Below, in pieces: positions 1 through 64,000 of a stretch of DNA of 64,000 nt (position 1 is its first letter; each line of letters begins with the position of its first letter). This DNA comes from Corallium rubrum (Eukaryota; Cnidaria; Anthozoa; Scleralcyonacea; Coralliidae), in contig OZ035997.1 in the NCBI GenBank assembly GCA_964035015.1, positions 81,293,269 through 81,357,268 on the forward strand. The letters run 5' to 3'. The position numbers were made by a program, and so were the translations under genes. The notes under the pieces were generated by a model, which saw only the letters and a list, made by a program, of their open reading frames with translations, ran no database searches and was not told the DNA's origin.

Positions 1-818
1 TTTCGTTGTTTTTCTTCTTCATTTCGTTTCTAATTTGTATTCAAGGTCTTTAAAACATGAATGAATGATGAAACACTTCAGAAATTACATATTCTGTTAT
101 AAATGTGTATCCTGACTAGGACATAAACTGTATTAATAAATTTTTATAACAAATATATTAACAAAAATGATTCTTTAGTAATTTAACAAAATAGTTTTCC
201 TAATTTCAATCGGAAGGTCATTATAAATCTTTGGCAATTTCTGTTTCAATTTCTGGCATACTCACTGTGTATTTTACGCAATATAATTAAGCAAGAAGCA
301 TTTCTCTATATCATATTATAGCTATCTTACCTTGAGAACTATGTATGTCTGAAATACTAGTTATTTCACATCAACGAAAGATGAAGACAGCCAACTTGAA
401 AATTACACTATACGATCGATTGGCAATTTTAAATGCGCGGAAGATGGAAAACACCTCGATAATTTATTAAGATAAATGCATCTCAGCAAGGAACATTACA
501 GATGAACTCTTTAAAATTCTTGCTACGGATCCTGAATATCTGTTTTATAAAATATCATAACGGTATTATAAGTCTTAGTGGAGATGCAAGATTCATGCCA
601 GAAGTATAAAACATTAAAATGTGTTAGTTAGTAGAACAGATCAAACTCAAAAAATATACAAGGCTTGTTCAGTTAGAGGGTATAAAGGTTCTATATGTCT
701 TTCATTTTCTTGTATTTCCATTTTGTTACACATTAGGCCTAAGTCTTAGAGTGAACATACAAAATTCCCGTACGTCTGAACAAAAGGCGTGTTAATACAG
801 GTCAAATAGTTAAGATTG

Positions 819-820
<2 letters not shown>

Positions 821-859
<39 letters not shown>
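821..859. repeat. (AT)n microsatellite
   Basis: Uninterrupted alternating A and T. The equivalent tract in copy B lies at about 41,316-41,356. Confidence 0.95.
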
Positions 860-863
<4 letters not shown>

Positions 864-1436
864 TTTATTTAAGGAAGACTAGGAAGCTTGTTGTTTGAAT
901 AATAATTAGAGCATATTTTACTTTCACGTTCCGGTATCTCTTGCATTTCTCATTTAGTTATATCAAATTTGAGAACAAACTAAAACATTATCAACAATTA
1001 AATAATTTCGGAGAATCATCTTCAGAAGAACTTGAACTTCAAGAGAAGCTTTCTGCAATATATACCACAACAGAATTCAGCACAAAATTTGTTGACTTAA
1101 TGGTATTCGAAGGGTGTTCAAAATTTCGGTGAAATTCGGCCCGCTTTACTCGAGAGTAAAGCGAGCCGAATTTTACTTTACCCATTTTAAACTGTTAAAT
1201 TAACCGCAATCAGGTAGCTTAATTTTATCTACATGTATGCGAAGCACACATAAAATCATCTTTACAATCTAACACCTATTCATGAAAGTATGCCAGCTTT
1301 CGTAACTCATGCACTCATCGCTCTAAGATAACAAGGAATATTAATTGATAGATCAGAGGTATATAACTCTATAGAAAACATGAAAAGATTGAAGGCCATA
1401 TAATACACCATCATTACACCACACAATACTATAACA

Positions 1437-1489
1437 ATTACAAAAATTACAATAACAACAATTAATAATAATAATTACAATTAATAATA

Positions 1490-1528
<39 letters not shown>

Positions 1529-1620
1529 GTAATAAGTAAAAGAATAATAATAATAATTACATAATAATAGTAATAAAAATATTAATAATTAATAATAAAT
1601 TAACAAATAAATAAGTAAAG
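1437..1620. repeat. (AAT)n-rich imperfect microsatellite
   Basis: Imperfect AAT/ATA trinucleotide tract with interruptions, shared in shorter form with copy B at about 41,935-42,080. Confidence 0.85.
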
Positions 1621-1739
1621 ACATTTGGATGACCAAAACAATGAAACACTGCACCTATCTTTATTCTCTCACTTCTGATGAAGACTGACGCCAACATACA
1701 TACTCAGCACTTCAAGTTGTATATATGACGAGTAAGGTT

Positions 1740-1875
1740 GTTCTCAGAGTCATTGAAACCATACTGGGCAAGCAGAAAAGTTACTTGACCATGGCTGGGA
1801 TGCAAACCTACAACCTTTGGTTTAATTTATTAGAGAAGTGTGGTATATCTCACATCTTATCCATGACACTGTGGT
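1740..1875 (-). repeat. tRNA-derived SINE-like unit
   Basis: Read on the minus strand, a tRNA-like head is visible. An A-box-like stretch (around 1,856-1,868, containing GGATAAG) is followed about 50 bases later by a B-box-like GGTTTGCATCC (rc of 1,798-1,816; consensus GGTTCGANTCC). The same unit is present in copy B at about 42,220-42,360. The boxes have drifted, so this is an old SINE-like remnant and not a functional tRNA gene. The 3' limit of the element is not defined. Confidence 0.4.
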
Positions 1876-3278
1876 GGATGTAGACCTTATTCTGGATGTG
1901 CTGGGTCATTTGGCTTCACTGTGCTGATGAGCTCCAGTGAGAGTGAAACAGCTGTCCACAGTTGCCAAATGACCTAGACACTGCTCAACATTGTTGTCAG
2001 TCTGTGCTCAGGCAGACTCACACAAGGACTTCCTGAGTTAATCATACTAATATACTATATAAATATAGTATATAAATATACTCATGCGAAAAATGAGTTC
2101 TTAATACATTTTCCATTCTCTATTGTTGTTACACGAACAATTTTTAATATATATGTATTTATATCAAGATTGAGTCGGTTTTCTTTGATGTACCGCGGTT
2201 AATACATAAGTTATCAACCTTGCTTGTATAATTGGATAAAACTTTTCGACAAAACTCGAAAAATCGTAATCGAAAGTCTTCGAAATTGACGAAACCTTGT
2301 TCGAAAACCTCCTCAATCGTGATATAAGTTGGTTATATACCTCGAATATATGACTTATATCCCGCGTTATAGTTCAATCTACAGACATGTGTTTCGCTGC
2401 TCATCAGTGTAGCTTGGAACCCATCTAGATATGAGAACGCCATTGTATATACCCCCCAGCAACAGCCACTTGTGGGACAATACTGGACATAATAGAAATA
2501 CATTAATGCAAACCCCTCGTGTTCATTGTTTATTATTATTAATGCACTCTGCCTTCAATCCCAGGGGCATTGAACCCTTAAATTATGTTGGTTAGTCCAG
2601 ACAAAGCAATTAGCTTCACACAAAATGGCTGAAACTGGTACCCTGTTCCAAACTGAAAGAAAGGAGTAAATGACTGCCAGCATATAAGAACAGACATTGC
2701 ACCAGATCAAAAGTGTGATAATTAATACACCAGTACCCTGTTTCAAACTAAAAATAAAAACCATTCCCTTTGCAGTGGCACATCCCTGTATAGTCAATAC
2801 ATGGGAGTCCCGTACATCCCATTGTAGCATACCAGTACAAATTATATTGTCCTTTTGCACAAAATACAATATTTTGACAACCCCAGTTGTATTGCTGTTT
2901 AATTGGCTTATTATACCACAGCAAGTATGTGACTAAATTTAATAGTAACCAGAATTTTTTCAGCTTTAGGTAAACAGTACCTCAAACAGTAAATGCCCCA
3001 CTCCCAGGCATAAAAAGTTTGAAAATTATGCCTGACATTCCAGGGAGGAATAGCTAGGCATTACTCCAATTGATGAATTCATAATAAACCATAAATATGC
3101 ATATTGTGCAGTACACTGAGTACAGTGAATGTATGAAAATGTCAAATACATGATTGTACAGTACATGTACGCGACCAACAAATCCTGCAGAGAGATATAT
3201 TGTTTAAATACGTTTTCTTTTGTTATTAATAAATAAATGTTTTAAAAAATATCTCTGTACCTTCGTACCATCTCTCAG

Positions 3279-3691
3279 TCACGAATTCAAGTTTTTCTCT
3301 TCGCTGTCTGACTCTTGCTCTTGTATGCTATTCTTTTTGCTGTGTTTTCTGGCATAATTTCTAGCCTCTCTCTCCGCTGTTCCTCTCTCCGCTGATGTAG
3401 TTCTAGTAGTGTTTAGCCTTGATATTGCGAGTCGCTCTTTTCGTCTCTTCGACTATTTAAAACTCTGATGTAATTTTAGATGCTGTGTTTTGTTTTCCTC
3501 AAGTCGCTTATACTGCAGTTCTCTTTGTATCTTGCTCTGGCCTAGTGCTGTTCGGCCTGTTCCCTTCGCTCGTTCGCTTGTTTCTTTTTCTTGTCTTTCC
3601 CTTGAATATGTCTCAACATTTCTAGCTAGCCTATCAACATTTTTTCTTCTCTGAACTTGTGTATTTTCGTACTCAAACTCGAACGAAAATG
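3279..3691 (-). pseudogene. Arg/Lys/Glu-rich coding-like remnant
   Basis: One minus-strand frame stays open over about 130 codons except for a single in-frame TAG. It encodes a strongly basic and acidic, coiled-coil-like sequence with segments such as RERQEKETSERAKG and AEREARNYARKHSKK, ending at a TGA at 3,279-3,281. It lies inside the Helitron-like insertion and is absent from copy B, so it could be a captured exon. I recognise no family. Charged, low-complexity composition alone can give long frames, hence the low confidence. Confidence 0.25.
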
Positions 3692-3787
3692 ATGTTTTTG
3701 ACGTAAAAAAACTAACATTGAAACACGTAAACCCTTTTAACCACCATCACCCCACGGATCCCCAACATGGTCTCCGTTGATCATTAC

Positions 3788-3916
<129 letters not shown>

Positions 3917-4036
3917 AATGGATACTCCAAACCGCCAACATGGGTACAATCCCCGCCCGGACTTACCACCCACTCCGTCGAGATTAGTACCCTCGCGTCG
4001 CGAGGTCCGCTTCGCGAACCACACGAACACAAGGGG

Positions 4037-4037
<1 letters not shown>

Positions 4038-4084
<47 letters not shown>

Positions 4085-4092
4085 ATATATAT

Positions 4093-4130
<38 letters not shown>

Positions 4131-4158
4131 TGTGTATATATACTGTGTATATATATAT
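4038..4158. repeat. (AT)n microsatellite
   Basis: Long AT tract with a few TG interruptions beside the Helitron-like insertion. Copy B has an even longer tract at about 42,996-43,192. Confidence 0.9.
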
Positions 4159-4440
4159 TGTTTCCAAACATGAGAAAAATTATGAAAGCACGAGGCCAAA
4201 GGTCAAATGATTTTATTGTTTTCAAGTGTTTGAATTCCTCTGATGAAACACGATAAATGAGTTGTTGATATGGCATATCAATCGAGTGATTTCAATTAAA
4301 ATAAACCCTCATGAGATTTTATTCATGAGTGTATCCAAAATTTATTCATACAGCAACTTGTTTATCTTGCATTAGATAATTGAGATCTTAAGAATTAGAT
4401 GAACACTGGTTTTCATCTAATATCTTGGGTTTTACATAAT

Positions 4441-4587
4441 ATATCATACACTCGGAGGAGTGTTTCATCAGGATATCCAAACCGACCTAGACGTTTGTTG
4501 AAAACGGCTGAGGCGAAGCGGAGGTTTTTGAACAAACTTCGAGGTGTTTGGATATCCTGATGAGACACTCCTCCGAGTGTATGATAT
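4441..4587. repeat. Foldback (palindromic) element
   Basis: Two arms of about 40 bases, beginning CATACACTCGGAGGAGTG on the left and ending with its reverse complement on the right, flank a ~60-base loop. Both arms and loop are present in copy B at 43,404-43,548 with a few changes. No coding potential; likely a MITE-like foldback. Confidence 0.7.
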
Positions 4588-5339
4588 AGCATCTCAAACA
4601 AATCAGTATTTTAAGAGAAAATCAAAGTAAAAGTTTGCTTAATTTATGTAATTTCTTCCTCCAATACCCAAACCACCGACACGGTACTGATTTCCTTTGT
4701 GTTTTCCTCATGAATTATTAATGAGTTTGAGATTGGAGTATCCAACTTCAATCAGTGATTGAATGAACTATTGTAATTGGCTGATTATCTCATCAATTAT
4801 TAATGAGTTTGAGATATACAGTATGTGTAAAAAAAAAATGAACCCTTAGAAAACAACCTATTGTAGTAGTTTGAAAGCTCTAAAAAGCGCTGCGTTATAA
4901 ACAGGAAGAGAAAAAGCTTTTAAATACTTCCTCTCACGATGCATACACTTCAAGTTACTGTATCTTAATTTCCCAGGTATGGTCGTACGAAACATATTTA
5001 TAACATAGCTTTGATATAGCAACGTTTTTGATTGGCTGTCGTGCGTGCTCCATAACTCGATGGGGCACGGCAAAAAAGCGCGGGGAAAAATTTAAAAACA
5101 AAACTGAGTTTTAAATGGACTTTTTATGGCCTTTTATATTATCAAAATACCGAGTCATTTAATTTTATTGAGTAATAAAGAACAACGTCCCAGAAGACAT
5201 AAACTGGGTCTGGGTAACCGAGTTTAAACTGTCCTTTTGATTGGATTTTAGTGAACAAAAGAGACTTGGCTACGAAAGTAGAAAAACACAACAACCAAAG
5301 GGACTCGTCGGCTTGTGAAAGGATTTAATGGTATGTTAT

Positions 5340-5853
5340 ACAAGAAATGGCTCATGGTTTTAGTGTGCTCCACATCGAGTTATGGACGTACTTGGGAAAT
5401 TTGGAGAGCACTCAAAAATCTAGAGTTGGTCTCGGCTACGCCTCGACCAACTCTTACGATTTTTTCGTGCTCTCCCAATTCCCGCGTGGTCCATTTAACA
5501 AATGTTCCATTTTAACGTTGTCTGTTCAGTTATGGATGCACAGATGACGTCACAACGCAGTCGAGTGGGTCACTGATGTTCTTACCACGTTGTGACGTCT
5601 TCTGTCCATCTATAACTGAACAGACAACAAAAAAATGGAATCTATTTGTTTTATACAATATAAAAATTACACAATACTTCTTGCCGGATTTTGGGGCATG
5701 AAGAAAGAAAAAAGCAAGTCAGCTGACCTGATCTGACGTGATCCATGTGTCTGTCCTCTAATAGATCATGGGCAACAACCAATGAAAACACGCATAGCAA
5801 CCAGGGTATTGTATAAAATTCGATGGAGCACCCTAAACCATGAGCCATTTCTT
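5340..5853. repeat. Foldback element with nested arms
   Basis: Outer arms share AAGAAATGGCTCATGGTTT (left, near 5,342) with its reverse complement at the right end. Inner arms share GTTGTCTGTTCAGTTAT, each leading to a GACGTCACAACG motif near 5,520-5,620. Copy B equivalent: about 45,104-45,620. The Helitron-like element at 5,856 has inserted at its right edge. Confidence 0.65.
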
Positions 5854-5855
5854 AA

Positions 5856-6959
5856 TCCCCGAGCTGGGCGACGGGCCGAAGGCCCGGAGCCCGGTGAGGG
5901 TGCTAATCTCGACACACGTGGAGTCCATTTTACACGCGTGTAGAAAAAGCGAGGGAGCCGAAATCTGGGAAATAGTTTATTTATTTATTTATATATATGT
6001 TTGGTACGGTGTCACGCGGTAAGAATAGTTGGACACTGGTGACTAGCGACAAGAAAACATTAAAACAAAAAATCTGTCAGTATTTTGCTTTCGTTTAACG
6101 AAATGAAGCCTGCTCTACTTAAATAATAAAAGAGAACAACGAAGAACAGGATACAAACAGCCGGTTTAATATATGTTGAAGCGAAACCAGAGGTCCTGAA
6201 GAAACCAAACGCCGTATGGTAAACAAAACCTCGATCTGAATTGCAGTGTTTGTGGTCACTCAGTCGTCTCAAAATCATTCAAGTTTATAACGGTATAGGG
6301 GATTTGTATTTTGTTTTTGTCCTAAAACAATATACATGCAGCTTCACGTTTTCGTGCTCTCCCTTTGCTCGTCCAAATTAACCATCAGTCAGCTTAACTA
6401 AAACTAACTTAAAACACTATCTTAGGCTTATATTCACGCTTATATTAACCATGGTGGACGTGGGCTTTGTCGGTTTTCTTGGCTGCGATTCCAAATTTTC
6501 GACTGAAACGTCTGTTTAATACTTCTTTCTGGAATCCGATTCTACTGAATTGTTTTTATCTCAGACTCTATTATAAATGTAATTTTTGAGCTGTCAACTT
6601 TTAATTCTGCCTTTGCAAAATGTACATTTGAAGGCTTGCTAGAAATAATCCCTTTTGAAACCTCCTAAAAACAATATATTTTTTACAACCAGAATTTAAT
6701 AATGAAATCTAAGTTTTGCTTTGATATGTTCAACTTTCATTAAATTATTTAAATCAGTTTTGTCATCCTATCGACCTATCCATAAATTTTATAATTTAAT
6801 ATCCCAAGGATTTAATATCATTTGTTTTTATATTTGTTTGTTTTTATATTGGCTGTATAATCAGGAGTGCTTTTCTTAATCAGGGGGTGGGGGCCTGGGG
6901 GGTGTTTCAAAAAAGCATGTAAAAGCGGGCGAGGGGTTGTTGCATTCATGTATTTCTAG
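5856..6959 (+). mobile_element. Helitron-like insertion (plus orientation)
   Basis: The 1,104-bp insertion starts TCCCCGAGC and ends GTATTTCTAG, followed by T. Copy B shows the uninterrupted site at 45,622/45,623, split between A and T with no duplicated target. TC start, CTAG end and A/T insertion are the hallmarks of Helitrons. No Rep/helicase frame is visible, so it is a non-autonomous copy. Relatives lie at 2,492-4,037, 38,853-40,111 and (fragment) 44,144-44,740. Confidence 0.75.
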
Positions 6960-7065
6960 TTATAATATACAATGTATAAACTATTCCCCAGATTTCGTCT
7001 CCCTCGCTTTTTCTACACGCGCGTGTAAAGTGGACTACACGCATGTCGAGATTAGCACCCTCACC

Positions 7066-7651
7066 GGTGTCACGGTCTCAGCGATCCCCAGTCTGAGTTA
7101 TCCCCTAAGACCAACTGCGTAGTTATCCCCTGCTTTTCTGCATTGATATTGTCGTTGTTCTAACTCAAAAAATACGTATAATCATGGAAACCATACTTTT
7201 ATCACGTTCTTTTAAACATTTGGTCGCAAGGTAATCAATATCATAAGTATAAATATAAAATGTCTGTGATTATTACGAATGGCAATACCATGTAACTCAT
7301 ATAAATAATAGTTCGCTATTCAGAACATCGAAGACTACTTATGTCTTATTAAATTTACATATTCTCAGAATGATGAAGTATCGAGTTTAGCGAGACGAAA
7401 GCTTAGCGAACTATTATTTATATGAGTTACATGGTATTGCCATTCGTAATAATCACAGACGTTTTACTTATGATATTGATTACCTTGCGACCAAATGTTT
7501 AAAAGAACGTGATAAAAGTATGGTTTTCCATGATTATACGTATTTTTTGAGTTAGAACAACGACAATATCAATGCAGAAAAGCAAGGGATAACTGCGCAG
7601 TTGGTCTTAGGAGATAACTCAGAACTGGGGGATCGCTGAGACCGTGACACC
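7066..7651. mobile_element. MITE-like element with ~250-bp inverted arms
   Basis: The left arm begins GGTGTCACGGTCTCAG and the right arm ends with its reverse complement. The arms match for roughly 250 bases each and flank a loop of roughly 80 bases. No coding capacity is seen. A near-identical element occupies 45,729-46,307. The DNA just left of it (about 6,990-7,063) resembles the Helitron 5' section in reverse. Confidence 0.75.
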
Positions 7652-7899
7652 TGTCTGTCTGGGATAATTCATATAAAAAAATCATATTATATAGCTTACC
7701 TTCAGTCAGTCAGGCCTTCTGTATACTGTAATATCATGATTTTGAAAACAGTTTAGAAATCATTCTTATTCCAAAAGTACATAGCTGCCAAGTTTGAGTA
7801 ATACCAGACACAGTCAGACCTACGGTTTCGATTCGCAGAGTTTCAGATTCAGATTCGAATTTGAAACTAGAGGTGCATTCTGCGTAGGTAGAAAACCGT

Positions 7900-9900
7900 A
7901 GATTGCCGCGAAGTCCATCTGTAGGTGCCAATCATTTATCAAATATACCCATGGCCATGTCCATGAAAGTGAGCTTCAAATAAACCTATTTAGGAGCCTG
8001 TAGAGCGCTTTATTTGGTCGGGGAAAATCCAGATAGTGAACCAGACATAACGCTCTTGCGACGTTTCGACATGTTGTCTCGGGCGCTCGTTAAAATATAA
8101 TCCGTTTCTTAACAAAACGTACAAGGTTTACGCCATTCTTTTGTCGAATATATCAATAACTATGATATAATTGATAGCCTAAAGCAAATTACAGTTTTCT
8201 AACGCTTACCGTCTCGCCAGGAAAAATCCAGAAAGACAGCCAGCGAAACGCGGCTTTAGTAATCTGACACGAACGTAAACAACAAAGTGGACAACAAAAT
8301 CGCTTCGTGAGAGAGTCATCTTTATCTTTTAGAGACTTCTTTTATCAAATATCCCTATCCTCAAACATTGGAAAATATTGAAAAAATAATTTTTCTTTCA
8401 AAGTACAACTCGTTTGGACAGGAAAAATCCAGAAGTGAAACGATCGAGTGCTTAAACAAAAAATCAGGGGGGATTTGCAATCGGGCTTTTTTCTTATTTT
8501 TAGTATTTTTAACTCAACCTATGAACTGTTTGTAATATCTTAACACTAACATTCCAACATTTGGCATCTTAAAATATATAAACTTCAAACTCCCTAAAAC
8601 AAATCTATATTGCTATTATTGCGCAAAAAAACTAGTCTAATTCTGGGGTTGAACCCCCCGGCATTTTTTAGTTTCGTATTCGTAACTGGCCAGTTTCAGA
8701 TTCGAGCCAAAAAGCTGTCGCTGATTGTAAAAACGCGGATCGTGGATAAACATTACAAGGTGATGTCAAATATACCCATGTGGAATAAATTTTGATTTCG
8801 ACAGTGTTGTTCTCAATTTTTTACAACTTTTTAGAAAGTCAGGAAAAATCCGGGAAGCTTGTACTACATAATGTTGATACAACTTTCCGACACGTTTATT
8901 TTGAGCGACGATGAAAGTATAATATCATTTCCGGCTAGCAAAAGGCATAAAGTTTATATGATTCTTTTGTCGAATATATCCATTATTGTAATATACCTAA
9001 TAGTTTGATGCAGTTACAGTTTTCTAGCGCTTACCGTTTCGCCAGGAAAAGTCCAGAGAGACAGCTAGTGAAACGGGGCTTTATTGATCTGACACGAACG
9101 TAAACAACAAAGTCGACAACGAAATCGCTTCGTGAGAGTTGTCTTTATCTTTTAAAAACTTCTTTTATCAAATATACCTATCCTCAAATATCATAAAAGG
9201 TTGTAGATGTAATTTTTCTTTAAAAGCACTTGTTGTTTGGTTAGGAAAAATCCAGAAGTGAAACGAGTGCTTAAGGGCAAAATCAGGGGAGTTACTCAAC
9301 TTAAGTTTTTTTATCTATAGTTTTTTTAACTCAACTTACAAACTGTTCAGTGTAAAAATATGTTAACACTAACATTCTAACAATTGTCATTTCAAAATAT
9401 ATAAGCTCAAACTCTTTAAAACAAGTCTATATTGCGGCAAAGAACTAGCCCAATTCTGGCGTTTAACCCCCCGGCATTTTCTAGTTTCATATTCGTGATT
9501 GGCTAGTTTCAGATTCACTTGTTGATTCGAGTCAAGAAGCTGTCGTTGATTATAAAAACGCGGATCGTGGATAAACCTTGCTGGGTGATGGACTCGCATA
9601 TCAAATATACCCATGTTGAATAAATGTTGCTTTCGATAGTCTTATTGTTCTCATTTTTTTACAACTTTTGATGCCGTGAAAAAGAATAATATTTTCATCA
9701 GCTCTCAACACAACATGTCGCAAAGCGTGCAACAACATTTTATGTACAACAAGCTTTCCGGATTTTTCCTGATTTTCTAAAAAGTTGTAAAAAAAATGAG
9801 AACAACACTGTCGAAAGCAAAATTTATTTAACATGGGTATATTTGATATGCGAGTCCATCACCCAGCAAGGTTTATCCACGATCCGCGTTTTTATAATCA
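7900..9900. repeat. Degenerate ~200-bp-phased repeat array
   Basis: A GGAAAAATCC-like motif recurs at 8,021, 8,220, 8,421, 8,842, 9,045 and 9,244, giving spacings of about 199, 201, 421, 203 and 199. A second landmark, close to TCAAATATACCCATG, also recurs. Between the landmarks the units have diverged. At about 9,725 the array flips into an inverted copy. The same array, also about 200-phased, lies at 46,740-48,720. No gene found; the small open frames here are not conserved as proteins. Confidence 0.7.
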
Positions 9901-10373
9901 ACAAGACACCTGGGTCAGGTGTTCACTCGGGCTACTGGAAAGTGCAGAAGTCTCTATAACGCACAAGCAAAGAGGTGGGAGAGGGCCGAGGAAGATCAGA
10001 TCGAAGGCTGAATGTGGTGCAGGACTATCCTGAAATGTCAATTTAAAGTGTCTAGAATTCAGGATTAACCTGAAGCCTAGGGGACTTCTCTGTCCCACAT
10101 ACGGGATGTTAAACTAAAAAGCATATAACAAAAAAAAAACAGTAGGCGTGTTGTAGTCAGGGTCTGAGAGGTTGAACTTTCACCCAGGGTGGTTGTGGTA
10201 TGCAATAGGTGACTAGTAAAATATACCCGCACCCTACGTTTATGCAATATCTTCATACAACATGAATCCTGATTCTATGTTTCTGCTTTAGAGCATGTTG
10301 AGAAGGCTCTTTGACTCTGCAGCACTGGTAATGTAGGGGAATGTCAGACACTGTAATTTCTCTATAGAGTTTG
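9901..10373. other. Unannotated non-coding stretch
   Basis: I see no gene or recognisable element here. It is shared with copy B from about 48,725, where about 330 extra bases (49,017-49,350) interrupt it. Confidence 0.5.
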
Positions 10374-10997
10374 CATAGCTACCAAGTATTTGCATACCTA
10401 TACACCTCAGCATTAATTCTCACGCTCACACGCCGGACATAAGTGATCTCACGCCTCAGCTTTGTTGGTAGAGCTTCGTGCTGGTATTTAATACTTAGCG
10501 CTTGAAATCCTGCTAAAAACGAATTAAATCTTATTCGTAATCCTCAAATGTATACAATCTCTCGGGAAAATTAAAATTTAAATGTGACTGCAGGTTTTCC
10601 GAGTAAGTGAGTGCCGCGTATGCCTCGCAGAGGCTTGCCGCAGTCTGGGGACAAGACTTTCATGCACGCGGTGGCCATAATGAACGGGGGCTCAGCTTTA
10701 AGAATGACGGAGGAATGCGTTATTAAAATCATGTTTTTTTTTAATTCTTCACAAATGTGCTGTCAGAATGCGGGAAATGCCGTTTTAGAGATCCAAATTT
10801 CATGAAGGATAGGACAAAATGCGCTATTAAAATCACGTTTTAAAACTTTTAAAATTCTTCATAAATGTGCCGTCAGAATGCGGGAAATACCGTTTCCGAG
10901 ATGCAAATTTCAATAAATTTTTCCGGGGGAGCATGCCCCCGGATCCCCCTAGATATGCGGTCATACGCCTGGGTATTACTCAAACTTGGCAGCTATG
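10374..10997. mobile_element. Non-autonomous DNA transposon with 6-bp target duplication
   Basis: The 624-bp insertion starts CATAGCTACCAAGT and ends with the reverse complement of CATAGCTGCCAAGT. It is flanked by direct AGTTTG copies at 10,368-10,373 and 10,998-11,003. Copy B has the empty site with one AGTTTG near 49,545-49,555. It contains the GCATGCCCCCGG-type motif and the AAATGCCGTTT/GATCCAAATTTC block that recurs, truncated, at 24,690-25,170, 37,380-37,480 and 52,805-53,400. Small frames inside are not credible genes. Confidence 0.65.
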
Positions 10998-11989
10998 AGT
11001 TTGGTACCATCAGCATAATAACACACACTTGGGTGATGTTATAATGGCCGATGTGTCATTAAAGTATGAATGTATGTAATTGTATGTGAGGAACATGACT
11101 GGTTCAAAGTTATTTTTATGATGAATGTCTTTTTACTCAATCTATGCATCAAAATTTATATCAAAATGAACATCAAGATATGGATAACATACTTGTGACA
11201 AAATTACATACTCAAAGGTTCAAACCACTTATAACATTGAATATAAATCCTAATGGAACAATAAAGCTACTGTCCATTGCCAATCTCAAACTCAAAGACA
11301 AGGAACAGTTGGTAAAAACACAAATGGTACATAAAAGCTTCCTACTCAGCATAAGAAATATATTTAACTCGTTTAGTAATATTAACTATTAAGCACATAA
11401 ATAATAATGCAAAAAATTATAAAGATACTGTCAATGTCAACAAACTGTTTCCTCAAAGTCTGTCATCTTCATGAATGTTCCTTGTGTTCTCACATTTTGG
11501 ATTTTGTTTGCAATAGTTTTCATGAGGCTTTAACAGGTCCTGAGTTCAGACCAATTCAGAAAACCTATGAACATTGCAATTGCTCGACCAAAGGCGTTTA
11601 GAAAGGCCAGTATAAAGATCCAGAATGTTAGCGTTCGGTTAACTCTGTACCGGCGGTATTAAATATTTATGGCATGTAGAGACCTTCTAAGCAATGAGCA
11701 AAATATAACTGTAGTCTGCATGTTTATCGTTGTCGGTTGTAGTCCAGTTCCAGACCCAATGTCGGTTGCTCGAAAACGTTTTGCAAACACCGGCGGAAAA
11801 GTTTATAAACAAGATACTTGCCAGCCGCATAACTGACTTCAAACACTTCCATGCCAAGCGTGCAGCTGGCAAAAACACTTCACTTTCAACTATGTACTCG
11901 AACTCGACCGAAATTAAAATAAAGATGCCGCCTGCAGTTTCGCAAAGCCTCTTTTGGCAGGTAGCCCGAGTAATGACAGCTTCTTGGCT
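10998..11989. other. Non-coding stretch with two short shared open frames
   Basis: Short plus-strand frames (11,144-11,392 and 11,407-11,601) also occur in copy B (49,701-49,907 and 49,981-50,175). The first diverges in its C-terminal part because of a frame change. I recognise no family. Similarity between duplicated copies this close does not by itself argue for coding. Confidence 0.35.
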
Positions 11990-12290
11990 CGAATCAACAA
12001 GTGAATCTGAAACTAGCCAATCACGAATATGAAACTAGAAAATGCCGGGGGGGGGGGGGGGGTAAAACGCCAAAATGGGGCTAGTCCTTTACCGCAATAT
12101 AGACTTGCTTTAAAGAGTTTGAGCTTATATATTTTGAAATGACAATTGTTAGAATGTTAGTGTTAAGATATTTTTTCAAACAGTTTGTAAGTTGAGTTAA
12201 AACAATTATAGAAAAAACCCCTAAGTTGAGTAACCCCCCTGATTTTGCGTTTAAGCACTCGTTTCACTTCTGGATTTTCCCTAGTGCTGC
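11990..12290 (-). repeat. Inverted copy of the ~200-bp-phased repeat
   Basis: Matches the 9,400-9,560 and 9,240-9,330 sections in reverse, including a GGATTTTCCC version of the phased motif at 12,274. It has a poly-G run at about 12,046-12,062. The copy-B counterpart (50,570-51,245) is about 400 bases longer, so copy A has a deletion near 12,285. Confidence 0.65.
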
Positions 12291-12782
12291 CTCAAGTTGG
12301 ACGGAAATCCTGATTAGTTCCCTGATGTTTTACGAAATTCCCAATATAAGCCCTGGGTATATAGAATTAAACATTACTATGACTTATCTCTTGATACAAT
12401 TGGCAAGGGTTTGACAGGGTAAACGCTATAGTATACAAGTAATAAACCACGATGTCTCTTGCTGTGACAAAACTATTAATGCAGTTCCAATAAGACATTG
12501 TCGATGGCTGTCGAGTTCCGCTCGATAACTGGAATAGTTTGTGCTGTTAACAGCGCCGATAAACTCATGAAAGAGCACTTCTTTCCTCGAGACCGCATGG
12601 CTACTGAAACCTTCATGACCTGGATGAATACTCCCACGAGAAAGTAAAGACATGATGTATTGTTCTTATCGTGAATTTTCCGTCGAGGAAGAACTTCGAG
12701 AAGCTCAACCAGAACCGAGTATCGAAGGCAGCGACCGCAGCGTAGTCACATCAGCTCATGTACGGATGACGTAATGCCGACA
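12291..12782. other. Left flank of the large transposon
   Basis: Continuous with copy B at 51,250-51,750, and nothing gene-like is seen. It ends at the target site of the 10.8-kb element. Confidence 0.6.
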
Positions 12783-12789
12783 AACAAAC
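12783..12789 (+). repeat. Target-site duplication, left copy
   Basis: AACAAAC directly before the left inverted repeat. It matches 23,616-23,622 exactly and occurs once at the empty site 51,751-51,757. Confidence 0.88.
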
Positions 12790-13039
12790 CACGGGCTTTA
12801 GGAAAGGCTCAGTATGGCTCGAGTGAAAAGTTGTTTCAGCATACGATTATAAACAAAAAATTGTGTATTTGTCTTACCTTAATGTTCAATGAACTTTCTT
12901 ATGTATGATACAAAGTCTATGGTATCTTGAAATACGTTACAATCGCTTCGCAGTCTTCCCACATTCACTGAATATCCTTCGATTTGAACGGCCATGTTTA
13001 CTAGGCCCAATCCTTCAAACTGTCACGCGGCTTACGAGT
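12790..13039 (+). repeat. Left terminal inverted repeat (250 bp)
   Basis: It matches the reverse complement of 23,366-23,615 without gaps. I see two mismatches: TCTTACC against TCTAACC, and TCTATGG against TCTAAGG. After a short divergent spacer, a further 26-bp block (13,048-13,073) matches 23,309-23,334 in reverse. Confidence 0.93.
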
Positions 13040-13047
13040 ATTCTTGA

Positions 13048-13073
13048 AACCCAAAAAACAAGAGGGTAGGATC
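13048..13073 (+). repeat. Subterminal inverted block, left
   Basis: This 26-base block (starting AACCCAAAAAACAAG) is repeated in reverse at 23,309-23,334, separated from the main repeat by unequal, unrelated spacers: 8 bases on the left and 31 on the right. Subterminal inverted motifs are known transposase- or enhancer-binding elements in P elements; that role here is inference. Confidence 0.8.
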
Positions 13074-13276
13074 AAAGTGGGTGTGGTACTCTTCTAAACC
13101 AATCAGCTATTTGGATTGCATACCATGTGATCTGTTTGAATCGTCAAGAGCGGGATGAACGTTCTGACGTCACAATAAACGTCAGAATTTTAAAAAATCG
13201 CCCGGTCGGAGCCTGGAAGCTATATTTTCCATGATATTTTCGCGCAAAATTCAAATTATTTAATTACATATTCGAA

Positions 13277-15644
13277 ATGCCGACACTGAATCCTGTTCTA
13301 AACTACGGACAAAAATACACGGACGAACAGTACAGAGTCCTGGAGTTATTTTCGAAAGGATTCAGTTTTTTCCTGACTGGTAAAGGTGGCACTGGGAAAT
13401 CCTTCGTGTTGAAAGGAATAATACAACATGCCCGAAACGAATTTGGACCAGAAGCGGTAGCAGTAACTGCTCCTACTGGAAAATCGGCTCTGAATATCGG
13501 TGGCCAAACGATTTACTCCTGGGCTGGTGTTGGTCTTGGGAAAGGAACGAGGTACCAACTTCTTGATAAAGTTCTAACCAACAAAGAATGTTGTGGGCGT
13601 TGGAAGAAATGTAAAGTGCTCATTATCGATGAAATATCTCTGCTTGGATTGGATTTGTTCGAAAAACTTGAGTTTATTGCTCGACGAATTAATAACACTG
13701 AATCACCCTTCGGAGGAATACAATTAATTTTTTCTGGAGACTTTTATCAAATTCCACCAGTCAATGAAGAAGGCCAGAAATTGGAATACTGTTTCCAGTC
13801 ACCAATGTGGTTGAAATGTCTTGACTTTTCGGCTGAAATTCAACAAGTCATTAGACAATCCGAGCCAGAATTTTTAGCATTGCTTAACGAAATCCGACAA
13901 GGCGGCAGTCTATCATCTTTTGCAGTCAGTATGCTAAACTCTTTGACACGCCCCATAGAATGGATGCAAGGCGAAAAAGTTATCAAACTTTTTTCAACAC
14001 AAGAGCAAGTCCAAGATGAAAACAACAAGATGTTGGATTCATTACCTGGAAATACCCATGTTTTTAATTCCATTGATGGAGGAAATCAAAAAAGCATGGT
14101 CGATAAGAAATGCCCAGCATCAAAAACTATCTTGTTAAAGATTGGTGCACCTGTTATGCTGATCAAAAACTCACCTAATGTGGAACTTGTCAATGGGTCA
14201 CTTGGAACCGTGGTTGGATTTGTGCACAACTATCCACAGGTGCTGTTTGAAAATGGCAAAACAATAGTTGTGCGGGAGTACACTTGGTCAATATGTGATG
14301 GTCAAGGAGTTGCCAAATCTACTCGACGACAATTGCCTATCCTTCTAGCCTGGGCAATCACCATCCATAAATGTCAAGGGCTAACTCTCCCTAAAGGAGA
14401 AATTAGCCTGTCCAAGTTATTTGTTCAAGGTCAAGCTTATGTTGCTTTGTCTAGAATAACAACACTCAGTGGTGTTCATGTTTTACCAGGATTTGACCTG
14501 AAGTTACCCCCTGTAAGTAAATGTGTCCAGCAGTTCTACAAAGAAGGTGTGGTACCAGTTGATGCTGTCAACTGTTTGAACAACATCCCTATACGTATGG
14601 TTACAGCTGACCAACCAGAAGAGAGCTTGAACAAAATACAAGACGGGAAAGCTGAACCTGCTATAGCAAATGACTGGAAACACATTCTTCCACTTCCAGC
14701 AACAGTAAAGGTTGACCAACTACTACATGGTATGGTTGATGACAAAATGAATTCACAAGAAACTAAATCATTACTAATGGATATTGGTTTTGGTAAAAAG
14801 ACTGTTCCCCCAATGCTTCTCAATTTTATCTGTCACAGTTGGATGAAACTGGACAAGTTGGTAACAAGGCCAACCACTGATGAAGTTGTAGTTGTGTTGA
14901 AAAAGAATTGGGTTGGCTATGCTGGAGCCCTTCATAAATTGAAAATATCAAGAGATTTGTCCAACAGATGGATCGAAGTCTTGATATCTTCTAAAGTGTC
15001 TGTTGGAGAGAGGATTTTGAATTCAGTACAACGGTCTGCAATGGTACGACTACTTGACAGGCTGCATGCAATGCTTATAGGTAAGTGACATTGTGCTTTT
15101 GTTATTGAAAAACCCCACCATCCCACCCAGGGAAATGTGGAGCATTATATCTTTCAAAATAGATAGGAGAAAATTACCCACTTTTGTGGGCCATTGTACA
15201 GTACCAGTTGTCCCATTATGCCCCTCTGTGACTGCATGCATGTACAATGTAAAAATAGGCAGTCAATGACTGCATGTGGCTATAATAATAAGTAAAAAAA
15301 TAATTTGCTTTCTCTGTAGATTCTATTTATCATGATTGCCATGATGAAAGGAATGAAGTCAGTGACACCACTGAAGAAATTCCTCCCAATGTCCATATTT
15401 ACACCAAGGAATGTCAAAGCAAAATCAGGTAGATAACAGTTCTATTATAACATAAATTTTAAGTAATGTTTACATGTATTGTGGCCTATATAATTGTAAT
15501 AAATTATTTTTAAATTATTATTACAGGTACATAGCAGGATGGGCAGTCAGAAAGGAGATAGCTGCATGTAACAGTTACCTATCTAAAAACAAGGGTTCAA
15601 AGTCTAAAAAGACCAATAACAGATTGCAAAAAGAAGAAAAATAA
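13277..15644 (+). CDS. PIF1-family DNA helicase, exons 1-3
   Basis: Exons are 13,277-15,080, 15,320-15,428 and 15,527-15,644, with consensus GT-AG borders and agreeing phases; as spelled the product is 676 residues. The first 400 or so residues form an SF1B PIF1-like helicase: Walker A GKGGTGKS (35-42), motif Ia TAPTGKSALNIGG (64-76), Walker B IIDEISLL (116-123), motif III GDFYQIPPV (154-162), and motifs V and VI (AITIHKCQGLTL near 360-371, AYVALSRI near 387-395). All key residues are present, so it should be an active ATP-driven 5'-3' helicase. Residues about 430-600 match nothing I know. Exons 2-3 add a segment with YIAGWAVRK, resembling the C-terminal region of P/THAP9-type transposases. 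The stop at 15,642 comes 14 bases before a strong donor (GTAAGA at 15,659). One extra A in the A-run near 15,627-15,631 would keep the frame open into the exon at 16,052, so a frameshift or sequence error is likely. The start ATG is the first in frame, 238 bases inside the left repeat. Confidence 0.88.
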
Positions 15645-16051
15645 AATTTGTTCTGAAGGTAAGACTTTATGATCAGAAAGATTTTACTTACAGAAACATC
15701 AGAAATTCAACGTTCTAGAATGCTTCCTATTTATCAGGAGTAATGTCCAAAAATATGAAGAATTTACCAGGAAACAAGAGAATGTTTTCAATGAATGTAT
15801 ATAGAAGAATTGTGGTGGGTTAATTAGGAATATAATGCAATGTGGCCGGGCAACACTATTGAAAATTGTTGCACTCTGGAAAAACACCAGGTTTGACAAC
15901 ATGCCAATTGTTTAGCAATATTGTATTCTGCCTATCATGGTCACACAATAAATTTTATTCAGAAGAGGGTAGAGCTCAGTTAGAAAAAAATCAAACCTTG
16001 AAAATAAAAGATGTTTTCAATTATAATTATGGAACTTTAATGTATTTTTAG

Positions 16052-17128
16052 AAGTTTACTCAATCACAGAGTCAACTGGAAGCTGAATCCAAGCACCAAG
16101 CCAGCCTTCAGTATATCCAGTCACATAACAGAGGGGGTTTGGCGAATGTCTCAGATGATTTGTATGAATTTACTTTATCTGTGGAGACTTCGTGTAAACA
16201 GCATTTTAATGTCAATTCATTTCACAAGCACAAGTGGGACTCATGCAAAATTGGACGTGAAGAAGTAAGGAAAGATCCAATGGTTACAATAGCTTTCAAC
16301 AAATTAATGTCTACTATTGATGCAGATGAGAGTGGTGACAGTACCATTGATGCTAATGTGAAAGGAGCTATTCAAAGCAGGATCATGAAAAGATACCTCA
16401 ATATGAGATGCAAAGAGTTTGTGAAAGTGATTAAAAGAGAAATGAAATGTGAGAAGAGCAAAGAACATAGGAAGAAAGTGCAAGAAAAGAAAAACAAAGC
16501 TAAAAATGGAGGCAAAGATGTTTTACGTCAATTAACGGAGGATCATTGTGATAACAAGACTGCAGCATTCTTTACATTAAAAGTCATGGCAGCTAAAGGT
16601 AAGAACAATTTTACCAAAATGACAAAAAATGAACTTCATTTTATTTGTCATTTGTTTGGAATAAAATTCAAGGAATCTGAAACTAAAGACAAACTTTCTT
16701 CAGTTCTAATTAACAAAATCAATTATGCACAAGAAATGACCCACCCCACCAGGTGTACCACTGAAGAACTAAATGCAATACATGCAAGGAAAAACAAGAA
16801 ATGTGCATCATGTGATGCCAATAGAGAAGTGTTAGGAACACTGACAAACATTGCTAATGTTTCCAACTCAGTGCAAGCTTCTCAACTGCCTTTGCACTCA
16901 GTTCCACCAAATAACTTGCCAATGAGAAACAATCCTGAAGCAACAACTAAAGTACGTCGAAAACAATTTAGACCAACTGATGGCCAGAAAACAATTCTTC
17001 AACAAGATCATTCAAATGGAATAACAGCTGAAGTGATAAAGCAAAGGGCAGCAGAATTTACGGTTGATGTATCGCAGATTCGATCATGGCATAAACGTTT
17101 TAGACTAAAAGAAAAATCTCGGGCATGA
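16052..17128 (+). CDS. Transposase-C-terminus-like, SAP-like and homeodomain-like exon
   Basis: An open frame of 358 codons begins at a splice acceptor (AG at 16,050-16,051) and has no good ATG near its start, so it is best read as the last exon of the helicase gene, out of frame by one base as spelled. It begins with SHNRGGLANVSDDLYEF, like the RGGL...SD.L..F motif near the end of many transposases. A lysine-rich stretch (16,380-16,510) follows, then a SAP-like helix pair (about 16,606-16,730, KMTKNELHFICHLFGIKF) and a CASC motif near 16,803. The C terminus (about 16,950-17,125) looks like a homeodomain: a basic arm RRKQFRPT and a last helix VSQIRSWHKRFRLKEK in the place of WFQNRR. These point to DNA binding. 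With the upstream exons the product would be about 1,040 residues. A separate gene is the alternative. Domain assignments are by eye. Confidence 0.72.
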   Translation, partial: KFTQSQSQLEAESKHQASLQYIQSHNRGGLANVSDDLYEFTLSVETSCKQHFNVNSFHKHKWDSCKIGREEVRKDPMVTIAFNKLMSTIDADESGDSTIDANVKGAIQSRIMKRYLNMRCKEFVKVIKREMKCEKSKEHRKKVQEKKNKAKNGGKDVLRQLTEDHCDNKTAAFFTLKVMAAKGKNNFTKMTKNELHFICHLFGIKFKESETKDKLSSVLINKINYAQEMTHPTRCTTEELNAIHARKNKKCASCDANREVLGTLTNIANVSNSVQASQLPLHSVPPNNLPMRNNPEATTKVRRKQFRPTDGQKTILQQDHSNGITAEVIKQRAAEFTVDVSQIRSWHKRFRLKEKSRA

Positions 17129-17769
17129 AAATATTTATACAAGACCCCTTGCAAACTGGAAAGCATGGGAAACAATTAGATTTACAACAAAAGAAAACAA
17201 TGCACAGAAAGCAATTTGCTCTCCATTTGTTGTTCTAAGTGTTTTTGGCCCAGCTGCTAACCTATGGCCCATACATGTACAGTATATAAGTATTATACAT
17301 ATATACATATTATGTATATGTACAGGGTATCCAAAAAAAATAACTCCATCAGATACAACTACCAGTAATGACCTTTTTTTCAAAACTAAACATGCCAGGC
17401 ATGTTTATATAAAAGCCCTAGGTTCTGATTTTATACACTTCTAATGATCTGGTGCCATATGTAGCTGGCTTTTTCTGTTCTGTTGTTTTTCAAACAATTA
17501 CAGATATAGCAAGAATTATTGGCTTTTGGGTTGGCATACCATTACCCATCCATTGTATTGGGGATCATTCTTTTAAAAGGACATACTGTACAGCTACATG
17601 TAGTTTGTATAAAGTATAGGTACAAGTATAAATAGTTATATAAATGTAATGCAGACTGTTTTTACAGTCTTATATGGTTCATCATTTGCTGATACAGTTG
17701 TTATTTCCATTTAGCATTTAATCAGTTGAAGAAACTTATCTGTAAAATGTGTGTTGATTATTCTTTATG
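17129..17769. other. Convergent intergenic region of the transposon
   Basis: It separates the 3' ends of the plus-strand helicase gene and the minus-strand transposase. I see no gene; both 3' untranslated regions should lie here. Confidence 0.6.
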
Positions 17770-20700
17770 TTACTTGGCAGAATTCCCATTTGAAATTGTA
17801 AGATGTGATAGTCGGACAATCCCATTGATACCTGAACCTGTTAATGTAATATAACACAAGTGTATATTATAATTAATTAAAAGATTTTTTGTAGTTTTCA
17901 GCACATATACATGTGTATATTTATTTATCTCTGTTTATTTATAGTAATTAGAGCTTTTGGCCTGTGCATAGGCGGTATATAACTAACAATTTTAATTATT
18001 TTATATTTTTAATTACATTCTGTTATGGATAATGTAGAATATACACACATTTCACTTACCATATTGAAGTTCTGTTGGGTTGTTGTTTTGCCCATTTTGG
18101 GCCCTTTGCCTTCCAAAAAATTGTTCAAGGTTATCCTGATTTGTTCTGTTGCTTCTGATTTCACATCCTGGGAATAAGACGAACAAGGTTTCACAGTACT
18201 TCTGAAAGGCAAATACCATAGAGCGGATATCAAAGCTTAGTTTCTTTGATATAAACATCTTTTCTCGAACCTTGGCCCGCATTCCATGTGAATTCTCTTC
18301 AACCCATGTAGCCCAATCGTCAAACCAGGATGCACATGATAGATTTTCTGAAAACCGTGAATCGTCTAACGATCTATGTACAAAAAAAATAAATTATCCA
18401 AGTATCCAACTATGTGTAGGTGAATAAATAGGTCAAGGTGTACCTGTACGGAGCTTTGCTTTTAAAATTCTTCAGTAATGTGGAAGTTACTTTAAGTAAC
18501 TCAATAGTCTTGTCGAACGTTGACACCGTTTCGCCTGTGATATTCTCTATGTGTTCTTTGTGATACTATAATGATAAAATAAAGCATGTTACGGCAAGGA
18601 TTTAAGCTTACTTGTAGAAAATAGAAATGTAGTGGTCTTACTTTTATACGTGACTATCACTAGAGTATCATACACGCTGCAGTCGAAATTGGTATGGGAT
18701 ATTCCAGGAACGCCATTACCAGGAACCAGGTCAATTTCAGTCACGTGACCATGCAAATTTCACTAATTCACTCAGTACGTACCTGAATAATTTCCATCAT
18801 TTCTACGCCAAGGACGTCATCTGCAAGATGATTTCGCATCCGACTGGCAGAATTTAGATAGAAATGGTCATCTGTTAGTTTTCGAAATGTGCTGATGGAA
18901 TTCGTTTTGTCGTGATTATAAGCATCAACCCAGTGCTTCCAGAGAATTTCCTTCCCATCATATCTGAAATGCCGAGGTGTTTTCCCACTTGAGCTACTCT
19001 TCTCCAGGTTATTCCTAATCTTTTTGAAGTTGTGCTGATTAGAATGAAAAGCGCACCGTAAGTTTATTGAAGAGAATTTAGGTGGATCAATATAAGTGTA
19101 CTGTATATTTTGCTAATTTAAACCTGAGCCTATAATTTTACATGTAATACGACCTATAATAGAACAACATATTTTATTGCAAAAATTTTTTGTATATTTA
19201 TATATTGAAAGGTTAGGAGATGGTTAAGGGTATTATAAACATTTTAGTTTATTATTATTTTGTGTTTGGAAAGTCAAACATCGTAAATATTTACTCACAG
19301 AAGAATCCATCATGAATGAGTGTGCTTCACCACTGTACGGATTTGTTGTGGTGAACGAAGAAGATACAGCATCTTTATCATCTTCAAAATGCATAGATAT
19401 AAAAGCCCTATTGGCCTGTGCCCCATCACAAACAGCCATATGAACATAGAACTTTATTTCTTGTAAAGCCTGAACTATGTCCCAGTATGTGTGAAACAAA
19501 GTAACTGGATCGACTTGTGCTGTTGGATAATATGATACAGGGAATTCAAAACCTTCACAGCCAACAAAAGTGAATTGTAAAATATGGGTTGCCATTTCAG
19601 CTTTGGGTTCCTTACCTATCAATTACAAATTATACCATATAATCACATGCAATATAATAAATTTTCATGCATTTAACAAAATGTGACATCCAAACTAGCA
19701 CAGTACTGTACATAATACAGTATTATCAGTATTATTAACTAACATTTGAATATCAATGATTGTATTTTTTCATTCATCTCCCCTATGTTGACGAGACCAC
19801 ACAATTCAAATGTGTCACCAATCTTGCGGAGTTGTAGATCTCCCTGAGAAAAATATAAAATAACATATGGGCCTGGTTAAACAATGTATGTGTGATATCC
19901 ACTATGAATTGTAGTAAAAATTTATATTATGTATGAAAGGGATATTAATTATAAGCAACAAATAGAGTTTGCCTGAAGAGACATTTCATCAAACATCACA
20001 TAACCATGCTTCCCTGCCACACTGACACATTCTTTTTGAGCTTGAGCAACCATCCAGTCAAAGTGTTCCTTGCAAATACCATGTTTCTGGAGAACTTTAT
20101 TTTTTACACTTCTTAAATACCTCCCTGTAAAAGAAATTTAAATGTCAATATACATGTATATAGTCTGATCGAGTTCTTAGGCTGTATAGATAATTAACAG
20201 ATTGATAGTTTTATTTTCTATGTTATAGCTAGCTGTTATGCATGTCTATATACAAATTGTACTGATTATTCCATTTATTCAAATGTATGAAGCAATCCCT
20301 ACTCAGGTATGTATGTACTACTGTTATATTAGTAGAAATCACATGATTGTTTATTTTTAAATTACCCATTCCTACTGAGGAAAGCCTTGATTATTTTATT
20401 GTGGCCAATACGACACAATTTTATGTAACATCAGAGGGAACTGACCATGGACTGGTTGGGGTTGGGCTATGCAAGGAATCAGGATTAATAGCTTAATAAC
20501 ATGTATAATGTTAAGCCATTTGTATGTATATATAGGAATGATGGTAAGAAAAACAATCAAATTTGAGAATTACATATAAATGGTATAAATTATATGCTTT
20601 ATAGTACCCACATAGAACACCATACTTGCCAAACTGATATAAAATCAGTCATTGTGTAAATTAAGGTAAACATTTACCTGAAGGGAGTTTAATATACCCA

Positions 20701-23110
20701 GCATCTCTAAACTCTTCATATCCCTGTTTACTTCTTTGCCATAAACGAAGACATATTTCAAGAAACCTGTATAAGGGTTAAATTTGTATTAATATTTACA
20801 ATTTATTTTTTTTTACAGTTGCTTTTTATATATTGTAACTAGTTATCTGAGATGTCTTTGTAAAACACTTTACAGTGATGTTGGCAATCCTCAATAAAGA
20901 TGATAATAGATTATTATTATTATTATTATTACATTAAATCATGTTGTGCTTTACAAACCTTGGGTGCCAAACTGTTTTTCCAGACTGGAGTACTTCCCTC
21001 TGGATTGACCAAAAAAAGCATCATCATCAAGAGTACCAGTTGAATCACAGTGCTTTTCTGTTTCTTTCATTTCATCATCAAGTTGGTTGAACATAATTTT
21101 TAAGTCATCATTGTCACTTTTTGTTAATGTTAGCATTTTTTTTTCTTCTTCCCTTTTCTTTTTTGCATATTTTTCTCTTCTCTCAGCATTGATTGTCCGT
21201 CTATGTTGATCTGCACATCTTTTCATTTTCTCAGCATCAGACAAAAATCTCCAGTTTGAAGTACTTGAGCTTTTGGATTTTTGAATTTCTTTGTCAGTTT
21301 TGTTTGTGTTAGCTTTGGATTTATATAATGAATTGCATAGAATTATGTTCAGTTTTGAGCATGATTGGCATCTAACACTTTTGCAATTTTTAGTGACAAG
21401 ATATTGACAGCTGGTAGACCGTATTATTTGAAACGTTTGCAACTGACTGTTGGACATTGTTTCTAATTTTCCTGTTATCTTTCCTTTTTGATCTACACAT
21501 GGCTTTACATGATCGAATTCTTTGTTGTCACAACCAGGGCATAAAATACTTCCTATACCAATAGTGTGGAGTAATTTATCCAAATCCAATACAATAACTA
21601 ATTTGGCAGCAACAATATTTGAGAAAATCTCACAATTAAGATCTGTTCCATGAATTTTTACTTGCCAAGTATGATCTGTGTTGATGGTAATACTTCTGGC
21701 TACCTGGATTCCATTTATAAGCTCCTTATCAAAATATATGAATTTGAGACTTTGCTCTGTATTTTCAACCAACAACCAATTAATGAATGATATAGATGAA
21801 CTGGACACATTACTGAAATGGTTTGCAAGTTTTCCAATAGTTAATATACTGGTTGTTGTGGGTTGAATATGAACTTCAAATGGAGAGGATGACATGACCA
21901 AGTTCTGATTGACTTCCAGATTTGAATAATATGCTATAAATATACATTTGTTATTATAAGTTTATACATTGAGTTATGGTCATGTCTTTTTTTTAAAAAA
22001 CCTTTCACCTTTAATGAGTTATATTTATATATTTCATTGTGATGTCATGCATATATACAGTAGAAAACACATATAAGAACCTAGTGATTAAGAACTTGTA
22101 GACTATTTTTTTTTTATTTAAACCCCCATTAAATAAGAACATGTTGAGCCTAACAATTGAAACAGGCTGTTATTTGGAAAATTAACCAGACCAGGTGGTC
22201 CAGGCATGAATCAGAGACAGTTTAAAAATAATTTAGTGTTGTTGTAGTGTTGTTGGGCATAAACAACCTGAAATAGATCAGAGGACCTAGGGTGTGTGTA
22301 CAGTTTTTACTTAGAATGTGGTGTATAATTCTTTTATATATTAATTAACAAAGAGACTACAACTAAACAGTTCTTTGACCAATAGCAAGAAAATATGAAC
22401 CTATTGAAAAACCTAAATAGCCTAAATTCTCAACAGACACCAAATATATAAGAACCTTTTTGAGCTAACGTTCTTATACACAGGTTTTCACTGTATTCAA
22501 TCAAATCAAATAAATCATTTTAGAGCAGATTAATTACATATCTACTTTAATACTATACAATAAATGTAAAGCTTATACAGCAAAAACCTGCTTGTAAAAT
22601 CTGGCTACTTAGGTTCTTAAATAAGTTCTATATATTTTTTGGCTCAATGTTGCTGGTAAAAAATAGGAAAACTAATATGACCGTGTTTCATTTGTTAAAC
22701 TAAATGGTGACACAGATCCTTATAAGATTAAGCTTATGTTAAACCTACTTGCTTTCGATCCAGAAGCAGTTTTCACTCTCTTACTTAGAAGAGAAGGGAA
22801 GATTTCATGCAGAAGTTTTGCAAAAAGAAGATTTGATAATGGCGTTCGTTTGTACATGCTGCATGTTCGTACGTAGGCAGTATACGCAGTATTCAGCGAT
22901 AAGCCATCACAGTTGTTGTTCAAAATAACACATTTGCGAGTTATATGGGCATCACTACAAATAATGAAGAATCATAATTTTAATATGCATATTTGATCTT
23001 GGACATATACTTCATTTATGTTGATTGTTAACTGTTTTTAGACTTGCTTACACGCTAAAATTTTCCTTCCCAAAATATAGTCCACTGTTGACACCTTTAC
23101 GTTCATCCAT
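17770..23110 (-). CDS. P-element/THAP9-like transposase, 11 exons, intact
   Basis: Exons in transcript order: 23,110-23,052; 22,954-22,749; 21,933-20,955; 20,766-20,678; 20,124-19,973; 19,843-19,744; 19,615-19,299; 19,034-18,783; 18,565-18,444; 18,373-18,060; 17,837-17,770. Lengths sum to 2,658 and every phase agrees, giving 885 residues with no stop. Residues about 30-97 resemble an RFX-type winged helix (FAKLLHEIFPSLLSKR, then SGSKATYYSNL). A Cys cluster (CPGC 220-223, C234, C264, C272, CQSC 277-280) may bind zinc, and 320-359 is strongly basic. Residues 415-448 (LWQRSKQG... IKLPSGRYLR) match the segment leading into the catalytic core of P/THAP9 transposases. The RNase H-like core shows FDEM (D490), VCDGAQANR (D592), DSSHNFKKIRNNL (D632) and DNLEQFFGRQRAQNG (E842), the expected acidic residues. 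Intron 5 uses a GC donor. The protein ends soon after E842 and lacks the usual C-terminal domain, which resembles exons of the plus-strand gene. It should cut and join the element ends; activity is inferred. Confidence 0.88.
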
Positions 23111-23308
23111 CTTTTCTGTACGGTTTGTTTATACTTTCAAACTTTCCCGCAAAATAATAATTCGAAAATCAAGCTCGCATATAAAGCGCCTGGCTAGGTG
23201 GACTGGGGCCGGGGACAGGTTGTTTTCCATATATGGAAGTTGGGGACACGTTTATGCCATATATGGTAGTGTCCTTTCATCTCGCTCTCGACGATGAAAA
23301 AATCCAAA

Positions 23309-23334
23309 GATCCTACCCTCTTGTTTTTTGGGTT
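23309..23334 (-). repeat. Subterminal inverted block, right
   Basis: Right-hand partner of 13,048-13,073, with no mismatch seen. Confidence 0.8.
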
Positions 23335-23365
23335 AAAAGCAGGACGTGTGACGTCATTATCTAGC

Positions 23366-23615
23366 ACTCGTAAGCCGCGTGACAGTTTGAAGGATTGGGC
23401 CTAGTAAACATGGCCGTTCAAATCGAAGGATATTCAGTGAATGTGGGAAGACTGCGAAGCGATTGTAACGTATTTCAAGATACCTTAGACTTTGTATCAT
23501 ACATAAGAAAGTTCATTGAACATTAAGGTTAGACAAATACACAATTTTTTGTTTATAATCGTATGCTGAAACAACTTTTCACTCGAGCCATACTGAGCCT
23601 TTCCTAAAGCCCGTG
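23366..23615 (-). repeat. Right terminal inverted repeat (250 bp)
   Basis: Partner of 12,790-13,039. The minus-strand transposase starts 256 bases inside it, so this repeat probably includes or adjoins the transposase promoter. Between repeat and start lie two copies of CCATATATGG (about 23,228 and 23,251), a CArG-box-like palindrome. Confidence 0.93.
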
Positions 23616-23622
23616 AACAAAC
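23616..23622 (+). repeat. Target-site duplication, right copy
   Basis: AACAAAC directly after the right inverted repeat. Comparison with the empty site fixes the duplication at 7 bp; no 8-bp reading fits both ends. Confidence 0.88.
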
Positions 23623-24689
23623 GCAAAATATAACAAACCGAGATCTTGGTCGATTATACATAGCTCGGGAAAAGGCCTGGGCACGAGGCAACGTCAAGAA
23701 TAGTGGTCAACAAGCTTCCCGGATTTTTCCTGACTTTCTAAAAAGTTGTAAAAAATTGAGAACAACACTGTCGAAATCAAAATTTATTCCACATGGGTAT
23801 ATTTGACATGCGGGGTTCATCGATCACCTTGTAATGTTTATCCACGATCCGCGTTTTTACAATCAGCGACAGCTTTTTGGCTCGAATCTGAAACTGAATC
23901 TGAAACTGGCCAGTTACGAATATGAAACTAAAAAATGCCGGGAGGTTCGACCCCAGAATTAGACTAGTTTTTTGCCCAATAATAGCAATATAGATTTGTT
24001 TTAGGGAGTTTGAAGTTTATATATTTTAAGATGCCAAATGTTGGAATGTTAGTGTTAAGAAACCCGATTGCAAATCCCCCCTGATTTTTTGTTTAAGCAC
24101 TCGTTTCACTTCTGGATTTTTCTTGTCCAAACGAGTAGTACTTTGAAAGAAAAAATATTTTTTCAATGTTTAAAAGAAGTTTTTAAAAGAAAAAGATGAC
24201 TCTCACGCGATTTTGTTGTCGACTTTGTTGTTTACGTTCGTGTCAGATTACTAAAGCCGCGTTTGGCTGGCTCTCTTTCTGGATTTCTCCTGGCGAAACG
24301 GTAAGCGTTTGAAAACTGTAATTTGCTTTAGACTATCAATTATATCATAATTATTGACATATTCGACAAAAGAATGGCGTAAACCTTGTACGTTTTGTCA
24401 AGAAACGGATTATATTTTAACGAGCGCTCGAGACAACATGTCGAAACGTCGCTAGAGCGTTATGTCTGGTTCGCTATCTGGATTTTTCCTGACCAAATAA
24501 AGCGCTCTACAGGCTCCAAAATAGGTTTATTTGAAGCTGACTTTCATGGACATGGGTATATTTGATAAATGATTGGCACCCACAGATAGACTTCGCGGCA
24601 ATGTACGGTTTTCTACGCAGAATGCACCTCTCTTTCCAGATTCGAATCTGAATCTGAATCTGAATGAAACTGCGAATCTGAAAACATAG
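23623..24689 (-). repeat. Inverted copy of the ~200-bp-phased repeat array
   Basis: Reverse-orientation relative of 7,900-8,880, with the phased motif at about 23,721, 24,113, 24,281 and 24,480. It continues copy A to the right of the transposon and corresponds to 51,760-52,800. No gene seen. Confidence 0.7.
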
Positions 24690-25170
24690 GTCCGACTGTT
24701 ACCCAGGCGTGTGACATATCTAGGGGGGTCCAGGAGCATGCCCCCGGGAAATTTTTGGAATTTGGATCTCTGAAGCGGTATTTCCCGCTTTCTGACAGCA
24801 CATTTGTCAAGAATTTAAAAAAACATTATTTGAATAGCGCATTCCTCCAGGTCCATGTCAGCCATATTTTTTGTGGAAATTTCCAATGTCATCCCCAGAG
24901 CCAAATTGCCCCGGCCGCGATCTCATTCTCAGAGCTGAGCCCCCGTTCCTTATGGCAACCGTGTGCATGAAAGTATTGTCCCCAGACTGCGGCAAGCCTC
25001 TGCGAGGCGTGCGCGCGACTCATTGACTCGGAAAACCTGCGGTCACATTTAAATTTTAATTTTCCCGAGAGATTGTATACATTTGAGGATTACGAATAAG
25101 ATTTAATTCGCTTTTAGCAGGTTAAGTATTAAATACCAGCACGGTGTTCTACAACCCCCCCCCCCCCCCC
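24690..25170 (-). mobile_element. Truncated relative of the 10,374-10,997 transposon
   Basis: Reverse-orientation match to the interior of 10,374-10,997, including the GCATGCCCCCGG motif and the GCAAGCCTCTGCGAGGC palindrome. It lacks both terminal repeats and ends in a poly-C run at about 25,155-25,170. The copy-B counterpart is 52,805-53,399. Confidence 0.6.
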
Positions 25171-26684
25171 TCTTCCCCGATTTTCAAAAAAGGCCTTGAT
25201 TTTCAAAATGCTTCAACAATTAACAGTATTATAAAAACCGTGATAATCGAATACTGATAAAAGTCATATTGTGCATGATGCAAACTGACAACCTTCAAAA
25301 TCCGTATAAGCACTTGATTTGCTCTCTTTGAATTTTATTAGCCAATCAGAATAAATGCTAAATACTGAACCTTATTAAATGTGCACTGTATTACATCTTT
25401 TCTGCATTTACAATAAAATTGCACTTTTCTTAACCAATCAAAGTTGGGAAGACTTTTCCATGTATTTTAATTATGCAGCAAATGTCACACTTTTTAAGTG
25501 TTTATATTTTGCACCATTTTATTTTGAATACATTTAAAAAAGTTTAAGGCTAATACTAGACTATCTCTGTCTAATAATATAAAAAAACTCAGTGTTTTTA
25601 ATCCTAATTGTATTAATGTAAACTACACTTGTTGCCAGTTCAAGTTATAATAAAGGATTAAATTTCAGAGCTACAGTTATTTACATAAGATTAATTTAAG
25701 CTATACCATACATTCACAATTATTAACTACACCAAAAAAGATGGCGACTTGTAAATTTGACCATAATTATTTTCGCGTAGTAAACATTTTTTTCTTCGGG
25801 GAATTATCGAAAAATACGGCTTGAAGAAAATAAAGTTTGATGAAAAACGTGGTTTTGCCTACTTAATCCATGTTAACATAATAAACATCATAATAGAATC
25901 AAGAATCCAAGCTTGTTATTTATTACTGATCTTTCTACATGTTCACTCAGACCTTCATCAGAGCAAATGCCAACATCGTGTTGGCTCACGTCATATAAAC
26001 AAAACAACTAAACAACTAAACAACCAGAATGACGTAAGAACACAATGGCGTAATTACGTGCTTATACGTGTATTCTAAAATTAATTAAATGACATAATGG
26101 AATCAGGATTGTTGATCGAAGAGAGGTAACCAAGTGCTATTCAATGCAATGGCTGACTCTCCAGTGAAATCGTAAGATTTTTTTAAAACTTTAATAGATT
26201 TGCTCAGATAAAGGTCTGAATCCACAGATCAAAAGTTAAGCAATAAATAATAGACTTGTGTAACCACAAATCGTTACGCTTCTGTTAAAATTTGTCACCA
26301 TGTAAACATTCAAAATAATTAATAGTAAATATTGTTTATTTAATTTTGGAAATGCTCTAAGTTTACGAAGTATTATGGTTAAATTACAGTCGCCATTTTC
26401 TGGTATCTTTTTGATATGTTGTGCAATTTTTGTTTGGGTGATTGACAGAATGTTTGTGTTTAATTATTTAGTCTATTCAGAGGTTGGATCTTGGCAAAAA
26501 AAATAACGGGTAAAGGTTTTGATTCTCAATAAAATCCGTTCAAATTAATGCAAAAGCATTTTATTTTGTGGAATAGAAATAATTTGGCCGCAAAAGATAT
26601 CCACAACTAAATCTTTAAGCAATATGAGGCTGGATTTTATTTAGGTTTGCTAAAGAGTTGAGAGCTGTTTGTCCAGTATAAACC
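25171..26684. other. AT-rich non-coding stretch
   Basis: Shared with copy B (53,400-54,985). No supportable gene; the open frame at 25,821-26,078 is not kept in copy B. Confidence 0.6.
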
Positions 26685-27115
26685 AAAACCATGCTGTCAC
26701 TTTGCAAACTAGACTTTAGTTTGTGGTGCTTGCTTCATGTTGAATATTCAGTTCTTTCACACAGAGGATAAATAAAAACGATGTATTGTCCTTGCAAACC
26801 AGTCTTTAGTGTGGCTGTTCTTTCATCTTAATATTCAGTTTTCTGAGAGAGCAGAAATAAAGCCAATGTACTACTTGTAAACCAGACTTTAATCTTGACA
26901 GTGCATGCATGTGGTTGCTTTACTTGTCTAATATTCAGTTTTTTCACACAACATATAAATAGAAGCAAGGATTCGTAGTCGCTATTTTATGTTTAAATCC
27001 AGTTTTATGACAGAGAAAAAATAGAGGCGATGTATTCTCCTTGCCAACCAGACTTTAGTCTTGATATATAGCGTTGTCGTTCTTTCATGTTTAATATTCA
27101 GTTATCGGATGAACG
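26685..27115. repeat. Degenerate ~83-90-bp tandem repeat, five units
   Basis: The landmark AGACTTTAGT (with variants) occurs at about 26,711, 26,801, 26,884 and 27,050, with a decayed unit between the last two. Each unit also has TAATATTCAGTT and GATGTATT. Copy B keeps only two units (55,012 and 55,101). Confidence 0.7.
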
Positions 27116-30100
27116 GCAGGCTTAGAATAAAACTGTAAATAATCCAACATCTGAAATAGAGTAAACTGAAGGTTGACAGTCAGAGTTAAAATGGTTCAAG
27201 GACAGCTTTCGTCAAAATAGAATTTCTCAAAGTCTTGTTGTTTGCGGTTAATGTTGGTGGAGTTCAGGTATATGAAGGAGCACGGGTTAAACATTCTTGA
27301 TATAATCTGTAGACAGTCAGAGTTAAGATAGTTCCAGATAAGTTTTGTTGAGATATTCATCCTTAGATTTAATACAATAAATCAGTGAAGATAAACAACA
27401 GGTGCGAAGCAGATGAAGAATGTCTGAAAATGTATTCCTGGTTGATCATTTCAGTGCTTGGTAACATAGATATCAAAGTTTAATGGTTGTAGTTGATATT
27501 CAGTTGTCAGTCTACCAAATGCCAGTATTCCTGGTTTTCCACATTAAAGAGATATTTACTTTGTAAAGTTCAAGCCGTTTGATTTAACTTGTAAAATAGT
27601 TCAAGTTATAATTCAAAGAATTAGGTTCAAATTTTCAGTCATCATTCCAAAAGCAACTGACAAGGCTGTAAAGCAAAGTATGCAAGGAACCAATTAGATA
27701 CCATTACACCAACTTGTGGAAGCAGAATCTTAAACTTCAGTTTCAGTTTCAAACAGATCAACCTTCAGCTTCATCACCAAGAATAATTGTCATGGTTCAA
27801 GCCTTAAAATAAGATATACTCTTTATGTACTTTTTTTGTTGTTGTAGCCAAGGTCTTGAAACTCGTCGATATAACAATTTGGGTTTCCTTGAAGGCGTCA
27901 ACAAAGCAACAGAAAGCATAGATTTAGTTATTACCACAAGTGTCTCAAATAAGAGTTGTCTTCCTGGACCAATGGTGTTAGTTTGACTTTCTCTGTTTTC
28001 AAGTACCACACAGTTAATGTTTGTTTCATCTTTGATGAAGTAACCACTGGAAGATTCCAGAAGCCGAAGATTAATTTCCAAAGTTTAAGCAGCCTTGATT
28101 TGACTAGACAAACAGCTCGATTTTTCTTTATCACTCAAATGGAAACATTGCATTGTACAATTGCTTAAAACATTAGACGCAGACATCTCAGTTCATGAAG
28201 TAATATTTAAAATAGGAGCAGCAGTGTTTTCTTATAAGATTTAAAACAAGAGGCGATAGCCGAGTATTTTACATCTCATAAAACACATACCGCGAATGTT
28301 TTGAATAGCTTCAGAAACGACCCATTTGGTAAGTTCATTGGCGTAGTAATTTTGAAAAATAATAGTCTAAGACGAGAAAATCAAGTGTAAAGTTTATGTA
28401 AATCAGGAGGATTTTTTTTATCAGAAATAAAGTTACAGACTTAGTTAGATTTCTTTTGTGCTTTCCTCATGAATTATTAATGAGGTTTTAAAGAGAATGC
28501 AACATCATATTTGAAACAAAATCTGGGCAAGGAAAATTTCTGAAATTTTATCATGTTAACACTTTACAGCCAAGACCATATGTTGTAGTGTAAAAAAATC
28601 GTCTGGTTTTATCCAGAAAAATCCAAAAGTTTCCAATAAGCTGTAAAGGGTCAAGAATATAGTTTCGCAACCATTTACAATCATTGAGGATCTTTTTCTG
28701 TGCTAAATACAATTCAACTGGTGTTAACCAGAAAAGATAAATAAGATTTTTAAAATGGCTAACAGGCTGCAAAAGGTTAAGTATCCCATCATATAATTTT
28801 TAACAAGAAGCCAACCTCTGAATTTCATTTTGACAGTGACTAACATGCAGCTATTACTTGAGTTAACTTTTGCAAAGTTACATCACGATAAATGTTTTTT
28901 ACAACTTGCGAACTTGGCTTATGGTATTCTATAGAGCGTGAAAACGTTGTATAATAATGATAAATATATGACAATTATAATTACTAAAAGCAGTGGCCTA
29001 GATAGTTCAGAATCAGTTAAAAACATTTAAACACGAAACATTCATGCCATATTTTTATATACAGAAGAGTACATTGTTAGTGCTTACGCCACTAATAACA
29101 TTATTAATTTCACATGTGGATTATAAAACACATTTTTTTGAAAGTTGTTCGTCTAGACAACGTCTTCAAACCATTTACTTTATAACGTTAGTCACCACTA
29201 CCAACACTCTTTCTCACTCTTTCCCGTAAATTTTGAAAAATACTTTAAGTTAAACGTCCAGAGTATGAGTATACGTGGAATGCTTCTTGTCAGATTCAGC
29301 TGCCTAAGATATACCTCCTGAATATGCTAGAAACTTGTATTATTAAGTGCTAAAATCTATAATAACTTTCCTATTAAAATTAGAAAAACTTTAAATTATA
29401 ATTATTTTATAGGCAGATTAGTAAAGAACCATTATTGTTAATTACTAGCCAAGAAAGTCGCTTTTCTTTGACCTACCGCGGAATATATATCACGAATATC
29501 GCGAAAATCGGTGCTATAACCTATCTACAGCACTCTTGCCAATTACTCATGTCAAATTAATATCTCAAGAGAAAACCGACTTTGTTGGCTAATAAGAAGT
29601 TATACGTCCTCGATTTATAAACAACTAATTGACAAAGGTCGGTTCAATAATCCTTACTTATAATATTAATTACAGTATATATTATATGTAACTTAGTATA
29701 TCTTAAGACACGTATATACCAACAAGATATTGTAAACTCTAAAGTGTTTTATCCTGAGTAAGTATTTACTCTATCTATTGTATAAATACGCTATATAAGC
29801 ACAATGGGCTGATGGTAGAAACGCTGTTTAACCGTTGTTATGATAATCAGGATTTAAACGAGTTTTACTGAAAATACCTGGATATTAAACTGCGAAAATA
29901 CTGACTATGTTAATTGACAACAAGACGCCTGCTTAGGCGTTCACTTGGGCTACTGATTTCTGCAACCTTTGCGCAGCCCCTGCACATGTAGAAAACCTGC
30001 CGTGCGAAACAGTGCAAAATATTTAAATATTTGAGCGAGATCTTCTATATTGGATCTTATATGAAGTGCATTAATGCTATCCCCACTAAAACTTCGCTAA

Positions 30101-31372
30101 ATTGTGAACCTGTCGAAGAAACGCTGAGTCACAACTGAAATGTTTACACGGCATTTTCAAACATATCAGACGTTTACGTTCTCAGACGTTTGCGAGAACG
30201 AAGTCAACGAAGACAGATCAAATTATACTACGTATTCATGAAGATTCATAGGTGATGGAAAAAATTGTCAATTTGTGATCACAACACTATATGATCGAAA
30301 CTGAATACGAATAAATGAAGGTGCATTTGTGACTGCGTACTTTGCAGAAACCAGTGATCGCGCAGTGTGTACAAACAGAGAATTCCCGACTCTGCATGAA
30401 GAAGTTACTGCTCTACCCGAGCATACTTCCAAGTCTTTCATCCTGTGTTTACATGACAATTTCTAGTCCTGCTACCCGGGCTGCATTTATTTTCGCACAA
30501 TACCCAGACTCGCGAATACGTTTACACACAAGCAAACAGAACTTGTGTAATACAACGTTGTCCAGAAAGAACTTATATAGACAAACATTGTCGCGTAGAC
30601 GGATCTCTGATGTTCCAGCACAGGTAAGTGAGCTAGACTGGTCTAATAACCGAGAGGCCGCTAGGAGGACTGCCTCGGTTCTCATATAAACGCAAGATGA
30701 AAATTAACAAGAAATTAAATAGTAACAAGCGCACGATCTCGGCAAAGCGGGCTTAGTCCGGTACCTGTCTACGGCCCGTCTACCGCAATCGGTGTGTGCA
30801 ATTGTTAGAATTGTGAGCGTATATAAGATCACGATACTTGCCAGCGACATTACTGATCAACAATTAAGTATACTTCAGTGAACAGCTCCAAGGACATTAG
30901 GAAAGCCAAGAAAGAAAGCATGAAGATTAGCATTTTAGCACGCCTCAGTTTCGCAGAGCCTGACGGGATGACGTAGGAAAAAAAAAGAGACGGAGCCGAA
31001 ACCTAGACTCGGCTACCCTGGTAGACCGAGTAATTACCTATTCTCTTTTGTTTTGCAATGTTGTGGTCGACGACGGTTAAATCCAAGGTTACATCTTGTT
31101 TAGCTACTCACTAAATCACCGTTTTTTGAAATGGCCTAATTATGGATGCCTAAACTAATATTTTTATATTTAATTTATAGACAATTACACGTCTTCTATC
31201 TTCTAATGTTGCATTCTTAACATAGCCTATTTGTTTTCTGTCGCGTCTCCTATCAAATAACAGTTTGAATGTTTGATATTCTGTTTAGCTTTGCCATGTA
31301 ATCCTCTTCTCAGACCTAATTTTGAATTCATAGCCAGATAGATACTTTAACTTTACCTTTCAGTCAATTCAA
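27116..31372. other. Long AT-rich non-coding stretch
   Basis: No gene I can support. A 94-codon minus-strand frame at 27,797-28,081 is also open in copy B (55,865-56,149), but the two differ by amino-acid changes at most of their base differences, so selection on a protein is not evident. The stretch lies downstream of TPR-CHAT gene A, whose 3' untranslated region must start here. Confidence 0.55.
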
Positions 31373-34300
31373 TCACAACGTCATTTCGCGAGATTTTGCT
31401 TTTATTTCTTCAATATCGTGCTTAGAAAACTTAACGTCTTCGCCGTAGATAGTAAATGGTGCCCAAACCTGTAGATCTCGAAAAAAAAGCTGTTGATGTT
31501 GTTGAAATGTGTTCATTGTCCTTCTCAAAGCCTCGCAAACCGACGTTTCGTTGCAAATTTCTTTATAGAAATTTTCCATAAACAATTGTGTACCTTCATC
31601 GTCAATAGGCCAGAGTGTGGCAAGAACGGAGCGAGCACCGGCTGCAAGAAATGCGCGTGCTAGACCAACGACTCCTTCTGAAGAGACATTCCCTCTTCCT
31701 GTATAACAACAACATAGAACAACTAACCGGGCATTTATGGGAATTTCAATAATATCTTTTTCTCTTACAAGATACGATTCTTCTTTGGGTAAGCTTGGGC
31801 TAGTTGAATTAGGATTAGGAGCAAGAAAAATTTCACCATGTCCTCCCTCCCCATGTGCGGCAATGTGAATTATGCCAGCGTTTAGAATTAATTGTAAAAC
31901 TCGTTGCTTTACGGCCTTGTCTTCTACTAAGGGTTTAGCGTCAAAAAGCGGTGCAAGACATTGCGCTTCAGCTGTGGCGGATGGGAGCGGTTCCGGTTCA
32001 AATTCTTTTCGACGAAGACTAACTTTGCCAATAGTTGGATTACCAACAAACAATGCAAAACCTAGACTAGCTTGATGTGATTGCTTCATGCTGGCATAAA
32101 GAGTGTGCAGAGATGGTGTTATTTGAATACTGTAATTTTGTGATATCGAGGAACCGTTTTCATCTTTCAATGCACAAAATGGCACAAAAAACAAAAATTT
32201 GTCAGGAACAATAATCAATTTGTTTCCTTTAATAAAACCCTTAACAGGATTGATGAGTTTCTGAAACAATTCCTGTAAAATATGAGTATGTTGTTCACTA
32301 GAAGGAGGTCTAGCCGGAGACCTCAGTTCGCCAACGCCAACAGCCTGATCATAGCTTTGCATTACATTTTTGATTTTTGACTCAGTATCTTGGCGTGTGT
32401 TGGGAAGAAATATTCTTTCGCAAGACTGGGCCTTTTTGGAAAGTATATTTTCGGAGTTCTCTAATTCACAATTTTCCGATCCTTTATTGGAATCAATAAA
32501 TTTCTCATTCACTAACACCTGGCTCCATGGTATTTCCGCAATGTTATCATGACGATCAGAAGTAGAATTTGAACTTAGTTTAAACAAGGAGGAATCACGA
32601 TTTAAATGAACAAAAAAAGTCTTAAGCAACATTTTCAAAATATCGAAAATAGAATTCTCAGGTAAAGTCAGGTCATTATTTCGTTCCAAATGTATGTGTT
32701 TAATATCATCCACGCCATTTAAAACCCATATATGAAGAAACTTATGATCAAAAGAGTAAAATAAAACAGTGGAATTATTTTTTTTGAGCAGAATACCCTT
32801 CTCAATATTGTCTATTTCTAATCTCTCGTCATTTTCGTCAATATTTTTCCAGGTCTCACGTGTATAATCGACCATGTCATCAATCTCTGATTTCTTTCGT
32901 TTCTCGATAAAAGCATGCAGCGCCTTGGCCTTTCCAAGATCAATAACTAACAATGCGGCTTCAATGCGTGTAAACAAAATAAAACAATGCATTAGAGTGA
33001 CATATTGTTGAAAGTATGCACTAGTGAATGATATCTTATTTTTGTCAACGTTCAAGTGGAATAAAATCTTATCACCACACATAACAGATCTCTTAAGAAA
33101 TGACACAGCGTTTTTTAAGTTGCTCACATCTTCCCTTTCGCGAGTTACAAACAAATACAGTGAAAAGTAAGAGACCCCTATGTTTCCTAAAGAAATGCAT
33201 TCCAAAGTTCGATCACCAATTTCTAAACTAATATTAGATGCTTCTCCAAAAAACTTAAGAGATTTTTGAAATTGCCCCATACTCAAATAGGCTCTCCCTA
33301 AATTTGCATTGTTACTTGCTATTCCTGACCGATCTCCTATTTCAGTGTTGATTTCTAGACCTTTATTGTAATAGTAAATGGCTTTTTCATACTGCCCCAA
33401 ACTAAGATAAGCATTCCCTAAATTTCCATTGTTACTTGCTATTCCTGACCGATCTCCTATTTCAGTGCTGATTTCTAGACCTTTATTGTAATAGTAAATG
33501 GCTTTTTCATACTGCCCCAAACTAAGATAAGCATTCCCTAAATTTCCATTGTCACTTGCTATTCCTGACCGATCTCCTATTTCAGTGCTGATTTCTAGAC
33601 CTTTATTGTAATAGTAAATGGCTTTTTCATACTGCCCCAAGCTAAGATAAGCATTCCCTAAATTTCCATTGTTGCTTGCTATTCCTGACCGATCTCCTAT
33701 TTCAGTGCTGGTTTCTAGACCTTTATTGTAATAGTAAATGGCTTTTTCATACTGCCCCAAACTAAGATAAGCATTCCCTAAATTTCCATTGTTACTTGCT
33801 ATTCCTGACCGATCACCTATTTCAGTGCTGATTCCTAGACCTTTACTGTAATAGTAAATGGCTTTTTCATACTGCCCCAAACAACAATAGGCAGACCCTA
33901 AATTTCCATTATTTTTTGCTATTCCTGACCGATCTCCTATTTCAGTGCTGATTTCTAGACCTTTATTGTAATAGTAAATGGCTTTTTCATACTGCCCCAA
34001 ACTAAGATAAGCATTCCCTAAATTTCCATTTTCACTTGCTATTCCTGACCGATCTCCTATTTCAGTGCTGATTTCTAGACCTTTATTGTAATAGTAAATG
34101 GCTTTTTCATACTGCCCCAAGCTAAGATAAGCATTCCCTAAATTTCCATTGTTGCTTGCTATTCCTGACCGATCTCCTATTTCAGTGCTGGTTTCTAGAC
34201 CTTTACTGTGATAGTAAATGGCTTTTTCATACTGCCCCAAACTAAGATAAGCATTCCCTAAATTCCCATTGTCACTTGCTATTCCTGACCGATCTCCTAT

Positions 34301-37300
34301 TTCAGTGCTGATTTCTAGACCTTTATTGTAATAGTAAATGGCTTTTTCATACTGCCCCAAACTAAGATAAGCAATACCTAAATTTCCATTATTACTTGCT
34401 ATTCCTGACCGATCTCCTATTTCAGTGCTGATTTCTAGACCTTTATTATAATACTGAATAGCTTTTTCATACTGCCCCAAACAATGATAGGCAGTCCCTA
34501 AATTTCCATTGTTACCTGCTATTCCTGACCGATCTCCTATTTCAATGCTGATTTCTAGACCTTTATTGAAATAGTAAATGGCTTCTTTATACTCTGCCAG
34601 CCCTAGACGCGCATTTCCTAATCTTACGCAACATGTTGCTTTGCCTGATTTGTCTTTAAGCGGTCATCTGCAATCTCTTCAGCTCTTAGTGTATACTCTG
34701 ATGTTTTACTATAATGTGAAGTATTAAGATATATTTCTCCAATTCTAAGAAGAATATCCATTTGCAAACTCCTTACCTCAACTGAATTACTTAATAATTT
34801 TTCAAGCTCAAGATAGTACTTCAACATTTCCCAACATTCCGCTTTTTCTTCACATTTCTTAATAACGGACAATAACATAAGCGTTTTTAACATTAAGTTA
34901 CCTTGAAGAAGTTCAATAGATCTATGTACTATATATTCAAAGTCATTCTTTCTTCCTTTGACTTGTAGAATTTTTGCCGTCTCAGCGACGAACTCTATTA
35001 CCATTTCAATGTTTCTGTTTCTGTTTCTTGCTTGAAAAATCTGTTTTCAGTTAAAAAATCTTAAGATTACTTTATATATCAATAAATTTAAACAAAACAC
35101 CGATTTGTAACTTTTTAACGTTTAACAATTTAAACGTTTGTGACAGACGTTTGTACAGAACAGAGCTTTCGTAGAGATAGTGTATTGTAGTGTAGTGTAG
35201 TGTAGTGTAGTGTAGTGTAGTGTAGTGTAGTGTAGTGTAGTGTAGTGTAGTGTAGTGTAGTGTAGTGTAGTGTAGTGTAGTGTAGTGTAGTGTAGTGTAG
35301 TGTAGTGTAGTGTAGTGCAGTGCAGTGCAGTGCAGTGCAGTGCAGTGCAGTGCAGTGCAGTGCAGTGCAGTGCAGTGCAGTGCAGTGCAGTGCAGTGCAG
35401 TGCAGTGCAGTGCAGTGCAGTGCAGTGCAGTGCAGTGCAGTGCAGTGCAGTGCAGTGCAGTGCAGTGCAGTGCAGTGCAGTGCAGTGCAGTGCAGTGCAG
35501 TGCAGTGCAGTGCAGTGCAGTGCAGTGCAGTGCAGTGCAGTGCAGTGCAGTGCAGTGCAGTGCAGTGCAGTGCAGTGCAGACGTAAAAACACCGGGATTG
35601 TTCCATACCTGCAAGCAAGTTGTTACAAAGCTGTTCCAAGCCATTACCGGGATGCAGTCACACTGGTTGTTCCCGGTTTGTTAACAAGTCTGTAACAGGT
35701 TGTTGACAACTTGTAACAATGTTGATGACTTCAACGGGCATTTAACAAGTTGTTACAACAATTTGTTATGCTGCTCTGTACTTAACAAATTGCTATAAGG
35801 TTGACAACAACAAGTCGAAATATTGCTTTTATAACTGAAATCACAACTTATTGCGGTGTTGTGTGGATAATAACGGTCGGCAATCGGTTAGTTGCCGAGA
35901 AAAAAAATACGACATGGCCGACCATTTCTGTTCTGGTCGGACATTTTAACCGATTAAGAAATATAAATTAAAAGGAAAAAAAAATCACATATTATGTCTA
36001 TCTGAAAAATATATATTAGTATATGCATTAACAGGTATCTACTAGAGTGATACCCACTTGGTAATCGATATTTGGAAAGACAACGTGTTACTGCCATTTA
36101 CAATCAACTTTTAGGCTTGCGATTTGTTTCATGTTTGTTTACGCTTGAAAGTTGGAAGTTTCACCAGAAAACGGTGAACGTTTAAAAACAAATCAATCAA
36201 CTTGCAGCATAATTTTGAAAACTTTTTCTGGTGAAACTTGCAACTTTAAAACGTAAAGAAACATTAAAAAAATCGCAAGCCTAACGGTGGCTTGCAAATG
36301 GCAGTATATTCTCCCGCACGTTGTGGCACACATAAATTAAATCACTGGTGCACGGCTTGGATTGACCAAGATCAACTCCAACATTGTCAAGGACAAAATA
36401 AACGGCAAAGTTACTCTATGCGGGTATTGCATTGCAATTTCCAATGCAAGCTCGATACATCACATGTTTAGTTATATATAGGTGGAATGAGCAAATTGCG
36501 AAACCACCAGAATCCAAAGGCATTCTCATGTCGACTCGTGCCAGTTACTCTGGCACTATTTTTGTTTGTCCAATAACAACTGGTTTGCTACACATATTCA
36601 CATAACGCATTTCATCAAACTTGCTAATTAATTTTTGTCATACCATTCCTTAGAAAATGGGCCGACCAATCTCGTCTAATGTCCGAGCAACTTTATAGCG
36701 AGTCGGACATTTGTCCAATCAGAGCGAAATCGTTATAATCGACACTGTTGAGGTGGCTCCATACAGTTTCTTGAAAAGTGGAAAACACACGTTTCAGACC
36801 CAAAATCTTGTACGTCGATATTTTCCTAGAAGAATGAAACTAAGTGTCTTGTATAGAACAGCATTTTGAGAACGAAAAAGTGCGTAACCGTGGTTGCTAT
36901 GGCAACAAAGACGTTCCAAAATGGCTGCTAATTTTCGTTTAAACTAGTTTAATTCGCACAAAACATCGGTGACCCTTATTTCTTATTTTATTAAAAATTT
37001 TGTTCCAGTATGAGTAGTCAATACGCGAAATTTAAAAAAATCTGTAGATCCAAAATTTTTCAAATAAAAAACCCGAGATTATTCTTTATAAAGATTTCTT
37101 GGAGCTCCAGAATTTGTTAAAATTGGCATTTTGAAACGTCATTGTTGCCATAGCCACAACAGTTACGTACTTTTCCGTTACAATTTCTGATTCTGAAAAT
37201 GCTGTTCTATACAAGTCAGTTAGTTCCATTTTTTAAACGAATAATCAATGTAGAAGTTTTTGGATCTGGAACGTGTGTTTTCCGCTTCTCAAGAAGCTGT

Positions 37301-38504
37301 AAGGACAAGGACCGGGAAACGATTTTTGTATTGGGGGGGGGGGGGGGGGGGGGGGGGTGTCTTTTCCCAAAAGGGACTCTTCTAGGGGGTCCGGTGCATG
37401 CCACCCTGGAAATTTTTGAAATCTATAGTCTCGGAAATGCCATTTCCTGCATTTTGGGGGAATAATTTACAGAATTCTGAAGGTCAGAAAACTCTCAAAA
37501 GACAGCACTTTGTTTGTTGCCATTAATAGATTAAGATTTATATATAAGAGCAAACCAGAAGAAACGCCCAACACAACATATTGTCAACGGTAACAGTACT
37601 AATTTCTGGTATGCTCCCTTGCTTTGTACTGTTGATATAATGTTCAAGTGCAGACCGCTGCGTGTGCTATTGTGATTGATTTAATAATTTTTCTGTCTAT
37701 TCCAATAAAATACTTTTTGGATGGACAATACTAATTTACTCAGAAAATTTTTTGGGATGAGCTAAAGCGCCCCCCATCCCCCCCCCCTTCTTCCACGGTC
37801 CCTGAATGAGTCACCTTAACAGGCTTGCTACGAGCTTGTTGGAAACACATCTTGTCAACAAGCTGTGAAATTTTTACGAGTGTAGGTTTGCTCAAACAAA
37901 CAAACAAACAAAAAACAAACAAACAAACAAACAAACAAACAAACAAACAAACAAACAAACAAACAAACAAACAAACAAACAAACAAACAAACAAACAAAC
38001 AAACAAACAAACAAACAAACAAACAAACAAACCAACAAACAAACAAACAAACAAACAAACAAACAAACAAACAAACAACAAACAAAAACAAACAAACAAA
38101 CAAACAAACAAACAAACAAACAAACAAACAAAAACAAACAAACAAACAAACAAACAAACAAACAAACAAACAAACAAACAAACAAACAAACAAACAAACA
38201 AACAAACAAACAAACAAAAAAACAAACAAATGAAAGAAGGAAAGAAAAGAATGAGTGAATAAATAAATAAATAGGTGAACAAATAAATAAAAAATCAATC
38301 AATCAATAAATAAATAAATAAGTAAATCGTATAAGCAGATGTATGAATAAGTAAATAAACGAATATAATAAATTTTCGCAACTGTTCAAGGTTTGGTCTT
38401 ATTGAAATAGTTCTAGCAACAGTTATGATAATTATATTTAAATAACTTACTTCATGGTATATTTTCCCTGCGCATGCATCGAAACTTTCTTGAGCTGATG
38501 CCAT
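31373..38504 (-). CDS. TPR-CHAT protein, gene A (frameshifted as spelled)
   Basis: Coding exon 1 is 38,504-38,451 (MASAQESFDACAGKIYHE, donor GTAAGT). Its exon starts at a splice acceptor at 38,532, implying an untranslated exon further up. A 3.4-kb intron follows, then exon 2 runs from 35,040 to the TGA at 31,373, with agreeing phase 0. Exon 2 opens with about 135 helical residues, then about 12 tandem TPR units of exactly 40 residues (GQYEKAIYYYNKGLEIS type), a linker, and a C-terminal CHAT domain. The CHAT His is in HIAAHGEG and the Cys in CCCYTGRG (about 166 and 110 residues from the end), the dyad of caspase/separase-fold proteases. CHAT is known from bacterial TPR proteases; in cnidarians such genes are numerous and their role is unclear. 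The N-terminal frame meets a TAA at 34,624, while the TPR frame is open only from 34,663 down, so one base appears lost in that overlap. This is either a real null allele or a sequence error. Full length would be roughly 1,200 residues. Confidence 0.82.
33240..34620 (-). repeat. 120-bp tandem TPR-coding repeats, gene A
   Basis: About 12 units with a strict 120-base period, one TPR plus spacer each. Most are nearly identical (LSLGQYEKAIYYYNKGLE); the first and the last two are more diverged. Such an array is prone to unequal exchange and collapse in assemblies. Confidence 0.92.
35186..35580. repeat. Two-block pentanucleotide satellite (TGTAG)26(TGCAG)53
   Basis: 26 copies of TGTAG (35,186-35,315) switch abruptly to 53 copies of TGCAG (35,316-35,580). 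The units differ by one C/T transition and each block is essentially pure. It lies in the first intron of TPR-CHAT gene A. The long open frames on both strands arise because a 5-base unit without stops reads through every frame. Confidence 0.97.
35590..35870. repeat. Cluster of TTGTTACAA-type palindromic motifs
   Basis: Repeated short near-palindromes such as CAAGTTGTTACAA, AACTTGTAACAA and TTAACAAATTG occur at irregular spacing of about 20-40 bases. Related words recur near 37,815-37,865. It is intronic, with no coding potential. Confidence 0.5.
35871..36088. other. Intronic stretch, nothing identified
   Basis: Part of the first intron of gene A. GGTCGG and GTCGGACATTT words here recur near 36,660-36,715, suggesting a decayed inverted element around the next feature, but I cannot define its ends. 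Confidence 0.3.
36089..36305. mobile_element. Short foldback (MITE-like) element
   Basis: The left end TACTGCCATTT and the right end AAATGGCAGTA are reverse complements. The arms continue with AGGCTTGCGATTT, a TGTTTCTTTAC-like stretch and AAGTTTCACCAGAAAA shared in reverse. About 217 bases, imperfect arms, no frame. Confidence 0.65.
36306..36758. other. Intronic stretch, nothing identified
   Basis: Between two foldbacks in the first intron of gene A. I see no exon or named element. Confidence 0.4.
36759..37304. mobile_element. Foldback (MITE-like) element with ~190-bp arms
   Basis: The left arm (ACAGTTTCTTGAAAAGTGG, then GGAAAACACACGTT, CTTGTATAGAACAGCATTTT, TTGCTATGGCAACAA) matches the right arm in reverse (GCTGTTCTATACAAG, TTGTTGCCATAGC, AACGTGTGTTTTCC). 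The arms have drifted, so the insertion is old. No coding potential. Confidence 0.7.
37305..37892. other. Intronic stretch with poly-G run and transposon fragment
   Basis: A poly-G tract lies at about 37,336-37,357. About 100 bases at 37,380-37,480 resemble the interior of the 10,374-10,997 transposon (GGTCCGGTGCATGCC, then GGAAATGCCATTTCC). Nothing else is recognised. Confidence 0.5.
37893..38230. repeat. (CAAA)n microsatellite
   Basis: About 338 bases of CAAA/AAAC units with a handful of interruptions, followed by AAAT-rich DNA to about 38,325. Overlapping long frames on both strands are repeat artefacts. Intronic in gene A. Confidence 0.97.
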
Positions 38505-38852
38505 TTTTTCACACTGGCAAGAACGTTTTTAGCTGAAAAGACAACAAACAAACAAACAGAAACAGGTGAAGAAAACTGATGAAACTTATTTACATCAGAA
38601 AAAATACTAATGGCATAGAATTTCGTAAAAAGTGTACTAATGAATATAGAATTATATATAACATTGTCATCTGTATTTGCAATTGAATGAATCATAGCAA
38701 AACAACAAATAACCAAACGTTTGGTTTCTAAGCTGTTCTAAACAGTCACATAATTGGAATCTAGTTACAACTGTGACAATCCTCGTACGTTTAAAACATC
38801 CATAGTTGTTAGTATCTGTATCTGTAAATTATATATAATTAGTTATACTTAT
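38505..38852. other. Upstream region of TPR-CHAT gene A
   Basis: Minus-strand exon sequence extends to a splice acceptor at 38,532 (polypyrimidine tract then CAG), so the untranslated first exon and promoter lie further right, here or within the Helitron-like element beyond. No TATA or initiator assignment is possible by eye. Confidence 0.4.
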
Positions 38853-40111
38853 TCCCAGAGTCTGGGCGTAGGACCGAAGGCCCGGTGAGGGTGCCAATTT
38901 CGACACGCGTGGAGTCATTTTACACGAGTGGACAACGTGATATGCGAACGAATTTCTGTGATCTGAATATTTATTTATTTATTTGTATATATGTGTGGAT
39001 GGACTATGCGCGGTTAAGATTGTGGGGCACTGGGGACAATGTAGTTCTTGACAAAAAGATTTGAACTAACAATTAAATATTAAGAAACTTGAGAAAGGAG
39101 TGTTTGGGAAACGTATATCACTTTTGAAAGAACAGAAACGAATCAACATCTATGTATAAAGCAAAACAACGTCTTGGGTAGAAAGAAACCCGTCAAACCA
39201 AAACTCGAAAGGAGGAGAAAGCAAGAGTGAAACTTGAAAACCGACGAAGAAATAAAGGCCGCGAAACGGTTTTAGTTTACGGTAAAAATATTGAGCAGGC
39301 GCTCTCAGTAATCGCAAACCGGAAAACTGTTCGAGTTTCCCACTTTCCTTATGTATATTCTATCACTGTTAATTTTGTTTTTTCTTTTGTGTGTCCTTAA
39401 ATTATTTTAAACTTATCCATTGCTTGTTAGTTTGCTTGCCTGTTGTATTTTTTATCTGTGGCTGGCGTCTTAATATCTTTTTTCAAATAATTTTCACTTT
39501 TCTTATTGTAAAACCCCTTGTGACTAACGTAGCTTGTCCATAATTTGGCATAAAAATCGGAAAAGGAGCAATTTTTCTTCTGTGAAACGTACAAATGCTG
39601 TTGAAATATTTATTAACATGTAGATGAAAACAATTTCAGCACTTTAAATGTCATAAATGAACATTGCCGTGGCAGGCTGCCAGGTTTGAAAAATGTTTTC
39701 AGATGCTGTAGTGGAGTTTTTTGTATACATGGAAAGAAGGAGGTGTACACTATAACCCTAATATTTTGACAAAATTCTTCCCCCCTTCCGGTAACATGGT
39801 TAACTTCAAACGCTGGAAGCAACGTGCAATTTTCTTTATCTCAATATTTTTCACGAAATATCATCCTTAAATTTTTCTTTTTTCCTCTTTACCTTTCTCT
39901 TCAAAAAAATAGAGTTATTAAAACTGCAGTATTTTTATTTCAAATATTCTACTAGAATTAAAACTATATTTTGATCAACAGGAGTGGCTATTTTCAGGCC
40001 CCCAATAAAAAAGAGCCCAAGTGTTTCTATAAATCACAGGGAATATCACGAGGTATTTACAAAAATTCATGCAAAAGAGGGCGAGGGGTTATTGCGTTCA
40101 TGTATTTCTAG
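38853..40111 (+). mobile_element. Helitron-like element, between the two copies
   Basis: It begins TCCCAGAGTCTGGGCG and shares the following GGACCGAAGGCCCGGTGAGGG section with 5,856-6,959. It ends GCGAGGGGTTATTGCG...GTATTTCTAG followed by T, the same 3' end as that element. The interior differs and includes a short basic coding-like stretch near 39,200-39,290. No Rep/helicase is visible. There is no empty site in the window, so the left end is less certain. Confidence 0.55.
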
Positions 40112-40490
40112 TATAGTTATATAGCAAATGTAATTGTACTTCCTACTTTACACCACCTAGCACATGAAATGAGGTAAATCACGCTTTCTATACACCTAAC
40201 TCAGGGGTCTTTCTTAAGAGAGATTTTAAATATAATTTAATTGAAAATCAGTTTTTAAAAGCCAAAGCAAAAAAAGAAAAGATTTATTTTATCAAGATAC
40301 ACGGAAAAAGAGAGGTGAAAAGGTTAAGAAAATGTCAATAGTTGTACATTTTCAAATATATATATACATAAAAGTAAATATCGCATATACATCCCGACGT
40401 TCGAGGGATTTATCTGACTTAATTTATTATTGAGGAGGTTTTCCAACAAAGTTTTGTCAATTTTTTCCACCTTGGACAAAGGTTTTCCTT
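40112..40490. other. Junction region before copy B
   Basis: AT-rich, non-coding; copy B similarity starts at 40,491. No recognisable element marks the junction. Confidence 0.5.
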
Positions 40491-41313
40491 GTTTTTCTTC
40501 TTCATTTCGTTTCTAATTAGTATTCAAGGGTTTTAAAACATGAATGAATGATGAAACACTTCAGAAATTACATATTCTGTTATAAATGTGTATCCTGACT
40601 AGGACATAAACTATATTAATAAATTTTTATAACAAAGATATTAACAAAAATGATTCTTTAGTAATTTAACAAAATAATTGAAGTGAACAGTTTTCCTAAT
40701 TTCAATCGGAAGGTCATTATAAATCTTTGGCAATTTCTGTTTCAATTTCTGGCATACTCAGTGTGTATTTTACGCAATATAATGAAGCAAGAAGCATTTC
40801 TCTATATCATATTATAGCTATCTTACCTTGAGAACTAAGTATGTCTGAAATACTAGTTATTTTACATCAACGAAAGATGAAGACAGCCAACTTGAAAATT
40901 ACGCTATACGTTCGAATGACAATTTTAAATGCGTGGAAGATGGAAAACACCTCCATAATTTATTAAGATGAATGCATCTCAGCAAGGAACCTTACAGATG
41001 AACTCTTTAAAATTCTTGCTACCAATCCTGAATATGTGTTTTATAAAATATCATAACGGTATTATAAGTCTTAGTAGAGATGCAAGATTCATGCCAGAAG
41101 TACAAAACATTAAAATGTGTTAGTTAGTAGAACAGATCAAACTCAAAAAATATACAAGGCTTGTTCAGTTAGAGGGCATAAAAGGTTCTATGTCTTTCAT
41201 TTTCTTGTATTTCCATTTTGTTACACTGTAGGCCTAAGTCTTAGAGTGAAGATGCAAAATTCCCGTACGTCTGAACAAAAGGCGTGTTAATACAGATCAA
41301 ACAGTTAAGATTG

Positions 41314-41363
<50 letters not shown>

Positions 41364-42219
41364 ATTTAGTTATTTATTTAAGGAAGACTAGGAAGCTTGT
41401 TATTTGAATAATAATTAGAGCATATTTTACTTTCACTTTCCGGTATCTCTTGCATTTCTCATTTAGTTATATCAAATTTGAGAACAAACTAAAACATTTT
41501 TAGGCTAAGAATTAAATAATTTCGGAGAATCATCTTCAGAAGAACTTGAACTTCAAGAGAAGCTTTCTGCAATATATACCACAACAGAATTCAGCACAAA
41601 ATTTGTTGACTTAATGGTATTCGAAGGGTGTTCAAAATTTCGGTGAAATTCGGCTCGATTTAATCGAGAGTAAAGCGAGCCGAATGTTACTTTACCCATT
41701 TTAAACTGTTAAATTAACCGCAATCATGAAGGTAGCTTAATTTTATCTACGTGTATGTGAAGCACACATAAAATCATCTATTCATGAAAGTATGCCAGCT
41801 TTCATAACTCATGCACTCATCGCTATAAGATAACAAGGAATATTAATTGATAGATCAGAGGTATATAACTCTATAGAAAACATGAAAAGATTGAAAGCCA
41901 TATAATACACCATCATTACACCACACAATACTATAACAATTACAACAATTACAATAACAACAATTAATAATAATATTTACAATTAATAATAATAATAACA
42001 ATAAGTAAAAGAATAATAATAATAATAATAATTACATAATAATAGTAATAAAAATATTAATAATTAATAATAAATTAACAAATAAATAAGTAAAGACATT
42101 TGGATGACCAAAACAATGAAACACTGCACTTATCTTTATTCTCTCACTTCTGATGAAGACTGACACCAACATACATACATAGCACTTCAAGTTGTATATA
42201 TGAGGATAAAGGTTGTTCT

Positions 42220-42360
42220 CAGAGTCATTGAAACCATACTGGGCAAGCAGAAAAGTTACTTGACCATGGCTGGGATGCAAACCCACAACCTTTGGTTTAA
42301 TTTATTAGAGAAGTGTGGTATATCTCACATCTTATCCATGACACTGTGGTGGATGTAGAC
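42220..42360 (-). repeat. tRNA-derived SINE-like unit (copy B)
   Basis: Counterpart of 1,740-1,875, with the B-box-like stretch GTGGGTTTGCATCCC on the minus strand. Confidence 0.4.
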
Positions 42361-42616
42361 CTTATTCTGGATGTGCTGGGTCATTTGGCTTCACTGTGCT
42401 GATGAGCTCCAGTGAGAGTGAAACAGCTGTCCACAGTTGCCAAATGACCTAGACACTGCTCAACATTGTTGTCAGTCTGTGCTTAGGCAGACTCACACAA
42501 GGACTTCCTGAGTTAATCATACTAATATACTATATAAATATAGTATATAAATATACTCATGCGAAAAATGAGTTCTTAATACATTTTCCATTCTCTATTG
42601 TTGTTACACCAACAAC

Positions 42617-43196
<580 letters not shown>

Positions 43197-43403
43197 TTCC
43201 TCTGATTAAACACGATAAATGAGTTGTTGATATGGCATTTCAATCGAGTGATTTTAATTAAAATAAACCCTCATGAGTTTTTATTCATGAGTGTATCCCA
43301 AAATTATTCATACAGCAACTTGTTTATTTTGCATTAGATAATTGACATCTTAAGAATTAGATGAACACTGGTTTTCATCTAATATCTTGGGTTTTACATA
43401 ATA

Positions 43404-43548
43404 TATCATACACTCGGAGGAGTGTTTCATCAGGATATCCAAACCGACCTAGACGTTTGTTGAAAACGGCTGAGGCGAAGCCGAGGTTTTTGAACAAACT
43501 TCGAGGTGTTTGGATATCCTGATGAGACTCTCCCCGAGTGTATGATAT
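43404..43548. repeat. Foldback element (copy B)
   Basis: Counterpart of 4,441-4,587; the right arm has lost a few bases of the CTCCTCCGAG section. Confidence 0.7.
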
Positions 43549-43935
43549 AGCATCTCAAACAAATCAGTATTTTAAGAGAAAATCAAAGTAAAAGTTTGCT
43601 TAATTTATGTAATTTCTTCCTTCAATACCCAAACCACCGACACGGTACTGATTTCCTTTGTGTTTTCCTCATGAATTATTAATGAGTTTGAGATTGGAGT
43701 ATCCTACTTCAATCAGTGATTTAATGAACTATTGTAATTGGCTGATTATCTCATCAATTATTAATGAGTTTGAGATATACAGTATGTGTAAAAAAAATGA
43801 ACCCTTAGAAAACAACCTATTGTAGTAGTTTGAAAGCCCTAAAAAGCGCTGCGTTATAAACAGGAAGAGAAAAAGCTTTTAAATACTTTCTCACCATGCA
43901 TACACTTCAAGTTACTGTATCTTAATTTCCCAGGT

Positions 43936-44740
43936 GTATAAGACCGTGTGTTTTTCGCATGTGTGGGTTCAGCGAAGTGCTTGGGGCTTTCAAACTACTA
44001 CAATAGGTTGTTTTCTAAGGGTTCAGTTTTTTTATACACACTGTATTACATAATAAAGGTATTGAGCATTGTTATCTACTGCAAACATTACTACATCTTC
44101 CACCTAAGCCTATTAGAAATCTGGACTCATAATTCATATTATACTAGAAATACATGAATGCAACAACCCCTCGCCCGCTTTATTAAATGCTTTCTTGAAA
44201 CACATCCCCACCCACCCACCCACCCTGTTTAAAATAAGCACACCTCATATACAGCCAATATAAAAACAAACAGATGTAAAAACAAATGATAATCCTCAAG
44301 ATAATTCTATAATTTATGGATAAGATGACTAAACTCATTTAACATATTATTAAATTCTGGTTGTACAAAATATGCTTTTAGGTTTCAAAATGTAGTGTTT
44401 TAAGTTAGCTTTAGTTAAGCTGATTTATGGTTTGGACAAGCAAAGGGAAAGCACGAAAACGTGAAGCTGTATATTGTTTAATAGGTTAAGCGAAAACTTA
44501 AAAATAACAAGAATCCTACCGTTATATTTGACCATGGAGTGAGTGACTGCTGATCGAGTTTTTGTTTATCATACGGCGTTTGGTTTCTTCAAGTTCTCTG
44601 GTTTCTCTTCAAGATATATTAAATGGGTTTTTTGTATCCTTCTTTTCTTCGTGCTCCATTTCGGTTCGTTTAAATAAACGAAAGCAAAACACTATACTTG
44701 TTTGAGGAGTTCATAGTTTTCTTCGTCGCTAGACGTCGTA
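43936..44740. other. Complex insertion with local inversion and Helitron fragment
   Basis: Absent from copy A, where the flanks join at about 4,975. The first part (about 43,980-44,045) repeats in reverse the DNA just before it (about 43,780-43,840), an inverted duplication. From 44,144 to about 44,740 it is a minus-oriented Helitron-like fragment: CTAG end at 44,144, interior matching 6,040-6,959 in reverse, no 5' end. Confidence 0.65.
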
Positions 44741-45103
44741 TGGTCGTACGAAACATATTTATAACATAGCTTTGATATAGTAACGTTTTTGATTGGTTGT
44801 CGTGCATGCTCCATAACTCGATGGAGCACGGCAAAAAAGCGCGGGAAAAAATTTCAAAACAAAACTGAGTTTTAAATGGACTTTTTATGGCCTTTTATAT
44901 TATCAAAATACCGAGTCATTTAATTTTATTGAGTAATAAAGAAGAACGACCCAGAAGACATAAACTGGGTCTGGGTAACCGAGTTTAAACTGTCCTTTTG
45001 ATTGGATTTTAGTGAACAAAAAAGACTTGGCTACGAAAGTAGAAAAACACAACAACCAAAAGGATTCGTCGGCTTGTGAAAGGATTTAATGGTATGTTAT
45101 ACA

Positions 45104-45620
45104 AGAAATGGCTCATGGTTTTAGTGTGCTCCACATCGAGTTATGGACGTACTTGGGAAATTTGGAGAGCACTCAAAAATCTAGAGCTACAAAAATCTCG
45201 GCTACGCCTCGACCAACTCTTACGATTTTTTCGTGCTCTCCCAATTCCCGCGTGGTCCATTTAACAAATGGTTCCATTTTGCCGTTGTCTGTTCAGTTAT
45301 GGATACACAGATGACGTCACAACGCAGTCGAGTGGGTCACTGATGTTCTTACCACGTTGTGACGTCTTCTGTCCATCTATAACTGAACAGACAACAAAAA
45401 AATGGAATCTATTTGTTTTATACAATATAAAAATTACACAATACTTCTTGCCGGATTTTGGGGCATGAAGAAAGAAAAAAGCAAGTCAGCTGACCTGATC
45501 TGACGTGATCCATGTGTCTCTCCTCTAATAGATCATGGGCAACAACCAATGAAAACACGCATAGCAACCAGGGTATTGTATAAAATTCGATGGAGCACGC
45601 TAAACCATGAGCCATTTCTT
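45104..45620. repeat. Foldback element (copy B)
   Basis: Counterpart of 5,340-5,853. Its right edge is uninterrupted at 45,622/45,623, giving the empty site for the copy-A Helitron-like element. Confidence 0.65.
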
Positions 45621-45728
45621 AATTATAATATACAATGTATAAACTATTCCCCAGATTTCGTCTCCCTCGCTTTTTCTACACGCGCGTGTAAAGTGGACTA
45701 CACGCATGTCGAGATTAGCACCCTCACC

Positions 45729-46307
45729 CGTGTCACGGTCTCAGCGATCCCCCAGTCCGAGTTATCCCCTAAGACCAACTGCGTAGTTATCCCCTGCTTT
45801 TCTGCATTGATATTGTCGTTGTTCTAACTCAAAAAATACGTATAATCATGGAAACCATACTTTTATCACGTTCTTTTAAACATTTGGTCGCAAGGTAATC
45901 AATATCATAAGTATAAATATAAAATATCTGTGATTATTACGAATGGCAATACCATGTAACTCATATAAATAATAGTTCGCTATTCAGAACATCGAAGACT
46001 ACTTATGTCTTATTAAATTTACATATTCTCAGAATGATGAAGTATCGAGTTTAGCGAGACGAAAGCTTAGCGAACTACTATTTATATGAGTTACAGCCAT
46101 TCGTAATAATCACAGACGTTTTACTTATGATATTGATTACCTTGCGACAAAATGTTTAAAAGAACGTGATAAAAGTATGGTTTCCATGTTTATACGTATT
46201 TTTTGAGTTAAAACAACGACAATATCAATGCAGAAAAGCAAGGGATAACTGCGCAGTTGGTCTTAGGAGATAACTCAGAACTGGGGGATCGCTGAGACCG
46301 TGACACC
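45729..46307. mobile_element. MITE-like element with long arms (copy B)
   Basis: Counterpart of 7,066-7,651. The right arm lacks a few bases near 46,095 that the left arm retains. Confidence 0.75.
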
Positions 46308-46476
46308 TGTCTGTCTGGGATAATTCATATCAAAAAATCATATTATATAGCTTACCTTCAGTCAGTCAGGCCTTCTGTATACTGTAGTATCATGATTTTG
46401 AAAACAGTTTAGAAATCATTCTTATTCCAAAAGTACATAGCTGCCAAGTTTGAGTAATACCCAGTCACAGTCAGAC

Positions 46477-46604
46477 GTTTCTGTCTGACGAAGGGCCTTC
46501 GCTCGAAACGTTAGACCACTTACGTTCTCTGTTTCGGCAGTATTAACCATATTTCGATTGTTGTTTCAACACTGCCTACGCAGCACACAACTTTTATTAC
46601 ACAC
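46477..46604 (+). mobile_element. 128-bp SINE/LINE-tail-like insertion with 6-bp target duplication
   Basis: Present only in copy B and flanked by direct TCAGAC copies (46,471-46,476 and 46,605-46,610). It contains CTGACGAAGGGCCTTCGCTC followed by GAAACGTTAG, a hairpin typical of LINE/SINE 3' regions. Class assignment is tentative. Confidence 0.5.
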
Positions 46605-46739
46605 TCAGACCTACGGTTTCGATTCGCAGAGTTTCAGATTCAGATTCAGATTCGAATTTGAAACTAGAGGTGCATTCTGCGTAGGTAGAAAATCCGTAGA
46701 TTGCCGCGAAGTCCATCTGTAGGTGCCAATCATTTATCA

Positions 46740-48720
46740 AATATACCCATGTCCATGAAATTGAGCTTCAAATAAACCTATTTAGGAGCCTGTAGAGCGC
46801 TTTATTTGGTCGGGGAAAATCCAGATAGTGAACCAGACATAACGCTCTTGCGACGTTTCGACATGTTGTCTCAGGCGCTCGTTAAAATATAATCCGCTTC
46901 TTAACAAAACGTACAAGGTTTACGCCATTCTTTTGTCGAATATATCAATAACTATGATATAATTGATAGCCTAAAGCAAATTACAGTTTTCTAACGCTTA
47001 CCGTTTCGCCAGGAAAAATCCAGAAAGACAGCCAGCGAAACGCGGCTTTAGTAATCTGACACGAACGTAAACAACAAAGTGGACAACAAAATCGCTTCGT
47101 GAGAGAGTCATCTTTATCTTTTAAAGACTTCTTTTATCAAATATACCTATCCTCAAACATTGGAAAATATTGAAAGAATAATTAATTTTTCTTTTAATTT
47201 TTCTTTCAAAGTACAACTCGTTTGGACAGGAAAAATCCAGAAGTGAAACGATCGAGTGCTTAAACAAAAAATCAGGGGGGATTTGCAATCGGGCTTTTTT
47301 CTTATTTTTAGTATTTTTAACTCAACCTATGAACTGTTTGTAATATCTTAACACTAACATTCCAATATTTGGCATCTTAAAATAAATAAAATTCAAACTC
47401 CCTGAAACAAATTTATATTGCTATTATTGCGCAAAAAACTAGTCTAATTCTGGGGTTGAACCCCCCGGCATTTTTTACTTTCGTATTCGTAACTGGCCAG
47501 TTTCAGATTCAGTTTCAGATTCGAGCCAAAAAGCTGTCGCTGATTGTAAAAACGCGGATCGTGGATAAACATTACAAGGTGATGGCCCCGCATGTCAAAT
47601 ATACCCATGTGGAATAAATCTGGATTTCGACAGTGTTGTTCTCAATTTTTTACAACTTTTTAGAAAGTCAGGAAAAATCCGGGAAGCTTGTAGTACATAA
47701 TGTTGATACAACTTTCCGACACGTTTATTTTGAGCGCCGATGAAAGTATAATATCATTTCCGGCTAGCAAAAGGCATAAAGTTTATACCATTCTTTTGTC
47801 GAATATATCCATTATTGTAATATACCTAATAGTTTGATGCAGTTACAGTTTTCTAGCGCTTATTTTCGCCAGGAAAAATCCAGAGAGACAGCTAGTGAAA
47901 CGCGGCTTTAGTTATCTGACAAGAACGTAAACAACAAAGTCGACAACGAAATCGCTTCGTTAGAGTTGTCTTTATCTTTCAAAGACTTCTTTTATCAAAT
48001 ATACCTATCCTCAAATATCATAAAAGATTCTAGATGTAATTTTTCTTTCAAAGCACTTGTTGTTTGGATAGGAAAAATCCAGAAGTGAAACGAGTGCTTA
48101 AGGGGAAATCAGGGGGGTTACTCAACTTAAGTTTTTTTATCTATAGTTTTTTTAACTCAACTTACAAATTGTTTGTAAAAATATGTTAACACTAACATTC
48201 TAACAATTGTCATTTCAAAATATATAAGCTCAAACTCTTTAAAACAAGTCTATATTGAGGCGAAGTACTAGCCCAATTCTGGCGTTTAACCCCCAGCATT
48301 TTCTAGTTTCATATTCGTGATTGCCTAGTTTCAGATTCACTTGTTGATTCGAGTCAAGAAGCTGCTGTCGTTGATTATAAAAACGCGGATTGTGGATAAA
48401 CCTTGCTGAGTGAGGGACTCGCATATCAAATATACCCATGTTGAATAAATTTTGCTTTCGACAGTGTTGTTCTCATTTTTTTACAACTTTTGATGCCGTG
48501 AAAAAGAATAATATTTTCATAAGCTCTCAACACAACATGTCGCAAAGCATGCAGCAACATTTTATGTACAACAAGCTTTCCGGATTTTTCCTGACTTTCT
48601 AAAAAGTTGTAAAAAAATGAGAACAACACGTTCGAAAGCAAAATTTATTCAACATGGGTATATTTGATATGCGAGTCCATCACCCAGAAAGGTTTATCCA
48701 CGATCCGCGTTTTTATAATC
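46740..48720. repeat. ~200-bp-phased repeat array (copy B)
   Basis: Phased motif at about 46,813, 47,012, 47,229, 47,671, 47,872 and 48,071, the same spacing pattern as copy A. It inverts near 48,540. No gene seen. Confidence 0.7.
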
Positions 48721-50569
48721 AGCAAGACACGTGGGTCAGGTGTTCACTCAGGCTACTGGAAGTGCAGAAGTCTCTATAACGTACAAGCAAAGAGGTGGGA
48801 GTGGGCCGAGGAAGATCAGATCGAAGGCTAAATGTGGTGCAGGACTATCCTGAAATGTCAATTTAAAGTGTCTAGAATTCAGGATTAACCTGAAGCCTAG
48901 GGGACTTCTCTGTCCCACGTACGGGATGTTAAACTAAAAAGCATATAACAAAAAAAAACAGTAGGCGTGTTGTAGTCAGGGTCTGAGAGGTGGAACTTTC
49001 TCCCAGGGGGGTTGTGGTTAGATTTAGGTTACTGGGGGTTGTCGTTAGGTTTGGGGTCAGGTTTAGAGGTGGGGGTCAGGTTTGGATTTCATTTTCTTTA
49101 ATATTCAGGATTATCTGGAATTCTAGACCATTTCACAATTCAGGATAATCATGTAAACAAATACAATAGATATAAGTGATTAAGGTCAGTAGCAGTAGGG
49201 TTTAGAAGAGAGTATGTTATAGGTTGGGATGAAGAACATTTTAAAGATTGATTTCCAAAAAAAAAGTTATTGATGTCATAAGCATTAATTAATGATTGCA
49301 GCATTAATCCAAACTTCACATGTGTAGACCAAGTACAGATGCACTAGCAAATACTGTATGCAATAGGTGACTAGTAAAATATACCCGCTCCCTACGTTTA
49401 TGCAATATTTTCATACAACATGAATCCTGATTCTATGTTTCTTGTTTAGAGCATGTAAAGAGAGCATGTTTAAAGCATTCAAAGGCTCTTTGACTCTGCA
49501 GCACTGGTACTGTAGGGGAATGTCAGACACTGTAATTTCTCTATAGAGTTTGGTTACCATCAGGATAATAACACACACGTGCATGGTGGCTGATGTTATA
49601 ATGGCCGATGTGTCATTAAAGTATGAATGTATGTAATTGTATGTGAGGAACATGACTGGTTCAAAGTTATTTTTATGATGAATATCTTTTTACTCAATCT
49701 ATGCATCAAAATTTATATCAAAATGAACATCAAGATATGGATAACATACTTGTGACAAAATTACATACTCAAAGGTTCAAACCACTTACAACATTGAATA
49801 TAAATCCTAATGGATCAATAAAGCTACTGTCCATTGCCAATCTCAAACCCAAAGACAAGGAACAGCCGGTAAAAACACAAATGGTACATGAAACAATACA
49901 TGTGTAACGAGCTTCCTACTCAGCATAAGAAATATATTTAACTCGTTTAGTAATATTAACTATTAAGCACATAAATAATAATGCAAAAAATTATAAAGAT
50001 ACTGTCAATGTCAACAAACTGTTTCCTCAAAGTCTGTCATCTTCATGAATGTTCCTTGTCTTCTCACACCTTGAATTTTGTTTGCAATAGTTTTCATGAG
50101 GCTTTAACAGGTCCTGAGTTCAGACCAATTCAGAAAACCTATGAACATTGCAATTGCTCGACCAAAGGCGTTTAGAAAGGCCAATATAAAGATCCAGAAT
50201 GTTAGCGTTAACTCTGTACCGGCGGTATTAAATATTTATGGCATGTAGAGACCTGTTAAGCCATGAGAAAAATATAACTGTAGTCTGTATATCGTTGTCG
50301 GTTGTAGTCCAGTTCCAAACCCAGTGTCGGTTGCTCGAAAACGTTTTGTGAACACCGGCGGAGAAGTTTATAAACAAGATACTTGCTAGCTGCATAACTG
50401 ACTTCAAACACTTCCATGCCAAGCAAGCAGCTGGCAAAAACACTTCACTTTCAACTATGTACTCGAACTCGACCGAAATTAAAAGAAAGATGCCGCCTGC
50501 AGTTTCGCAAAGCCTCTTGGGGCAAAATCTCGACCCAAAAATCAAAAACCTAAGACTCGGCTACCAATC
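48721..50569. other. Non-coding stretch (copy B)
   Basis: Counterpart of 9,901-11,989 without the 624-bp transposon and with about 330 extra bases at 49,017-49,350 that are GGTT/GGGTCAGGTTT-rich. No gene supported. Confidence 0.5.
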
Positions 50570-52740
50570 AACAAGTGAATCTGAAACTAGCCAATCACGA
50601 ATATGAAACTAGAAAATGCCGGGGGGGTTAAACGCCAAAATGGGGCTAGTTCTTTCCCGCAATATAGAATTGTTTTAAAGAGTTTGAGCTTATATATTTT
50701 GAAATGACAATTGTTAGAATGTTAGTGTTAAGATATTTTTTCAAACAGTTTGTAAGTTGAGTTAAAAAAAACTATAGAAAAAACAACTTAAGTTGAGTAA
50801 CCCCCCTGATTTTGCGCTTCCGCGGCACTCGTTTCACTTCTGGATTTTTCCTATCAAAACAACAAGTGCTTTGAAGGAAAAATTAAATCTACATTCTTTT
50901 ATGACATTTGAGGATAGGTATATTTGGTAAAAGTAGTCTTTAAAAGAAAAAGATAACTCTCACGAAGCGATTTCGTTGACGACTTTGTTGTTTATGTTCG
51001 TGTCAGATAACTAAAGCCTCGTTTCACTAGCTGTCTCTCTGGATTTTTCCTGGCGAAAGGGTAAGCGCTAGAAAACTGTAATTTACATCAAACTATTAGG
51101 TATATTACAATAATGGATATATTCGACAAAAGAATCGTATAAACTTTATGCCTTTTGCTAGGAAATGGTATAATACTTTCATCGGCGCTCAAAAAAACGT
51201 GTCGGAAAGTTGTATCAACATTATGTACTATTAGAAATTACTATCGCATGGTGAAGTGCTGCCTCAAGTGGGACGGAAATCCTGATTAGTTTCCTGATGT
51301 TTTACGAAATTCCCAATATAAGCCCTGGGTATATAGAATTAAACATTACTATGACTTATCTCTTGATACAATTGGCAAGGGTTTGACAGGGTAAACGCTA
51401 TAGTATACAAGTAATAAACCACGATGTCTCTTGCTGTGACAAAACTATCAATGCAGTTCCAATAAGACATTGTCGATGGCTGTCGAGTTCCACTCGATAA
51501 CTGGAATAGTTTGTGCTGTTAACAGCGCCGATAAACTCATGAAAGAGCACTGCTTTCCTCGAGACTGGCCATTGAAACCTTCTCGCCCTTGATGAATACT
51601 TCCACGAGAAAGTAAAGACATGATATATTGTTCTTACCGTGAATTTTCTGTAGAGGAAGAACTTCGAGAAGCTCAACCCGAACCGAGTATCGAAGGCAGC
51701 GACCGCAGCGTAGTCACATCAGCTCATGTATGGATGACGTAATGCCGACAAACAAACGCAAATTATAACAAATGGAGATCTTGGTCGATTATACATAGCT
51801 CGGAAAAAGGCCTGGGCACGAAGCAACGTCAAGAATAGTGGTCAACAAGCTTCCCGGATTTTTCCTGACTTTCTAAAAAGTTGTAAAAAATTGAGAACAA
51901 CACTGTCGAAATCAAAATTTATTCCACATGGGTATATTTGACATGCGGGGCCATCACCTTGTAATGTTTATCCACGATACGCGTTTTTACAATCAGCGAC
52001 AGCTTTTTGGCTCGAATCTGAAACTGAATCTGAAACTGGCCAGTTACGAAAACGAAACTAAAAAATAGCGGGGGGTTCAACCCCAGAATTAGACTAGTTT
52101 TTTTGCGCAATAATAGCAATATAGATTTGTTTTAGGGAGTTTGAAGTTTATATATTTTAAGTTGCCAAATGTTGGAATGTTAATTAGTGTTAAGAAGCCT
52201 GATCGTTTCACTTCTGGATTTTTCTTGTCCAAACGAGTAGTACTTTGAAAGAAAAATTATTTTTTCAATGTTTGAGGATAGAGATATTGGAGAAAAAGAA
52301 GTTTTTAAAAGATAAAGATGACTCTCACGAAGGGATTTTGTTGTCGACTTTGTTGTTTACGTTCGTGTCAGATTACTAAAGCCGCGTTTCGCTGGCTGTC
52401 TTTCTGGATTTTTCCTGGCGAAACGGTAAGCGTTAGAAAACTGTAATTTGCTTTAGGCTATCAATTATATCATGGTTATTGATATATTCGACAAAAGAAT
52501 GGCGTAAACCTTGTACGTTTTGTTAAGAAACGGATTATATTTTAACGAGCGCTCGAAGACAACATGTCGAAACGTCGCAAGAGCGTTATGTCTGGTTCGC
52601 TATCTGGATTTTTTCTGACCAAATAAAGCGCTCTACAGGCTCCAAAATAGGTTTATTTGAAGCTCACTTTCATGGACATGGGTATATTCGATAAATGATT
52701 GGCACCCACAGATGGACTTCGCGGCAATCTACGGTTTCTA
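50570..52740 (-). repeat. Inverted ~200-bp-phased repeats flanking the empty target
   Basis: Reverse-orientation arrays at about 50,570-51,245 and 51,840-52,740 sit on either side of the empty transposon target. Phased motifs lie near 50,840, 51,040, 51,860, 52,214, 52,404 and 52,604. Confidence 0.65.
51751..51757 (+). other. Empty target site of the 10.8-kb transposon
   Basis: A single AACAAAC within GCCGACAAACAAACGC. Copy A has the same flanks with AACAAAC on both sides of 12,790-23,615. Either the element arrived after the copies diverged or it left here without a footprint. Confidence 0.85.
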
Positions 52741-52804
52741 CGCAGAATGCACCTCTAGTTCCAGATTGGAATCTGAATCTGAATGAAACTGCGAATCTGA
52801 AACC

Positions 52805-53399
52805 GTAGGTCCGACTGTTACCCAGGCGTATGACATATCTAGGGGAGTCCAGGAGCATGCCCCCGGAAAAGTTTTGGAATTTGGATCTCTGAAACGGTAT
52901 TTCCCGCTTTCTGACAGCACATTTGTGAAGAATTTTAAAAGCTTTAAAACGTGATTTTAATAGCGCATTTTGTCCTATACTGCTTGAAATTTGGATCTCT
53001 GAAACGGCACTTCCCGCATTCTGACGGTACATTTGTCAAGAATTTTAAAAAACATGATTTTAATAGCGCATTCCTCCGAGTCCATGTCAGCCATATTTTT
53101 TGAGGAAATCACCAATCTCATCCCCAGAGCCAAATTGCCCCGGCCGCGATCTCGTTCTCAGAGCTGAGCCCCCGTTCTTTATGGCCACGGTGTGCATGAA
53201 AGTATTGTCCCCAGACTGCGGCAAGCCTCTGCGAGGCATGCGCGCTACTCATTGACTCGGAAAACCTGCGGTCACATTTAAATGTTAATTTTGTCGAGAG
53301 ATTGTATACATTTGAGGATTACGAATAAGATTTAATTCGCTTTTAGCAGGTTAAGTATTAAATAACAGCACGGAGCTCTACAACCCCCCCCCCCCCCCC
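52805..53399 (-). mobile_element. Truncated relative of the 10,374-10,997 transposon (copy B)
   Basis: Counterpart of 24,690-25,170, with an extra internal duplication of the GGATCTCTGAAACGG block (about 52,985-53,050). It ends in a poly-C run at 53,384-53,399. Confidence 0.6.
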
Positions 53400-56300
53400 G
53401 ACACACACAGAGTGGACAATCCTTAAAAAGGCCTTGATTTTCAAAATGCTTCAACAAGTAACAGTATTATAAAAACCGTGATAATCGAATACTGATAAAA
53501 GTCATATAGTGCATGATGCAAAGTGCCAACCTTCAAAATCCGTATAAGCATTTGATTTGCTCTCTTTGAGTTTTATTAGCCAATAAGAATAAATGCTTAA
53601 TACTCAACCTGATTAAATGTGCACTGTATTACATCTTTTCAGCATTTACAATAAAATTGCACTTTTCTTAACCAATCAAAGTTGGGAAGACTTTTCCATG
53701 TATTTTAATTATGCAGCAACTGTCACACTTTTTAAGTGTTTATATTTTGCACCATTTTATTATGAATACATTTAAAAAAGTTTAAGACTAATACAAGACT
53801 ATCTCTATCTAATAATATAAAAAAACTCAATGTTTTTAATTCTAATTGTATTAATTTAAATCTACAGTTGTTGCCAGTTCAAGTTATAATAAAGGATTAA
53901 ATTTCAGAGCCACAGTTATTTACATAAGATTAATTTAAGCTATACAATACATCAACATTACATCACATTAATTCACACTTATTAACTAGACCAAAAAAGA
54001 TGACGACTTGTAAATTTAACCATAATTTTTTTCGCGTAGTAAACATTTTTTCTTCGTGGAATTATTGAAAAATACGGCTTGAAGAAAATAAAGTTTGATG
54101 AAAAACGAGTTTTTGCCTACTTAATCTATGTTAACATAATAAACATCATAATAGAATCAATAATCCAAGCTTGTTATTTATTACTGATCTTTCGACATGT
54201 TCACTCAGACCTTCATCAGAGCAAATGCCAACATCATCTAAACAACTAAACAACCAAAATGACGTAAGAACACAATGGCGTAATTACGTGCTTATACGTT
54301 TATTCTAAAATTAATTAAATGACATAATGGAATCAGGATTATTGATCGAAGAGAGGCAACCAAGTGCTATTCAATGGCTGACTCTCCTGTGAAATCCTAA
54401 GATTTTTTTAAAAGTTTAATAGATTTGCTCAGATAAAGGTCTGCGGAATCCACAGATCAAAAGTTAAGCAATAAATAACAGACTTGTGTCACCACAAGTC
54501 GTTACGCTTCTGTTAAAATTTGTCACCATGTAAACATTCAAAATAATTAATAGTAAATATTGTTTATTTCATTTTTGAAATGTTCTAAGTTTACGAAGTA
54601 TTATAGTTAAATTACAGTCGCCATTTTCTGGTATCTTTTCGATCAAAGAAACATAATAGTCAGAACTACATACATAAAAACGCACAAGATTTTATAGATT
54701 TGTAATCTTGTTGATATGTTGTGCAATTTTTGTTTGGGTGATTGACAGAATGTTTGTGTTTAATTATGCAGTCCATTCAGAGGTTGGATTTTGGCAAAAA
54801 AATAACGGGTAAAGGTTTTGATTCTCATTAAAAAATCCGTTCCAATTAATGGAAAAGCATTTTACTTTGTGGAAAAGAAATAATTTGGCCGCAAAAGATA
54901 TCCACAACTAAATCTTTAAGCAATATGAGGCTGGATTTTATTTAGGTTTGCTAAAGAGTTGAGAGCTGTTTGTCCAGTATAAACCAAAACCATGCTGTCA
55001 CTTTGCAAACTAGACTTTAGTTTTGTGGTGCTTGCTTCATGTTTAATATTCAGTTTTTTCACAGAGGATAAATAAAAACGATGTATTGGCCTTGCAAACC
55101 AGACTTTAGTGTGGCTGTTCTTTCATGTTTAATATTCAGTTTTCTGATGAACGGCAGGCTTAGAGTAAAACTGTAAATAATTCAATATCTGAAATAGAGT
55201 AAACTGAAGGTTGACAGTCAGAGTTTAAAATTAAATGGTTCAAGGACAGCTTTCATCAAAATAGAAATTCTCAAAGTGTTGTTGTTTGCTGTTAATGTTG
55301 GTGGAGTTCAGGTATATGAAGGCCCATGGGTTAAATATTCTAGAGATAATCTGTAGACAGTCAGAGTTAAGATAGTTCCAGATAAGTTTTGTTGAGATAT
55401 TCATCCTTAGTTTTAATACAATGAATCAGTGAAGATAAACTACAGGTGCGAAGCAGATGAAGAATGTCTGAAAATGTATTCCTGGTTGATCATTTCAGTG
55501 CTTGGTAACATAGAGGTCAAAGTTTAATGGTTGTAGTTGATATTCAGTTGTCAGTTTACCAAATGCCAGTATTCGAGGTTTTCCACATTAAAGAGATATA
55601 CTTTGTAAAGTTCAGGCCGTTTGATTCGACTTGTAAAATAGTTCAAGTTATAATTCAAAGAATTGGGTTCAAGTTTTCAGTCATCATTCCAACCATTTAG
55701 CATGTTAATAATATAGATAAATAAAGCAACTGACAAGGCTGTAAACCAAAGTATGCAGGGGAACCAATCAGATACCATTACACCAACTTGTGGAAGCGGA
55801 ATCTTAAACTTCAGTTCCAAACAGATCAACCTTGAGCTTCATCATCAAGAATAAATGTCATGGTTCAAGCTTTAAAATAAGATATACTCTTTATGTACTT
55901 TATTTGTTGTTGTAGCCAAGGTCTTGAAAATCGTCGATATAACAATTTGGGTTTCCTTGAAGGCGTCAACAAAGCAACAGAAAGCACAGATTTAATTATT
56001 ACCACAAGTGTCTGAAATAAGCGTTGTCTTCCTGGACCAATGGTGTTAGTTTGACTTTCTCTGTATTCAAGTACCACACAGTTAATGTTTGTTTTATCTT
56101 TGATGAAGTAACCACTGGAAGATTCCAGAAGCCCAAGAACAATTTCCAAAGTTTAAGCAGCCTTGATTTGACTAAACAAACAGCTCGATTTTTCTTTATC
56201 ACTCAAATGGAAACATTGTATTGTACAATTGCTTAAAACATTAGACGCAGACATCTCAGTTCCTGAAGTAATATTTAAAACAGGAGCAGCAGTGTTTTCT

Positions 56301-57261
56301 TATAAGATTTAAAACAAGAGGCGATAGCCGCGAATGTTTTGAATTGCTTCGAAACGACCCATTTGGTAAGTTAATTGGCGTAGTAATTTTGAAAAATAAT
56401 GTTGTCTAAGACGAGAAAATCAAGTCTAAAGTTTATGTAAATCAGGAGGATTTTTTTTATCAGAAATAAAGTTACGGACTTAGTTAGATTTCTTTTGTGC
56501 TTTCTTCATGAATTATTAATGAGTTTTAAAAGAGAATGCAACATCATATTTGAAACAAAATATGGGCAAGGAAAATTTCTGAAATTTTATCAAGTTAACC
56601 CTTTACAGCCAAGACCATATGTTGTATTGTAAAAAAATCATATGGTTTTAGTCAGAAAAAACCCCAAAAGTTTCCAATAAGCTGTAAAGGGTCAAGAATA
56701 TAGTTTCTCAACCATTTACAATAATTGAGGATGTTTTTCTGTGCTAAATACAATTCAACTGGTTTTAACCAGAAAAGATAAATAAGATTTTTAAAATGGC
56801 TAACAGGCTGCAAAAGGTTAAGTATCCCATCATATAATTTTTAACAAAAAGTCAACCTCTGCATTTCATTTTGACAGTGATTAACATGCAGCTATTACTT
56901 GAGTTAACTTTTGCAAAGTTACATCACGATAAATGTTTTTTACAACTTGCGAACTTGGCTTAGGGTATTCTATAGAGCGTGAAAACGTTGTATAATAATG
57001 ATAAATATATGACAATTATAATTACTGAAAGCAGTGGCCTAGATACAGTAGTTCAGAATCAGTTAAAAACATTTAAACACGAAACATTCATGCCATTTTT
57101 TTATATACAGCACAGTACATTGTTAGTGCTTACGCCACTAATGACATTATTAATTTCACATGTGGATTATAAAACACATTTTTTTGAAAGCTGTTCGTCT
57201 GGACAACGTCTTCAAACCATTTACTTTATAACGTTAGTCACCACTACCAACACTCTTTCTC

Positions 57262-58122
57262 AAGACTACATTAACCTAGACGAACAACTTTCACAAACAT
57301 GTACTATAATAATACTATTAGATTCAAACTATTTACCGTTATATAATTGTGTACATCTGAATTGTATAATTGTCATATAATATTCTCAGTTAACAAATTA
57401 GTTTTACAAAGTAACTAAATAAGATATACCGTTGACACACACTTTCAAAACATTCTCACTTCACACTTATACTGGAGAAAATTCAAAACTAAACTATTTG
57501 ACTTTTGCTCAATTACAATTTTGTTTCCATATGTTAACCTTTTTACTGCCACAGTCAACTTTTATTATCTTATAGCAGAATTTTAGTTTACTACCTTTTC
57601 ACTTTGCTCTACCTAAAACACTGCACTTTACTTTTTTACACTCACCGAAAGAGTTAAGCCTTGCCAATTTTAATTAACAAAACTAAGTATTACCAAGTAT
57701 TTTATAACCAAACAATTAGAGAGTACCATTTAAACAGCAGTGATATATTTGTGTTACCCTCAGCTGTACATATATACAGGATATATCTAGATTACAACTA
57801 TATCTCCTTTACTCATAGCTATATATATGTAACTCAAGTGTAATGCAAGTCCTCTCATATATACAAAAAAGCTAATTATAAATTCCAATTCTAATAGTAT
57901 ATATAACTAAACTATTTGATGATCCTGTATAAGTGAAGGGCCAATCAGAGAGATGCTCATAGGGTTTAACTAACAATAACAAACATCATATCAAAGTCAA
58001 ACTATTGTTATGCAACATATCTGCAAATGATAAAATATTCTAATTACATTATGCAAAACGTGTAATAATGTTATACAAAGAAAGAGCTTGTATCTTTGTC
58101 TGCAAATGCTTAGATAACTCGC
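57262..58122. other. Copy-B-only AT-rich insertion
   Basis: Copy A joins the flanks directly near 29,215-29,226. About 860 bases, strongly AT-rich. I see no terminal repeats, duplicated target or gene. Confidence 0.55.
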
Positions 58123-59744
58123 CTGTAAATTTTGAAAAATACTTTAAGTTATTAAACGACCAGAGTATGAGTATACGTGGAATGCTTCTTGTCAGATACA
58201 GCTGCCTAAGATATACCTCCTCGATATGCTAGAAACTTGTATTATTAAGTGCTAAAATCTATAATAACTTTCCTATTAAAATTAGAAAAACTTTAAATAA
58301 TAATTATTTTATAGGCAGATTAGTAAAGAACCATTATTGTTAATTATTAGCCAAGAAAGTCGCTTTTCTTTGACCTACCGCGGAATATATATCACGAATA
58401 TCGCGAAAATCGGTGCTATAACCTATATACAGCACTCTTGCCAATTACTCATGTCAAATTAATATATCAAGAGAAAACCGACTTTGTTGGTTAATATGAA
58501 GTTATACGTCCTCCGTTTATAAAACAACTGATTGACCAAGGTCGGTTCAATAATCCTTACTTATAATATTAATTACATTATATATTGTATGTAACTTAGT
58601 ATATCTTAAGACACGCATATACCAACAAGATATTGTAAACTCTAAAGTGTTTTTTCCTGAGTAAGTATTTACTCTATCTATTGTATAAATACGCTATATA
58701 AGCACAATGGGCTGATGGTAGAAACGCTGCTTAACCGATGTTTATGATAATCAGGATTTAAACGAGTTTTACTGAAAATACCTGGATATTAAACTGTGAA
58801 AATACTGACTATGTTAATTGACAACAAGAGGCCTGCTTAGGCGTTCACTTGGGCTACTGATTTCTGCAACCTTTGCGCAGCCCCTGCATATCTAGAAAAC
58901 CTGCCGTGCGAAACAGTGCAAAATATTTAAATATTTGAGCGAGATCTTCTATATTGGATCTTATATGAAGTGCATTAATGCGATTCCCACTAAAACTCCG
59001 CTAAATTGTGAACCTGTCGAAGAAACGCTGAGTCACAACTGAAATGTTTACACGGCATTTTCAAACATATCAGACGTTTACGTTCTCAGACGTTTGCGAG
59101 AACGAGGTCAACGCAGACAGATCAAACTACACTACGTATTCATGAAGATTCATAGGTGATGGAAAAAATTGTCAATTTGTGATCACAACACTATATGATC
59201 GAAACTGAATACGAATAAATGAAGGTGCATTTGTGACTGCGTACTTTGCAGAAACCAGTGATCGCGCAGTGTGTACAAACAGAGAATTCCCGACTCTGCA
59301 TGAAGAAGTTACTGCTCTACCCGAGCATACTTCCAAGTCTTTCATCCTGTGTTTACATGACAATTTCTAGTCCTGCTACCCGGGCTGCATTTATTTTCGC
59401 ACGATACACAGACTCGCGAATATGTTTACACACGAGCAAACAGAACTTGTGTAATATAACGTTGTCCAGAAAGAACTTGTATAGACAAACATTGTCGCGT
59501 AGACGGATCTCTGATGTTCCAGCCCGGGTAAGTGAGCTAGACTGGTCTAATAACCGAGATCCCAGTTGCACAAAGTGACATCTCGCCAGGCCGATAGGAG
59601 GACTGCCTCGGTTCTCATATAAACGCAAGATGAAAATTAACAAGAAATTAAATAGTAACAAACGCACGATCTCGGCAAAGCGGCTAGTCCGGGTACCTAT
59701 TTTATGTCTACGGCCCGTCTGCCGCAATCGCTGTGTGCAATTGT

Positions 59745-59985
59745 TAGGCTTGGTTCATACGTCGCATTTAATTCAGACGAATTTAACTCAATCAATTAAA
59801 TGCGACTGTAGTGCGACGTATGAAACGAATTAAATTCGACTGAAGATTTAAATTCGTCTTAGACGTTGTATTCGTCACGGTGAGACGGATAAAACGTCTG
59901 AAATGCGTGTTGGTTTCAGACGTCGCTGTATCGTCGCATCGAATTAAATATGCATAAATTATGATAACATATTTTTTTGTAGGCA
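59745..59985. mobile_element. Palindromic MITE-like sequence
   Basis: It contains TTCATACGTCGCATTTAATT with the reverse-related TGCGACGTATGAA about 45 bases on, then further GACG/CGTC-rich, ATTTAATTCG-type words. It replaces an unrelated segment of copy A (about 30,808-30,985). Ends are not firmly defined. Confidence 0.45.
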
Positions 59986-60386
59986 AAAAAAGAGACGGAG
60001 CCGAAACCTAGACTTGGCTACCACAGTAGCCCGAGTAATTACCTATTCTCTTTTGTTTTGCAATGTTGTGGTCGACGACGGTTAAATCCAAGGTTACATC
60101 TTCTTTAGCTACTCACTATTAAATCACCGTTTTTTGAAATGGCCTAATTATGGATGCCTAAACTAATATTTTTATATTTAATTTATAGACAATTACATGT
60201 CTTGTATCTTCTAATGTTGCATTCTTAACATAGCCTATTTGCTTTCTGTCGCGTCACCTATCAAATATCAGTTTGAATGTTTGATCTTCTGTTTAGCTTT
60301 GCCATGTAATCCTCTTCTCAGACCTAATTTTGAATTCATAGTCAGATACTTTAACTTTACCTTTTTTGAAATTTCAGTCAATTCAA

Positions 60387-63300
60387 TCACAAGGCCATTT
60401 CGCGAGATTTTTTTTTTATTTCTTCAATATCGTGCTTAGAAAACTTAACGTCTTCGCCGTAGATAGTAAATGGTGCCCAAACCTGTAGATCTCGAAAAAA
60501 AAGCTGTTGATGTTGTTGAAATATGTTCATTGTCCTTCTCAAAGCCTCGCAAACCGACGTTTCGTTGCAAATTTCTTTATAGAAATTTTCCATAAACAAT
60601 TGTGTACCTTCGTCGTCAATAGGCCAGAGTGTGGCAAGAACGGAGCGAGCACCGGCTACAAGAAATGCACGTGCTAGACCAACGACTCCTTCTGAAGAGA
60701 CATTCCCTCTTCCTGTATGACAACAACATAGAACAACTAACCGGGCATTTACAGGAATTTCAATAATATCTTTTTCTCTTACAAGATACGATTCTTCTTT
60801 GGGTAAGCCTGGGCTAGTTGAATTAGGATTAGGAGCAAGAAAAATTTCACCATGTTCTCCCTCCCCATGTGCGGCAATGTGAATTATGCCAGCGTTTTGA
60901 ATTAATTGTAAAACTCGTTGCTTTACGGCCTTGTCTTCTACTAAGGGTTTAGCGTCAAAAAGCGGTGCAAGACATTTCGCTTCAGCTGTGGCGGATGGGA
61001 GCGGTTCCGGTTCAAATTCTTTTCGATGAAAACTAACTTTGCCAATAGTTGGATTACCAACAAACAATGCAAAACCTAGACTAGCTTTATGTGATTGCTT
61101 CATGCTGGCATAAAGAGTGTGCAGAGATGGTGTTATTTGAATACTGTAATTTTGTGATATCGAGGTACCGTTTTCATCTTTCAATGCACAAAATGGCACA
61201 AAAAACAAAAATTTGTCAGGAACAATAATCAATTTGTTTCCTTTAATAAAACCCTTAACAGGATTGATGAGTTTCTGAAACAATTCCTGTAAAATATGAG
61301 TATGTTGTTCAATAGAAGGAGGTCTAGCTGGAGACCTCAGATCGGCAACGTCAACAGCCTGATCATAGCTTTGCATTACATTTTTGACTTTTGACTCAGT
61401 ATCTTGACGTGTGTTGGGAAGAAATATTCTTTCGCAAGACTGTGCCTTTTTGGAAAGTATATTTTCGGAGTTCTCTAATTCACAATTTTCCGATCCTTTA
61501 ATGGAATCAATAAATCTCTCATTCACTAACACCTGGCTCCATGGTATTTCCGCAATGTTATGACGATCAGAAGTAGAATTTGAACTTAGTTTAAACAAGG
61601 AGGAATCACGATTTAAATGAACAAAAAAAGTCTTAAGCAACATTTTCAAAATGTCGAAAATAGAATTCTCAGGTAAAGTCAGGTCATTATTTCGTACCAA
61701 ACCTATGTGTTTAATATCATCCACGCCATTTAAAACCCATATATGAAGAAACTTACGATCAAAAGAGTAAAATAAAACAGTGGAATTATTTTTCTTGAGC
61801 AGAATACCCTTCTCAATATTGTCTATTTCTAATTTCTCGTCATTTTCGTCAATATTTTTCCAGGTCTCACGTGTATAATCGACCATGTCATCAATCTCTG
61901 ATTTCTTTCGTTTCTCGATAAAAGCATGCAGTGCCTTGGCCTTTCCAAGATCAATAACTAACAATGCGGCTTCAATGCGTGTAAACAAAATAAAACAATG
62001 CATTAGAGTGACATATTGTTGAAAGTATTCACTAGTGAATGATATCTTATTTTTGTCAACGCTCAAGTCGAATAAAATCTTATCACCACACATAACAGAT
62101 CTCTTAAGAAATGACACAGCGTTTTTTAAGTTGCTCACATCTTCCCTTTCGCGAGTTACAAACAAATACAGTGAAAAGTAAGAGACCCCTATGTTTCTTA
62201 AAGAAAAATATTCGAAGCTTCGATCACCAATTTCTAAACTAATATTAAATGCTTCTCCAAAAAACTTAAGAGATTTTTGAAATTGCCCCATACTAAAATA
62301 GGCATTCCCTAAATTTCCATTGTTACATGCTATTCCTGACCGATCTCCTATTTCAGTGTAGATTTCTAGACTTTTACTGTAATAGTAAATGGCTTTTTCA
62401 TACTGCCCCAAACCAAGATAAGCATTCCCTAAATTTCCATTGTCACGTGCTATTCCTGACCGATCTCCTAATTCAGTGCAGATTTCTAGACCTTTATTGT
62501 AATAGCAAATAGCTTTTTCATACTGCCCCAAACAACGATAGGCAGTCCCTAAATTTCCATTATTATTTGCTATTCCTGACCGATCTCCTATTTCAGTGCT
62601 TATTTCTAGGCCTTTATTATAATATTGAATAGCATTTTCATACTGCCCCAAACAATTATAGGCAGTCCCTAAATTTCCATTATTATTTGCTATTCCTGCC
62701 CGATCTCCTATTTCAATGCTGACTTCTAGACCTTTATTATAAAACTGAATAGCTTTTTCATACTGCCCCAAACAACGATAGGCATTCCCTAAACTTCCAT
62801 TGTCACTTGCTATTCCTGACCGATCTCCTATTTCAGTGCTGACTTCTAGACCTTTATTATAAAACTGAATAGCTTTTTCATACTGCCCCAAACAACGATA
62901 CGCACTCCCTAAATTTCCATTGTCACTTGCTATTCTTGACCGATCTCCTATTTCAGTGCTGATTTCTAGACCTTTATTGTAATAGTAAATGGCTTTTTCA
63001 TAGTGCCCCAAACAGCGATAGGCAGTCCCTAAATTTCCATTGTTACGTGCTATTCCGGACGGATCTCCTATTTCAGTGCTGATTTCTAGACCTTTATTGT
63101 AAAACTGAATAGCTTTTTCATACTGCCCCATACTAAGATAAGCATTCCCTAAATTTCCATTGTTACTTGCTATTCCTAACCGATCTCCTATTTCAGTGCT
63201 GATTTCTAGACTTTTATTATAATACTGAATAGCTTTTTCATACTTCCCCAAACAACGACAGGCAGCCCCTAAATTTCCATTGTTACTTGCTATTCCTGAC

Positions 63301-64000
63301 CGATCTCCTATTTCAGTGCTGATTTCTAGACCTTTATTATAATACTGAATAGCTATATCATACTGCCCCAAACAACGATACACAGACCCTAAATTTCCAT
63401 TGTCACTTGCTATTCCTGACCGATCTCCTATTTCAGTGCTGATTTCTAGACCTTTATTATAATACTGAATAGCTTTTTCATACTGCCCCAAACAACGATA
63501 GGCAGACCCTAAATTTCCATTGTTACTTGCTATTCCTGACCGATCTCCTATTTCAGTGCTGATTTCCAGACTTTTATTATAATGCTGAATAGCTTTTTCA
63601 TACTGCCCCAAATAACGATACACAGATCCTAAATTTCCAATGTCACTTGCTATTCCTGACCGATCTCCTATTTCAGTGCTGATTTCTAGACCTTTATTAT
63701 AATACTGAATAGCTTTTTTATACTGCCCCAAACAACGATAGGCAGACCCTAAATTTCCATTGTTACCTGCTATTCCTAACCGATCTCCTATTTCAGTGCT
63801 GATTTCTAGACTTTTATTATAATACTGAATAGCTTTTTCATACTTCCCCAAACAACGATAGGCAGCCCCTAAATTTCCATTGTTACTTGCTATTCCTGAC
63901 CGATCTCCTATTTCAGTGCTGATTTCTAGACCTTTATTATAATACTGAATAGCTTTTTTATACTGCCCCAAACAACGATACACAGACCCTAAATTTCCAT
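60387..64000 (-). CDS. TPR-CHAT protein, gene B (5' end beyond window)
   Basis: An open minus-strand frame runs from the window edge to a stop at 60,387, at least 1,200 codons with no interruption. It has 14 full 40-residue TPR units plus one degenerate unit, mostly YRCLGQYEKAIQYYNKGLEIS in type, then the linker and a CHAT domain. The CHAT domain has the His in HIAAHGEG and the Cys in CCCHTGRG (third Cys in the C-x-T-G position). Linker and CHAT regions are almost the same as gene A, but the TPR units are of a different subtype. N-terminal exons corresponding to gene A's 38,451-38,504 and 34,624-35,040 lie outside the window. Probable protease-like scaffold; substrate and role unknown. Confidence 0.9.
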   Translation of the reverse strand, partial: GNLGSVYRCLGQYKKAIQYYNKGLEISTEIGDRSGIASNNGNLGAAYRCLGKYEKAIQYYNKSLEISTEIGDRLGIAGNNGNLGSAYRCLGQYKKAIQYYNKGLEISTEIGDRSGIASDIGNLGSVYRYLGQYEKAIQHYNKSLEISTEIGDRSGIASNNGNLGSAYRCLGQYEKAIQYYNKGLEISTEIGDRSGIASDNGNLGSVYRCLGQYDIAIQYYNKGLEISTEIGDRSGIASNNGNLGAACRCLGKYEKAIQYYNKSLEISTEIGDRLGIASNNGNLGNAYLSMGQYEKAIQFYNKGLEISTEIGDPSGIARNNGNLGTAYRCLGHYEKAIYYYNKGLEISTEIGDRSRIASDNGNLGSAYRCLGQYEKAIQFYNKGLEVSTEIGDRSGIASDNGSLGNAYRCLGQYEKAIQFYNKGLEVSIEIGDRAGIANNNGNLGTAYNCLGQYENAIQYYNKGLEISTEIGDRSGIANNNGNLGTAYRCLGQYEKAICYYNKGLEICTELGDRSGIARDNGNLGNAYLGLGQYEKAIYYYSKSLEIYTEIGDRSGIACNNGNLGNAYFSMGQFQKSLKFFGEAFNISLEIGDRSFEYFSLRNIGVSYFSLYLFVTREREDVSNLKNAVSFLKRSVMCGDKILFDLSVDKNKISFTSEYFQQYVTLMHCFILFTRIEAALLVIDLGKAKALHAFIEKRKKSEIDDMVDYTRETWKNIDENDEKLEIDNIEKGILLKKNNSTVLFYSFDRKFLHIWVLNGVDDIKHIGLVRNNDLTLPENSIFDILKMLLKTFFVHLNRDSSLFKLSSNSTSDRHNIAEIPWSQVLVNERFIDSIKGSENCELENSENILSKKAQSCERIFLPNTRQDTESKVKNVMQSYDQAVDVADLRSPARPPSIEQHTHILQELFQKLINPVKGFIKGNKLIIVPDKFLFFVPFCALKDENGTSISQNYSIQITPSLHTLYASMKQSHKASLGFALFVGNPTIGKVSFHRKEFEPEPLPSATAEAKCLAPLFDAKPLVEDKAVKQRVLQLIQNAGIIHIAAHGEGEHGEIFLAPNPNSTSPGLPKEESYLVREKDIIEIPVNARLVVLCCCHTGRGNVSSEGVVGLARAFLVAGARSVLATLWPIDDEGTQLFMENFYKEICNETSVCEALRRTMNIFQQHQQLFFRDLQVWAPFTIYGEDVKFSKHDIEEIKKKSREMAL
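62290..64000 (-). repeat. 120-bp tandem TPR-coding repeats, gene B
   Basis: Strict 120-base period to the window edge. Units are more varied than in gene A, alternating LGQYEKAIQ and LGKYEKAIQ types, with a few gene-A-like AIYYY units near the CHAT end. Confidence 0.92.

Follow-up and report, generated by a model that had tools for sequence, protein, structure and literature searches.

A P-like DNA transposon of Corallium rubrum with a PIF1-family helicase next to its transposase

An element of 10,826 bp (positions 12790-23615) was delimited in a 64,000-bp stretch of Corallium rubrum DNA (hereafter the window, i.e., the whole stretch that was analysed). It holds two convergent genes, a PIF1 helicase on the plus strand and a transposase on the minus strand. 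The best explanation as a whole, to which we assign a probability of about 0.7, is an autonomous cut-and-paste transposon that moved recently, whose lineage is related to the P superfamily and whose helicase would act in refilling the gap left by excision. Judged by sequence, the anatomy of the element and the co-inheritance of both genes are close to certain, and the lineage appears to have kept a PIF1-type helicase beside its transposase for a very long time. The features are listed below, with the supporting evidence in brackets.

12783..12789, no strand: left target site duplication AACAAAC, 7 bp (flank comparison)
12790..13039, plus: left terminal inverted repeat, starting with CACGGGCTTTAGG (248/250 identical to the right arm)
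13043..13073, plus: left subterminal inverted repeat, 31 bp (94% complementary to 23309-23339)
13277..15080, plus: helicase exon 1, PIF1 helicase core, with GKGGTGKS, LIIDEIS, and AYVALSR read by eye (ORF, Pfam, structure match, splice model)
15320..15428, plus: helicase exon 2 (model from GT-AG junctions and frame)
15527..15644, plus: helicase exon 3, conserved RYIAGWAVRK, stop at 15642 in the window copy only (model; motif common to relatives)
16052..17128, plus: probable continuation, helicase C-terminal domain, open frame of 358 codons starting with GGLANVSDDLYEF (frames of relatives)
17770..17837, minus: transposase last exon (model; C-termini of relatives similar by eye)
18060..18373, minus: transposase exon 10, TNP-like RNase H C-terminal domain, NQDNLEQFFG (model, Pfam, alignment to 6p5a)
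18444..18565, minus: transposase exon 9 (model; matched in 4/8 relatives)
18783..19034, minus: transposase exon 8, insertion between the RNase H halves (model; matched in 8/8 relatives)
19299..19615, minus: transposase exon 7, RNase H N domain with CDGAQANR (model, Pfam)
19744..19843, minus: transposase exon 6 (model)
19973..20124, minus: transposase exon 5 with MFDEMSLQ, GC donor (model)
20678..20766, minus: transposase exon 4 (model)
20955..21933, minus: transposase exon 3, the first codons of which complete the RFX domain (model, Pfam)
22749..22954, minus: transposase exon 2, RFX-type DNA-binding domain (Pfam RFX_DNA_binding)
23052..23110, minus: transposase exon 1 with ATG (model)
23309..23339, minus: right subterminal inverted repeat (pairs with 13043..13073)
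23366..23615, minus: right terminal inverted repeat (pairs with the left arm)
23616..23622, no strand: right target site duplication AACAAAC, 7 bp (flank comparison)

The 250-bp arms (12790-13039 and 23366-23615), identical at 248/250 positions and flanked by AACAAAC, bear out the bounded 10.8-kb element described in an earlier note on this DNA. Four full-length copies were found, the one in the window included, differing pairwise by 1–14 mismatches over about 10.82 kb. Since the three others lie at other loci with different 7-bp duplications, the helicase and the transposase are not a chance pairing. An uninterrupted target was also recovered, as the joined flanks of copy C106 match three places (300/300 bases, 99–100%), where the two halves overlap by 7 and a single 7-mer is present. 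The ends of the window family were searched for among the best 40 of 180 and the best 40 of 169 candidates; short copies number at least six, and the six that were fetched are internal deletions. When the genome was searched with the transposase (all 106 candidates were scored), the near-identical matches (99%) were the four full-length copies only, hence no transposase-only copy of the window family was seen. The earlier note proposed to look for copies with both genes between matching repeats; in this same genome, both genes were present in 4/4 full-length copies. The contrary case that it named, inverted repeats around the transposase only, was not seen among the copies read. The six short copies have neither gene, and the likely host PIF1 is separate.

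The transposase gene lies on the minus strand and is spliced; the model, built from splice sites and homology, has 11 exons (one GC-AG intron included) and encodes 885 amino acids with no stop. In Pfam, the spliced protein matches both TNP-like RNase H halves above the curated cutoff (N, PF21787, 1.3e-12; C, PF21789, 1.3e-6), and its N-terminus matches RFX_DNA_binding (2.8e-8 in the exon 2 ORF, 1e-7 in the spliced protein). The motif carrying the E residue, NQDNLEQFFG, could be aligned to the P transposase 6p5a (a weak match, E 0.062), while candidate D residues were read by eye in MFDEMS and CDGAQ, which we presume to be catalytic. No THAP domain was matched by Pfam in the transposase or in the scanned ORFs of the element. 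Up to an E of 1, the window transposase did not match the GTP-binding insertion domain PF21788, whereas both long-ORF P-like relatives that were scanned matched it (L053, 4.1e-9; L054, 2.5e-7).

A TNP-like RNase H core and terminal inverted repeats with a 7-bp duplication (7 in Galileo, 8 in P) relate the element to the P superfamily. The P/THAP9-like transposase of the earlier note holds for the P-like catalytic core, but 'THAP9-like' fails, given an RFX-like domain in place of THAP and a target duplication of 7 rather than 8 bp, as in Galileo. This Drosophila member of the P superfamily resembles the window element in being a cut-and-paste transposon with long inverted repeats and 7-bp duplications. 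In the accessible text of the Galileo paper, the inverted repeats reach up to 1.2 kb, the 7-bp duplications have the palindrome-like consensus GTAGTAC, and the helicase mentions concern a host gene, not Galileo (PMC2775673); the window element differs by its RFX-like domain and its second gene. With the P element and THAP9 (Drosophila, zebrafish) it shares a TNP-fold RNase H transposase, the NQD..E..FFG motif, and inverted repeats; the P element is described, in the part of the source at hand, with a THAP domain, 8-bp duplications, and 2.9 kb (PMC7776569), as opposed to an RFX-like domain, 7 bp, two genes, and 10.8 kb here. The lack of THAP and PF21788 matches would also suit a sister superfamily outside P, with the RFX domain, the 7-bp duplication, and the helicase as its hallmarks, as would the split of its clade from nine long-ORF rows in the transposase tree (100/100, with a long-branch warning). 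We regard such a placement as unlikely, as both RNase H halves exceed the curated cutoff, the core aligns with long-ORF P-like proteins (29–32% by tblastn), and 7-bp duplications occur within the P superfamily in Galileo.

On the other strand, the ORF at 13277-15088 matches the Pfam PIF1 (2.4e-37) and 2B (4.1e-8) domains, and residues 14-407 match PIF1 structures with an E of about 1e-83 (1.2e-18 for Helraiser), so that, together with the motifs read by eye, the PIF1-family helicase announced in the earlier note is upheld. In the window copy a one-base difference causes a frameshift and the stop at 15642 in the helicase tail. It is absent from the other three full-length copies, and in C106 the frame stays open past this site. 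In the relatives C103 and C12a, the stretch equivalent to 16052..17128 continues the frame of the motif before it. A Pfam scan of 16052..17128 gave no match. The C-terminal domain is specific to this lineage and conserved in relatives (RYIGGWA..K and HISD..F.FF..LE). Homology of this domain to the C-terminus of the P transposase, suspected by eye, was not supported, as there was no Pfam match and the downstream stretches of L053 and L054 lack the motif. SAP-like and homeodomain-like tails were seen by eye only, and Pfam gave no support for them.

Among transposons, PIF1-like helicases are known above all from Helitrons, which have a rolling-circle Rep protein and are not known to have inverted repeats, and with which the window element shares an encoded PIF1-family helicase. 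In the helicase tree, the transposon helicases together with PIF1 are split from five Helitron-like rows at 100/99, and a Helitron origin was rejected by joining the transposon helicases with the Helitron-like rows (AU p 0.004). Going by these trees, the helicase of the element groups with eukaryotic PIF1, not with Helitrons. Membership in Helitron was likewise discarded, as neither a Helitron-clade helicase nor a Rep domain was found in the scanned ORFs of the element. One PIF1-like match elsewhere in the genome adjoins a Helitron_like_N domain. This match and the general association of such helicases with Helitrons are what could speak for a composite, namely a P-like element into which a Helitron or a Helitron helicase was inserted. 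Against the tree split, the AU test, the far better fit to PIF1 structures than to Helraiser, and the lack of a Helitron_like_N match in the scanned ORFs of the element, we consider a composite extremely improbable.

Capture of the host PIF1 by the element was also rejected. The likely host PIF1, a separate gene of two exons closest to human PIF1 (C8:30.975-30.978M), groups with the latter (99/97) and apart from the element, based on 135 aa (29% of the tree columns). When the host PIF1 was included, the helicase group of the window was placed beside PIF1 (90/87). In the best trees, the 12 transposon helicases do not form a single clade; such a clade, as one capture rather than several would give, is not rejected (AU p 0.23 and 0.19).

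The pairing of both genes extends to diverged families. At least 19 of the 70 transposase matches had a helicase match within 15 kb, with about 0.32 expected and same-family copies counted singly, and the orientation was convergent in 19/19 pairs. The pairs fall in 19/27 short-exon transposase matches versus 0/43 long-ORF matches; as the helicases considered were the best 73 of 627 candidates in the genome, weak ones near the 43 long-ORF matches could have been missed. The first eight diverged transposase loci fetched included two without a helicase match (C20:4.02M and C30:495k), both of which look defective, and six more short-exon matches (five loci) had no nearby helicase match among the matches listed. 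All 10 paired rows and two helicase-less rows form one group in the transposase tree (100/100), and the helicase tree, in which seven of the paired helicases have rows of their own, shows the same groups. The paired helicases outside the window family are 28–39% identical to that of the window. The matched stretch is free of stops in 17/19 of the paired helicases, with stops in the other two and, over a longer stretch, in a third (C1:74.70M). For C25 versus C280, the helicase dN/dS is 0.17 at a dS of 0.62. These observations bear on whether the helicase gene is only a passenger that was taken up from the host or from another element and plays no role in mobility. Transposons do capture genes, and the helicase tail of the window copy is broken by a frameshift. 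Yet the invariant convergent layout, the same groups in both trees, the frames kept at 28–39% identity, the low dN/dS, and the absence of the frameshift from all three other full-length copies leave a passenger very unlikely.

P elements are the classic case of excision gaps refilled from the sister chromatid. In the proposed mechanism, the transposase would excise the element and insert it at a 7-bp stagger, and the helicase would assist the DNA synthesis by which, through D-loop extension on the sister chromatid, the double-strand gap of ~11 kb is refilled. In this way a full copy, not an internal deletion, would be restored at the donor site, making cut-and-paste effectively replicative. 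Gap refilling is the likeliest role of the helicase in our analysis, and we put it forward tentatively. According to the text available for PMC8951532, Drosophila lacking POL32 depends on PIF1 to repair efficiently the gap of P{wa}, a 14-kb P element, and the reference list of that paper mentions PIF1 along with processive synthesis during gap repair; yeast Pif1 acts in D-loop migration (PMC7073672, as far as its accessible part goes). Deletion derivatives exist, therefore any refilling is not always complete, and the helicase might just as well take part in processing the ends or choosing the target. A role in the transposition reaction itself (opening the ends, taking apart the complex of transposase and DNA once strands have been transferred, or directing insertion and excision to replication forks) would agree with its co-inheritance with the transposase, and the conserved C-terminal domain could bind the transposase or the ends. 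However, the P transposase reaction is described as needing GTP and Mg in the portion consulted of PMC7776569, and no helicase was found near the long-ORF P-like matches within the best 73 of 627; we consider this role rather improbable. Returning to gap refilling, a more far-reaching version is possible but doubtful: an ancient P-like lineage may have taken a eukaryotic PIF1 for its own repair, driving a synthesis akin to break-induced replication that recopies the whole 9–11 kb element into the donor gap. If true, a conservative mechanism would have turned replicative, allowing a size, and inverted repeats of up to 1.8 kb, that would be lost to deletion if repair were left to the host alone.

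Helicases in cut-and-paste transposons are already known from KolobokH and AcademH. Kolobok elements have TTAA duplications, and AcademH, which has an Academ transposase instead of a TNP-like one, is reportedly a DNA transposon lineage of animals and fungi that encodes a helicase. Membership in either was rejected for the window element, as Pfam matches only TNP-like transposase domains and the duplication is 7 bp, not TTAA. Kolobok-1_CCri and KolobokH are presented, in the retrieved text of PMC9587614, as DDE cut-and-paste transposons with an accessory RecQ helicase, which in Kolobok-1_CCri lies on the complementary strand, as in the window element; the latter combines PIF1 with the TNP fold, not RecQ with a Kolobok transposase. 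The available portion of a fungal survey gives DEAD, Helicase_C, and PIF1 domains jointly for 'AcademH, KolobokH or Helitron', unassigned among them (PMC10799480). Among the matches listed in the literature searched (with Repbase outside this scope), no PIF1 in a P-like element was found, in agreement with the earlier note, which knew of no named family with such a layout. As far as these searches went, a PIF1 accessory helicase is new for the P-like group; the DNA transposons with an accessory helicase are thereby extended to this group and to another class of helicase, and an RFX-like domain joins the predicted DNA-binding modules of transposases. A P-like lineage with its own PIF1 across such diverged families would offer a natural experiment on the link between PIF1 and P-gap repair, and the question of whether donor-site repair is controlled by the transposon rather than the host becomes directly testable.

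Regarding the ends, four diverged families (that of the window and three others with two intact ends read) have CA...TG ends and 7-bp duplications. Inverted repeats in the lineage reach 1.8 kb and elements 9–11 kb. Inverted repeats were sought at C12a, C12b, and C1c and not found, the right tip of C8:4.48M is not intact, and C103 has no duplication, a reverse-transcriptase element abutting its left end and its right repeat being shorter. Within the window family, the 7-bp duplication is exact in 9/10 copies read (the window copy and nine others) and agrees at 6/7 bases in the tenth. Several of these 7-mers resemble GTTNAAC by eye.

The element is bounded by inverted repeats with 248 of 250 positions identical, and AACAAAC borders it on both sides, which bears out the 250-bp repeats and the 10.8-kb length proposed in the earlier note. 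Its parts are as follows.

12790–13039: left inverted repeat, outer tip CACGGGC
23366–23615: right inverted repeat, outer tip GCCCGTG
Between the repeats, plus strand: 603-aa ORF with PIF1 helicase and 2B domains, as the same note had proposed for a helicase inside the element
Between the repeats, minus strand: spliced transposase gene, 885 aa in an 11-exon model

The exon model was built from splice consensus, reading frame and similarity to relatives; it is free of stops and has one GC-AG intron. Pfam matches above cutoff were obtained for TNP-like RNase H N (1.3e-12), TNP-like RNase H C (1.3e-6) and RFX_DNA_binding (1e-7), while THAP had no Pfam match and the GTP-binding insertion domain had none at E up to 1. 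The former description of the transposase as P/THAP9-like therefore holds for the TNP-like RNase H domains and fails for THAP, an RFX domain being present. Weak sequence matches to solved structures (human RFX1, E 0.059; P transposase 6p5a, E 0.062, centred on NQD..E..FFG; RFX5, 0.13) fit this assignment. Direct repeats of 45–78 bp (87–96% identical, spacing 11.84–11.89 kb) at 11975–12278 and 23868–24120 bracket the transposon, which seems to have landed within an already duplicated region.

Copies were searched in the whole genome (474 Mb, 312 contigs) with the left repeat (best 40 of 180 candidates) and with the outer 80 bases (best 40 of 169), so that family totals are lower bounds. The 40 left-repeat matches included 10 inverted pairs within 12 kb, four of 10,824–10,829 bp and six of 790–817 bp, and 20 unpaired matches; coordinates from both searches hint at further lengths (~2.76 kb at C1:7.41M, 1.76 kb at C52:5.98M). 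Between any two of the four long copies there are 1 to 14 mismatches over ~10.82 kb (26 variable columns, indels included), and their helicase exon 1 protein is 100% identical. Both genes recur between matching repeats at three further loci, the check named in the earlier note. A one-base difference in an A-run, present in the window copy alone, stops the helicase frame at 15642; the other three agree with each other, and in the copy at the C106 locus the frame is open past the equivalent point. Either a mutation or a sequencing error could account for this difference. Each of the six short copies fetched joins 383 bases from the left end to ~404 from the right end, and the junction is altered.

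Across these 10 copies the target duplication was an exact 7 bp in nine and matched at 6 of 7 bases in one. A 300-base query, made by joining the C106 flanks with a single 7-mer, returned 12 rows: three full-length genomic matches at 99–100%, two half-matches overlapping by 7 bases at C106 itself, and 7 partial matches. Since the uninterrupted targets carry one 7-mer and the C106 halves overlap by 7, this is direct evidence that insertion makes the 7-bp duplication. At the level of sequence, the comparisons establish a two-gene element, its recent movement and the length of its duplication.

The association of the two genes was analyzed with the stretch around exon 7 (19236–19622) as transposase query, for which all 106 candidates were scored (70 matches in the genome), and with the best 73 of 627 helicase candidates (109 rows, of which the 73 main rows were used and 36 short secondary rows dropped). 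A helicase match lay within 15 kb of 19 of the 70 transposase matches, at 3.3–10.1 kb, against ~0.32 expected by chance; orientation was convergent in 19/19. The pairs are not independent, four being from the window family and near-copies of other families also occurring, and the paired helicases provide seven distinct rows in the helicase tree. Pairing was found for 19 of 27 short-exon matches and for 0 of 43 P-like transposases in long ORFs (at least 200 codons) with the best 73 of 627 helicase candidates, where weak helicases may be missing. Seven of the 70 matches sit in 1007-codon ORFs, none with a helicase match within 15 kb in the same set (best 73 of 627). Two long-ORF transposases (L053, L054) have C2H2-like zinc-finger matches, below cutoff, N-terminal to the RNase H domain.

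The first eight diverged loci fetched had a helicase at six; the other two (C20:4.02M, C30:495k) look defective: in one the exon contains stops, and in the other exons 9 and 10 were not matched. The matched stretch was stop-free in 17 of 19 paired helicases (stops at C12:11.83M and C20:2.34M), and over a longer stretch the C1:74.70M helicase has two stops. In the top 30 helicase rows, 12 had no nearby transposase match. Unpaired helicases included a near-identical pair (C229, C8:53.05M) grouped with Helitron-like rows, and five (C42, C280, C1:55M, C123 and C15, which bears the C-terminal motif) placed among the transposon helicases.

In the transposase tree (21 rows), 10 paired and two helicase-less rows split from nine long-ORF rows with 100/100 support, a split for which the program warned of long branches meeting; the tenth long-ORF locus fetched (L067) had no match and is absent, and paired row C185 fills 24% of columns. 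The helicase tree (20 rows) placed 12 transposon-type rows, seven from paired loci, with human and yeast PIF1 (99/98), apart from five Helitron-like rows (100/99). Two neighbours of these five were tested: the ORF adjoining L050 matched Helitron_like_N (2.6e-31), and L061, beside L052, gave no match. A single group of transposon helicases with Helitron-like rows was rejected (p 0.004). Constraining the transposon helicases to one group was not rejected (p 0.23), yet this group is absent from the best tree. With the probable host PIF1 included (two exons), this gene grouped with human PIF1 (99/97); the window's group took a place next to PIF1 (90/87), separate from the other nine transposon helicases. 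Both trees recover window + C103 (93/92 and 83/82), C1c, C12 + C1:74.70M and C25 + C1:61.66M, the order among the last three being unsettled in the transposase tree. As far as gene sequences can tell, co-inheritance of helicase and transposase is thereby demonstrated. Helicase dN/dS was 0.17 for C25 vs C280 (dS 0.62), the only pair with sufficient change to weigh, 0.32 for C103 vs C1:68.96M (dS 0.019), 0.52 for C15 vs C185 (dS 0.024) and, for the C-terminal part, 0.54 for C12a vs C12b (dS 0.053).

CA...TG ends and 7-bp duplications are common to four diverged families. C1:74.70M has repeats of ~0.24–0.27 kb at 80%, ends CACAGGG and the duplication TTGTTGA adjoining a TTG repeat; C1:61.66M is 11,504 bp long, with repeats of ~1,785 bp at 99.3%, ends CATAGGAATCCC and duplication ATTAAGC; C1:68.96M has ends CAAGGGAGC, and TTAAAAT, noted at its right end first, was then recovered at the left. 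The RFX domain was matched below cutoff at C103 (3e-5), of which C1:68.96M is a near-copy having the same RFX exon with a poor score, and at C30:495k (2.8e-4, followed by Pox_D5 at 6.4e-4); the remaining relatives searched gave no clear match. At C103 (L015/L029), a reverse-transcriptase ORF, Penelope-like by eye and surrounded by a 272-bp inverted duplicate (98%), exactly abuts the left transposon end and may account for the absent target duplication. The related two-gene family of L055–L058 (C1:61.66M, C8:4.48M), with terminal inverted repeats of ~1.6–1.8 kb at 99.3–99.8% identity, calls to mind Galileo of the P superfamily, for which long repeats and 7-bp duplications are also reported (PMC2775673).

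In the proposed working of the element, the RFX-like domain would bind the ends, the TNP-fold core would cut and join, and the PIF1 helicase would serve repair after excision. By analogy, we favour a role in refilling the excision gap, with a probability of about 0.4: in Drosophila, efficient repair of the gap of a 14-kb P element is reported to require PIF1 when POL32 is absent (PMC8951532), and yeast Pif1 has been assigned to D-loop migration in break-induced replication (PMC7073672). The main rival, somewhat less likely, is that the helicase acts in the transposition reaction itself or in the choice of replication forks. If the helicase serves repair, an 11-kb element with its own PIF1 would be recopied whole more often. 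Products such as the short copies would be expected from failed refilling; because the common length of these copies suggests one founder deletion that later spread, they do not test gap refilling.

Accessory helicases in DNA transposons are already in print: RecQ is described for KolobokH and, on the complementary strand, for Kolobok-1_CCri (PMC9587614), a published title names AcademH as a helicase-bearing DNA transposon, and a fungal survey lists DEAD, Helicase_C and PIF1 domains jointly, undivided, for AcademH, KolobokH or Helitron (PMC10799480), so it is possible that AcademH carries PIF1. PIF1 or RFX alongside a P-like transposase was not found among the literature matches listed, which fits the earlier statement that no named family with such a layout is known to its author; an entry in Repbase only is possible.

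Elsewhere in the window, the following were observed.

31373–34480 and 60387–63983, minus strand: a pair of long ORFs (1035 and 1198 aa), closely similar to each other, composed of TPR-like repeats of ~40 residues (120-bp DNA units) and then a domain that by eye resembles a CHAT-type protease
35189–35580: AGTGC pentamer array, 78 copies, 99% matches
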